Of a DNA stretch of 64,000 bases, positions 1 to 64,000 are shown piece after piece (within the stretch, counting starts at the first letter, position 1; every line of letters begins with the position of its first letter). A program made the position numbers and the translations under genes. Below the pieces are notes generated by a model. That model searched no databases and had not been told where the DNA came from. It saw only the letters and a list, made by a program, of their open reading frames with translations. The DNA is from Onthophagus taurus (taxonomy: Eukaryota; Arthropoda; Insecta; Coleoptera; Scarabaeidae): NCBI RefSeq assembly GCF_036711975.1, contig NC_091975.1:12278501-12342500 (forward strand). The letters are read 5' to 3'.

Positions 1-777
1 ATCGTCTGCATTTTTAAGAATTATGATATAATTTGTATGTTAAATTGAAGCTTAAAGATTGTAGTTTATGATGTGATATAAAAACTATTAGGTAATATCA
101 TTGACATTTTCAGGCATAAATTGTTGAAGTAGAAATTGTCATATTTATAAATCAAGAAGAGCATGAAATTTTCAAAAAGCCATATCATCTGTATTTTTGA
201 GAATTATGATATGATTTGTATGTTAAATTGAAACTTAAAGATTGTAGTTTATGATATCATATAAAAATTATGAGGTAATATTATTAAAGTTTTCAAAAAA
301 AAATATATAAAAACTGTCAAATTTATGAATCAAAAAATATGCGAAAATTTCAAAAAATCATATCATCTATATTGTTAACAATCATGATATAACACATATG
401 TTAAATTGTAGCTTAAAGATTGTAGTTTATGATGTGATATAAAAATTATGATACAATATTATTAAAATTTTCAAAGAAAAATTATTAAAAAGCAAATTGT
501 CAAATTTATGAATAAAAGGAAAATTTTCAAAATATCATATCTACTATATTATTAAGAATAATGATATGGTATGTATGTTAAATTGAAGCTTAAAGATTAT
601 AGTTTATGATATGATATAGAAAATATAAGATCGTATTATCGAAATTTCCAAGAAATAAACATCAAAGAAGAAATTATCAAATTTATGATTAAAAGAGAAA
701 TTTTCAAAATATCATATCATCTGTATTTTTAAGAATTATGATATAATACATGCACTGTATGTATTCACTATGATAGG
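1..777 (+). repeat. Satellite A array, block 1 (diverged monomers)
   Basis: About four to five diverged monomers of an AT-rich satellite. Each carries the landmark 'gcttaaagattgtagtttatgat' (shortened here as a recurring phrase) followed by a run resembling 'gatatgatataaaaa' and a 'ttattaaaattttc' stretch. Monomers at this outer edge differ more from each other than those after position 3187, as expected for the edge of an array. No open frame of note. Confidence 0.85.
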
Positions 778-1436
778 AATATAGTATAGATCTCGGTAAA
801 TGTTGACTTTATAAAAAAAAATTTTATGTAAAAGTTGTTTAATGTTTAATTTGTCATTCAATGTAAAAATTGTTTATTAATAAAAATTAATGTAGATATT
901 CGAGATCGTCAAGTACCTCTCTAAACATATCATGATCTGTGCCCCTTAATAAGTGACGTCTTAAATTTTTGATAGGTGTTAAGTAATAATTAATATTTAA
1001 CTTAAGCAAAAAAAAATTTAAAAAAATGAATTTGATAATATTAACAGAAAAAAGAGGAGGATTAAATGGATTAATCCATAAAAATATTATTAATAAATAT
1101 AATTAGTTATTGATTTATTATTGTTGATACTAGTCAGATATTTGTACAACAAATCCGATCGACCACTTTGATTTCTTTTCTTTTTTTGTGTTTATTTTTT
1201 TGGCTTTTTGACAAAAAAAAATTAAAAAAATGCATTCCTCAAGAAATAACTATATAAGTATATTATAAAAAATAAAGAAAAGAATTTGATGATAATTGTA
1301 TTACCTGACAACAACGTACTTAGCTATTATAAAATTAATAAGATTGTATAGGGTCCAAAAGATGGGAAATAATAAATATGTATAATGAACAAAAAAATTT
1401 TTAAAAAATAACTTGTGTGTTTTATTTGATGCCGAA
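778..1436. other. Unique AT-rich spacer, no gene seen
   Basis: This stretch is not satellite A. It is AT-rich with poly-A and poly-T runs and no open frame that looks coding on either strand. It contains short sequences of mixed composition, such as 'cgagatcgtcaagtacctctc' around 901-921, that may be the remains of an old insertion, but no terminal repeats or coding motifs could be recognised. Confidence 0.6.
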
Positions 1437-2845
1437 ATTTATCCTTCCGGAATTAAAATGTTAATAAAATTTGGTGAATTGTAGCTTGAAGATTGTAGTT
1501 TATGATGTGATGTAAAAATTGTGATATGATGTTATTAAAAATTTGAGGAAAAAATTATTTTTGAAGAAATTGTCAAATTTATAAATAAAAGAGAAATTTT
1601 AAAAAATGATATTTTCTATATTTTTATGTCTAATGATATGAAATATATGTTAAATTAAAGCTTGAAGATTCTAGTTTATGATATGATATGAAAATTGTAA
1701 TATAATATTATTAAGAATTTGAGGAAAAAATTATTGAAGAAGAAATTGTCAAATTTATAAATAAAAGAGAAATTTTCAAAAAATCATATTTTCTAAATTT
1801 TTATGTATAATGATATGAAATATATGCTAAATTAAAGCTTGAAGATTCTAGTTTATGATATGATGTAAAAATTGTAATATGATATAATTGAAATTTTTAG
1901 GAAAAAATTATTTAAGAAGAAATTGCAAAATTTATAAATTAATTTTCAAAAAATTATATTTTCTATGTTTTGATGGATAATGATATGAAATATATGTTAA
2001 ATTAAAGCTTGAAGGTTCTAGTTTATGATGTGATTTAAAAATTGTAAGATGATATAATTGAAATTTTTAGGAAAAAATTATTTTTGAAGAAATTGTTGAA
2101 TTTATATATAAAATAAAAATTTAAAAAAAATTATATTTTCTATATTTTTATGTATAATAATATGAAATATATGTTAAATTAAAGCTTGAAGATTCTAATT
2201 TATGATATGATATGAAAATTGTAATATAATATTATTAAAAATTTGAGGAAAAAATTATTGAAGAAGAAATTGTCAAATTTATAAATAAAAGAGAAATTTA
2301 AAAAAATGATATTTTCTATATTTTTATGTCTAATGATATGAAATATATGTTAAATTAAAGCTTGAAGATTCTAGTTTATGATATGATATGAAAATTGTAA
2401 TATAATATTATTAAGAATTTGAGGAAAAAATTATTGAAGAAAAAAATGTTGAATTTATATATAAAATAAATTTTTAAAAAATTATATTTTCTAAATTTTT
2501 ATGGATAATGATATGAAATATATGCTAAATTAAAGCTTGAAGGTTCTAGTTTATGATGTGATGTAAAAATTGTAATATGATATAATTGAAATTTTTAGGA
2601 AAAAATTATTTTTGAAGAAATTGTTGAATTTATATATAAAATAAAAATTTTAAAAAAATTATATTTTCTAAATTTTTATGAATAATGATATGAAATATAT
2701 GTTAAATTAAAGCTTGAAGGTTCTAGATTATGATGTGATTTAAAAATTGTAAGATGATATTATTAAAAATTTGAGGAAAGAATTATTGAAGAAGAAATTG
2801 TTGAATTTATATATAAAAGAGAAATTTTTTAAAAATTATATGATT
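1437..2845 (+). repeat. Satellite A array, block 2
   Basis: Tandem monomers of about 170-177 bp carrying 'ttaaagcttgaagattcta' and 'atttgaggaaaaaattatt'. They are more alike than in the first block. The block ends where a MITE fragment interrupts a monomer just after a 'tatataaaagagaaa' segment, which recurs at 3186 on the other side of the insertion. Confidence 0.9.
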
Positions 2846-3186
2846 ATGTGATTCTTTAGTGAATTTTAAGGGTACTTTGATATATGAACCATGGGTGACT
2901 TCGGCTCCCCTAAGGAGCTACACGTAGTTTAGAAGGGTAGGTTGAAAGTACAAATAGGGCCAAAACGTGCCCTATTATGAGTTAAACATATTCCCCAAAT
3001 TTCATTTTCCTAGCGTTTATGGTTTTTGAGAAAAAAAAATTAAACCAAAATTTTCCGCCATTTTTGGAGGGGCGTAGCTCCCCAGGGGGGCCGAAGTCGC
3101 CCATGGTTCATATATGAAAGTACCCTTAAAATTCACTAAAGAATCACCCCTTGAAGTTTGTTGCAGTCATTCAGATACACCCTGTA
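2846..3186. mobile_element. MITE fragment with long inverted repeats inside satellite A
   Basis: A GC-richer insertion with inverted arms. The left arm (about 2850-2921: gattctttagtgaatttt, then gggtgacttcggctccc) is mirrored at about 3070-3145. The right end carries the terminal phrase 'acaccctgta', which is the reverse complement of the TACAGGGTG ends seen on other MITEs in this window. The matching left terminus is missing, so the element is truncated or rearranged. About 30 bp of the same satellite sequence flanks both sides (near 2809-2841 and 3186-3216). No coding capacity. Confidence 0.7.
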
Positions 3187-6107
3187 TATAAAAGAGAAAT
3201 TTTTTAAAAATTATATTTTCTATATTTTTATGTATAATGATATGAAATATATGCTAAATTAAAGCCTGAAGGTTCTAGTTTATGATGTGATGTAAAATTT
3301 TAAGATGATGTTATTAAAAATTTGAGGAAAAAATTATTGAAGAAAAAATTGTTGAATTTATATATAAAATAAATTTTTAAAAAATTATATTTTCTAAATT
3401 TTTATGGATAATGATATGAAATATATGCTAAATTAAAGCTTGAAGGTTCTAGTTTATGGTGTGATTTAAAAATTGTAAGATGATATTATTGAAATTTTTA
3501 GGAAAAAATTATTGAAGAAGAAATTGTTGAATTTATATATAAAATAAAAATTTAAAAAAAATTATATTTTCTAAATTTTTATGAATAAAGATATGAAATA
3601 TATGCTAAATTAAAGCTTGAAGGTTCTAGTTTATGATGTGATTTAAAAATTGTAAGATGATGTTATTAAAAATTTGAGGAAAAAATTATTTTTGAAGAAA
3701 TTGTTGAATTTATATTTAAAATAAAAATTTAAAAAAAATTATATTTTCTAAATTTTTATGTATAATGATATGAAATATATGCTAAATTAAAGCTTGAAGG
3801 TTCTAGTTTATGATGTGATTTAAAAATTGTAAGATGATATTATTAAAAATTTGAGGAAAAAATTATTTTTGAAGAAATTGTTGAATTTATATTTAAAATA
3901 AAAATTTAAAAAAAATTATATTTTCTAAATTTTTATGTATAATGATATGAAATATATGCTAAATTAAAGCCTGAAGGTTCTAGTTTATGATGTGATGTAA
4001 AAATTGTAAGATGATGTTACTAAAAATTTGAGGAAAAAATTATTGAAGAAAAAATTGTTGAATTTATATATAAAATAAATTTTTAAAAAATTATATTTTC
4101 TAAATTTTTATGGATAATGATATGAAATATATGCTAAATTAAAGCTTGAAGGTTCTAGTTTATGGTGTGATTTAAAAATTGTAAGATGATATTATTGAAA
4201 TTTTTAGGAAAAAATTATTGAAGAAGAAATTGTTGAATTTATATATAAAATAAAAATTTAAAAAAAATTATATTTTCTAAATTTTTATGGATAAAGATAT
4301 GAAATATATGCTAAATTAAAGCTTGAAGGTTCTAGTTTATGATGTGATTTAAAAATTGTAAGATGATGTTATTAAAAATTTGAGGAAAAAATTATTTTTG
4401 AAGAAATTGTTAAATTTATATATAAAATAAAAATTTAAAAAAAATTATATTTTCTAAATTTTTATGGATAATCATATGAAATATATGGTAAATTAAAGCT
4501 TGAAGGTTCTAGTTTATGATGTGATTTAAAAATTGTAATATAATATTATTAAAAATTTGAGGAAAAAATTATTGAAGAAGAAATTGTTAAATTTATATAT
4601 AAAATAAAAATTTTAAAAAAATTATATTTTCTATGTTTTTATGTATAATGATATGAAATATATGCTAAATTAAAGCTTGAAGGTTCTAGTTTATGATGTG
4701 ATGTAAAAATTGTAATATGATATTATTAAAAATTTGAGGAAGAAATTGTTGAATTTATATATAAAATAAAAATTTTAAAGAAATTATATTTTCTAAATTT
4801 TTATGGATGAAGATATGAAATATATGCTAAATTAAAGCTTGAAGGTTCTAGTTTATGATGTGATTTAAAAATTGTAAGATGATGTTATTAAAAATTTGAG
4901 GAAAAAATTATTTTCGAAGAAATTGTTAAATTTATATATAAAATAAAAATTTAAAAAAAATTATATTTTCTAAATTCTTATGGATAATGATATGAAATAT
5001 ATGCTAAATTAAAGCTTGAAGGTTCTAGTTTATGGTGTGATTTAAAAATTGTAAGATGATATAATTGAAATTTTTAGGAAAAAATTATTGAAGAAGAAAT
5101 TGTTGAATTTATATTTAAAATAAAAATTTAAAAAAAATTATATTTTCTATATTTTTATGTATAATGATATGAAATATATGCTAAATTAAAGCTTAAAGGT
5201 TCTAGTTTATGATATGATTTAAAAATTGTAAGATGATATTATTAAAAATTTGAGGGAAAAATTATTTTTGAAGAAATTGTTGAATTTATATATAAAATAA
5301 GAATTTAAAAAAAATTATATTTTCTAAATTTTTATGTATAATGATATGAAATATATGCTAAATTAAATCTTGAAGGTTCTAGCTTATGATGTGATGTAAA
5401 AATTGTAAGATGATATAATTGAAATTTTTAGGAAAAACTTATTTTTGAAGAAATTGTTGAATTTATATATAAAAGAGAAATTTTTAAAAAATTATATTTT
5501 CTATGTTTTTATGGATAATGATATGAAATGTATGCTAAATTATAGCTTGAAGGTTCTAGTTTATGATGTGATGTAAAAATAATAATATAATATTATTAAA
5601 AATTTGAGGAAAAAATTATTGAAGAAGAAATTGTTGAATTTATGTATAAGATAAAAATTTTAAAAAAATTATATTTTCTAAATTTTTATGGATAAAGATA
5701 TGAAATATATGCTAAATTAAAGCTTGAAGGTTCTAGTTTATGATGTGATTTAAAAATTGTAAGATGATATTATTAAAAATTTGAGGGAAAAATTATTGAA
5801 GAAGAAATTGTTGAATTTATATATAAAATAAAAATTTTAAAAAAATTATATTTTCTATATTTTTATGTATAATGATATGAAATATATGCTAAATTAAATC
5901 TTGAAGGTTCTAGTTTATGATGTGATGTAAAAATTGTAAGATGATATAATTGAAATTTTTAGGAAAAACTTATTTTTGAAGAAATTGTTGAATTTATATA
6001 TAAAAGAGAAATTTTAAAAAAATTATATTTTCTATGTTTTTATGGATAATGATATGAAATGTATGCTAAATTATAGCTTGAAGGTTCTAGTTTATGGTGT
6101 GATTTAA
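3187..6107 (+). repeat. Satellite A array, block 3 (homogeneous, about 177 bp)
   Basis: The most regular part of satellite A. The landmark 'ttaaagcttgaaggttct' recurs at spacings I measured as 177 bp (for example 3435, 3612, 3789). Variant monomers (gatgtgatgt versus gatgtgattt; tattgaagaag versus tatttttgaagaa) alternate and recur in sets, suggesting a higher-order pattern. The unit contains no conserved open frame. Confidence 0.93.
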
Positions 6108-6750
6108 ACACTAGGTTAATATCGATATATGTGAGCATTTTTCAAAAAACCCTAATTATTTCTCAAACTATTAATGTTAGGCATAGGACATATAGAGTGT
6201 AAAAGATGTAAAATGAGACGCCGAAGACGACTAAGTAATAAAATATGGGGGGTGCCATTTAAAAAAATGAAGTTATGATAGTTCTAAATTTCGAAAAGTT
6301 AACGTGTCATAGTAAAGTGACCAAACGATCTAGACAGCCGTTCTTGGCACCAAAACATACTCCATCATGTTGTTTAAGTATGTTCTGAATCCTAAATTGA
6401 TATCTCAAAAATCGAGTGTTCTATGATTTTTTGAACAAATGTCCGTTGGAGCAGATTTTTCTAGAAAAAATCGAATAACTCGAGAACGGCCGAATCAAAT
6501 TGCAAGAAGTAAAGTTATTTATAAACCTTCAAAACAGACAAATCCAAATATGTAAAAATATACAGGGTGTTCCATTTAAAAAAATAAAGTAGGTGGCGAC
6601 TTCCGGTATAACCGGAAGTGCTAGAAATCTGAAAATATTTTAGACGAAGAGAACGTAATTGATAATACTTAAGTCTGAATTCTCAATTTTTTATTTTGGC
6701 CAGAACCACAGAAACGTCTAATGACCGGTCTCGCTGAGACACCCTGTATA
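6108..6750. mobile_element. Unclassified transposon remnant inside satellite A
   Basis: About 640 bp of non-satellite sequence with phrases typical of insect MITEs: 'ggggtgccatttaaaaaa' near 6249, 'tacagggtgttccattt' near 6561, and a right end 'gacaccctgtat' that abuts resumed satellite. The internal phrase looks like the terminus of a second, nested MITE. No open frame or transposase motif is visible. Confidence 0.6.
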
Positions 6751-8735
6751 AAAGAGAAATTTTAAAAAAATTATATTTTCTAAATTTTTATGTATAATGA
6801 TATGAAATATATGTTAAATTAAAGCTTGAAGGTTCTAGTTTATGATATGGTGTAAAAATTGTAATATGATATTATTAAAAATTTAAGGAAAAAATTATTG
6901 AAGAAGAAATTGTCAAATTTATAAATAAAAGAAATTTTAAAAAAATTATATTTTCTAAATTGTTATGTATAATGATATGAAATATATGTTAGATTAAAGC
7001 TTGAAAATTCTAGTTTATGATATCATACAAAAATTATAAGATAATATTATTGAAATTTCCAGAAAAAAATTATTAAAGAGGATATTGTCTAATTTATTAA
7101 TCAAAAATTAAAGAAATTTTCAAAAAATCATATCTACTATATTTTTATGAATAATGATATGATATGTGTCTCAAATTGTAGCTTAAACATTCTAGTTTAT
7201 GATGTGATATAGAAAATATAAGATCGTATTATTGAAATTTCAAAGAAATAAACATAAAAATTATAAAATGATATTATTAAAATTTCCTGGAAAATATTAT
7301 TAAAGAGGAGACTCAAATTTATGAATGAAAAATTATACGAAATTTTTAAAAAATCATATCATCTATATTTTTAAAAATCAGAATCAATAACACATATGTT
7401 AAATTGTAGCTTAAACATTCTAGTTTATGATATGATATTAAACTTATAAGATAATTTTACAAAAATTGTAAATGATATTTATAAATGATATTTCATATCA
7501 TTGATAATGATATGAAATATATGTTAAATTAAAGCTTGAAGGTTCTAGTTTATGATATGATTTAAAAATTGTAAGATGATATTAATAAAAATTTGAGGAA
7601 AAAATTATTTTTGAAGAAATTGTTAAATTTATATATAAAATAAAAATTTAAAAAAAATTATATTTCCTAAATTTTTATGGATAATGATATGAAATATATG
7701 TTAAATTAAAGCTTGAAGGTTCTAGTTTATGATGTGATTTAAAAATTGTAAGATGATATTAATAAAAATTTGAGGAAAAAATTATTTTTGAAGAAATTGT
7801 TAAATTTATATATAAAATAAAAATGTTAAAAAAATTATATTTTCTAAATTTTTATGTATAATGATATGAAATATATGCTAAATTAAAGGTTGAAGGTTCT
7901 AGTTTATGATGTGATGTAAAAATTGTAAGATGATATTATTAAAAATTTGAGGAAAAAATTATTGAAGAAGAAATTGTTGAATTTATATATAAAATGAAAA
8001 TTTAAAAAAAATTATATTTTCTAAATTTTTATGGATAATGATATGAAATATATGTTAAATTAAAGCTTGAAGGTTCTAGTTTATGATGTGATTTAAAAAT
8101 TGTAAGATGATATTAATAAAAATTTGAGGAAAAAATTATTTTTGAAGAAATTGTTAAATTTATATATAAAATAAAAATGTTAAAAAAATTATATTTTCTA
8201 AATTTTTATGTATAATGATATGAAATATATGCTAAATTAAAGCTTGAAGGTTCTAGTTTATGATGTGATGTAAAAATTGTAAGATGATATTATTAAAAAT
8301 TTGAGGAAAAAATTATTGAAGAAGAAATTGTTGAATTTATATATAAAATAAAAATTTTAAAAAAATTATATTTTCTAAATTTTTATGGATAATGATATGA
8401 AATATATGTTAAATTAAAGCTTGAAGGTTCTAGTTTATGATGTGATGTAAAAATTGTAAGATGATATTATTAAAAATTTGAGGAAAAAATTATTGAAGAA
8501 GAAATTGTTGAATTTATATATAAAATAAAAATTTTAAAAAAATTATATTTTCTAAATTTTTATGGATAATGATATGAAATATATGCTAAATTAAAGCTTG
8601 AAGATTCTAGTTTATTATATGATATAAAAATTATAAGGTAATATTATTAAAATTTTCAAAAAAAAATTAATTACGAGAAATCTGTCAAATTTATGAAATT
8701 ATAATTATAATTTATGAATTTATTATTTTTTTGAA
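6751..8735 (+). repeat. Satellite A array, block 4
   Basis: Continuation of satellite A. The section at about 7020-7500 is more diverged and resembles the first block. The section at 7500-8600 is homogeneous again. The array decays into unique sequence after about 8640-8735. Confidence 0.9.
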
Positions 8736-8859
8736 AAAATTAATTGATATAAAAGTCGTCGATTAATTTGAAATTAAAATTTTATTATTTTTTCCCCCTT
8801 TTGAGATGCGCTTACATTCTTATTCATAATTTAAAAGATTAAACAGCGAAAAGATGCTT

Positions 8860-9352
8860 TTAGTATTGGCAGTTTTCTGGATAGATGGAGGGTATATTTG
8901 CTGTGGAGGTGCTATTCAAGCCTTTAAAACAAACTAAAATTAATTTGTACTATAATTAAATCAATACAGTTACTCACAATGCTCTTCTTTAGTTAAACTG
9001 TCAACAACTTTATCCACAAGTTTTATGACTTGATCCCCAAAATTATTAACTGAAAATGTTTGTTATTATTATTACTCTTATTTTTTTAGAGCGATAGATA
9101 CTGCAATGCATCTTTGACTAAAACGCAAATATAATAATTATAATTATTTTTGAATAAAAAATGTTTTTATAATAATATTTACGAAAATGCCTATCGGATC
9201 CTGGAAGACATTTATCAGTGGTAAATTCAGTAACATCATTAGTAGCGGCCGTAGAAAAGAGGACAATTTCTAATAAAAAAATAATCACAGTGAAAAAAGA
9301 AAAAATAAAAAAACTCACGAGAAACGGTTAAAACGACAAAAATAACTTTCAT
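8860..9352 (-). CDS. Putative small secreted peptide, four exons
   Basis: Gene model read by eye. Exons on the minus strand are 9352-9319, 9269-9183, 9049-8978 and 8921-8860, all joining in frame through GT/AG introns, for 84 residues. The first 20 or so residues (MKVIFVVLTVS, then IVLFSTAA) look like a signal peptide, so the product is probably secreted. The mature part has three cysteines (KCLPGS, EEHC, ENCQY) and an N-x-S/T site just after the second. The start codon is the first ATG after a TATA box. I do not recognise the family. A longer open frame across exons 1-2 exists only because intron 1 lacks in-frame stops. A tiny alternative exon could lie near 9105-9120. Exon 4 is the weakest part, because its acceptor has a poor pyrimidine tract. 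Confidence 0.45.
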
Positions 9353-9409
9353 TTTAATCGGACTAACTGATCAAACCTAAATGTGTACCGATTGCTACCC
9401 AAACTAACC

Positions 9410-9417
9410 CTTTTATA
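9410..9417 (-). promoter_or_regulatory. TATA box of the secreted-peptide gene
   Basis: The minus strand reads TATAAAAG here, 58 bases upstream of the ATG at 9352, leaving room for a start site and a short leader. The surrounding 9353-9576 is unique sequence, richer in GC than the satellites on either side, and is the likely promoter region. Confidence 0.5.
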
Positions 9418-9576
9418 CGAAAAATGGAGAAAAATTTTAAAATATTCATACATTGCAATGTCAAGTGCAAACCGATTGCGAAAAAATGAAAATTGGTTTG
9501 TTTTTCCGCTTCGTAAGCGATCGCCCTCCTAATGGAAAAGGAAAATTTTTCAGGAAAAGTATTTCCACGTAACCTC

Positions 9577-12500
9577 TAATTTTAATATTTTCCCATTTTT
9601 TTCGATATTCATGCATCTGAGAATAAAAGTAAAAGATAACAATATTATTAAGAATTAAATTTGCTACAACTTTCGTTTAAAAAGTTTTTTTGTAATATCC
9701 GATTCCTAAATGTTACCATTAATTGATAAAACAACGAAATTCATCAAATTCTCATATTTTCGCTTCTTTCTCCATATTATAGCATCTGACAGCAAAAATG
9801 AAAGAGATCAATATTATTAAGAATTAAATTTGCTACAACATTTGTTTAAGAAGTTTTTTTGTAATATGCTCCGATTCCCAAATGTTACCATTAATTGATA
9901 AAACAACGAAATTCATCAAATTTTAATATTTTCGCTTCTTTCTCCGTATTGAGGCATCTGACAGCAAAAGTGAAAGAGAGCAATATTGTTAATAATAAAA
10001 TTTGCTACAACTTTCGCTTAAAAAGTTTTTTCGTAATACGCTCCGATTTTTAAATGTTACCATTAATTGTTAAAGCAACGAAATTCATCAAATTTTAACA
10101 TTTTCGCTTCTTTCTCCATATTGAGGCATATGACAGCAATAGTGAAAGACAGCAATATTGTTAATAATAAAATTTGCTACAACTTTCGTTTAAAAAGTTT
10201 TTTTGTAATATGCTCCGATTTTTAAATGTTATCATTAATTGATAAAACAACGAAATTCATCAAATTTTCATATTTTCGCTTCTTTCTCCGTATTGAGGCA
10301 TATGACAGCAAAAGTGAAACAGAGCAATATTGTTAATAATAAGATTTGCTACAACTTTTGTTTAAAAAGTTTTTTTGTAATATGCTCCGATTCCCAAATG
10401 TTACCATTAATTGTTAAAGCAACGAAATTCATCAAATTTTCATATTTTCGCTTCTTTCTCCATATTGACGCATCTGACAGCAAAAATAAAAGAGAGCAAT
10501 ATTATTAAGAATTAAATTTGCTACAACTTTTGTTTAAAAAGTGTTTTTGTAATATGCTCCGATTTCCAAATGTTACCATTAATTGTTAAAGCAACGAAAT
10601 TCATCAAATTTTCATATTTTCGCTTCTTTCTCCATATTGAGGCATATGACAGCAATAGTGAAAGAGAGCAATATTGTTAATAATAAAATTTGCTACAACT
10701 TTTGTTTAAAAAGTTTTTTTGTAATATGCTCCGATTCCCAAATGTTACCATTAATTGATAAAACAACGAAATTCATCAAATTTTCATATTTTCGCTTCTT
10801 TCTCCATATTGACGCATCTGACAGCAAAAATAAAAGAGAGCAATATTAGTAAGAACTAATTTGCTACAACTTTTGTTTAAAAAGTGTTTTTGTAATATGC
10901 TCCGATTCCCAAATGTTACCATTAATTGATAAAACAACGAAATTCATCAAATTTTTATATTTTCGCTTCTTTCTCCATATTAAAGCATCTGACAGCAAAA
11001 ATGAAAGAGAGCAATATTATTAAGAATTAAATTTGCTACAACTTTCGTTTAAAAAGTTTTTCTGTAACATGCTCCGATTCCCAAATGTTACCATTAATTG
11101 ATAAAACAACGAAATTCATCAAATTTTCATATTTTCGCTTCTTTCTCCGTATTGAGGCATCTGACAGCAAAAGTGAAACAGAGCAATATTGTTAATAATA
11201 AGATTTGCTACAACTTTCGTTTAAAAAGTTTTTTTGTAATATGCTCCGATTCCCAAATGTTACCATTAATTGACAAAACAACGAAATTCATCAAATTTTC
11301 ATATTTTCGCTTCTTTCTCCATATTGAGATATCTGACAGCAAAAGTGAAACAGAGCAATATTGTTAATAATAAGATTTGCTACAACTTTCGTTTAAAAAG
11401 TTTTTTTGTAATATGCTCCGATTCCCAAATGTTACCATTAATTGACAAAACAACGAAATTCATCAAATTTTCATATTTTCGCTTCTTTCTCCATATTGAG
11501 ATATCTGACAGCAAAAGTGAAACAGAGCAATATTGTTAATAATAAGATTTGCTACAACTTTCGTTTAAATAGTTTTTTTGTAATATGCTCCGATTCCCAA
11601 ATGTTACCATTAATTGATAAAACAACGAAATTCATCAAATTTTCATATTTTCGCTTCTTTCTCCATATTAAAGCATCTGACAGCAAAAATGAAAGAGAGC
11701 AATATTATTAAGAATTAAATTTGCTACAACTTTTGTTTAAAAAGTTTTTCTGTAACATGCTCCGATTCCCAAATGTTACCATTAATTGATAAAACAACGA
11801 AATTCATCAAATTTTCATATTTTCGCTTCTTTCTCCATATTGAGATATCTGACAGCAAAAGTGAAACAGAGCAATATTGTTAATAATAAGATTTGCTACA
11901 ACTTTCGTTTAAAAAGTTTTTTTGTAATATGCTCCGATTCCCAAATGTTACCATTAATTGATAAAACAACGAAATTCATCAAATTTTCATATTTTCGCTT
12001 CTTTCTCCATATTAAAGCATCTGACAGCAAAAATGAAAGAGAGCAATATTATTAAGAATTAAATTTGCTACAACTTTTGTTTAAAAAGTTTTTCTGTAAC
12101 ATGCTCCGATTCCCAAATGTTACCATTAATTGATAAAACAACGAAATTCATCAAATTTTCATATTTTCGCTTCTTTCTCCATATTGAGATATCTGACAGC
12201 AAAAGTGAAACAGAGCAATATTGTTAATAATAAGATTTGCTACAACTTTCGTTTAAATAGTTTTTTTGTAATATGCTCCGATTCCCAAATGTTACCATTA
12301 ATTGATAAAACAACGAAATTCATCAAATTTTCATATTTTCGCTTCTTTCTCCATATTAAAGCATCTGACAGCAAAAATGAAAGAGAGCAATATTATTAAG
12401 AATTAAATTTGCTACAACTTTTGTTTAAAAAGTTTTTCTGTAACATGCTCCGATTCCCAAATGTTACCATTAATTGATAAAACAACGAAATTCATCAAAT

Positions 12501-15500
12501 TTTCATATTTTCGCTTCTTTCTCCATATTAAAGCATCTGACAGCAAAAATGAAAGAGAGCAATATTATTAAGAATTAAATTTGCTACAACTTTTGTTTAA
12601 AAAGTTTTTCTGTAACATGCTCCGATTCCCAAATGTTACCATTAATTGATAAAACAACGAAATTCATCAAATTTTCATATTTTCGCAAATTTCTCCATAT
12701 TGAGACATCTGACTACAAAAATGAAATAGAGCAATATTGTTAATAATAAAATTTGCTACAACCTTTGTTTAAAAAGTTTTTTTGTAATACGCTCCGATTT
12801 ACAAATGTTACCATTAATTGTTAAAACAACGAAATTCATCAAATTTTCATATTTCCGCTTCTTTCTCCATATTGAAGCATCTGACAGCAAAAGTGAAACA
12901 GAGCAATATTGTTAACAATAGAATTTGCTACAACTTTTGTTTAAAAAGTTTTTTTGTAATATGCTCTGATTCCCAAATGTTACCATTAATTGATAAAAAC
13001 AACGAAATTTATCAAATTTTCATATTTTCGTTTCTATGTCCATATTGAAGCATCTGACAACAAAAATGAAAGAGAGGAATATTGTTAATAATAAAATTTG
13101 CTACAACTTTCGTTTAAAAAGTTTTTTTGTAATATGCTTTGATTTTTAGATGTTACCATTAATTAATAAAACAACGAAATTCATCAAATTTTCATATTTT
13201 CGCTTCTTTCTGCATAGTGAAGCATCTGACAGCAAAAATGAAAGAGAGCAATATTATTAAGAATTAAATTTGCTACAACTTTCGTTTAAAAAGTTTTTTT
13301 GTAACATGCTGCGATACCCAAATGTTACCATTAATTTATAAAACAACGAAATTCATCAAATTTTCATATTTTCGCTTCTTTCTGCATAGTGAAGCATCTG
13401 ACAGCAAAAATGAAAGAGAGCAATATTATTAAGAATTAAATTTGCTACAACTTTCGTTTAAAAAGTTTTTTTGTAACATGCTGCGATACCCAAATGTTAC
13501 CATTAATTGATAAAACAACGAAATTCATTAAATTTTCATATTTTCGCTTCTTTCTGCATAGTGAAGCATCTGACAGCAAAAATGAAAGAGAGCAATATTA
13601 TTAAGAATTAAATTTGCTACAACTTTTGTTTAAAAAGTTTTTCTGTAACATGCTCCGATTCCCAAATGTTACCATTAATTGATAAAACAACGAAATTCAT
13701 CAAATTTTCATATTTTCGCAAATTTCTCCATATTGAGACATCTGACAACAAAAATGAAATAGAGCAATATTGTTAATAATAAAATTTGCTACAACCTTTG
13801 TTTAAAAAGTTTTTTTGTAATACGCTCCGATTTACAAATGTTACCATTAATTGTTAAAACAACGAAATTCATCAAATTTTCATATTTCCGCTTCTTTCTC
13901 CATATTGAAGCATCTGACAGCAAAAGTGAAACAGAGCAATATTGTTAACAATAGAATTTGCTACAACTTTTGTTTAAAAAGTTTTTTTGTAATATGCTCT
14001 GATTCCCAAATGTTACCATTAATTGATAAAAACAACGAAATTTATCAAATTTTCATATTTTCGTTTCTATGTCCATATTGAAGCATCTGACAACAAAAAT
14101 GAAAGAGAGGAATATTGTTAATAATAAAATTTGCTACAACTTTCGTTTAAAAAGTTTTTTTGTAATATGCTTTGATTTTTAGATGTTACCATTAATTAAT
14201 AAAACAACGAAATTCATCAAATTTTCATATTTTCGCAAATTTCTCCATATTGAGACATCTGACAACAAAAATGAAAGAGAGCAATATTGTTAATAATAAA
14301 ATTTGCTACAACCTTTGTTTAAAAAGTTTTTTTGTAATACGCTCCGATTTATAAATGTTACCATTAATTTTTAAAAGAACGAAATTCATCAAATTTTCAT
14401 ATTTTCGCTTCTTTCGCTATATTGAAGCATGTGATGGCAAAAATGAAAGAGAGCAATATTGTTAATAATAAAATTTGCTACAACTTTCGTTTAAAAAGTT
14501 TTTTTGTAACATGCTGCGATACAAAATGTTACCATTAATTGATAAAACAACGAAATTCATCAAATTTTCATATTTTCGCTTCTTTCTGCATAGTGAAGCA
14601 TCTGACAGCAAAAATGAAAGAGAGCAATATTATTAAGAATTAAATTTGCTACAACTTTCGTTTAAAAAGTTTTTTTGTAACATGCTGCGATACCCAAATG
14701 TTACCATTAATTTATAAAACAACGAAATTCATCAAATTTTCATATTTTCGCTTCTTTCTGCATAGTGAAGCATCTGACAGCAAAAATGAAAGAGAGCAAT
14801 ATTATTAAGAATTAAATTTGCTACAACTTTCGTTTAAAAAGTTTTTTTGTAACATGCTGCGATACCCAAATGTTACCATTAATTGATAAAACAACGAAAT
14901 TCATCAAATTTTCATATTTTCGCTTCTTTCTGCATAGTGAAGCATCTGACAGCAAAAATGAAAGAGAGCAATATTATTAAGAATTAAATTTGCTATAACT
15001 TTCGTTTAAAAAGTTTTTTGTAACATGCTGCGATACCCAAATGTTACCATTAATTGATAAAACAACGAAATTCATCAAATTTTCATATTTTCGCTTCTTT
15101 CTGCATAGTGAAGCATCTGACAGCAAAAATGAAAGAGAGCAATATTATTAAGAATTAAATTTGCTATAACTTTCGTTTAAAAAGTTTTTTGTAACATGCT
15201 GCGATACCCAAATGTTACCATTAATTGATAAAACAACGAAATTCATCAAATTTTCATATTTTCGCTTCTTTCTGCATAGTGAAGCATCTGACAGCAAAAA
15301 TGAAAGAGAGCAATATTATTAAGAATTAAATTTGCTACAACTTTTGTTTAAAAAGTTTTTTTTGTAATATGCTCCGATTCCCAAATGTTACCATTAATTG
15401 ATAAAACAACGAAATTCATCAAATTTTCATATTTTCGCTAATTTCTCCATATTGAAGCATCTGACAGTAAAAATGAAAAAGAGCAATATTGTTAAGAATG

Positions 15501-15555
15501 AAATTTGCTACAACTTTTGTATTAAAACTTTTTTTCTAAAACGTTCCAAATTTCT
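9577..15555 (+). repeat. Satellite B array, about 35 monomers of 172 bp
   Basis: Tandem 172-bp monomers with landmarks 'gttaccattaattgataaaa', 'cgcttctttctccat' and 'tttgctacaacttt'. Repeat starts step by 172 or 344 bp (11098, 11270, 11442, 11786, 12130). Between 11442 and 12400 two monomer types alternate, giving a 344-bp dimer. The segment from about 12670 recurs at about 13700 (offset 1033 bp, six monomers). Most monomers have an open frame of 76-89 codons because stops are sparse in one frame; the frames overlap each other and are not genes. Confidence 0.95.
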
Positions 15556-15758
15556 CAAACATCCTCTACCAGCAAGATGCAAAACCACGATTTCATCTCA
15601 TCCTTTACAAATAATTTAAGCGGCATTGAGGTGCTAATTACCTAGGAAGTGATCATTTACCTTGAATACTGTACAAAAAACAGGTTTTTTATAGATTTCT
15701 CTCATCTCATTGTCAGCTACTCACCGTCCATATCACACTTGCTGTTTAAACTTTAACC
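15556..15758 (+). promoter_or_regulatory. Promoter and 5' leader of the CRAL-TRIO gene
   Basis: Unique sequence between satellite B and the ATG. It has a TATA-like 'tttttatag' near 15687 and an initiator-like 'tgtcagct' about 25-30 bases further on, near 15710. The leader would be about 45-50 nt. The satellite B array ends only about 140 bp upstream of the presumed start site. Confidence 0.45.
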
Positions 15759-18700
15759 ATGTCGAACAAAAAGGTTACCACTTTAGACGACGAATTTAAG
15801 AAAAATCCAGAATTAAAACGCGAAGATATCGACATTATATCGAAATGGGTTCACCAACAATCTCACTTACCCAAAATTTCAGGTAAAAAGTTCTTTATTA
15901 ATAAATTTATTTAAAACAATTTTCTAAAATTTTCCTTTTAGATTTAAAAATAGCTTTTTTCCTACATAGTTGTTATTACAAACTTGAACCGACTAAAAGT
16001 TGCATCGAAAATTATTACACGATCAAAACTCGGTGTCCGGAAGTGTTTAAAAATCGACGATTCAAAGAAATTAAACCCAACTGTGAAATAATGTAACAAA
16101 AATTAATTTATTATTATTAATTTAATTAAACCAAATTGTTTAAGGGTGCAATACGTTCTTCCATTTAAAACTCAAGAAGGTTACTCAATCCTATTTGTTA
16201 AATTAATCGATAAAAATCCAGAAAAATTCGTACATTTAACATGCTTAAAAGGTTTGGATCAAACACCAAAATTAAAAGAATCGTATCTCAAAAACTGATT
16301 GAGATATCAAAATGATTTAATTACCATTTTATAGGAAATTTAATCTAGATTTAAGACCCTAAAATTTTTATTTCGATTCTATTAATCGCGGAGATACGAT
16401 TTTTTTAATCCAACTCAAGTAATGAGGTTAAATTAATAAAAATGAAATTTAAAGAGTTGTATCTCAAGAACGAATTGAGATATCACCATGAAATAAAATG
16501 CGTTTTAAAGGGAATTTAATCAAGAATTAATGGGATTAAAACAATTTTTTTAATCCCACAAATTTCGGTGAAATGATTTTTTTAATTCATCTCTACATCT
16601 TTATTCGATACAAATTAACTTAAAAAACGTCAAAATTAAAAGAATTGTATCTCAAAAAATAATTGAGATATCAAAATGATTTAATCACCATTTTATAGGA
16701 AATTTAATCTAGATTTAAGACCCCGAAAATTTTTATTTCGATTCTATAAATCGCGGAGATACGATTTTTTTAATTCATCTCAATAATTTAGGTTAAATTG
16801 ATAAAAATGGAATTTAAAGAATCATATCTCAAAAACGAATTGAGATATCACCATGAAATAAAGGCCGTTTTAAAGGAAATTTAATCAAGAATTAATGGGA
16901 TTAAAACAATTTTTTTAATCCCTCAAATTTTGGAGAAATGATTTTTTTAATTCATCTCTACATCTTTACTCGTTACAAATTAAGTTAAAAAACGTCAAAA
17001 TTAAAAGGATCGTATCTCAAAAAATAATTGAGATATCAAAATGATTTAATCACCATTTTATAGCAAATTTAATCTAGATTTAAGACCCCGAAAGTTTTTA
17101 TTTCGATTCTATAAATCGCGGAGATACGATTTTTTTAATCCAACTCAATTAATGAGGTTAAATTGATAAAATTGGAATTTAAAGAGTTGTATCTCAAGAA
17201 CGAATTGAGATATCACCATGAAATAAAGTGCGTTTTAAAGGGAATTTAATCAAAAATGAATGTGATTAAAATAATTTTTTTAATCCCACAAATTTCGGTG
17301 AAATGATTTTTTTAATTCATCTCTACATCTTTATTCGATACAAATTAAGTTAAAAAAGATCAAAATTAAAAGAATCGTATCTCAAAAAATAATTGAGATA
17401 TCAAAATGATTTAATCACCATTTTATAGGAAATTTAATCTAGATTTGAGACCCCGAAAATATTTATTTCGATTCTATAAATCGCAAAGATACGATTTTTT
17501 TAATTCAACTCAATAATTTAGGTTAAATTAATAAAAATGAAATTTAAAGAGTTGTATCTCAAAAACGAATTGAGATATCGCCATGAAATAAAGTGCGTTT
17601 TAAAGGGAATGTAATCAAGAATTAATGGGATTAAAACAATTTTTTTAATCCCACAAATTTTGGAGAAACGATTTTTTTAATTCATCTCTACATCTTTACT
17701 CGATACAAATTAAGTTAAAAAACGTCAAAATTAAAAGAATTGTATCTCAAAAAATAATTGAGATATTAAAATGATTTAATCACCATTTTGTAGCAAATTT
17801 AATATAGATTTAAGACCCCGAAATTTTTTATTTCGATTCTATAAATCGCGGAGATACGATTTTTTTAATCCAACTCAATAATTGAGGTTAAATTGCCAAA
17901 AATGGAATTTAAAATAGAATATCTCAAGAACGAATTGAGATATCCCTATGAAATAATGTGCGTTTTAAAGGGAATTCAATCAAGAATTAATGGGATTAAA
18001 ACAATTTTTTTAATCCCTCAAATTTTGGTGAAATGATTTTTTTAATTCATCTCTACATCTTTACTCGTTACAAATTAAGTTAAAGAACGTCAAAATTAAA
18101 AGAATCGTATCTCAAAAAATAATTGAGATATCAAAATGATTTAATCACCATTTTATAGGAAATTTAATCTAGATTTAAGACCCCGAAGATTTTTATTTCG
18201 ATTCTATAAATCGCGGAGATACGATCTTTTTAATTCAACTCAATAATTGAGGTTAAATTGCTAAAAATGGAATTTAAAATAGAATATCTCAAAAATGAAT
18301 TGAGATATCGCCATGAAATAAAGTGCGTTTTAAAGGGAATTTAATCAAGAATTAATGGGATTAAAACAATTTTTTTAATCCCATAAATTTTGGAGAAACG
18401 ATTTTTTTAATTCATCTCTACATCTTTACTCGTTACAAATTAAGTTAAAAAACGTCAAAATTAAAAGGATCGTATCTCAAAAAATAATTGAGATATCAAA
18501 ATGATTTAATCACCATTTTATAGAAAATTTAATCTAGATTTAAGACCCCGAAAGTTTTTATTTCGATTCTATAAATCACGGAGATACGATTTTTTTAATT
18601 CAACTCATTAATTTAGGTTAAATTGATAAAAACGGAATTTAAAGAGTTGTATCTCAAGAACGAATTGAGATATCACCATGAAATAAAGTGCGCTTTAATG

Positions 18701-21700
18701 GGAATTTAATCAAGAATTAATGGGATTAAAACAATTTTTTCAATCCCACAAATTTCGGTGAAACGATTTTTTTAATTCATCTCTACATCTTCATTCGATA
18801 CAAATTAACTTAAAAAACGTCAAAATTAAAAGAATTGTATCTCAAAAAATAATTGAGTTATCAAAATAATTTAATCACCATTTTATAGGAAATTTAATTT
18901 AGATTTAAGACCTCGAAGATTTTTATTTCGATTCTATAAATCGCGGAGATACGATTTTTTTAATTCAACTCAATTAAGGAGGTTAAATTAATAAAATTGG
19001 AATTTAAAGAGTTGTATCTCAAAAACGAATTGAGATATCGGCATGAAATAATGTGCGTTTTAAAGGGAATTTAATCAAGAATTGATGGGATTAAAACAAT
19101 TTTTTTAATCAAACAAATTTCAGTGAAGCGATTTTTTTAATTCATCTCTACATCTTTACTCGTTACAAATTAAGTTAAAAAACGTCAAAATTAAGAGAAT
19201 CGTATCTCAAAAAATAATTGAAATATCAAAATGATTTAATCACCATTTTATAGGAAATTTAATCTAGATTTAAGACCCCGAAAGTTTTTATTTCGATTCT
19301 ATAAATCGCGAAGATACGGTTTTTTTAATTCAACTCAATTAATGAGGTTAAATTGATAAAAATGGAATTTAAAATAGAATATCTCAAGAACGAATTGAGA
19401 TATTACCATGAAATAATGTGCGTTTTAAAGGGAATTTAATCAAGAATTGATGGGATTAAAACAATTTTTTTAATCCCACAAATTTCGGTGAAATGATTTT
19501 TTTAATTCATCTCTACATCTTTACTCGATACAAATTAAGTTAAAAAACATCAAAATCAAAAGAATCGTATCTCAAAAAATAATGGAGATATCAAAATGAT
19601 TTAATCACCATTTTGTAGCAAATTTAATCTAGATTTGAGACCCCGATGATTTTTATTTCGACTCTATAAATCGCGAAGATACGATTTTTTTAATTCAACT
19701 CAATTAATGAGGTTAAATTAATAAAATTGGAATTTATAGAGTTGTATCTCAAAAACGAATTGAGATATCGCCATGAAATAAAGTGCGTCTTAAAGGGAAT
19801 TCAATCAAGAATTAATGGGATTAAAACAATTTTTTTAATCCCACAAATTTCGGTGAAACGATTTTTTTAATTCATCTCTACATCTTTACTCGTTACAAAT
19901 TAAGTTAAAAAACGTCAAAATTAAAAGGATCGTATCTCAAAAAATAATTGAGATATCAAAATGATTTAATCACCATTTTATAGAAAATTTAATCTAGATT
20001 TAAGACCCCGAAAGTTTTTATTTCGATTCTATAAATCACGGAGATACGATTTTTTTAATTCAACTCATTAATTTAGGTTAAATTGATAAAAACGGAATTT
20101 AAAGAGTTGTATCTCAAGAACGAATTGAGATATCACCATGAAATAAAGTGCGCTTTAATGGGAATTTAATCAAGAATTAATGGGATTAAAACAATTTTTT
20201 CAATCCCACAAATTTCGGTGAAACGATTTTTTTAATTCATCTCTACATCTTCATTCGATACAAATTAACTTAAAAAACGTCAAAATTAAAAGAATTGTAT
20301 CTCAAAAAATAATTGAGTTATCAAAATAATTTAATCACCATTTTATAGGAAATTTAATTTAGATTTAAGACCTCGAAGATTTTTATTTCGATTCTATAAA
20401 TCGCGGAGATACGATTTTTTTAATTCAACTCAATTAAGGAGGTTAAATTAATAAAATTGGAATTTAAAGAGTTGTATCTCAAAAACGAATTGAGATATCG
20501 GCATGAAATAATGTGCGTTTTAAAGGGAATTTAATCAAGAATTGATGGGATTAAAACAATTTTTTTAATCAAACAAATTTCAGTGAAGCGATTTTTTTAA
20601 TTCATCTCTACATCTTTACTCGTTACAAATTAAGTTAAAAAACGTCAAAATTAAGAGAATCGTATCTCAAAAAATAATTGAAATATCAAAATGATTTAAT
20701 CACCATTTTGAAGCAAATTTAATCTAGATTTGAGACCCCGAAGATTTTTATTTCGATTCTATAAATCGCGGAGATACGATTTTTTTAATTCAACTCAATA
20801 ATTGAGGTTAAATTAATAAAAATGGAATTTAAAGAATCATATCTCAAAAACGAATTGAGATATCACCACGAAATAAAGTGCGTTTTAAAGGGAATTTAAT
20901 CAAGAATTAATGGGATAAAAACAATTTTTTTAATCCCACAAATTTGGGTGAAATGATTTTTTTAATTCATCTCTACATCTTTATTCGATACAAATTAAGT
21001 TAAAAAACGTCAAAATTAAAAGAATCGTATCTCAAAAAATAAATGAGATATCAAAATGATTTAATCAACATTTTATAGGAAATTTAATTTAGATTTAAGA
21101 CCCTGAAAATTTTTATTTCGATTCTATAAATCGCGGAGATACGATTTTTTTAATCCAACTCAATAATTGAGGTTAAATTAATAAAAATTGAATTTAAAGT
21201 GTTGTATCTCAAAAACGAATTGAGATATCACCATGAAATAAAGTGCGTTTTAAAGGGAATTTAATCAAGAATTAATGGGATTAAAACAATTTTTTTCAAA
21301 CAAGGTTTGGACGCAACCATTTCGATTCATTTTCATCGAAATGGAACCAGCGAAGGGCATGTTTTAATCGTGGACACTGATAATTGCACCATGGGTCATT
21401 TTTTGAAGTTGAATTTGTTGATTTCGCAAAAATATATTTATTATCTCCAGGTTAATTAATACTATTAATCAATAATTATGCTAAATTAAAGAACTACATT
21501 TCTAGCAAGCTTTACACATTCGAATTAAAGGAATACATTTATTGGGAAGTAATGTTTTGGTGCAACGTATAATAACAACTTTTAAACCGTTTTTAAGCAG
21601 TGAAATTTTTCGTTTGGTTCAAATTCATAAAAGTTTGGACGAATTAAACGTTTTTGTTCCAAAAGATGTCTTACCGAAGGAATATGGTGGAAAATCACCG

Positions 21701-21921
21701 AGTTTATTCGAAATGAGAGGTTGAATTTTAATTGTTGTTATAATTAATTGTTATTTTTCGCTTTTTTAGATGAATCTTTGAAGTTATTTGAAGAGTACGA
21801 CGATTTCTTGGCAAGAGATGACTTGGAAATTAATGATGAATCGAAGAGGATTGAAAAGGTTACAAATTGCGATCATTTATTCGGATCAGAAGGGAGTTTT
21901 AGGAGTTTAGCAATCGATTAG
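15759..21921 (+). CDS. CRAL-TRIO domain protein (alpha-tocopherol transfer protein-like)
   Basis: Six exons, 15759-15882, 15942-16092, 16145-16251, 21305-21450, 21506-21719 and 21770-21921, join in frame to 297 residues, the usual length for insect alpha-TTP-like proteins. Residues 1-90 match the helical CRAL-TRIO N-terminal region (motifs DIISKW, FFLHSCYYK). The lipid-binding fold covers about 95-265, with GIHLLGSN near 185 and the hallmark LPKEYGG at 232-238. The family consists of cytosolic carriers of hydrophobic ligands such as tocopherol, retinoids or phosphoinositides; the ligand here is unknown. Introns 1, 2, 4 and 5 are 50-59 bp. Intron 3 is 5.05 kb, made of satellite C, and interrupts codon 128. 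Its donor (GTTTGG) is far from consensus, so whether full-length mRNA is made is uncertain. The coding frame itself has no stops or frameshifts. Confidence 0.85.
16249..16258 (+). repeat. 10-bp direct repeat at the 5' end of intron 3
   Basis: AAGGTTTGGA straddles the exon 3/intron 3 boundary. The same 10 bases occur at 21302-21311 across the intron 3/exon 4 boundary. On the left it is followed by TCAAAC; on the right it is preceded by TCAAAC. This is the arrangement left by insertion with duplication of an exonic target, or by a tandem duplication. Confidence 0.8.
16259..21301 (+). repeat. Satellite C array filling CRAL-TRIO intron 3 (365-bp dimer)
   Basis: Nearly fourteen copies of a 364-365-bp unit (starts at 16267, 16631, 16996 and on). 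Each unit is two related halves of about 182 bp. One half carries 'cgtatctcaaaaaataattg' with 'aagaccccgaa'; the other carries 'ttgtatctcaagaacgaatt' with 'aaagtgcgttttaaa'. Both halves contain short inverted motifs (ATCTCAA with TTGAGAT) and end in 'atttttttaattcatctc' or a close variant. This family is not seen elsewhere in the window, apart from a possible scrap near 49840-49870. Confidence 0.95.
18398..20705 (+). repeat. Higher-order duplication inside satellite C
   Basis: The block from about 18398 to 19245 recurs almost unchanged at about 19858-20705, offset 1460 bp, exactly four 365-bp dimers. Diagnostic variants shared by both copies and rare elsewhere include 'ttttatagaaaatttaat', 'tcacggagatac', 'gtgcgctttaatggg' and 'ttttttcaatccc'. 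This points to a recent unequal exchange or amplification within the intron. Confidence 0.85.
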
Positions 21922-22100
21922 ATGTTTTTTGGAAATATTGAAAAGCAAAATTAAATGTTATTTGGATAAAATACACTTTTATAAACAATTTATGCCCAAT
22001 ATTGTATGAAAGAACCTTTTCCCTTACTCGAAATGATGTTGAATGCTAGACAAAGATAATACAGATATCAATTATAATAAATTACACAAAACACAAAAAC

Positions 22101-24270
22101 AACATGTTATAAAAAAACTTTTTAAACAAAAGTTGTAGCAAATTTTATTATTAACAATATTGCTCTCTTCCACTTTTGTTGTCAGATGCCTCAATATGGA
22201 GAAAGAAGCGAAAATATAAAAATTTGATGAATTTCGTTGTTTTATCAATTAATGGTAACATTTGGGAATCGGAGCATATTACAAAAAAACTTTTTAAACG
22301 AAAGTTGTAGCAAATTTAATTCTTAATAATATTGTTATCTTTCACTTTTGCTGTCAGATGCCTCAATATGGAGAAAGAAGCGAAAATATGAAAATTTGAT
22401 ATATTTCGTTGTTTTATCAATTAATGGTAACATTTAAAAATCGGAGCATATTACAAAAAAACTTTTTAAACGAAAGTTGGAGCAAATTTTATTATTAACA
22501 ATATTACTCTCTTTCACTTTTGCTGTTAGATGCTTCAATATGGAGAAAAAAGCGAAAATATGAAAATTTGATGTATTTCGTTGTTTTATCAATTAATGGT
22601 AACATTTGGGAATCGGAGCATATTACAAAAAAACTTTTTAAACGAAAGTTGTAGCAAATTTTATTATTAACAATATTGCTCTCTTTCACTTTTGCTGTCA
22701 GATGCTTCAATATGGAGAAAGAAGCGATAATATGAAAATTTGATGAATTTCGTTGTTTTATCAATTAATGGTAACATTTGGGAATCGGAGCATATTACAA
22801 AAAAACTTTTTAAACGAAAGTTGTAGCAAATTTTATTATTAACAATATTGCTCTCTTTCATTTTTGCTATCAGTTGCTTCAATATGGAGGAAGAAGTTAA
22901 AATATGAGAATTTGATGAATTTCGTTGTTTTATAAATTAATGGTAACATTTGGGAATCGGAGCATGTTACAAAGAAACTTTTTAAACAAAAGTTGTAGCA
23001 AATTTTATTGTTAACAATATTGCTCTCTTTTATTTTTGCTGTCAGATGCTTCAATATAGAGAAAGAAGCGAAAATATGAAAATTTGATGAATTTCGTTAT
23101 TTTATCAATTAATGGTAAAATTTAAAAATCGGAGCATATTACAAAAAAACTTTTTAAACAAAAGTTGTAGCAAATTTAATTCTTAATAATATTGCTCTCT
23201 TTCACTTTTGCTGTTAGATGCCTCAATATGGAGAAAGAAGCGAAAATATGAAAATTTGATGAATTTCGTTGTTTTATCAATTAATGGTAACATTTGGGAA
23301 TCGGAGCATATTACAAAAAAACTTTTTAAACGAAAGTTGTAGCAAATTTTATTATTAACAATATTGCTCTCTTTCATTTTTGCAGTCAGATGCTTCAATA
23401 TGGAGAAAGAAGCGAAAATATGAAAATTTGATGAATTTCGTTGTTTTATCAATTAATGGTAACATTTGGGAATCGGAGCATATTACAAAAAAACTTTTTA
23501 AACGAAAGTTGTAGCAAATTTTATTATTAACAATATTGCTCTCTTTCATTTTTGCTATCAGTTGCTTCAATATGGAGGAAGAAGTTAAAATATGAGAATT
23601 TGATGAATTTCGTTGTTTTATAAATTAATGGTAACATTTGGGAATCGGAGCATGTTACAAAGAAACTTTTTAAACAAAAGTTGTAGCAAATTTTATTGTT
23701 AACAATATTGCTCTCTTTTATTTTTGCTGTCAGATGCTTCAATATAGAGAAAGAAGCGAAAATATGAAAATTTGATGAATTTCGTTATTTTATCAATTAA
23801 TGGTAAAATTTAAAAATCGGAGCATATTACAAAAAAACTTTTTAAACAAAAGTTGTAGCAAATCTAATTCTTAATAATATTGCTCTCTTTCACTTTTGCT
23901 GTTAGATGCCTCAATATGAAGAAAGAAGCGGAAATATGAAAATTTGATGAATTTCGTTGTTTTATTAATTAATGGTAGCATTTGGGAATCGGAGCATATT
24001 ACAAAAAAACTTTTTAAACAAAAGTTGTAGCAAATATTATTATTAACAATATTGCTCTCTTTCATTTTTGCTGTCAGTTGCTTCAATATGGAGGAAGAAG
24101 CTAAAATATGAGAATTTGATGAATTTCGTTGTTTTATCAATTAATGGTAATATTTGGGAATCGGAGCATATTACAAAAAAACTTTTTAAACGAAAGTTGT
24201 AGTAAATTTTATTATTAACAATATTGCTCTCTTCCATTTTTGTTGTCAGGTGCCTCAATATGGAGAAATT
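22101..24270 (-). repeat. Satellite B array in inverse orientation, about 12.6 monomers
   Basis: The same 172-bp family as at 9577-15555 but reversed, so the CRAL-TRIO gene sits between two inverted satellite B arrays. A four-monomer period is visible: minus-strand open frames at 22839-23054 and 23527-23742 are identical in predicted peptide and lie 688 bp apart (4 x 172), as do those ending at 22882 and 23570 apart from a few changes. Confidence 0.95.
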
Positions 24271-24279
24271 AGGGAAAAT

Positions 24280-24890
24280 TAATTTATAATTTATGATAAT
24301 TTAAAGCTTGAAGATTCTAGTTTAGGATATGATATGAAAATTGTAATATAATATTATTAAAAATTTGAGGAAAAAATTATTGAAGAAGAAATTGTCAAAT
24401 TTATAAATAAAAGAGAAATTTTCAAAATATCATATTTTCTATATTTTTATGTATAATGATATGAAATATATGTTAAATTGAAGCTTAAATATTCTAGTTT
24501 ATGATATGATATAAAAAAGATAGGGTTCGATTATAAAAATTTTGAGAAATGTCATCATAAACGAAAAATTGTAAAATTGGTATAGACAGCTTAAAAAATT
24601 AAAAATTTCAAAAAATGATATCTTCTTTACTTTTAAAGGTAAGAATGTGTATTATATCTCAAATTAACGTAGAAACATTCTAAATTATGATATGATATAG
24701 AAAAGATAGGGTTCGATTATAAAAATTTTGAGATAATGTTATTAAAATTTTCTGAAAAACGTCAAATTATTAATAAAAAATAATACGAAATTTTCAAAAA
24801 ATCATATATACTTCATTTTTGAGAATTATGATATGATATGTATGTTAAATTAAAGCTTAAAGATTCCAGTTTATGATGTGTAGGGCACGG
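24280..24890 (+). repeat. Satellite A fragment, about 3.5 monomers
   Basis: Satellite A resumes directly after satellite B, in the same orientation as at 1-8735. Later monomers carry the phrase 'gatagggttcgattataaaa', which recurs at 30017-30240 in the other satellite A block near the UBA3 fragment. The block ends at 'gatgtgtagggcacgg', a junction that also ends the block at 30580. Confidence 0.88.
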
Positions 24891-27660
24891 AACTTTTGTA
24901 ACAAAACGGTTTCCCCCCTCCATTCACTCTCAGCAGAAAATTTCATAAAAAAGTTGTTCTAAATTAAATTCTAAAATGATTTTCTCAAAAAAAATATATA
25001 TATATACAATTTTTTTTGAGGTTATGTTCTTAGTTATTGATCAAATCCAAAATTTCTATTAACAAAATTTGTTTAAAGTTACCTCAGGAACAGTGTTTAT
25101 TAATACAATTTTTTGCTAACTTGAAATCTTAATTTCCCACTGAATAGTATGCCATCAAAATTAATTATTTCAACAATTATTGTTTTTATTAAAAAATGTT
25201 TTAAATAAAATTGGTTTCAATTTCAATTTTGAATCAATTATCTTAATAAAAAATTTTTACATCTCTATTAATTAAGCATCTAAGTGTGATTATGCATAAA
25301 AACGGAAAAATTATTATTTTGAGGCTATCTCTTTAATTATTGATTAAATCAAAAAAAATTGTTGACAAAGAATGTTTAGAATTGTTTCAGGAACAATTTT
25401 TGTTAACACAATTTTTTTCTAACTTGAAATTTTAATTTTCCACTGAATAGTATGCCATCAAAATTAATATTTTTGGGGTTATATCCTTATTTTTGATTTA
25501 ATCAAAAAATCTTGTTAACAAAATGTGTTTAGAATTACTTCAGGAACAGTGTTTGTTAATAAAATTTTTTGCTAACTTGAAATTTTAATTTCCCTCTGAA
25601 TAGTATAAAAATGATATTTTTGAGGTAATATCCTTATTGTTGATTTAATCAAAAAATGTTGTTAACAAAATGTGTTTAGAATGACTTCAGGAACAGTGTT
25701 TGTTAATAAAATTTTTTGCTAACTTTAAATTTTAATTTCCCTCTGAATAGTATAAAAATTAATATTTTTGAGGTTATTCCTTATTGTTGATTTAATCAAA
25801 AAATGTTGTTAACAAAATGTGTTTAGAATTACTTCAGGAACAGTGTTTGTTAATAAAATTTTTTGATAACTTTAAATTTTAATTTCCCTCTGAATAGTAT
25901 AAAAATTAATATTTTTGAGGTTATTCCTTATTGTTGATTTAATCAAAAAATGTTGTTAACAAAATGTGTTTAGAATGACTTCAGGAACAGTGTTTGTTAA
26001 TAAAATTTTTTGCTAACTTTAAATTTTAATTTCCCTCTGAATAGTATAAAAATTAATATTTTTGAGGTTATTCCTTATTGTTGATTTAATCAAAAAATTT
26101 TGTTAACAAAATGTGTTTAGAATGACTTCAGGAACAGTGTTTGTTAATAAAATTTTTTGCTAACTTGAAATTTTAATTTCCCTCTGAATAGTATAAAAAT
26201 AATATTTTTGAGGTAATATCCTTATTGTTGATTTAATCAAAAAATGTTGTTAACAAAATGTGTTTAGAATTACTTCAGGAACAGTGTTTGTTAATAAAAT
26301 TTTTTGCTAACTTGAAATTTTAATTTCCCTCTGAATAGTATAAAAATAATATTTTTGAGGTAATATCCTTATTGTTGATTTAATCAAAAAATGTTGTTAA
26401 CAAAATTTTTTTAGAATTACTTCAGGAACAGTGTTTGTTAATAAAATTTTTTGCTAACTTGAAATTTTAATTTCCCTCTGAATAGTATAAAAATTAATAT
26501 TTTTGAAGTTATTCCTTATTGTTGATTTAATCAAAAAATGTTGTTAACAAAATGTGTTTAGAATTACTTCAGGAACAGTGTTTGTTAATAAAATTTTTGG
26601 CTAACTTGAAATTTTAATTTCCCTCTGAATAGTATAAAAATAATATTTTTGAGGTAATATCCTTATTGTTGATTTAATCAAAAAATGTTGTTAACAAAAT
26701 GTGTTTAGAATTACTTCAGGAACAGTGTTTGTTAATAAAATTTTTTGCTAACTTGAAATTTTAATTTCCCTCTGAATAGTATAAAAATAATATTTTTGAG
26801 GTAATATCCTTATTGTTGATTTAATCAAAAAATGTTGTTAACAAAATTTTTTTAGAATTACTTCAGGAACAGTGTTTGTTAATAAAATTTTTTACGAACT
26901 TGAAATTTTAATTTCCCTCTGAATAGTATAAAAATTAATATTTTTGAGGTTATTCCTTATTGTTGATTTAATCAAAAAATGTTGTTAACAAAATGTGTTT
27001 AGAATTACTTCAGGAACAGTGTTTGTTAATAAAATTTTTTGCTAACTTGAAATTTTAATTTCCCTCTGAATAGTATAAAAATAATATGTTTGAGGTTATT
27101 CCTTATTGTTGATTTAATCAAAAAATGTTGTTAACAAAATGTGTTTAGAATTACTTCAGGAACAGTGTTTGTTAATAAAATTTTTTGCTAACTTGAAATT
27201 TTAATTTCCCTCTGAATAGTATAAAAATAATATGTTTGAGGTTATTCCTTATTGTTGATTTAATCAAAAAATGTTGTTAACAAAATGTGTTTAGAATTAC
27301 TTCAGGAACAGTGTTTGTTAATAAAATTTTTTGCTAACTTGAAATTTTAATTTCCCTCTGAATGGTATAAAAATAATATTTTTGAGGTTATTCCTTATTG
27401 TTGATTTAATCAAAAAATGTTGTTAACAAAATGTGTTTAGAATTACTTCAGGAACAGTGTTTGTTAATAAAATTTTTTGCTAACTTGAAATTTTAATTTC
27501 CCTCTGAATAGTATAAAAATAATATTTTTGAGGTTATTCCTTATTGTTGATTTAATCAAAAAATGTTGTTAACAAAATGTGTTTAGAATTACTTCAGGAA
27601 CAGTGTTTGTTAATAAAATTTTTTGCTAACTTGAAATTTTAATTTCCCACTGAACAGTAT
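24891..27660 (+). repeat. Satellite D array, block 1 (147-bp unit)
   Basis: After a junction of about 110 bp there are roughly 18 monomers. The landmark 'acttcaggaacagtgtttgt' steps by 147 bp (25834, 25981, 26128, 26275). The first monomers are longer and more diverged and include 'aattaattatttcaacaatt' and 'taattaagcatctaagtgtg' segments. Those from about 25600 on are nearly uniform. The array ends at 'ttcccactgaacagtat', next to the truncated UBA3 copy. Confidence 0.94.
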
Positions 27661-29669
27661 ACTGTTCAGAAGAATTGTGATATGATATATATGTTAAATA
27701 AACAATAAAATAATTAATATGAAACTAATAAAATACCATTTAAGGGTTAAAACATTAAAAACGAAGCAAAAAGGAACAATAATTTATTTCTTACTGCATT
27801 TCAACATCTTCAACTAAATACTTAAGCTTCAAAACCATCGTACTCGGCGACGTCAAATCCGCCACCATAATCTCAGAGTTATCCTTCAACCCCAACTCGA
27901 TCAAACTTTTCGACAAATTCTCCCGCGTTTTTTCCTCGATACTTTTAATACTCGACATATACAACGTTTTATTTTTCCCCTCGATAACCGTCGTTAATCC
28001 GGGATTTTTCATTTGAAAGGAAGCGCTCTCGCATAACATTCGAATCAAATCTTTTAGCTTGTATTTATCGGGATCTTTAATTTGTACGGTTGTGGGGATT
28101 TGGGAACAAGCCAAACAGTTATCTTTCTTTTCCGCCTCATAAGTGTAGGTGTAAATCCCATCGACGTCGTTAAAGATGGTGTAATTATTCATTGGGACGC
28201 AACAGCTCGTCGCTAATTTAAAAACTTCCGTTGCGCAAACCGCGGCAATGATCGCGTTGGTCGAGGCAACCGCGGGAATTATGTTTTTCACGACTCCTTG
28301 GACTAAACGATAAGTTAACCCGTTTATGTTAAATTGCAAAGCGCGTTCCATCGATTTTTCGTAAATCCAACCTATACAGGGTGGTTCAGTTTTTAATCGG
28401 GAAACTTTACTAGGACGTAGTACTTGCCAAAAAACACAAGTTTTTTATATACACATAGGGTCACAACTCTTTTGTTTCCGAGCTATAAGCTGTCAAAGTT
28501 GAGCCAAAAATTTACATTTTATCTTTTATTTCGGGTATGAGTAAACCAAAGAATTTGAAATTTTGTATGTATGTACTACTGGTTCATATCTTATTTTCAA
28601 CCATACCTTAAACTTCCCTAGCGCCCTCTAAGGGGATGAAATTCACAACGTGTTTGATTTTTTTATAACAACTTCTTAACGCCATGGAATATTAACATAA
28701 AAAAAATATGGGTTGTAAAGCTTATTCATTATTGGTACTTTTTTGTCTCTTTAGTTTTTTCCTTAAAGATAATAGTTTTAGCGTAAAAAAAGAAAATATG
28801 CTACATTGGACTGTAAAGCGCTGCTATTATTAAAAAAAAAATTTTCTTTATAGGTAGCTATGGAAGTTGTGCACTTACTAGGATCTAGTACTAACTAAAT
28901 AACACCAATTAATTGTGATTTTCATAAGAAAAACCATAAATAAGATTAATGCCTGTCTGAACAAATTACGTTGTTTTAAACAATATTAAAAAATTGATGC
29001 TCTTGCTTAATAACCGTCAAAAATTATTAATAACCAGAAATAATTATGAGGATTCACTGTAAATAAAACTTACATGTTCTCAGAGCTAACTTTTAGAATA
29101 ATTTTAGCTAAACATGGCGGCATATAGCGGTACATGGCACGATATTTTATTTTTTTACACGGAAACTATTAACTATAAGGAAAATACTAAAGAGACAAAA
29201 AAGTACCACTAAAGAATAAGCTATACAATCCATATTTTTTATGTTAATATTCCATAGCGTTAAAAAGTTCTTATAAAAAAATCAAGAGAGTGGTGAATTT
29301 CATCCCTTTAGAGGGCGCTAGTGAAGTTTAAGGTATGCTTGAAAATAAGGTCTTAACCAGTAGTGAATACGTACAAAGTTTCAAATTCAACGGTTTACTT
29401 ACAGCCGAAATACAAAACAAAATGTAAATTTTCGGATCAACTTTGATCGCTCATAGCTCTAAAACAAAAGAGTTGCGACCCTATGTTTATATAAAATACT
29501 TGTGTTATTTTGGCAAGTACTACATCCTAGTAAAGTTTCCCGATTAAAAACTGAACCACCCTGTATGTTGGGGGTCATCTCCGTCTAAATTAACCCCCCA
29601 AGGGTTTTCTCTCGCCCATTGGATTGCTTTAACATACTCGATGCAATGTTCGGGAAGTCTTGGGGTATT
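27661..29669 (-). pseudogene. 5'-truncated UBA3 copy, split by a MITE
   Basis: This segment duplicates the 3' part of UBA3 (33336-34157), including the 3' untranslated region and the adjoining satellite D. It encodes the equivalent of UBA3 residues about 212-440: the C-terminal part of the adenylation region and the ubiquitin-fold domain. It lacks the ATP-binding loop, the catalytic cysteine (residue 208 of the intact gene) and the start exon. A 1187-bp TA-flanked element interrupts codon 247. The 3' part (27791-28376) keeps an open frame with one amino-acid change from UBA3. By eye there are 8 differences in 586 bp there, against 7 in 104 bp on the far side of the insertion. It is very unlikely to make a working E1 subunit. 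Confidence 0.88.
28377..29563. mobile_element. 1187-bp foldback MITE with TA target duplication
   Basis: The ends read CAGGGTGGTTCAG and, inverted, CTGAACCACCCTG, flanked by TA at 28375-28376 and 29564-29565. Removing the insert restores the UBA3 sequence 'cctatatgttggg' exactly. Inverted arms of roughly 450 bp make up most of the element and are imperfect. The middle (about 28850-29160) is unique and non-coding. The TA duplication and CAGGG-type ends fit a Tc1/mariner-mobilised MITE. No transposase frame. Confidence 0.9.
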
Positions 29670-30580
29670 TTGCTCCTGGAAAATAGTATTAAAGAAGAAA
29701 TTGTTAAATTATATAGTAAAAAGTAAAAAAAAAATTTTCAAAAAATCATATCTACTATGTTTTTGAGAATTTTGATAAGATATATATGTTAAATTGAAGC
29801 TTAAAGATTCTAGTTTATGGTGTGATATAAAAACTATTAGATGATATTATTGTAATTTCAAAAAAAAAATTTTAAAGAAGAAACTGTCAAATCTATAAAT
29901 AAAAAAAATACAAAATTTCAAAAAATCATATCTTCTTTATTTTTAAAGATAAGAATGTGTACTATATCTCAAATTAAAGCGGAAACATTCTAAATTATGA
30001 TATGATATAGAAAAGATAGGGTTCGATTATAAAAATTTTGAGAAATGTCATCTTAAACGAAAAATTGTAAAATTGGTATAGACAGCTTAAAACATTAAAA
30101 ATTTCAAAAAATAATATCTTCTTTATTTTTAAAGGTAAGGATATGTATTATATCTCAAATTAAAGGAGAAACATTCTAAATTATGATATGATATAGAAAA
30201 GATAGGGTTCGATTATAAAAATTTTGAGAGATGTCATCATAAACGAAAAATTGTAAAATTGGTATAGACAGCTTAAAAAATTAAAATTTCAAAAAATCAT
30301 ATCTTCTTTATTTTTAAAGGTAAGGATATGTATTATATCTCAAATTAAAGGAGAAACATTCTAAATTATGATATGATATAGAAAAGATAGGGTCCGATTA
30401 TAAAAATTTTAAGATAATGTTATTAAAATTTTCTAAAAAATGACAAATTAATAATAAAAAATAATACGAAATTTTCAAAAAATCATATATACTTCATTTT
30501 TAAGAATTATGATATGATATGTATGTTAAATGCTTAACATACATAAAAAGCTTAAAGATTCTAGTTTATGATGTGTAGGG
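29670..30580 (+). repeat. Satellite A block beside the UBA3 fragment
   Basis: About five monomers of satellite A start exactly where similarity to UBA3 stops (after 'cttggggtatt'). The first monomers resemble, in inverse orientation, those at 35520-35700. Later ones carry the 'gatagggttcgattat' variant shared with 24500-24720. The block ends with 'gatgtgtagggcacag' like the earlier one, so the A-to-D transition was itself duplicated. Confidence 0.88.
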
Positions 30581-33335
30581 CACAGAACTTTCTAAAACGA
30601 TTTTCTTAATAAAAGAAATATATAAAAAAATATATATAAATTCTTTTTGGAGGTTATGTTCTTAATTATTGATCAAATCCAAAATTTCTATTAACAAAAT
30701 TTGTTTAAAATTACTTCAGGAACAGTGTTTGTTAATAAAATTTTTTGCTAACTTGAAATTTTAATTTCCCTCTGAATAGTATGAAAATTAATATTTTTGA
30801 GGTTATATCCTTATTGTTGATTTAATCAAAAAAATGTTGTTAATAAAATTTGTTTAGAATTACTTCAGGAACAGTGTTTGTTAATAAAAATTTTTGCTAA
30901 CTTGAAATTTTAATTTCCCACTGAATAGTATGCTACAAAAATTAATATTTTTGAGGTAATATCCTTATTATTGATTTAATCAAAAAATGTTATTAACAAA
31001 ATTTGTTTAGAATTACTTCAGGAATAGTGTTTGTTAATACAATTTTTTTCTAACTTGAAATTTTAATTTCCCTCTGAATAGTATGCCATCAAAATTAATT
31101 ATCTCAACAATTATCGTTTTTATTAAAAAATGTTTTAAATAAAATTTGTTTCAATTTCGATTTTGAATCAATCATCTTAATAAAAAATTTTTACATCTCT
31201 ATTAATTAAGCATTTAAGTATAATTATGTATAAAAACGGGAAAATTATTATTTTGAGGTTATCTCCTTAATTATTGATTAAATCAAAAAAAATTGTTAAA
31301 AAAGTCTGTTTAGAATTGTTTCAGGAACAATTTTTGTTAACACAATTTTTGTCTAACTTGAAATTTTAATTTCCCACTGAATAGTATGCCACAAAAATTA
31401 ATATTTTTGGGGTTATATCTTTATTTTTCATTTAATCAAAAAATGCTATTAACAAAATTTGTTTAGAATCACTTCAGGAACAGTGTTTGTTAACAAAATT
31501 TGTTGCTAACTTGAAATTTTAATTTCCCTCTGAATAGTATAAAAATTAATATTTTTGAGGTTATTCCTTATTGTTGATTTAATCAAAAAATGTTATTAAC
31601 AAAATATGTTTAGAATTACTTCAAGAACAGTGTTTGTTAATAAAATTTTTTGCTAACTTGAAATTTTAATTTCCCTCTGAATAGTATAAAAATTAATATT
31701 TTTGAGGTAATATCCTTATTGTTGATTTAATCAAAAAATGTTGTTAACAAAATGTGTTTAGAATTACTTCAGGAACAATTTTTGTTAACACAATTTTTTT
31801 CTAACTTGAAATTTTAATTTCCCACTGAATAGTATGCCACAAAAATTAATATTTTTGAGGTTATATCTTTATTTTTGATTTAATCAAAAAATATTATAAA
31901 CAAAATTTGTTTAGAATCACTTCAGGAACAGTGTTTGTTAACAAAATTTATTGCTAACTTGAAATTTTAATTTCCCACTGAATAGTATGCTACAAAAATT
32001 AATATTTTTGAGGTTATGTCCTTATTGTTGATCTAATCAAAAAATGTTGTTAACAAAACTTGTTCAGAATTACTTCAGGAACAATTTTTTGCTAACTTGA
32101 AATTTTAATTTCCCTCGGAATAGTATGCCATCAAAATTAATTATCTCGATAATCATTGGTTTTATCAAAATATGTTTTAAATAAAACTTGTTTCAATTTC
32201 GATTTTGAATCAATTATATTAATAACAAATTTTTGCATCTCTATTAATTAAGCATCTAAGTGTGGTTATGTATAAAAACGGAAAAATAATTATTTTGGGG
32301 TTATCTCTTTAATTATTGATTAAATCAAAAAAAATTGTTGACAAAGCTTGTTCAGAATTGTATCAGGAACACTTTTTGTTAACACAATTCTTTTCTAACT
32401 TGAAATTTTAATTTCCCACTGAATAGTATGTTATAAAAATTAATATTTTTGGGGTTATATCCTTATTATTGATTTAACCAAAAAATGTTGTTAACAAAAT
32501 TTGTTTAGAATTACTTCAGGAACAGTGTTTGTTAATACAATTTTGTTCTAACTTGAAATTTTAATTTCCCTCTGAATAGTATGCCATCAAAATTAATTAT
32601 CTCAACAATTATCGTTTTTATTAAGAAATGTTTTAAATAAAATTTGTTTCAATTTCGATTTTGAATCAATTATCTTAATAGAAAAATTTTACATCTCTAT
32701 TAATTAAGCATCTAAGTGTGATTATGTATAAAAACGGAAAAATTATTATTTTGAGGTTATTTCCTTAATTATTGATTAAATCAAAAAAAATTGTTGACAA
32801 AGTTTGTTTAGAATTGTTTCAGGAACAATTTTTGTTAACACAATTTTTATCTAACTTGAAATTTTAATTTCCCACTGAATAGTATGCCATAAAAATTAAT
32901 ATTTTTGAGGTTATGTCCTTATTGTTGATTTAATCAAAAAATGTTGTTAACAAAATGTGTTTAGAATTACATCAGGAACAGTGTTTATTAATAAAAATTT
33001 TTGCTAACTTGAAATTTTAATTTCCCACTGAATAGTATAAAAATAATATTTTTGAGGTAATATCCTTATTGTTGATTTAATCAAAAAATGTTGTTAACAA
33101 AATTTGTTTAGAATTATCTCAGGAACAGCGTTTGCTAATAAAATTTTTTGCTAACTTGAAATTTTAATTTCCCTCTGAATAGTATAAAAATTAATATTTT
33201 TGAGGTTATTCCTTATTGTTGATTTAATCAAAAAATGTTGTTAACAAAATGTGTTTAGAATTACTTCAGGAACAGTGTTTGTTAATAAAATTTTTTGCTA
33301 ACTTGAAATTTTAATTTCCCACTGAACAGTATGTT
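30581..33335 (+). repeat. Satellite D array, block 2
   Basis: The same family as 24891-27660 but more heterogeneous. Standard 147-bp monomers alternate with long variants that include 'attatctcaacaattatcgt' and 'aattaagcatttaagtataa' type segments (near 31090-31240, 32130-32290 and 32590-32740). It ends at 'ttcccactgaacagtatg' before the UBA3 3' end, exactly parallel to block 1. Confidence 0.94.
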
Positions 33336-33457
33336 GTTCAGAAGAATTATGATATGATATATTATATGTTAAATAAACCATAAAATAATTAATATCAAAC
33401 TAATAAAATACCATTTAAGGGTTAAAACATTAAAAACGAAGTAAAAAGGAACAAAAA

Positions 33458-33463
33458 TTTATT
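33458..33463 (-). promoter_or_regulatory. Poly(A) signal of UBA3
   Basis: The minus strand reads AATAAA only two bases after the UBA3 stop codon (33468-33466). The 3' untranslated region is therefore probably very short, and the satellite D array begins about 120 bp further on. The truncated copy keeps the same hexamer. Confidence 0.5.
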
Positions 33464-33465
33464 TC

Positions 33466-34848
33466 TTACTGCATTTCAACATCTTCAACTAAATACTTAA
33501 GCTTCAAAACCATCGTACTCGGCGACGTCAAATCCGCCACCATAATCTCAGAGTTATCCTTCAACCCCAATTCGATCAAACTTTTCGACAAATTCTCCCG
33601 CGTTTTTTCCTCGATACTTTTAATACTCGACATATACAAGGTCTTATTTTTCCCCTCGATAACCGTCGTTAATCCGGGATTTTTCATTTGAAAGGAAGCG
33701 CTCTCGCATAACATTCGAATCAAATCTTTTAGCTTGTATTTATCGGGATCTTTAATTTGTACGGTCGTGGGGATTTGGGAACAAGCCAAACAGTTATCTT
33801 TCTTTTCCGCCTCATAAGTGTAGGTGTAAATCCCATCGACGTCGTTAAAAACGGTGTAATTATTCATTGGGACGCAACAGCTCGTCGCTAATTTAAAAAC
33901 TTCCGTTGCGCAGACCGCGGCAATGATCGCGTTGGTCGAGGCAACCGCGGGAATTATATTTTTCACGACTCCTTGGACTAAACGATAAGTTAACCCGTTT
34001 ATGTTAAATTGCAAAGCGCGTTCCATCGATTTTTCGTAAATCCAACCTATATGTTGGGGGTCATCTCCGTCTAAATTAACCCCCCAAGGATTTTCTTTCC
34101 CCCATTGGATTACTTTAACATACTCAATACAATGTTCAGGAAGTCTTGGGGTATTGGCTATTGTACATAAAGGATAATTGACTTGTGGGGGGTACAAATC
34201 TAAGGTGCAATCAATACAAGGGGACAAACCAGGTAAAATAACTCTTGCATTTCCTTTAAAACCTTCGGTTCCTTAAAACAACAATTAAAATTACTTTATT
34301 GATTTACAACAACATAAATAGCGCCCTCTACCTCCATCAACTAATGGTATAATACTAGTTTGGTCTAAAACTCCATCTTCATAGCTCAACATTGAAATCA
34401 ACATCCCATTAATCCATCTTCTAGCAACAATCGAATCTAACCCACACACAATGATGTGAAATTGCTTGTAAAAACCTTCATCATAATCTTGAATCTTGCA
34501 AAAATGGGGGGTCACTTGGCATCCCCCCACGCGGCGGTTAATAAAAGATGAAGCAATTTCAGCTTTGGACATACCTATATCTTTGTGTCTAAACAAAAAT
34601 TGGCGGTTTAAATTCGATAATTCGATCGTGTCCATGTCGATTACGTGGAGTTGTTTGAACCCCATTAGGGCCAAATCTTTGAGGAGTTCGCACCCGAGCC
34701 CCCCGGCCCCAATCACCAACACTTTACACGTTGTCATCACGAAATCGAGGATTTCCTTCGACGGCTCGAATTCGGGGTGGCAAAAAGGCCCCGGGCGCTC
34801 TAAAATCTTCCTTAAATGAGTCCATCGTTTCTCTTGAATTTCGGACAT
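33466..34848 (-). CDS. Uba3: NEDD8-activating enzyme E1 catalytic subunit
   Basis: Two exons (34848-34332 and 34271-33466) joined across a 60-bp GT/AG intron give 440 residues, close to other animal UBA3 proteins. With its partner APP-BP1/NAE1 the protein adenylates NEDD8, forms a thioester with it and hands it to UBC12 for cullin neddylation. Visible motifs: ATP loop GAGGLG at 47-52; DMDTIE near 71-76; catalytic Cys208 in PLCTIAN, with LPEHC following; zinc-binding CxxC pairs at 191/194 and 333/336; and the C-terminal ubiquitin-fold region that recruits UBC12 from about 345 on. The start is the first ATG in frame with the conserved N-terminal helix ([11 protein letters not shown]). Upstream in-frame codons are AT-rich and unlike coding sequence. 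It faces a presumed divergent gene to the right and has a truncated duplicate to the left. Confidence 0.96.
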
Positions 34849-34875
34849 GTCAACAAAATTAGGTAAAATGACAAC

Positions 34876-35053
34876 TGACGTTTCGTGATTTGACTTAAAC
34901 TTTTTAAATAATTTTATTGATTTAATTAATAATGAATTTGGGGTTGTAATTTTAATTAAATTATTATGATTAATTAAAATTAAAGCGATTTGATTAAAAA
35001 AAAATGATATATAAAAATTGCGATTTAACAATATAGGTCCCTGTAATCGGTAA
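34876..35053. repeat. UBA3 5' flank, copy adjoining the gene
   Basis: About 178 bp beginning 'tgacgtttcgtgatttgact' and ending 'ccctgtaatcggtaa'. A close copy lies at 39179-39352 in the same orientation, beyond a 3.7-kb satellite A array. The region just upstream of UBA3 (leader or promoter) is thus duplicated on either side of the array. Confidence 0.85.
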
Positions 35054-35439
35054 GTTATTTAATAATCATAAATGCAATTAATTTCTTTTTACAACTATTA
35101 ACAATCGATTTTGTTCCTAATTTTAAATCTATTTATAATCCAAACAAGAATTAAATTAAATTAAATTGAATTAAAAAATGAAAAGTTAAAATACCTTAAT
35201 TGGTAATACGTTTCATAGATGGCTCCACCAAATAAAAACACAATATTATTATTATTAACTTTAAATTTAAATGTAATTGTTAATATTATATATAGTTTTT
35301 ATTACATATTGTGATTCTACACACAAAAATACGTCGATTTTGATGAAACGTATTGACACCTAGCACTTTTAGTTTTTGAGTGATTTTAATTAGAAATTTT
35401 TAATTGCTAAAAAAAGCTTCTAATTAAAATAACATATAT
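35054..35439. other. Unique AT-rich sequence between UBA3 and satellite A
   Basis: No convincing open frame. It contains simple A/T-rich runs, several 'aattaaatt' repeats near 35150-35175, and the phrase 'acgtcgattttgatgaaacg' near 35331. The latter resembles intronic sequence at about 40017-40035 ('cgattatgatgaaacg'). No promoter element can be assigned with confidence. Confidence 0.5.
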
Positions 35440-38400
35440 TTACTACATACGTACTATCATATCATATACTGAAATATTTAAGCTTCAATTTAACATCTAT
35501 ATCATATTACAATTCTCAAAAATACAATAGATATGATTTTTTGAAATTTTTTTTTTACCTTTACTACATAATTTAACAATTTCTTCTTTAATACTATTTT
35601 CCAGGAGATTTCAATAATATCATCTAATAGTTTTTATATCACACCATAAACTAGAATCTTTAAGCTTCAATTTAACATACATATCATATCACAATTCTTA
35701 AAAATACAGTAGATATGATTTTTTGAAAATTTCGTATTATTTTTTATTAATAATTTGACAATTTTTTCTTTAATATTTTCCAGGAAATTTCAATAATATC
35801 ATCTAATAGTTTTTATATCACATCATAAACTAGAATCTTCAAGCTTTGATTTAGCATATATTTCATATCATTATACACAAAAATATAGAAAATATGATTT
35901 TTTGAAAATTTCTCTTTTATTTATAAATTTGATAATTTCTTCTTCAATAATTTTTTCCTAAAATTTTTAATAATATCATATTACAATTTTCATATCATAT
36001 CATAAACTAGAATCTTCAAGCTTTAATTTAGCATATACTTCATATCATTATACATAAAAACATAGAAAATTTGATTTTTTGAAAATTCCTCTTTTATTTA
36101 TAAATTTGACAATTTCTTCTTCAATAATTTTTTCCTCAAATTTTTAATAATATCATCTTACAATTTTCATATCATATCATAAACTAGAATCTTCAAGCTT
36201 TAATTTAACATATATTTCATATCATTATACATAAAAATATAGAAAATATGGTTTCTTGAAAATTTCTCTTTTATTTATAAATTTAACAATTTCTTCTTCA
36301 ATAATTTTTTCCTCAAATTTTTAATAATATTATATTACAATTTTCATATTATATCATAAACTAGAATCTTTAAGCTACAATTTAACATATATATTATATC
36401 ATAATTCTTAAAAATACAGATGATATGATTTTTTGAAAATTTCGTATAATGTTTGATTTCATCTTTAATAAGTTTTTCCAGAAAATTTCACTTATATTAG
36501 GTTATAATTTTTATATCATATCATAAACTAGAATCTTTAAGCTACAATTTAACATATATATTATATCATAATTTTTAAAAATAGAGATGATATGATTTTT
36601 TGAAAATTTCGTATAATGTTTGATTTCATCTTTAATAAGTTTTTCCAGAAAATTTTACTTATATTAGGTTATAATTTTTATATCATATCATAAACTAGAA
36701 TCTTTAAGCTACAATTTAACATATATATTATATCATAATTCTTAAAAATAGAGATGATATGATTTTTTGAAAATTTCGTATAATGTTTGATTTCATCTTT
36801 AATAAGTTTTTCCAGAAAATTTTACTTATATTAGGTTATAATTTTTATATCATATCATAAACTAGAATCTTTAAGCTACAATTTAACATATATATTATAT
36901 CATAATTCTTAAAAATAGAGATGATATGATTTTTTGAAAATTTCGTATAATTTTTGATTTCGTCTTTAATAAGTTTTTCCAGGAAATTTTACTTATATTA
37001 GCTTATAATTTTTATATCATATCATAAACTAGAATCTTTAAGCTACAATTTAGCATATATATTATATCATAATTCACAAAAATACAGATGATATGATTTT
37101 TTGAAAATTTCGTATAATGCTTGATTTCATCTTTAATAAATTTTTCCAGGAAATTTTAATAATATTAGATTATAATTTTTATATGATATCATAAACTAGA
37201 ATCTTTAAGCTACAATTTAACATATATATTATATCATAATTCTCAAAAATACAGATGATATGATTTTTTGAAAATTTCGTATAATTTTTGATTTCGTCTT
37301 TAATAAGTTTTTCCAGGAAATTTTACTTATATTAGCTTATAATTTTTATATCATATCATAAACTAGAATCTTTAAGCTACAATTTAACATATATATTATA
37401 TCATAATTCTCAAAAATACAGATGATATGATTTTTTGAAAATTTCGTATAATGCTTGATTTCATCTTTAATAATTTTTTCCAGGAAATTTTAATAATATT
37501 AACTTATAATTTTTATATCATATCACAAACTAGAATCTTTAAGCTACAATTTAAAATATATATCATATCATGATTCTTAAAAATGCGAATGATATGGTTT
37601 TTGAAAATTTCGTGTTCTTTTAGATTTATAAATATGACAATTTCTTCTTCAACAATTTATTCCTAGAAATTTCATTAATATTATGTCATTGCTTTTATAT
37701 CATATCATAAACTACAATCTTTAAGCTTCAATTTAACATACAAATCATTTTTGAAAATTTCGTAATCTTTTTAACAATTTCTTCTTCAACAATTTATTCC
37801 TGGAAATTTCATTAATATTACCTTATAGTTTTTATATCATATCATAAACTACAATCTTTAAGCTTCAATTTAACACACAAATTATATCATAATTCTAAAA
37901 AATGCAGATGATATAGTTTTTTGAAAATTTTGTAATCTTTTTGACAATTTCTTTTTCAATAATTTATTCCTGGAAATTTCATTAATATTACCTCATAATT
38001 TTTATATCATATCATAAACTACAATCTTTAAGCTTCAATTTAACATATATTTCATATCATTAGACATAAAAATGTAGAAAATATGATTTTTTGAAAATTT
38101 CTCTTTTATTTATAAATTTGACAATTTCTTCTTCAATAATTTTTTCCTCAAATTTTTAATAATATCATATTACAATTTTCATATCATATCATAAACTAGA
38201 ATCTTCAAGCTTTAATTTAGCATATACTTCATATCATTATACATAAAAACATAGAAAATTTGATTTTTTGAAAATTTCTCTTTTATTTATAAATTTAACA
38301 ATTTCTTCTTCAATAATTTTTTCCTCAAATTTTTAATAATATTATATTACAATTTTCATATCATATCATAAACTAGAATCTTCAAGCTTTAATTTAGCAT

Positions 38401-39160
38401 ATATTTCATATCATTATACATAAAAATTTAGAAAATATGATTTTTTGAAAATTCCTCTTTTATTTATAAATTTAACAATTTCTTCTTCAATAATTTTTTC
38501 CTCAAATTTTTAATAATATCATATTACAATTTTCATATCATATCATAAACTAGAATCTTCAAGCTTTAATTTAACATATATTTCATATTATTATACACAA
38601 AAATATAGAAAATATGATTTTTTGAAAATTTCTCTTTTATTTATAAATTTAACAATTTCTTCTTCAATAATTTTTTCCTCAAATTTTCAATAATATCATA
38701 TTACAATTTGCATATCATATCATAAATTAGAATCTTCAAGCTTTAATTTAACATATATTTCATATCTTTATACATAAAAATATAGAAAATATGATTTTTT
38801 GAAAATTTCTCTTTTATTTATAAATTTGACAATTTCTTCTTCAATAATTTTTTCCTAAAAATTTCAATTATATCATATTACAATTTTTATATCATATCAT
38901 AAACTAGAATCTTCAAGCTTTAATTTAGCATATATTTCATATCATTATACATAAAAACATAGAAAATATAATTTTTTAAAAATTTCTTTTTATTTATAAA
39001 TTTGACAATTTCTTCTTCAATAATTTTTTCCTCAAATTTTTAATAATATTGTATTACAATTTTCATATCATATCATAAACTACACTCTTTAAGCTTCAAT
39101 TTAACATATATATCATATCATAATTCTCAAAAAACAGTAGATATGATTTTTTGAAAATTT
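35440..39160 (-). repeat. Satellite A array in inverse orientation, about 21 monomers
   Basis: The reverse complement of the family at 1-8735. Two subtypes are present. One (36361-37560) has a 167-bp step and the phrase 'agaatctttaagctacaatt'. The flanking one has a step of about 177 bp and 'agaatcttcaagctttaatt', closest to the homogeneous blocks at the left edge of the window. The order short-diverged, long, short-unit, long suggests nested amplification. Confidence 0.93.
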
Positions 39161-39178
39161 TTTGGCCCGAAAAAAAAA

Positions 39179-39352
39179 TGACGTTTCGTGATTTGACTTA
39201 AAAATTTTAAATAATTTTATTGATTTAATTATTAAATAAATAACGAATTTGGGATTATAATTTTAATTAAATTATTATTTTTAATTAAGATTAGAACGAT
39301 TTGATTAAAAAAAAAGTTGTGCTTTAACTATATAGGTCCCTGTAATCGGTAA
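39179..39352. repeat. UBA3 5' flank, displaced copy
   Basis: A direct copy of 34876-35053 (see that entry), with small differences such as an added 'attaaataaata' and loss of a short 'gatatataaaaa' stretch. Just beyond it, 'gattacagggatctgtatt' near 39486-39504 repeats in inverse orientation the 'aggtccctgtaatcgg' phrase at about 39334-39349, giving a possible stem with a loop of about 135 bases. Confidence 0.82.
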
Positions 39353-39700
39353 TTAAGTTAGTGGTATTTAATTCTTTTTTGGGTTACAAATAACATTAAA
39401 ATTAGTAAAAAAATCGATTATTAATAGTTACAAAAAAAAATTAAAGCACTTTTTAAGATATTTAAGAAAACCTAAATTAATTACCGATTACAGGGATCTG
39501 TATTAACCATGACAGCTAATTTTTTGACACCACGTTAATTTAATCCAAATTTATCGGTTTTTTTTCTAAATTTGATGTGAATTAATTCGAAATTAAATCA
39601 TTTTTGAATCAAAATTTATTGATTAAATTAATTTGTTATTTTCTCCCCCCTTTAAGGTAATAATAAAGTGATGGTTGTGAAGTTGGCTCCAAACGAATGT
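39353..39700 (+). promoter_or_regulatory. Probable promoter region of a rightward gene
   Basis: Unique sequence. Composition shifts from AT-rich to mixed near 39640. An initiator-like 'tgtcagttag' lies at about 39700-39709, just before a GC-richer exon-like stretch. No TATA box is placed convincingly upstream. The position is head-to-head with UBA3, so the two genes would be divergently transcribed if the satellite between them is ignored. Confidence 0.35.
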
Positions 39701-39895
39701 GTCAGTTAGATGGTGGAGTTTAGAGCTTCGAATCGATTCAAAAAACGAGCACAAAAACGTCATTTAGAACGTTTCGGGCTTGTGTAGAGTGTGGATATGT
39801 TGTGCGATAAAGAAGTCGTCCAAAATCAACCAAAAATCGGCGAAAAAGTGTTAAATGCCATCGATAATCGGTCGTGTAATAAACCAACAAACAGG
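39701..39895 (+). other. Putative 5' exon with a 33-codon upstream frame
   Basis: A stretch with coding-like composition. From the ATG at 39797 it is open for 33 codons (MLCDKEVVQNQ...) up to a strong donor, AGG|GTGAGT, at 39895/39896. If it splices to the acceptor at 51628, the frame meets TGA at its second codon, so this ATG would be an upstream ORF of about 34 codons in a 5' leader. If it splices elsewhere it could be a true N-terminus. I do not recognise the peptide. Confidence 0.4.
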
Positions 39896-40744
39896 GTGAG
39901 TCTTAATTTTTAATTTATTATCTTTTTCATAGTGTTTGTTTTTCTCCTTGAGTTATTAATTAGTTTATTTATGTTGGGAGCCTGTTTTTGTATTTACTTT
40001 TGATTCTATTTAATCGATTATGATGAAACGTTTTAGATTACACAACTTTTTATTATTGATTTTTTTCCGTCGACTTTGTACACAACCTTTGTTTGCTTAT
40101 TTCTTCATTTTTCCTTGCTAATTAGATCATAAAAATTTCATTCTTCGGTTAAATTCGTCAAGATTTATGCACATATCTAACGGATACACTTCCGGTATGC
40201 TTAAATAGCGTGCAATTTTTAATCGGGACGCATTATTCAGTTTATTTTCTTCACGCTAAAACACACAATACACCTCTTTCTAATAATAAACTTAAAAAAA
40301 ATAAATAAAAAACATCAAAAATCAAAAACAAACGTGGTTAACCTAAAAAAATTAAATTAAACGTCAAAAATGACGTTTTAAATGACATTAAACGTCAAAT
40401 TTGACAGTTCTAATTGTAATTAATTTTTGGGTAAGTAAAAAATCGATTTTGAATTGGTTAAAGTGAAACTGGAATGGAATTGCGATGGAATTAAAATCGA
40501 ATTGAACTTTTTAAATGATTACTAGAAGAAAGTTTTAATAAAAACAATGTGATATGTAAGATTTGATGTGTATTGTAGAGAAATGAAAGTTTTCTAATCA
40601 ATCTAAACATTCATAGCCATCTCGTGTTGTTCAAAATGAGTGAAATTGTATAAGGATTAGTTTATGGCGAGTCCAAGTTGCTCAGAATGATTAAAAACTG
40701 CACCAACATCGTTTAAAATTGGTTTATGTTTATGGGGTAGCAAA
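39896..40744 (+). other. Intron-like unique sequence
   Basis: AT-rich unique DNA between the donor at 39896 and diverged satellite B. It holds a small cluster of 'acgtcaaaaatgacgtttta'-type inverted repeats near 40360-40400. No open frame of interest on either strand. Confidence 0.5.
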
Positions 40745-41008
40745 ATAGTTCAAAATCAAATCGGAGCGTGTTATCAAAAAACTTTTAAAACAAAAGTTGT
40801 TGTAAATTTTGTTCTTAACAATATTGCTCTCTTGCATTTTTGCTCTTAAATGCGTCAATATCGTGAAAAATAAGAAAATATCAAAATTTTATGAATTTAT
40901 TGCTCTTTCAAGTTATTATAGGTAACACTTGGGAATCGGAGCATGTTACAAAAAAACTTTTAGAACAATAGTTGTAGCAAATTTTATACTTAGCAATATT
41001 CCTCTCTT
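40745..41008 (-). repeat. Satellite B' fragment left of the foldback element
   Basis: About 1.5 monomers of a diverged satellite B ('caaaagttgttgtaaattt', 'tcttaacaatattgctctct'). The last monomer breaks at 'tagcaatattcctctctt' and resumes at 47203, showing that the 6.2-kb element was inserted into a pre-existing B' array. Confidence 0.88.
41000..41008 (+). repeat. 9-bp target-site duplication, left copy
   Basis: TCCTCTCTT immediately precedes the element terminus ACTGGTGTGAAG. The same nine bases follow the other terminus at 47203-47211. Joining the flanks with one copy restores a normal B' monomer ('gcaatat' + TCCTCTCTT + 'ttacttttgctctcag'). Confidence 0.9.
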
Positions 41009-43975
41009 ACTGGTGTGAAGTTATCCATAAATCCCAGCAATAAACTTAAAACATTAATAATTCCGTAACCAATACGATTTGGGTAACCAAATTTCACACA
41101 CAGGTCACTCTTACCCTCAAGAACAGCTAACCACCCCCATTTGGTAAAAAAAAAAATTTTCAACCCTCACCCCCGAAAAAGGGATGTTTTCGCCCTGATG
41201 GGCACCTTCGAATTAAACGAAATTCTACCACATAATAGAACACACTTCTAAGTATTTTTATCAATTTTCAAAACACCGTAAGCCCTAACGGTTTTCGAGA
41301 AAAAAAATCAGTATTATAAACCGCGGATGGGACTTTAGGGGTGAATTTGACCCCGTTGGGCACCTTCAAAATTGATGAAATTTTAGGATGATTTAGAGGA
41401 TGCCTTTAGCGATTGAAATCAACCATCCAAACACCGTAATGTATTACGGTTTCCGAGAAAAAAAATGTGTTATTAGACACTATAGGTATACAGCGCGGCG
41501 CGGACTTTGGGGGTGAATTTGACCCCGTTGGGCACCTCCAAAATTGACGAAATTTTAGGATGATTTAGAGGATGCCTTTAGCGATTGAAATCAACCATCC
41601 AAACACCGTAATGTATTACGGTTTCCGAGAAAAAAAATGTGTTATTAGACACTATAGGTATACAGCGCGGCGCGGACTTTGGGGGTGAATTTGACCCCGT
41701 TGGGCACCTCCAAAATTGACGAAATTTTAGGATGATTTAGAGGATGCCGTTAGCAATTGAAATCAACCATCCAAACACCGTAAGGTATAACGGTTTCCGA
41801 GAAAAAAAATGTGTTATTAGACACTATAGGTACACAGCGCGGCGCGGACTTTGGGGGTGAATTTGACCCCGTTGGGCACCTCCAAAATTGACGAAATTTT
41901 AGGATGATTTAGAGGATGCCTTTAGCGATTGAAATCAACCATCCAAACACCGTAATGTATAACGGTTTCCGAGAAAAAAAATGTGTTATTAGACACTATA
42001 GGTATACAGCGCGGCGCGGACTTTGGGGGTGAATTTGACCCCGTTGGGCACCTCCAAAATTGACGAAATTTTAGGATGATTTAGAGGATGCCTTTAGCGA
42101 TTGAAATCAACCATCCAAACACCGTAATGTATTACGGTTTCCGAGAAAAAAAATGTGTTATTAGACACTATAGGTATACAGCGCGGCGCGGACTTTGGGG
42201 GTGAATTTGACCCCGTTGGGCACCTCCAAAATTGACGAAATTTTAGGATGATTTAGAGGATGCCTTTAGCGATTGAAATCAACCATCCAAACACCGTAAT
42301 GTATTACGGTTTCCGAGAAAAAAAATGTGTTATTAGACACTATAGGTATACAGCGCGGCGCGGACTTTGGGGGTGAATTTGACCCCGTTGGGCACCTCCA
42401 AAATTGACGAAATTTTAGGATGATTTAGAGGATGCCGTTAGCAATTGAAATCAACCATCCAAACACCGTAAGGTATAACGGTTTCCGAGAAAAAAAATGT
42501 GTTATTAGACACTATAGGTACACAGCGCGGCGCGGACTTTGGGGGTGAATTTGACCCCGTTGGGCACCTCCAAAATTGACGAAATTTTAGGATGATTTAG
42601 AGGATGCCTTTAGCGATTGAAATCAACCATCCAAACACCGTAATGTATAACGGTTTCCGAGAAAAAAAATGTGTTATTAGACACTATAGGTATACAGCGC
42701 GGCGCGGACTTTGGGGGTGAATTTGACCCCGTTGGGCACCTCCAAAATTGACGAAATTTTAGGATGATTTAGAGGATGCCTTTAGCGATTGAAATCAACC
42801 ATCCAAACACCGTAATGTATAACGGTTTCCGAGAAAAAAAATGTGTTATTAGACACTATAGGTATACAGCGCGGCGCGGACTTTGGGGGTGAATTTGACC
42901 CCGTTGGGCACCTCCAAAATTGACGAAATTTTAGGATGATTTAGAGGATGCCTTTAGCGATTGAAATCAACCATCCAAACACCGTAATGTATAACGGTTT
43001 CCGAGAAAAAAAATGTGTTATTAGACACTATAGGTATACAGCGCGGCGCGGACTTTGGGGGTGAATTTGACCCCGTTGGGCACCTCCAAAATTGACGAAA
43101 TTTTAGGATGATTTAGAGGATGCCTTTAGCGATTGAAATCAACCATCCAAACACCGTAATGTATTACGGTTTCCGAGAAAAAAAATGTGTTATTAGACAC
43201 TATAGGTATACAGCGCGGCGCGCACTTTGGGGGTGAATTTGACCCCGTTGGGCACCTCCAAAATTGACGAAATTTTAGGATGATTTAGAGGATGCCTTTA
43301 GCGATTGAAATCAACCATCCAAACACCGTAATGTATTACGGTTTCCGAGAAAAAAAAAGTGTTATTAGACACTATAGGTATACAGCGCGGCGCGGACTTT
43401 GGGGGTGAATTTGACCCCGTTGGGCACCTCCAAAATTGATGAAATTTTAGGATGATTTAGAGGATGCCTTTAGCGATTGAAATCCACCATCCAAACACCG
43501 TAAGGTATTACGGTTTCCGAGAAAAAAAATGTGTTATTAGACACTATAGGTACACAGCGCGGCGCGGACTTTGGGGGTGAATTTGACCCCGTTGGGCACC
43601 TCCAAAATTGACGAAATTTTAGGATGATTTAGAGGATGCCTTTAGCGATTGAAATCAACCATCCAAACACCGTAATGTATTACGGTTTCCGAGAAAAAAA
43701 ATGTGTTATTAGACACTATAGGTATACAGCGCGGCGCGGACTTTGGGGGTGAATTTGACCCCGTTGGGCACCTCCAAAATTGACGAAATTTTAGGATGAT
43801 TTAGAGGATGCCTTTAGCAATTGATATCAACCATCCAAACACCGTAATGTATTACGGTTTCCGAGAAAAAAAATGTGTTATTAGACACTATAGGTACACA
43901 GCGCGGCGCGGACTTTGGGGGTGAATTTGACCCTGTTGGGCACCTCCAAAATTGATGAAATTTTAGGATGATTTG
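41009..43975 (+). repeat. Left inverted arm: terminal segment plus 16 units of satellite E (172 bp)
   Basis: The outer 330 bp is followed by 16 occurrences of the 'ccccgttgggcacc' box. The first (41355) and last (43935) are 2580 bp apart, exactly 15 x 172, so there is no net indel. Each unit holds the near-palindrome CCGTAATGTATTACGG, a 'gcgcggcgcgg' tract, and 'aattttaggatgatttagag'. The outermost unit is diverged ('cgtaagccctaacgg'). The variant 'gatgccgttagcaattg' occurs at 41743 and 42431 (688 bp, four units), revealing a higher-order period. Confidence 0.95.
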
Positions 43976-44030
43976 GAGGGCGGACTTTTGATAGAAAAAA
44001 AACTTTTGATAGAGAAAGAAATTTATTATA

Positions 44031-44791
44031 TTAATGGTCTGTTTTACTTATAATTAAATTGTGTAATGGATTGAGAATATGATTATAATTACTTGCTACC
44101 GCGTTCCAGACCGTTTCCAACCCTTGTTCATTTAAGTAAATGCCATCCCTGTGTAGAAATTTGTATTAAATACATAAGAAAAGAAACATTTTTACGTTTT
44201 GTTACCCTTCCATCATGGTTCTGTTAACAATTGCTTCAATGTCGGTACAATTGATTTGCTTTTCAGCACAAAACCGTCGAATGTAATGATTGATTTCCTA
44301 TAAAGGCATGGAGAGTATTTATTTATAGCATGACAGAGAAGTTATAATATCTTACGTTCACAGACTCGAAGTTTTTGCAGGGAGGAATTGTGCAAATTTG
44401 TATTCCTTTAGGATTTAAGGAAAGAAGGAAGCGGAAGAGGTGAGAATATTGGGACTTCAGTTGGGATGGTGATGTTTTATAGAGTATATCTTTAGTTCTT
44501 ATCATTATAACGATATGACGTTCAACAATATCTCCACAAAACCAAGGGTAACATGTTTTTGGAATATACTTTGCGCGCCGCAAAAGTTTTAGTATTGTTT
44601 GACCGCCTACTGCTAAGTCGAGGAAATATTTTCCGTTGCTTGACTGTTTTGGTTGTCGTCCTAAAATATATACCATTAGTAGGAATTAATTTCACATTTG
44701 TTTGAACAAATACTTTGTAGTTAGTTCTCGTACGTAGCATTCGGCAAAAATTACTATCGCCCAAAAACAGTAATTTCGTCGACATCTTCAC
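44031..44791 (-). CDS. SGNH/GDSL hydrolase-like protein inside the foldback element
   Basis: Four exons by eye on the minus strand (44791-44734, 44660-44356, 44297-44206, 44148-44031) with GT/AG introns of 57-73 bp give an uninterrupted 190-residue protein ending in TAA. SGNH-like blocks appear in order: FLGDSN (nucleophile Ser13), DLAVGG (Gly38/39), IMIRTKD at about 72-77 where the family normally has GxND, TIPPC, and DGIYLN at 153-158 where DxxH is expected. The oxyanion Asn is thus Lys and the catalytic His is Tyr, as in inactive SGNH folds such as the OSK domain of Oskar. The family call is from motif pattern only. Function inside a transposon is unknown: captured host gene, element-encoded accessory, or domesticated gene later enclosed by repeats. 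A further upstream exon may exist near 44880-44960. Confidence 0.6.
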
Positions 44792-45224
44792 TGGTCACTG
44801 GTTTTAACAAGAGATAACTAGAACAGCTGATCTCTGCAATAGCTGAGGAATCTTTATATATTATAAGTTTACTCCTCACCTTTCGGGCAAAATCTAAAAA
44901 ATGTGTATGACGCTCTAAAACAACACCGAATAAGTCGGCAACTATTTTCCCGGAATGCACTTATAATGCAAAAAATATGGACATATTTTTTCCTTAATAC
45001 CTGCGCCTTTTGTAACTGCACGTGGCGGAGTTCTTACCCTTTGCCAGTAACGACTAAAAGCCCATAAAACTACAAAATGCCTTTCTTAACAAAATTTATT
45101 TTTTCCATGAAATATTAAGAGTTCTATTAAATATTAAGAGATCTATTAAAATCGCTAAAGGCACCTACTATCTGCTCTACATACGTGTACAATTTAATAA
45201 CGAAATTGTTTCTCTGAAGCCGTG
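44792..45224 (-). other. Upstream part of the element core, possible extra exon
   Basis: The minus strand is open from about 44960 to 44754 in a different frame from the SGNH gene (PGKIVADLFGVVLERH... then FARK followed by a gtgagg donor-like site). This could be a 5' coding exon ending near 44880 and spliced to an acceptor before the ATG at 44791, or just leader sequence. From 44990 to 45224 I see no gene; a short satellite E scrap ('aaatcgctaaaggcacct') lies near 45149-45166. Confidence 0.35.
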
Positions 45225-47202
45225 GTCGGTGTTTGGATGGTCGATTTAAATTGCTAAAGGCATCCTCTAAATCATCCTAAAATTTCATCAATTTTGGAGG
45301 TGCCCAACGGGGTCAAATTCACCCCCAAAGTCCGCGCCGCGATCTGTACCTATAGTGTCTAATAACACATTTTTTTTCTCGGAAACCGTAATACATTACG
45401 GTGTTTGGATGGTTGATTTCAATCGCTAAAGGCATCCTCTAAATCATCCTAAAATTTCGTCAATTTTGGAGGTGCCCAACGGGGTCAAATTCACCCCCAA
45501 AGTCCGCGCCGCGATCTGTACCTATAGTGTCTAATAACACATTTTTTTTCTCGGAAACCGTAATACATTACGGTGTTTGGATGGGTGATTTCAATCGCTA
45601 AAGGCATCCTCTAAATCATCCTAAAATTTCGTCAATTTTGGAGGTGCCCAACGGGGTCAAATTCACCCCCAAAGTCCGCGCCGCGCTGTGTACCTATAGT
45701 GTCTAATAACACATTTTTTTTCTCGGAAACCGTTATACCTTACGGTGTTTGGATGGTTGATTTCAATTGCTAACGGCATCCTCTAAATCATCCTAAAATT
45801 TCGTCAATTTTGGAGGTGCCCAACGGGGTCAAATTCACCCCCAAAGTCCGCGCCGCGCTGTATACCTATAGTGTCTAATAACACTTTTTTTTTCTCGGAA
45901 ACCGTAATACATTACGGTGTTTGGATGGTTGATTTCAATCGCTAAAGGCATCCTCTAAATCATCCTAAAATTTCGTCAATTTTGGAGGTGCCCAACGGGG
46001 TCAAATTCACCCCCAAAGTCCGCGCCGCGCTGTATACCTATAGTGTCTAATAACACATTTTTTTTCTCGGAAACCGTTATACATTACGGTGTTTGGATGG
46101 TTGATTTCAATCGCTAAAGGCATCCTCTAAATCATCCTAAAATTTCGTCAATTTTGGAGGTGCCCAACGGGGTCAAATTCACCCCCAAAGTCCGCGCCGC
46201 GCTGTATACCTATAGTGTCTAATAACACATTTTTTTTCTCGGAAACCGTTATACATTACGGTGTTTGGATGGTTGATTTCAATCGCTAAAGGCATCCTCT
46301 AAATCATCCTAAAATTTCGTCAATTTTGGAGGTGCCCAACGGGGTCAAATTCACCCCCAAAGTCCGCGCCGCGCTGTATACCTATAGTGTCTAATAACAC
46401 ATTTTTTTTCTCGGAAACCGTAATACATTACGGTGTTTGGATGGTTGATTTCAATCGCTAAAGGCATCCTCTAAATCATCCTAAAATTTCGTCAATTTTG
46501 GAGGTGCCCAACGGGGTCAAATTCACCCCCAAAGTCCGCGCCGCGATCTGTACCTATAGTGTCTAATAACACATTTTTTTTCTCGGAAACCGTAATACAT
46601 TACGGTGTTTGGATGGGTGATTTCAATCGCTAAAGGCATCCTCTAAATCATCCTAAAATTTCGTCAATTTTGGAGGTGCCCAACGGGGTCAAATTCACCC
46701 CCAAAGTCCGCGCCGCGCTGTGTACCTATAGTGTCTAATAACACATTTTTTTTCTCGGAAACCGTTATACCTTACGGTGTTTGGATGGTTGATTTCAATT
46801 GCTAAAGGCATCCTCTAAATCATCCTAAAATTTCATCAATTTTGAAGGTGCCCAACGGGGTCAAATTCACCCCTAAAGTCCCATCCACGGTTTATAATAC
46901 TGATTTTTTTTCTCGAAAACCGTTAGGGCTTACGGTGTTTTGAAAATTGATAAAAATACTTAGAAGTGTGTTCTATTATGTGGTAGAATTTCGTTTAATT
47001 CGAAAGTGCCCATCAGGGCGAAAACATCCCTTTTTCGGGGGTGAGGGTTGAAAAATTTTTTTTTTACCAAATGGGGGTGGTTAGCTGTTCTTGAGGGTAA
47101 GAGTGACCTGTGTGTGAAATTTGGTTACCCAAATCGTATTGGTTACGGAATTATTAATGTTTTAAGTTTATTGCTGGGATTTATGGATAACTTCACACCA
47201 GT
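45225..47202 (-). repeat. Right inverted arm: 10 units of satellite E plus terminal segment
   Basis: The inverse of the left arm. The box 'ggtgcccaacgggg' recurs from 45301 to 46849 (1548 bp, exactly 9 x 172), giving ten units before the diverged terminal unit and the unique end. The arms therefore differ by six units. Some units have 'cgcgatctgtacc' in place of 'cgcgctgtatacc'. The terminal segment has an open frame running out into satellite B' (47048-47242), judged a chance frame. Confidence 0.95.
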
Positions 47203-47211
47203 TCCTCTCTT
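47203..47211 (+). repeat. 9-bp target-site duplication, right copy
   Basis: TCCTCTCTT directly after the terminus CTTCACACCAGT, identical to 41000-41008. Confidence 0.9.
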
Positions 47212-50200
47212 TTACTTTTGCTCTCAGATGCATAGATATTGAGAAAAATACGAAATTATGAAAATTTGATGGATTTCGTTGTTTTACTAGATGTTAGGGT
47301 CACACTTGGGAATTGAAGCGTCTTACAAAAAAACTTTTAGAACAATAGTTGTAGCAAATTTTATCCTTAGCAATATTGCTCTCTTGCACTTTTGCTCTTA
47401 GATGCGTAAATATCGAGAAAAATACGAAAATGTGATGAATTTCCTGGTTTTACTATTAGCTAATGGTAATATTCGGGAATCGAAGCATGTTACAAAAATA
47501 CTTTTAGAACAAAAGTTGTAACAAATTTTGTTCTTAACAATATTGCTCTCTTGTATATTTGCTCTCAGATTCGTCAATATTGAGAAAAATACGAAAATAT
47601 GAAAATTTGACCAATTTTTTTGTTTTACTAGAGTTGATGGAAACATTTAGGAATCGGAACATGTTATCAAAAAACTTTTAAAACAAAAGTTGTAGCAAAC
47701 TTTGTTCTGAGGAATATTGCTCTCTTATATTTTTGCTCTCAGATGCGTCAATATCGAGAAAAATACGAAAATATGAAAATTTGATGAATTTCCTTGTTTT
47801 ACTATTAGCTAATGGTAACATTCGGGAATCGAAGCATGTTACAAAAATACTTTTAGAACAAAAGTTGTAGCAAATTTTGTTCTTAACAATATTACTCTCT
47901 TGTATATTTGCTCTCAGATTCGTCAATATCGAGAAAAATACGAAAATATGAAAATTTGACGAATTTTTTGTTTTACTAGTGTTAATGGTAACATTTAGGA
48001 ATCGAAGCATGTTATCAAAAAACTTTTAAAACAAAAGTTGTAGCAAACTTTGTTCTAAGAAATATTGCTCTCTTATATTTTTGCTCTCAGATGCGTCAAT
48101 AACAAAATACGAAAATATGAAAATTTGATGATTTTCTTTGTTTTACTATTAGTTAATGGTAACATTCGGGAATCGAAGCATGTTACAAAAATACTTTTAG
48201 AACAAAAGTTGTAGCTAATTTTATTCTTAACAATATTGCTCTCTTGTATATTTGCTTTCAGATTCGTCAATATTGAGAAAAATACGAAAATTTGATGAAT
48301 TTCTTTGTTTTACTATTAGCGAATGGTAACATTCGGAAATTAAAGCATGTTACAAAAATACTTTTAGAACAATAATTGTAGCAAAATTTATTCTTAACAA
48401 TATTGTTCTCTTTCGCTTTTGCTCTCAGATGTATCAATATCGAGAAAACACAAAAATGCGAAAATTTTATTAACTTGTCGTTTTACTTGCTCTTAATAGT
48501 AACATTTGAGAATTGGAGCATGTTATCAAAAAAGTTTTATAACAAAAATTGTAGCAAATTTTGTTCTTAACAATATTGCTCTCTTGTACATTTGCTCTCA
48601 GATTCGTCAATATTGAGACAAATACAAAAAATTGAAAATTTGATGAATTTCCTTGTTTTACTATTAGCTAATGGTAATATTTGGAAATCGGAGCATGTTA
48701 TCAACAAATTTTTAGAACAAAAGTAGTAGCAAATTTTATTCTTACCACTACTGCTCTGTTGTATTTTTGCTCTCAGAAGCATCAATATTGAGAAAAATAA
48801 GAAAAACTTTAAAATTTGATGATTTTAGTTGTTTTACTAGTAGTTAGTGGTAGCACTCGGAAATCGGAGCATGATACAAAAAAAATTTTAGAACAAAAGT
48901 TGTAGCAACTTTTCTTCTTACCAATATTGCTCTGTTGTATTTTTGCTCTCAGATGCGTCAATATTGAGAAAAATGCGAAAATATGAAAATTTGAAGAATT
49001 CGCTGTTTTACTACAAGTTAATAGGTAGCACTCGGGAATCGGAGCAAGTTAGAAAAAAACTTTTAGAACAAAATTTGTTGCAAATTTTGTTCATAACAAT
49101 ATTGCTCTCTTCTATTCTTGCTCTCAGATGCGTCAATATTGAGAAAAATACAAAGATATGAAAATTTGATGTTTTTTGTTGTTTTACTACAAGTTGATGG
49201 GTAGCACTCGGGAATCGGAGCATGTCATCAAAAAACTTTTAAAACAAAAGTTGTAGGAAATTTTATTCTTACCAATATTGCTCTGTTGTATTTTTGCTCT
49301 CAGAAGCATCAATATTGAGAAAAATGCGAAAATATGAAAATTTGAAGAATTCGTTGTTTTACTACAAGTTAATGGGTAGTACTCATGAATCGGAGCTTGA
49401 TACAAAAAAACTTTTAGAACAAAAGTTGTAGCAAATTCTATTCTTACCAATATTGCTCTGTTGTATTTTTGCTCTCAGATGCGTCAATATTCAGAAAAAT
49501 GCGAAAATATGAAAATTTGAAGAATTCGTTGTTTTATTAGTAATTAATGGTAGCACTCGAAAATCTGGACATGATACAAACAATTTTTTGAAGAAAAGTT
49601 ATAGCAAATTTTATTTTTACCAATAATATGCGTCAATATTGAAAAAATAAGAAAAACTTTTAAATTTTATGATTTTAGTTGTTTTACTAGTAATTAATAG
49701 TAGCACTCGAAAATCCGAGCTTGATATAAAAAATCATTGCAACCAGATTTATGGGAATTAAGAATTTATTTATGGCACACTAAAAATGCGTTAAGTTAGC
49801 TTCAAAATGACATAGAGTTCACTATGATATCGCAATTAGTTTCTGAGATACGATTTAATCAATCTTATAATTAACAAATTGGATGAATTTATTGCATTTA
49901 TTGCATAATAGTAACATTTGGGAATCGGAGCGTATTACAGAAAAACTTATGAAATAAAAGTTATAGCAAATTTTATTCTTAACAATATTGCTCTCTTTAA
50001 TTTTTGCTCTCAGAGGCGTCAATATTGAAAAAAATATGAAAATTGGATGAATTTATTGCATTTATTGCATAGTGGTAATATTTGGGAAACGGAGTATATT
50101 AAAAAAAAAATTTGAAACAAAAGTTATAGCGAATTTTATTCTTAACAATATTGGTCTCTTTCATTTTTGCTCTCAGAGGCGTCAATATTGAAAAAAATAT

Positions 50201-51260
50201 GAAAATTGGATGAATTTATTGCATTTATTGCATAGTGGTAATATTTGGGAAACGGAGTATATTAAAAAAAAAAATTTGAAACAAAAGTTATAGCGAATTT
50301 TATTCTTAACAATATTGCTCTCTTTCATTTTTGCTCTCAGAGGCGTCAATATTGAAAAAAATATGAAAATTGGATGAATTTATTGCATTTATTGCATAGT
50401 GGTAATATTTGGGAAACGGAGTATATTAAAAAAAAAAATTTGAAACAAAAGTTATAGCGAATTTTATTCTTACCAATATTGCTCTCTTCTGCTCTTGCTC
50501 TCAGATGCGTCAATATTGAGAAAAATATAAAAATATGAAAATTTAATGTTTCTCGTTGGTTTACTAGTAGTTAATGGTAACATTCGGAAATCGAAGCATG
50601 ATACAAAAAAACTTTTAGAACAAAAGTTATAGCAAATTTTATTCTTGCCAATATTGCTCTGTTGTATTTTTGCTCTCAGATGCATCAATATTAAGAAAAA
50701 TACGAGAACTTAAAAAATTTATGGATTTTCTTGTTTTACTATTAGCTAATGGTAATATTCGGGAATCGAAGCATGTTATCAAAAAATTTTTAGAACAAAA
50801 GTTGTAGCAAATTTTCTTCTTAACAATATTGCTCTCTTGTATATTTGCTCTCAGATGTGTCAACATTGAGAAAAATGCGAAAATTTGAAAATTTTAAGAA
50901 TTCGTTGTTTTATTAGTAATTAATGGTAGCACCCGAAAATCGGAGCATGATACAAAAAAACTTTTAGAACAAAAGTTGTAGCAAATTTTATTCTTACCAA
51001 TATTGCTCTGTTGTATTTTTGCTCTCAGATGCGTCAATATTGAGAAAAATACGAGAATTTAAAAAATGTATGAACTTTCTTGTTTTACTATTAGCTAATG
51101 GTAATATTTGGAAATCGAAGTATGTTATCAAAAAATGTTTAGAACAAAATTTGTTGCAAATTTTCTTCTTAACAATATTGCTCTCTTGTATATTTACTCT
51201 CAGATGCGTCAATATTGAGAAATATGCGAAAAACTTTAAAATTTGATGATTATCGATTTT
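47212..51260 (-). repeat. Satellite B' array (diverged satellite B, about 174 bp)
   Basis: About 23 monomers homologous to inverted satellite B but clearly diverged: 'ttgctctcagatgcgtcaat' replaces 'ttgctgtcagatgcttcaat'. The landmark steps by 173-175 bp (47561, 47735, 47910, 48083). Three near-identical shorter monomers (about 164 bp) lie at about 50000-50450. A break with unrelated sequence at about 49735-49880 includes 'gagatacgatttaatcaatc', faintly like satellite C. Open frames of 60-110 codons in this array are repeat-derived. Confidence 0.93.
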
Positions 51261-51628
51261 TTACTTACAACAAAAAATTAAACCAATTCTTAGAACACTT
51301 TTAAGTAAACATTCCGTACATTGCCTTTAATCTCGCTCTAAATACCACGACGAACACGTTTGTTTTTGATTCGCCAAAACCGCTCAAACGCATTCTAACC
51401 CCGTATCTTAATAGCAAAGGGGGTTGTTTAACACCTGGACTTTTGGGACACTCCTTTGTGTTTCATTGCATCTTCATCGTTGTAAAAGTTTTACCTGAGA
51501 ATTTAAGTTTAAACACAACAAAGGGATTTTTATTTCAACATCAGGCTCTCAACTCAAACTCAAACTCAGTAAAACTTTTTTTTTTAAATCACGTTTATTT
51601 ATTAGTTTATTTCTTATATTTTTTTCAG
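51261..51628 (+). other. Unique intronic sequence before a splice acceptor
   Basis: Unique, moderately AT-rich. It ends in a strong pyrimidine tract and acceptor (tatatttttttcag) at 51628. One 63-codon open frame (51443-51634) runs into the acceptor and is not convincing as a gene. Confidence 0.45.
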
Positions 51629-51751
51629 TGCTGAAATCACGTTTTAATTTGAACTTGTTTGCTTTAATTCAAATTCTTGTTTATCTTTTTGTTTTGTGAT
51701 TAATTTTCGAAACGAAATTAAGAAAGGATAAATAAAATGACCAACACTCAG
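51629..51751 (+). CDS. Putative exon with start codon of an unidentified gene (partial)
   Basis: The exon is bounded by a good acceptor (tttttttcag) and a strong donor (CAG|GTGAGT). The leader part has stops in all frames. The ATG at 51737 follows 'ggataaataaa' and opens MTNTQ, ending in phase 0. Further exons would lie beyond the window, or in the unique stretch after 51752, where I see none. Together with the exon at 39701-39895 this would make an 11.7-kb first intron full of satellite and transposon. The gene is unidentified; five residues are too few to name it. Confidence 0.4.
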
Positions 51752-52265
51752 GTGAGTTAAATAAATTTAATTCATTAATTAATCGATTAATTAATTAACT
51801 TTATCTATAATAAAATAACGATAACAATGAAAATAATAAAATTGATGGTTTCGGTTTAAAAAAATAATCTAACTTTCCAATTCACTTTCAATTACGATTC
51901 TCCTCCATCATTATTTTCTTTTTTAACGACTCAAATCGGTCTTGAACGTGCAGAAGACGTCAATAAACATTCGTTGACCTCAAGATCTCTGTTATTAACG
52001 AGTTTAAAGCTCCATGAAACGTAGGAATGCGCAAGAAATGTCTCTTTAGATATAGAAAGTGTAATCGTTTACGATTCTTCACGTTCTTGATGAAAGTTAA
52101 ACATTTATTTAAACAAAAAGAGTGATTAAAACTCAAAAATAAATTTTTTAATAATTATTATTTCGTTCAAGTGTACTAATTAAATGTTTTAAGGTGATTA
52201 ATAAAATTCTTATCGACGATATTTAGCGAGATTAGATAAAAATTAAATTTACAAAGTCGTACGTT
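51752..52265 (+). other. Unique intronic sequence
   Basis: AT-rich unique DNA after the donor, with a mixed-composition stretch at about 51930-52060 ('tcggtcttgaacgtgcagaa'). No open frame longer than about 30 codons looks coding, and no splice pair is obvious. Confidence 0.5.
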
Positions 52266-53392
52266 ATACAGCGTGTCCATAAAACGTAATAAATTTCGAT
52301 TTTTTCTTTTTAAAATTTTTTTTTAAACGGAACACCCTGTATATTATCCCCTGATTGAATTCTCCATCAAATTCCCTTTAATTAATTATAAGTATGTCAT
52401 ATATCTAACTTTATTAGTTTTCCTGATATTTAGAATTAAAAAAAAGTGTAATTACACTTTATGAACACCCTGTAAGGTGCATTTAATATCTTTGGATGCT
52501 AATATAATAATAAATTTAATTGGATTCATAACCTGATGAAATATGTAGGATGTTGTATATAAAAAAATTTACTTAGTTGCGGTTACGCATAAACGGAACA
52601 CCCTGTATAAGTGAAAATAATTTTGCTTTGTAGAAAGTGGCGAGTCAAACAACTTTTGTATGAAATATTTTTTTCTATCTCAAACGATTTAGTAACTATA
52701 GTAATAATTCGCCCTGTATATACAGGGTGATTATGATATTAAATCAATTAATTTTAAATTAAATCGATTTTAAATATTCTGCCTCGGCCGCAAGCGACCT
52801 CGGCGGAGTGAGGAAAGCGGTAGGTTTAAATACAAAGTCAGAAATTATTGTTTGAAAATGATTATATACATATACAGGGTGAGTTATTAATGTCGATAAC
52901 TACTAAATAGAAAAAAATGCTTTAAACCAAAGTTGTACATTATACAGCGTGTTCATAAAACGTAATAAATTTCGATTATTTCTTTTTAAAAATTATTTTT
53001 AAACGGAACACCTGTATATTATCGCCTGATTGAATTCTCCATCAAATTCCCTTTAATTAATCATAGCTATGTTATATATCCAACTTTATTAGTTCTCCTG
53101 ATATTTAGAATTAAAAAAAAATGTAATTACACTTTATAAACATCCTGTATGGTGCATCTAATATCTTCGCATGCTAATATAGTAATAATTTAATTCGATT
53201 CATAACCTGATGAAATATATGGGACGTTGTATTTAAAAAAATTTACTTACTTGCGGTTACGCATAAACGGAACAGCCTGTATAAGCGAAAATAATTTAGC
53301 TTTATAGAAAGTGGTGAGTCAAACAACTTTTGTATGAAACATTTTTTTCTATCTCAAATGGTTTAGTAACTATAGTAATAATTCGCCCTGTA
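52266..53392. mobile_element. MITE cluster: two copies of a TACAGCGTG...CGCCCTGTA element plus spacer
   Basis: Two copies of a 450-bp element (about 52266-52719 and 52943-53392) share internal phrases such as 'cggaacaccctgtatatt', 'ttgcggttacgcataaacgg' and 'gaaagtggcgagtcaaacaa'. Each begins TACAGCGTGT and ends CGCCCTGTA at TA dinucleotides, and each has internal CACCCTGTA blocks that look like nested ends. Between them lie the GC-rich 'gcctcggccgcaagcgacct' (52781) and another TACAGGGTG end. The third copy is at 56655-57100. Non-coding. Confidence 0.75.
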
Positions 53393-53499
53393 TATACAGG
53401 TGTTTCTGTAAATCGTGGCATAAATTTAATCTAAATCTAAATTTGTCTAAAATTAATATTTATATAATAAATAAAATTGATTTTAAATACTCTGCAACG

Positions 53500-55564
53500 G
53501 CTATGATATACTTGATAATGTCTGAATTTGTGTCTAAATGTTCCCAACTATTTCCAAGTGAGTCTAAATATATGTCTAAATGTCCCCAATTGATTCAAAG
53601 TCTGTCTAAATATTCCCAATTGCTTCAAAGTTATGTCTAAATGTGTCCAATTGATTCCTAGAGTGCCTAAATTTGTATCTAAATGTCCCCAAATACTTCC
53701 AAGTATGTCTAAATGTTCCCAACTGTTTCCAAGTGAGTCTAAATGTATGTCTAAATATCCCCAATTGATTCAAAGTGTGTCTAAATATTCCCAATTGCTT
53801 CAAAGTTATGTCAAAATGTGTCCAATTGATTCCTAGAGTGTCTAAATTTGTATCTAAATGTCCCCAAATACTTCCAAGTATGTCTAAATGTTCCCAACTG
53901 TTTCCAAATGAGTCTAAATGTATGTCTAAATGTCCCCAATTGATTCAAGATGTGTCTAAATGTTCCCAATTGATTCAAAATGTGTCTAAATGTTCCCAAC
54001 TATATTCTAGTGAGTCTAAATATATGTCTAAATGTCCCCAATTGATTCAAAATGTGTCTAAATATTCCCAATTGCTTTTAAGTGTGTCTAAATGTGTCCA
54101 ATTGATTCCAAGAGTGTCTAAATTTGTGTCTAAATGTCCCCAATTGTGCCCAACTGCTTCTAAATGTGTCTAAAGGTGTCTAAATGTGTTCGAAATAGAT
54201 TAAAAAAATTTTTTTTTGTACAAAAAGGATCCCAATTCATATTTTATGCAAGAATTATGCAAGTTTAGATACAGATTTATTTATATTAATGATCTCTCCT
54301 TGTTTTGTGGTAATCGGCTCATCTTCAGGAACAATTTTAATCGAATTAGAATTAAAAAAAATTAAGTACATTAAATTTAGAACATAAAAAAGTTTATTTC
54401 TTTTTTTTTGTCACCAAGTGAGTCTAAATGTATGTCTAAATGGTCCCAACTGGTTCAAAGTTTGTCTAAATATTCCCAAATGCTTCTAAGTATGTCTAAA
54501 TGTGTCCAATTAATTCCAAGAATGTCCAAATTTGTATCTAAATGTTCCCAATTATTTCCAAGTGAATCTAAATGTATGTCTAAATATCCCCAATTGATTC
54601 AAAGTATGTCTAAATGTTCCCAATTGCTTCTTAATGTGTCTAAATGTACCTAATTGATACCATGAATGTCTAAATTGGTATCTAAATGTTCCCAACTATT
54701 TGCAAGTGAGTCTAAATGTATGTCTAAATGGCCCCAATTGATTCAAAGTGTATCTAAATGTTCCCAATTGCTTCAAAATGTGTCTAAATGTATCTAATTG
54801 ATACTAAGAGTGTCTGAATTTGTGTCTAAATGTCTCCAATTGTGTCCAAATGTGTCCAATTGATTCCAAAAATGTTTGAATTTGTATCTAAATGTCCCCA
54901 AATGCTTCCAAGTATATTTAAATGTTCCCAACTATTTCCTAGTGAGTTTAAATGTATGTCTAAATGTCCCCAATTGATTCAAAGTGTATCTAAATATTCC
55001 CAATTGCTTCAAAATGTGTCTAAATGTACCTAATTGATACTAAGCGTGTCTGAATTTGTGTCTAAATGTCTCCAATTGTGTCTAATTGATTCCAAGTATG
55101 TTTGAATTAGTATCTAAATGTCCCCAAATGCTTCCAAGTATATTTAAATGTTCCCAACTATTTCCTAGTGGGTTTAAATGTATGTCTAAATATTCCCAAT
55201 TGCTTCTAAATGTGTCTAAATGTACCTAGTTGATACTAAGAGTGTCTGAATTTGTGTCTAAATGTCTCCAATTGTGTCCAAATGTGTCCAATTGATTCCA
55301 AAAATATTTGAATTTGTATCTAAATGTCCCCAAATCCTTCCAAGTATATTTAAATGTTCCCAACTATTTTGTAGTGAGTTTAAATGTTTGTCTAAATGTC
55401 CCCAATTGATTCAAAGTGTGTCTAAATGTTCCCAATTGCTTCAAAATGTGTTTAAATGTACCTAATTGATACTAAGAGTGTCTGAATTTGTGTCTAAATG
55501 TCCCCAAATGCTTCCAAGTACATTTAAATGTTTCCAACTATTTCCTAGTGAGTCTAAATGTATA
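53500..55564 (+). repeat. 30-bp minisatellite, block 1
   Basis: Tandem variants of a 30-bp unit (tctaaatgtccccaattgat + about 10 bases), mixed with 12-bp short units (tctaaatgtatg). Because 30 and 12 are multiples of three, translations show a repeated 10-residue motif (SKCPQLIQSV) and long open frames up to 132 codons. These begin and end inside the repeat, occur on both strands, and have no promoter, signal or splice context, so I treat them as non-coding. Confidence 0.93.
54176..54410 (+). repeat. Non-repetitive island 1 within the minisatellite
   Basis: About 235 bp of unique sequence ('aaaggatcccaattcatatt', then 'ggtaatcggctcatcttcag') interrupts the minisatellite. It recurs at 57803-58040 with high similarity, so it was part of a duplicated segment. 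The second copy has an open frame with a short non-repeat peptide, but the two copies do not keep the same frame. A relic exon is possible but unproven. Confidence 0.75.
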
Positions 55565-55936
55565 AAAGGGATGAAATTCTCCATATTTCTCAATAAAATA
55601 TATAAAAAAATAGAAAAAGTAAAAACTTTTTGTGAGAAATAATTAAATATTAAAATTCATAAGTTTATTTCCAATATTTCTAAATGTTTTATTTTCATTT
55701 TTAACAAAAAGAAAACCTATATAGAAATAATTTTATTTTTTAAGAAAATTTGCTAAAAAATTTACTAAGATATTCCCAATTTATTTATATTTTTGTATTT
55801 TTTCCATCATTTTGCATATATTTTCAAGTACTGAAGATGAAACAATCGTTTCGAAACATGTCTGCTCTTTAATAATAAATTTTAATATTTAATTATTTCT
55901 CACAAAAAGTTTTTACTTTTTCTATTTTTTTATATA
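55565..55936. mobile_element. Small TIR element inserted in the minisatellite
   Basis: Inverted repeats of about 58 bp: the left arm from 55599 (tatataaaaaaatagaaaaa...) matches the inverse of the right arm ending at 55936. The phrase gtctaaatgtat flanks both sides, which may be target sequence or simply the repeat unit. The interior includes 'gaaacaatcgtttcgaaaca' near 55838, a phrase with its own inverted symmetry. No coding capacity. Confidence 0.7.
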
Positions 55937-56120
55937 GTCTAAATGTATGTCTAAATGTCCCCAATTGATTCAAAGTGTGTCTAAATGTTCCCAATTGCTG
56001 CTAAGTGTGTCTAAATGTACCCAATTGATTCCAAGATTGTTTAAATTTGTATCTAAATGTCCCCAAGTATATCAAAAGGTTCCCAATTATTTCCATGTGA
56101 GTCTGAATGTCCCCAATTAA
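55937..56120 (+). repeat. Minisatellite remnant
   Basis: Six or so degenerate 30-bp units continue after the small TIR element and end at an AT-only run near 56120-56160. Confidence 0.85.
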
Positions 56121-56159
56121 TTTATATATTAATTATATTAATATATATTATTATATTAT

Positions 56160-57105
56160 ATTAATATTTAGAAGAAATAATAAATAAAATCGATTTTAAA
56201 TATTCTGCCTCGGCCGCAAGCGACCTCGGCTATGATTATATACCAAGATCATGACGGATTGTCTTTGATGAGTGTGATATATGATGAGCAAAATTGTCTA
56301 AAATTAATATTTAGAAGATGTAATAAATAAAATCGATTTTAAATATTCTGCCTCGGCCGCAAGCGACCTCGGCTATCATTATATGTCAAAATCATGAAGG
56401 ATTGTCTTTGATGAGTGTGATATATGATGGCCAAAATTATCTAAAATTAATATTTACAAGATGTAATAAATAAAATCGATTTTAAATATTCTGCCTCGGC
56501 CGCAAGCGACCTCGGCGGAGTGAAGAAAGCGATAGGTATAAATACAAAGTCAGAAATTATTGTTTCAAAATGGTTATATACATATACAGGGTGAGTTATT
56601 AATGTCGATAACTACTAAATAGAAAAAAATTTTTTAAACCAAAGTTGCACATTATACAGCGTGTTCATAAAACAATAAATTTCGATTTTTTCTTTTAAAA
56701 ATTTTTTTTAACGGAACACCCTGTATATTATCCCCTGATTGAATTCTACATCAAATTCCCTTTAATTAATTATAACTATGTCATATATCTAACTTTATTA
56801 GTTCTCCTGATATTTAGAATTTAAAAAAAATGTGTAATTACACTTTATGAACACCTGTATGGTGCATCTAATATCTTTGGATGCTAATGTAATAATAAAT
56901 TTAATTGGATTCATAACCTGATGAAATATATAGGACGTTGTATTTAAAAAAATTTACTTACTTGCGGTTACGCATAAACGGAACAGCCTGTATAAGTGAA
57001 AATAATTTTGCTTTGTAGAAAGTGGTGAGTCAAACAACTTTTGTATAAAACATTTTGTTCTATCTCAAATGGTTCAGTAACTATATAATTCGCCCTGTAT
57101 ATACA
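56160..57105. mobile_element. Second composite MITE cluster
   Basis: Three tandem partial units of about 140 bp (near 56170, 56310, 56450) each carry 'attctgcctcggccgcaagc'. Then come the TACAGGGTG end and a third copy of the 450-bp element (56655-57100). The arrangement repeats 52781-53392 at a constant offset of 3712 bp, so it arose by segmental duplication rather than independent insertion. Confidence 0.78.
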
Positions 57106-57129
57106 GGGTGTTTCTGTAAATCGTGTCAT

Positions 57130-58950
57130 AAATTTAATTTAAATACTTGGAATGTCTGTATTTGTGTCTAAATGTTCCCAACCATTTCCAAGTGAGTCTA
57201 AATGTATGTCTAAATATCCCCAATTGATTCAAAGTGTGTCTAAATATTCCCAATTGCTTCTAAATGTGTCTAAATATGTCCAATTGATTCCTAAAATGTC
57301 TGAATTTGTGTCTAAATGTTCCCAACTACTTCCAAGTATGTCTAAATGTTCCCAACTGTTTCCAGGTGAGTCTAAATGTATGTCTAAATGTCCCCAATTG
57401 ATTCAAAGTGTGTCTAAATGTTCCCAACTATATTCTAGTGAGCCTAAATATATGTCTAAATGTTCCCAATTGATTCAAAGTGTGTCTAAATATTTCCAAT
57501 TGCTTCAAAGTTGTGTCTAAATGTGTCCAATTGATTCCAAGAATGTCTAAATTTGTATCTAAATGTCCCCAATTGATTCAAAATGTGTCTAAATGTTCCC
57601 AACTATATTCTAGTGAGTCTAAATATATGTCTAAATGTCCCCAATTGATTCAAAGTGTGTCTAAATATCCCCAATTGATTCAAAGTGTGTCTAAATATTC
57701 CCAATTGCTCCTAAGTGTGTCTAAATGTGTCCAATTGATTCCAAGAATATCTAAATTTGTGTCTAAATGTCCCCAATTGTGCCCAACTGCTTCTAAGTGT
57801 GTCTAAATGTGCTCGAAATAGATTAAAAAAAATTTTTTTGAACTACAAGGATCCCAATTCATATTTTATGCAAGAATTATGCAAGTTCAGATACAGATTT
57901 ACTTATATTAATGATCTCTACCGGTTTTGTGATAATCGGCTCATCTTCAGGAACAATTTTAATTGAATTAGAATTAAAAAAAATGAAGTACATTAAATTT
58001 AGAACATGAAAAAGTTTATTTACTTCGTCTTTTTTGTTACCAAGTGAGTCTAAATGTCCCCAATTGATTCAAAGTGTGTCTAAATGTTCCCAATTGCTTC
58101 TAAGTGTGTCTAAATGTACCCTATTGATTCCAGGAATGTCTAAATTGGTAGCTAAATGTTCCCAACTATTTCCAAGTGAGTCTAAATGTATGTCTAAATG
58201 GCCCCAATTGATTCAAAGTGTGTCTAAATGTTCCCAATTCCTTCAAAATGTGTCTAAATGTATCTAATTGATACTAAGAGTGTCTGAATTTGTGTCTAAA
58301 TGTCTCCAATTGTGTCCAAATGTGTCCAATTGTGTCCAAATGTGTCCAATTGATTCCAAAAATGTTTGAATTTGTATCTAAATGTCCCCAAATGCTTCCA
58401 AGTATATTTAAATGTTCCCAACTATTTCCTAGTGAGTTTAAATGTATGTCTAAATGTCCCCAATTGATTCAAAGTGTGTCTAAATGTTTCCAATTGCTTC
58501 AAAATGTGTCTAAATGTACCTAATTGATACTGAGAATGTCTAAATTTGTGTCTAAATGTCCCCAATTGTGTCTAATTGATTCCAAGAATGTTTGAATTTG
58601 TATCTAAATGTCCCCAAATGCTTCCAAGTATATTTAAATGTTTCCAACTATTTCCTAGTGAGTCTAGATGTGTGTCTAAATGTCCCCAATTGATCAAAAT
58701 GTGTCTAAATATACCTAATTGATACTAAGAGTGTCTGAATTTGTGTCTAAATGTCCCCAATTGTGTCTAATTGGTTCCAAGAATGTTTGAATTTGTATCT
58801 AAATGTCCCCAAATGCTTCCAAGTATATCTAGATGTTCCCAACTATTTCCTAGTGAGTTTAAATGTATGTCTAAATGTCCCCAATTGATTCAAAGTGTGT
58901 CTAAATATTCCCAATTGCTTCAAAATGTGTCTAAATGTACCTAATTGATA
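57130..58950 (+). repeat. 30-bp minisatellite, block 2
   Basis: The same units as block 1, with the same interruption (island at 57803-58040). Open frames of 60-122 codons are repeat-derived, as in block 1. The array is cut at 58955 by a retrotransposon LTR. Confidence 0.93.
57803..58040 (+). repeat. Non-repetitive island 2 within the minisatellite
   Basis: A copy of 54176-54410 at an offset of about 3.63 kb, with scattered substitutions and small indels (for example 'gtacaaaaaggatccc' becomes 'aactacaaggatccc'). Confidence 0.75.
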
Positions 58951-58955
58951 CTAAG

Positions 58956-59184
58956 TGTTTAGGCAACCCAAATAACAAACCAAATTTTATGTAACCATGA
59001 CAATTTTGTCGATTTCAAATGTTACAAATAAAACAAGCAGCCATCATTGTATTCGTTATTAAAACGACGCCTTTTATTCGATCCTCTGAAGAATTCAACT
59101 TAGAACCCCAATTCAAGTAAGAAATTTCCAATTTTTCTTTCGAACCAACACCTACAATTATTCCCGACATTTGTCGCGCGAACA
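58956..59184 (+). repeat. 5' LTR of the BEL/Pao element
   Basis: About 229 bp starting TGTTTAGGCAACCC and ending GCGCGAACA, so the ends are TG...CA. An AATAAA hexamer lies at 59027-59032. The limits are inferred from the break in the minisatellite and from the primer-binding site two bases downstream; they need the 3' LTR for proof. Confidence 0.7.
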
Positions 59185-59186
59185 TT

Positions 59187-59203
59187 TGGTCCTTCGAGCC
59201 GGA
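59187..59203 (+). promoter_or_regulatory. Primer-binding site, tRNA-Tyr type
   Basis: TGGTCCTTCGAGCCGGA is complementary to the 3' end of animal tRNA-Tyr, including its CCA tail, over 17 bases. It lies two bases after the LTR end, as expected. The following 59204-59406 is the untranslated leader, GC-richer than the flanks. Confidence 0.8.
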
Positions 59204-59406
59204 TTGTCGGTATTACCGGATTGTCGGTATTTTCTCTTTTCCCCGGTTATCGGACACATCTTCGCCAGCGTGCGTTGTTGGGCCCTTCGTTGCCGCGCTT
59301 TAATTCCCGGTACCTTGGGGTGATCCGGACGCACGACGCTGTTTCCGAGATTCCTTTTCCCTTAATTTATATTTAATTTCGTTTATTTTGAATTTATTTA
59401 TTCACC

Positions 59407-62400
59407 ATGACAACGACAACTGATAAATTACAAAAGGCCGTTTTAAAAAGGACTAGTTTGCTTAATAGATTAAATGAAACTCTTACCTACGGCCAAAACT
59501 TGATCTCGGAAGAAGATAAATGTATCTTTTCTGCACGGGCAGACCGCGTTGATACTGTTTATGATCAATTTCAAGACATTCACAACCAGATCATGGGTTT
59601 TATCTCAGATGGTGACTTCCCACAACATGATGAGGTAAGGAAAGAAGTTGATAAAGCTTATTTTACCATCAAATCGATCCTTATAAAAAATAAATCGTCA
59701 CCTGCACCTATTCCTATTCCGCAATCATGTCCAAAACTAAACAAAATCATAATTCCTGTTTTTGACGGCAATTACAAAAATTGGCCGACCTTTTTCGATT
59801 TATTTAATACAATGATTAATGACAATGATTCATTATCAGCCGTAGCCAAATATCAATATCTTCTCACTTCACTGTCCGGAGAAGCGTTAAATTTAATAAA
59901 AGGTCTTCCTGTGACCAATGACAACTATATAATTGCCTATAACTCGTTAAAGGGGAGGTACCAGAATAAACGTCATCTTGCTACTTTATATTTTAACGAG
60001 ATCGTTGCTCTGAAACCAATACAAGAAGAGTCATCGAAATCTTTTAGGTTTTTAATAGATACCTTCAAAGAAAATATAGACGGTTTTCGGATGCTTAATT
60101 TTCCCGTTGATCAATGGGACTTTCTTTTGTTTAATATTCTTCTTCAGAAGTTAAACATTTCTACAAAAACCAAGTTTGAATCCGAACATACCACCTTTGA
60201 AATTCCAATGTACCTTCAATTAATTAATTTCCTAGAAAACCAAGCAAAGGCTTTCGATTCAGTGTTACTCACATCTGATAAACTTTCCATGAACAAAAAC
60301 AAACCTTTTCAAAATTATCGTGGCAAAACATCGGTTAACCTCAAAACTGAAGATGTAAAACTATCTTTTAAATGCATATTATGCCCAGAATCACATTCAA
60401 TATATCGTTGTTCTAAGTTTCTTGCAAAATCAGCTTCAGAAAGATTATCCATAGCAAGAGATCACAATCTCTGTCGCAACTGCTTAAACAAAAATCACAA
60501 TACAAGTTCTTGTACATCCAATTATCGCTGTCATTCCTGCGATCAACGTCATCACACATTGCTACATTTTGAAACTAAGAAGCAACCAACTATGCATGTA
60601 GGGACGACTGCATGTAATAATGGCAACGTATCCATAGAAGGCGCTAATCATCAGGTCATTTTACCTATCGCGTTCGTACAGATTCGTGATCATTTTGGTC
60701 GACTTCATTTGGCAAGAGCTTTATTAGACTCCGGGAGCATGTCTAATTTTATTACCACCAAACTATCGCAAAGACTTCGGTTGCCACGTAAAAGTCATTC
60801 ATTGGAGATTCATGGATTGAACTCTATGACATCAATTTGTAATAAGGGCATCGTTAATTGCAAGATTCAATCTTGTCAATCCCAAAATTTCTCTTGTGAT
60901 CTGAAAGCCATTGTTACTCCGTCTATTTGTTCTGCTCAACCTTCATTATCACGTATCATTAATTCTTACGATCATCTTAAATGTTTGGATTTTCATCCTG
61001 AACATAATACCTCAGTCAAAGATGTTGATCTACTATTGGGAGCAGAATTAGTTCCTCAAATTTTTACTGGTGGTCGTGTCTGCGGTGGTCAGAACGATCC
61101 TATTGCTTTACATTCCGTCTTTGGATGGATATTAATGGGAAAATCTCAATTATCGACATCGACTTCATTATCAACTTGCGTTTCTACGACTGATGATTCT
61201 ATTGATTCAGTAATTCAACGTTTTTGGGAATTGGAATCAATTTCTGAAAATAAAACAATGTCTTTAGAAGAAGAACAATGTGAAGATCACTACAAGAATA
61301 CTTATCGACGAGACGTATCCGGAAGATTCATCGTATCTTTACCCTTCAAGAAGGATGAATCTGTTCTGGGAAATTCATACAACATCGCCTTAAAAAGATT
61401 TACTTTATTGGAAAATCGCCTACTGAAAAATGTGTCGTTACATAAAAAATACGTTGATTTCATGAGAGATTATCTTGAGACTAATCATATGTCCCTCATT
61501 CCTTCTCCAGATATTACGTCTATTAAATATTATATTCCTCATCATTGCATAATTCGTGATGATAATCAATTGTCAAAATTTAGAGTAGTCTTTGATGCCT
61601 CTGCGTTATCATCTAATGGCAAATCGTTAAATGATGTTCTGTTGATTGGTCCAAAATTGCAACAGAGTATCGTTAATATTTTAATCAATTTCCGATTTTT
61701 TAAATACGCATTCACTTGTGATATTCAGCAGATGTACCGGCAGATTTTAATCTCCCCTTCAGATCGAACATTTCAAAACATTTTATGGCGTTTTTCCCCT
61801 GAAGAACCGGTACAGTCATATCAATTAAACACGGTTACTTATGGCGTTTCTTCAGCACCGTTCTTAGCTCTCAGAACAATTCTTGAATTGGCTAATGTGT
61901 ACTCAAATGACTATCCTAAAGCTTCCCATGTACTGAAACACAACGTTTACGTTGATGACATTGTCACTGGAGCTTCCACTATTAATGAGACACTTACGCT
62001 ACAACAAGAATTAATAAACCTTCTCAACAAAGGCGGGTTTAAATTAAGAAAATGGGCCAGTAATAACCTTGATGTTCTAACTGCGGTTTCCGAATCCGAT
62101 TTACAACGACCCATCTCCATGGACTATGATGAAACATGTTCCGTTAAGGTCCTCGGTCTTCAGTGGGATCCTTGCTCCGATCAGTTTTCCTTTTCATATA
62201 CATCCCATGAATCACCTTGCAATAAGAGAACCATCTTATCAGACATTGCTAGGATTTTTGATCCGCTCGGATTTCTAACACCATGCACATTTAAAGCCAA
62301 GCATTTCATTCAACAATTATGGTCCCTTCATCTCGATTGGGATGAATCGCCCCCGTCAAGCATCCATTCCGAATGGAAAACCTTTAAACATAATCTTAGT

Positions 62401-64000
62401 TTATTATCCGATATTCATTTACCTCGTTTGATCATTCCTGATCAACCCGAACACATCCAACTTCACCTTTTCTGTGATGCATCGCAAACGGGTTACTGCG
62501 CTGTCGCATACCTTAGATGTTCCACATCCAATCTCATAACGACTTCGTTCGTTTGCGCCAAATCACGTGTGGCCCCTTTAAAGACGATTTCAGTCCCTCG
62601 ACTGGAACTTTGTGGAGCCACCTTGTTGGCCGATTTATTTTCATCAATCACCAACACACTGTCGAATTTACCTGTCGATTTAGTCGTTGCGTGGACCGAT
62701 TCACAAGTGGTACTTCACTGGCTTCATTCAGCTCCGTGTAGATGGAAAATCTTCGTAGCCAACAGAGTCTCTCATATACAAAACGCATTACCTCCCTCAT
62801 CGTGGCGTTATGTGCCTTCTCATGATAATCCAGCCGATTGTGGTTCCCGTGGTTTATGTCCAAGTCAATTGTCATCTTTTAATCTTTGGTGGAATGGTCC
62901 ATCATGGTTGAAAGAAGATTCCGATCAGTGGCCAGTTAACCCCATTTTCAAATATGAAAATAATGAAGCAATTGCTAAAGAGAGCAAACCTATTTTAGTA
63001 AATTGTGGGGAAAATCAAACACATTTTCTGGATCACTTACTTACTAAATTTTCTTCCTTATCAAAAATCCAAAGAATTATTTCGTACATAAGACGGTTTA
63101 TTCTACTTTCTAAGAAAAACCGCAACGTTAATTTATTCTCATCATTTTCACAATTTGAACTGCAAGATTCACTTCATGTTCTCATAAAACATGTTCAAAA
63201 TCAACATTTTTCGTGTGTCTTCAATGCTCTTATCAAAAACCAGTTGGTAACAAAACCCTTTCGTAAACTCACACCCTTCATCGATCGTGACGGGTTGCTC
63301 AGGGTGGGTGGACGATTAAGACATTCGGATATACCATACGAACATAAACATCCTTTATTACTGCCGTGTGATTCAAGACTAAGTGAATTAATAATCGAAA
63401 CAATTCATCGTGAATATTTACATCCTGGTCAACGCACCCTTCATGGATTATTGGCTCAACGGTATTGGATCCTGTCTCCGCGAAGAGCAATCCATCGCGT
63501 GTTATTTAAATGCATCAGATGTTTCCGGATGAATCCACGGCCACAAGTTCCATTGATGGCCGGCCTACCAAAGTACAGAATATCAGAAGTGAAGGCATTC
63601 TCAGCAGCAGGAGTCGATTTTGCAGGTCCCATACGCACTACCATGAACCGATCACGGGGATCTCGTTCTGTAAAATCGTATCTGTGTATTTTTCTTTGTA
63701 TGTCTACTAAAGCTGTTCATCTGGAGTTGGTTACAGATCTTACGACTGATGCTTTCATCGCGGCTCTCCGAAGATTCCTCTCTAGAAGAGGGAATTGCAT
63801 CAATTTGTATAGTGACCAAGGAACTAATTTTATTGGAGCGAACAACAAGTTAAAAGAGATTGCCGAAGCTACTGGTTCGACTTTCGGCATTCAGTGGCAT
63901 TTCCACCCTCCAGGAGCACCTCACTTTAACGGATTGGTTGAAGCTGGGGTCAAATCTGTGAAGAGTCATTTATTAAGAGTAATTGGAGAACAAATACTTA
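59407..64000 (+). CDS. BEL/Pao Gag-Pol polyprotein (partial, open at the 3' end)
   Basis: A single frame of more than 1530 codons with no stop that I could find, starting at ATG 59407 in 'ttcaccatgac'. Gag occupies about the first 400 residues and ends in cysteine/histidine knuckles (C323-C326 and CRNC near 357-360). Protease motif DSGS is at 441-444. Reverse transcriptase catalytic residues are Asp772 (TCDIQQMY) and YVDD at 848-851. RNase H residues include Asp1024 (FCDAS) and Asp1098 (AWTDSQ). Integrase has the zinc residues H1334, H1339, C1369, C1372 and the acidic triad D1404, D1470, E1512. All key residues are present. The remaining integrase C-terminus lies past the window. It drives copying of the element through an RNA intermediate in cytoplasmic particles. 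There is no evidence in the window for an envelope gene. Confidence 0.95.
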   Translation, partial: MTTTTDKLQKAVLKRTSLLNRLNETLTYGQNLISEEDKCIFSARADRVDTVYDQFQDIHNQIMGFISDGDFPQHDEVRKEVDKAYFTIKSILIKNKSSPAPIPIPQSCPKLNKIIIPVFDGNYKNWPTFFDLFNTMINDNDSLSAVAKYQYLLTSLSGEALNLIKGLPVTNDNYIIAYNSLKGRYQNKRHLATLYFNEIVALKPIQEESSKSFRFLIDTFKENIDGFRMLNFPVDQWDFLLFNILLQKLNISTKTKFESEHTTFEIPMYLQLINFLENQAKAFDSVLLTSDKLSMNKNKPFQNYRGKTSVNLKTEDVKLSFKCILCPESHSIYRCSKFLAKSASERLSIARDHNLCRNCLNKNHNTSSCTSNYRCHSCDQRHHTLLHFETKKQPTMHVGTTACNNGNVSIEGANHQVILPIAFVQIRDHFGRLHLARALLDSGSMSNFITTKLSQRLRLPRKSHSLEIHGLNSMTSICNKGIVNCKIQSCQSQNFSCDLKAIVTPSICSAQPSLSRIINSYDHLKCLDFHPEHNTSVKDVDLLLGAELVPQIFTGGRVCGGQNDPIALHSVFGWILMGKSQLSTSTSLSTCVSTTDDSIDSVIQRFWELESISENKTMSLEEEQCEDHYKNTYRRDVSGRFIVSLPFKKDESVLGNSYNIALKRFTLLENRLLKNVSLHKKYVDFMRDYLETNHMSLIPSPDITSIKYYIPHHCIIRDDNQLSKFRVVFDASALSSNGKSLNDVLLIGPKLQQSIVNILINFRFFKYAFTCDIQQMYRQILISPSDRTFQNILWRFSPEEPVQSYQLNTVTYGVSSAPFLALRTILELANVYSNDYPKASHVLKHNVYVDDIVTGASTINETLTLQQELINLLNKGGFKLRKWASNNLDVLTAVSESDLQRPISMDYDETCSVKVLGLQWDPCSDQFSFSYTSHESPCNKRTILSDIARIFDPLGFLTPCTFKAKHFIQQLWSLHLDWDESPPSSIHSEWKTFKHNLSLLSDIHLPRLIIPDQPEHIQLHLFCDASQTGYCAVAYLRCSTSNLITTSFVCAKSRVAPLKTISVPRLELCGATLLADLFSSITNTLSNLPVDLVVAWTDSQVVLHWLHSAPCRWKIFVANRVSHIQNALPPSSWRYVPSHDNPADCGSRGLCPSQLSSFNLWWNGPSWLKEDSDQWPVNPIFKYENNEAIAKESKPILVNCGENQTHFLDHLLTKFSSLSKIQRIISYIRRFILLSKKNRNVNLFSSFSQFELQDSLHVLIKHVQNQHFSCVFNALIKNQLVTKPFRKLTPFIDRDGLLRVGGRLRHSDIPYEHKHPLLLPCDSRLSELIIETIHREYLHPGQRTLHGLLAQRYWILSPRRAIHRVLFKCIRCFRMNPRPQVPLMAGLPKYRISEVKAFSAAGVDFAGPIRTTMNRSRGSRSVKSYLCIFLCMSTKAVHLELVTDLTTDAFIAALRRFLSRRGNCINLYSDQGTNFIGANNKLKEIAEATGSTFGIQWHFHPPGAPHFNGLVEAGVKSVKSHLLRVIGEQIL

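Follow-up and report, generated by a model that had tools for sequence, protein, structure and literature searches.

Structure of the foldback element

The window analysed here, a 64,000-nucleotide stretch of the genome of the dung beetle Onthophagus taurus, contains at positions 41009–47202 a complete foldback transposon with a gene for an SGNH-type protein in its core. A perfect 9-bp duplication, TCCTCTCTT, adjoins both ends of the element (41000–41008 and 47203–47211), and the termini match, as stated in the original prediction, which was made from these letters alone. Positions 41009–42984 pair with 45227–47202 over 1976 nt with 98% complementarity. As the left repeat array extends to 43979, the inverted arms measure 2971 nt (left) and 1976 nt (right), in agreement with the predicted 2.97 and 1.98 kb, and they consist mostly, again as predicted, of a 172-bp unit that is present in 15.4 tandem copies on the left (98% matches) and 9.6 copies on the right (97% matches). 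The components of the locus are as follows, with the basis of each assignment in brackets.

41000–41008, no strand: target-site duplication, left copy, TCCTCTCTT (9-bp repeat adjoining the end)
41009–41329, plus strand: left terminal segment, beginning with ACTGGTGTGAAGTTATCC, its inner part a diverged 172-bp unit (tip comparison, unit alignment)
41330–43979, plus strand: left arm, 15.4 tandem 172-bp units (arm pairing, tandem-repeat analysis)
43980–45226, minus strand: unique core, 1247 bp (comparison with the 33-copy consensus)
44031–44148, minus strand: exon 4, with DGIY in place of the canonical DGIH, and the stop codon (spliced frame, LOC111429034 junction)
44206–44297, minus strand: exon 3 (spliced frame, LOC111429034 junctions)
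44356–44643, minus strand: exon 2, with the GG block and RTKD in place of the canonical GTND (spliced frame, LOC111429034 junction)
44714–44785, minus strand: putative exon 1, with the start codon and the GDSN block containing Ser11, followed by putative intron 1 (spliced frame, genome matches)
45227–46881, minus strand: right arm, 9.6 inverted 172-bp units (arm pairing, tandem-repeat analysis)
46882–47202, minus strand: right terminal segment, inverted (arm pairing, tip comparison)
47203–47211, no strand: target-site duplication, right copy (9-bp repeat adjoining the end)

The inner part of the terminal segment resembles the 172-bp unit with an alignment score of 92, compared to a maximum of 39 in 200 shuffles. 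The core is close in length to the 1244-bp consensus of 33 copies. The unit has no real match elsewhere within the window (best E 0.021), and a search of Rfam gave no match at the gathering level. The element interrupts a satellite, and its joined flanks, which represent the empty site, read as gapless satellite. The window is rich in satellite arrays, and others besides the arms of the element are also inversely oriented; the claim that the window holds nothing else like this locus is thus right for the element itself, but not for inverted arrays as such.

The SGNH gene

The four exons, joined across GT..AG introns, give an unbroken frame of 189 residues followed by a stop codon. The intact four-exon frame had been predicted correctly, and its stated length of 190 residues includes the stop. 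The first 50 bases of the putative exon 1 match 79 sites in the genome with at most 3 mismatches. A public predicted O. taurus protein of 176 amino acids, LOC111429034, is a 96% match to the product of the window gene and runs through the same exon 2–3 and exon 3–4 junctions; it begins within intron 1 of the window gene and hence lacks exon 1 and the GDSN block. It was the sole protein returned when wider relatives were sought (among 55 and 75 candidates), and comparison with solved structures gave no convincing match (best E 0.49).

Ser11 and the Gly of the catalytic set are present in the window protein, while Lys75 occupies the Asn position and Tyr155 the His position. Against the Pfam model Lipase_GDSL_2 (cut-off 32.9 bits), the window protein scores 23.0 bits and a composite canonical form 46.2 bits. 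The element has four open reading frames of at least 60 amino acids, three of which overlap the SGNH gene on the same strand, and one of which (64 amino acids) spans the right end. As predicted, no transposase is visible among these frames, and there is likewise no reverse transcriptase of the kind expected of a CR1-type element.

A young family with a standing SGNH core

The terminal 46-mer occurs 195 times in the genome (at most 3 mismatches), compared to 0 times for a reversed control. Pairing of 159 of these 195 termini yielded 67 paired elements and 25 single termini. Pattern matches place an SGNH gene inside 66 of the 67 pairs, which shows that the gene is a standing core of the family and not cargo special to the window copy. 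The original prediction of a non-autonomous element with a captured hydrolase-like gene therefore holds in its foldback structure, its SGNH gene and its lack of a transposase, but not as the capture of a gene by one copy. The remaining pair, C7:32248755-32256339, known by its place and its length of 7585 bp, has no SGNH match; nor do 17 of the 25 single termini. L003, checked for a different core, consists of an arm followed by unrelated sequence.

Twenty-one complete elements were read in sequence, the others being known by place, length and pattern matches. Exact duplications flank 20 of the 21 (9 bp in 17 and 8 bp in 3), one has none, and comparisons of duplications across different elements gave 2 matches in 420. 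Each side of these elements carries 2–16 anchor-matched 172-bp units. Genome-wide, the unit has 1565 matches, which in a rough comparison (places were given for the first 100) approximates the content of about 90 elements with 17 units each. The 50 tips that were read are nearly identical, and three of them, from elements of subfamily 2, differ from the window tip at 1 position in 332. The copies of the family are young, and their variable tandem-repeat inverted arms and duplications at multiple sites place them in the foldback structural class. A candidate second family with the same 16-bp tip was rejected, its 26+18 matches (at most 2 mismatches) being at the level of chance (33+36 in the control). 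One exact match to the 16-bp tip lies at C5:11787036.

Two subfamilies differ in the active site

Two linked subfamilies exist, one canonical and one active-site-defective. The canonical genotype, P2 with GTND and DGIH, accounts for 22 of 89 block III sites. The other genotype, in which S2 is combined with 2–3 mismatches in block III and an inexact block V, accounts for 48; the window copy belongs with this group, and those of its members that were read lack the catalytic Asn and His. The window copy and the 33-copy consensus both read RTKD and DGIY; L004 reads GTND, and DGIH is present in L004 as well as in L065. Exact pattern matches to GTND and DGIH occur at 24 and 26 places in the genome, respectively. 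As the defective form is the commoner, catalysis seems to be unneeded in cis for spreading, and the family apparently multiplies without esterase activity.

Search for a transposase

No transposase was found for the family, including a transposase-bearing copy of the kind that the original prediction had suggested seeking. The genome has 16 matches to the MULE domain (PF10551), all of them farther than 87 kb from the 159 (of 195) termini used; five of these loci were compared with the element and gave chance-level matches (best E 0.17). The window copy has no MULE-type DDE frame either. A MULE transposase residing within the family was rejected as far as these 159 termini go. Target-site duplications of the Mutator (MULE) superfamily are about 8–11 bp long, typically 9, and those of the 20 elements above fall in this range. 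A published description gives 9–11 bp for Mutator-type elements (PMC6446971).

A model of the family and its alternatives

Considering these findings together, we regard it as probable that the locus belongs to a young non-autonomous foldback family, probably of the Mutator type, that is mobilised in trans and had the SGNH gene fixed in its founder. A DDE transposase, which the 9-bp duplications and the foldback arms would most likely assign to the Mutator clade, would act in trans on the terminal segment, excise the element and insert it elsewhere through cuts staggered by 9 bp. The inner terminal segment, duplicated in tandem, would have given rise to the 172-bp units, whose arrays would grow and shrink copy by copy, possibly providing extra sites for the transposase. 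An SGNH hydrolase gene would have inserted between the arms of the founder and been copied along with it. The earlier form would have carried canonical SGNH blocks, while the derived form probably lost His first and Asn second and became the larger subfamily. The protein would be a passenger or a non-catalytic helper, and we lean towards a passenger or a weakly maintained accessory.

That the locus is instead a host SGNH gene between inverted satellite arrays is scarcely conceivable. The window is indeed full of satellite arrays, and a gene fixed at one place with no empty site is the case that the original prediction named as its refutation; however, near-identical termini lie at scores of places, the 8–9-bp duplications differ between copies, and the empty site is continuous satellite, which rules this reading out. 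An autonomous member within the family, compatible with the model preferred above, is possible but somewhat unlikely. The C7 element or an unpaired copy would encode the transposase, as the one pair and the 17 single termini that have no SGNH match would allow, and in the Tm1 family a single copy, Tm1-A, is described as encoding the transposase (PMC3169594). However, no MULE-domain match lies near the C7 element or any of the 159 termini, and its 7.6 kb fits ordinary long-armed copies, so that it may consist of arms only.

A maintained accessory that is now non-catalytic and binds, for example, lipid, RNA, chromatin or the transposase, as has been proposed for esterase-bearing retrotransposons, is on balance unlikely. 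Besides the presence of the gene in nearly every pair, this reading draws on 33 core copies, 29 of which were scored as having an intact frame; L034, scored as broken, merely terminates in KTDR and a stop. However, these copies were drawn from the 40 sequences that best match the window, a sample that favours intact ones. Between the subfamilies, there are 7 nonsynonymous changes in about 393 sites versus 11 changes in 164 noncoding sites (p=0.006) with seven L004 changes excluded by judgement, but p rises to 0.11 when all L004 changes are counted and is 0.06 on L065 alone. Three of the 7 nonsynonymous changes fall in active-site blocks (post hoc p ~0.001), as if catalysis had been dropped and the frame kept. 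The nonsynonymous deficit within subfamily 1 does not reach significance (p=0.11 and 0.22), and the youth of the copies precludes a strong test of constraint. Taken together, these comparisons hint weakly that the frame is under some constraint, so that the protein may be more than a passenger. Precedents are the ORF1 esterase of ZfL2-1 (PMC3905857) and the Athena-L GDSL derivatives described as lacking catalytic residues (PMC5408684). It is doubtful that the transposon cycle makes use of the SGNH protein as one of its functional components; in that case the protein would have been retained while its catalysis was shed, the pseudo-enzyme form would have outgrown the enzyme form, and a non-catalytic helper, tethering the element or the transposase to, for example, membrane, RNA granule or chromatin, would be combined with a transposase from elsewhere.

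Comparison with known systems

The family described here carries an SGNH gene in nearly all paired copies, where a transposase would be expected. By description, the nearest published foldbacks are Tm1, a Mutator/Foldback family of root-knot nematodes (PMC3169594), and Tetris, a foldback of Drosophila virilis (PMC4079207). In Tm1, too, the inverted repeats are described as composite and variable in length, the duplications as 9 bp long and most members as non-autonomous, some with non-transposase content (a histone-hairpin motif); Tm1 differs in having a copy with a Phantom-type transposase, and its description does not name an SGNH gene (PMC3169594). Tetris has tandem arm units of about 220 bp, which were proposed to originate from part of the terminal domain, as well as 8–10-bp duplications and no reported transposase copy. 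The arms of the beetle element likewise appear to grow from its own end. Unlike the beetle family, Tetris copies are reported to lack conserved open reading frames, and its units also form free satellite-like arrays, whereas the number of units in the beetle genome is roughly accounted for by the elements alone (PMC4079207). Rehavkus elements, again compared by description, share 9-bp duplications, a minisatellite beside the terminal repeat and hosts that include arthropods, but have one transposase frame with a PHD finger, which is not seen in the beetle element (PMC6446971).

The coexistence of catalytic and non-catalytic subfamilies in a single genome provides a natural experiment on whether the enzyme activity is of value to the element. 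To our knowledge, CR1/L2-type retrotransposons and rotifer retroelements, which also carry SGNH domains, have no inverted arms. Both the SGNH esterase ORF1 of ZfL2-1, a CR1/L2-type element, and the GDSL ORF3 of rotifer retroelements, some of which (Athena-L derivatives) lack catalytic residues, belong to elements described as RNA-based and equipped with a reverse transcriptase (PMC3905857, PMC5408684). The Helitron-associated texim genes of fish resemble the beetle gene as multi-intron SGNH hydrolase genes on a DNA transposon lineage, and their authors weigh the same two options, a helper or a mobilised gene; that lineage, however, transposes by a rolling circle and has a coding region of its own close by, whereas the beetle family has foldback arms, no transposase that we could find, and a subfamily in which two catalytic residues are missing (PMC4021074). 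SGNH proteins thus recur in unrelated mobile elements, namely CR1/L2 elements, rotifer retroelements and fish Helitrons, in all of which their role is described as a proposal (PMC3905857, PMC5408684, PMC4021074).

Structure and insertion site of the window element

The foldback-type transposon at 41009-47202 is flanked on either side by TCCTCTCTT, and its inverted termini continue into arms holding 15.4 and 9.6 copies of a 172-bp unit, which has no real match elsewhere in the window outside the element. Towards its inner side the terminal segment is itself a diverged unit (alignment score of 92 versus a highest score of 39 in 200 shuffles), so subterminal sequence of the element was probably duplicated to build the arms. 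The empty site, rebuilt by fusing the flanks and taking out one copy of the duplication, is satellite DNA that aligns to a neighbouring array with no gap at the join. The element lies inside one of the ~167-177-bp satellite arrays of the window, which has these repeats among others:

9578-15539 and 47205-49625; 1483-8694 and 35455-39160: satellite arrays in opposite orientations, period ~167-177 bp, those of opposite orientation being ~79-81% identical across 2.4-2.8 kb
53531-58958: long irregular ~30-bp minisatellite arrays of the TGTCTAAATGTCCCCAATTGATTCAAAGT type, with several higher-order periods

A family that carries its gene along

In the 290.8 Mb of the genome searched (33 contigs), the 46-bp terminal pattern with up to three mismatches occurs 93 + 102 times (reversed control, 0) and the exact 31-bp termini 58 + 106 = 164 times. 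We paired 159 termini, namely 158 of these 164 and one from the 46-bp search, which gave 67 pairs and 25 single termini. The gene between the arms moves along with nearly every paired copy: 66 of the 67 paired elements (2756 to 21484 bp, median 5680 bp) contain an SGNH match from the exon 1, block III or block V pattern searches, as do eight of the 25 single termini within 12 kb on their inner side. One locus, L003, has a terminus and ~930 bp of the element (2430-3332) followed by unrelated sequence, with no SGNH match within 12 kb, and may be either a truncated copy or one with a different core. Four block III matches on one strand of contig G000 C7, ~12-13 kb apart (30797051, 30809580, 30821794 and 30835195), have none of the listed termini close by and may represent one degenerate copy multiplied by segmental duplication.

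Among the 21 complete elements read (the window copy and L039-L058), target duplications are exact 9-bp in 17 and exact 8-bp in three; L056 has none. Most of them have unequal unit numbers in their left and right arms. Units show only a slight excess likeness between neighbours within an arm (4.7 differences) over units of different elements (5.9, sampled), as judged from 332 of 401 units, the remainder being too different in register. Terminal segments (n = 50) are almost identical. Each copy carries ~0.2% private noncoding changes (44 across 674 sites in 33 copies), so the amplification burst is recent.

Two subfamilies of the core

Over the stretches that overlap the core, identity to the window copy is 95.3% for L004 and 96.0% for L065. 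Both encode DGIH instead of DGIY in block V; block III is covered by L004 alone of the two, and there it has GTND instead of RTKD. We call the window type subfamily 1 and this canonical type subfamily 2. The L004 frame is broken near codon 61 by a 2-bp deletion; this form matches a single genomic place, and the shortened spacing recurs in one other copy of its type. Genome-wide, the GTND-type pattern has 24 exact matches, four with one mismatch and 61 with two or three, and the DGIH-type pattern 26 exact matches and 61 others.

Non-canonical sites outnumber canonical ones. Of 89 block III sites, 22 combine P2, the linked marker of canonical-type copies, with GTND and exact DGIH; 48 combine S2, the window-type marker, with two non-canonical blocks; two join S2 and GTND to a block V that is not an exact match; and 17 are mixed or incomplete, block states being mismatch counts at unfetched sites and letters in fetched copies only. 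Since the canonical residues agree with the SGNH consensus, subfamily 2 is taken as the ancestral state, and the two intermediate sites suggest that the His was lost first and then the Asn. The terminal segments of L004, L005 and L008 (subfamily 2) differ from those of the window copy by one base in 332, whereas the two subfamilies are 4-5% apart over the core parts read, far above the termini, a hint that copies may have exchanged sequence by conversion or recombination.

The SGNH-like gene and constraint on its frame

In subfamily 1, the consensus built from 33 cores has an intact frame for a protein of 189 residues. As scored, 29 of these copies are intact and four broken; since they were taken from among the 40 sequences that match the window best, this intact share is biased upward. 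Stops break L030, L031 and L036; in L034 a 6-base insertion at the frame end makes the protein close with KTDR and a stop, so that it is in effect whole. L037, scored intact, has a damaged intron 1 donor. Exons 2-4 match the public gene model (P0001, LOC111429034 of Onthophagus taurus), and exon 1 is predicted. This model is also the sole match of the core protein in the protein search (96% identity, 90% of the query), on which ground the genome is assigned to that dung beetle. Against the Lipase_GDSL_2 profile a composite canonical protein reaches 46.2 bits and the window protein 23.0 bits; against OSK they reach 25.7 (below the cut-off of 27) and 17.9 bits.

The variants are suggestive, though not proof, of constraint on this frame. 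Subfamily 1 shows 25 nonsynonymous, two stop and 11 synonymous variants, where noncoding rates predict 42.6, 3.1 and 12.1. Pseudocounts inflate this expectation (the raw density of noncoding variants, 59 in 674, gives ~50 variants in total); tests of the deficit gave p = 0.11 and 0.22. Between subfamilies, once seven L004 changes (in codons 56-66 around the deletion and at 150) are omitted by judgement, there are seven nonsynonymous and four synonymous changes, and the 164 noncoding sites have 11 (p = 0.006). Four of the changes kept lie outside L065, and two of these four, at residues 73 and 75, were confirmed in other copies by the GTND-type search. The test gives p = 0.11 with all L004 changes counted and p = 0.06 with L065 alone. 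Post hoc, the active-site blocks hold three of the seven nonsynonymous changes.

Relation to known elements

Judged by their class, the structure of these elements and their duplications point to transposition of the cut-and-paste type, in which some transposase would act on the termini. The 9-bp duplications and foldback arms offer a lead to Mutator membership, backed by papers on Tm1 (PMC3169594) and Tetris (PMC4079207). The transposase that defines Mutator was not found among the ORFs of the window element, and none of 16 PF10551 matches lies within 87 kb of the 159 termini. Among the matches listed from the open-licence literature (titles and abstract starts), none described a DNA transposon family with inverted repeats, foldback or otherwise, that has an SGNH core. 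SGNH genes in other kinds of mobile element are described for the fish texim-Helitron association (PMC4021074) and for retrotransposon esterases (PMC3905857, PMC5408684).
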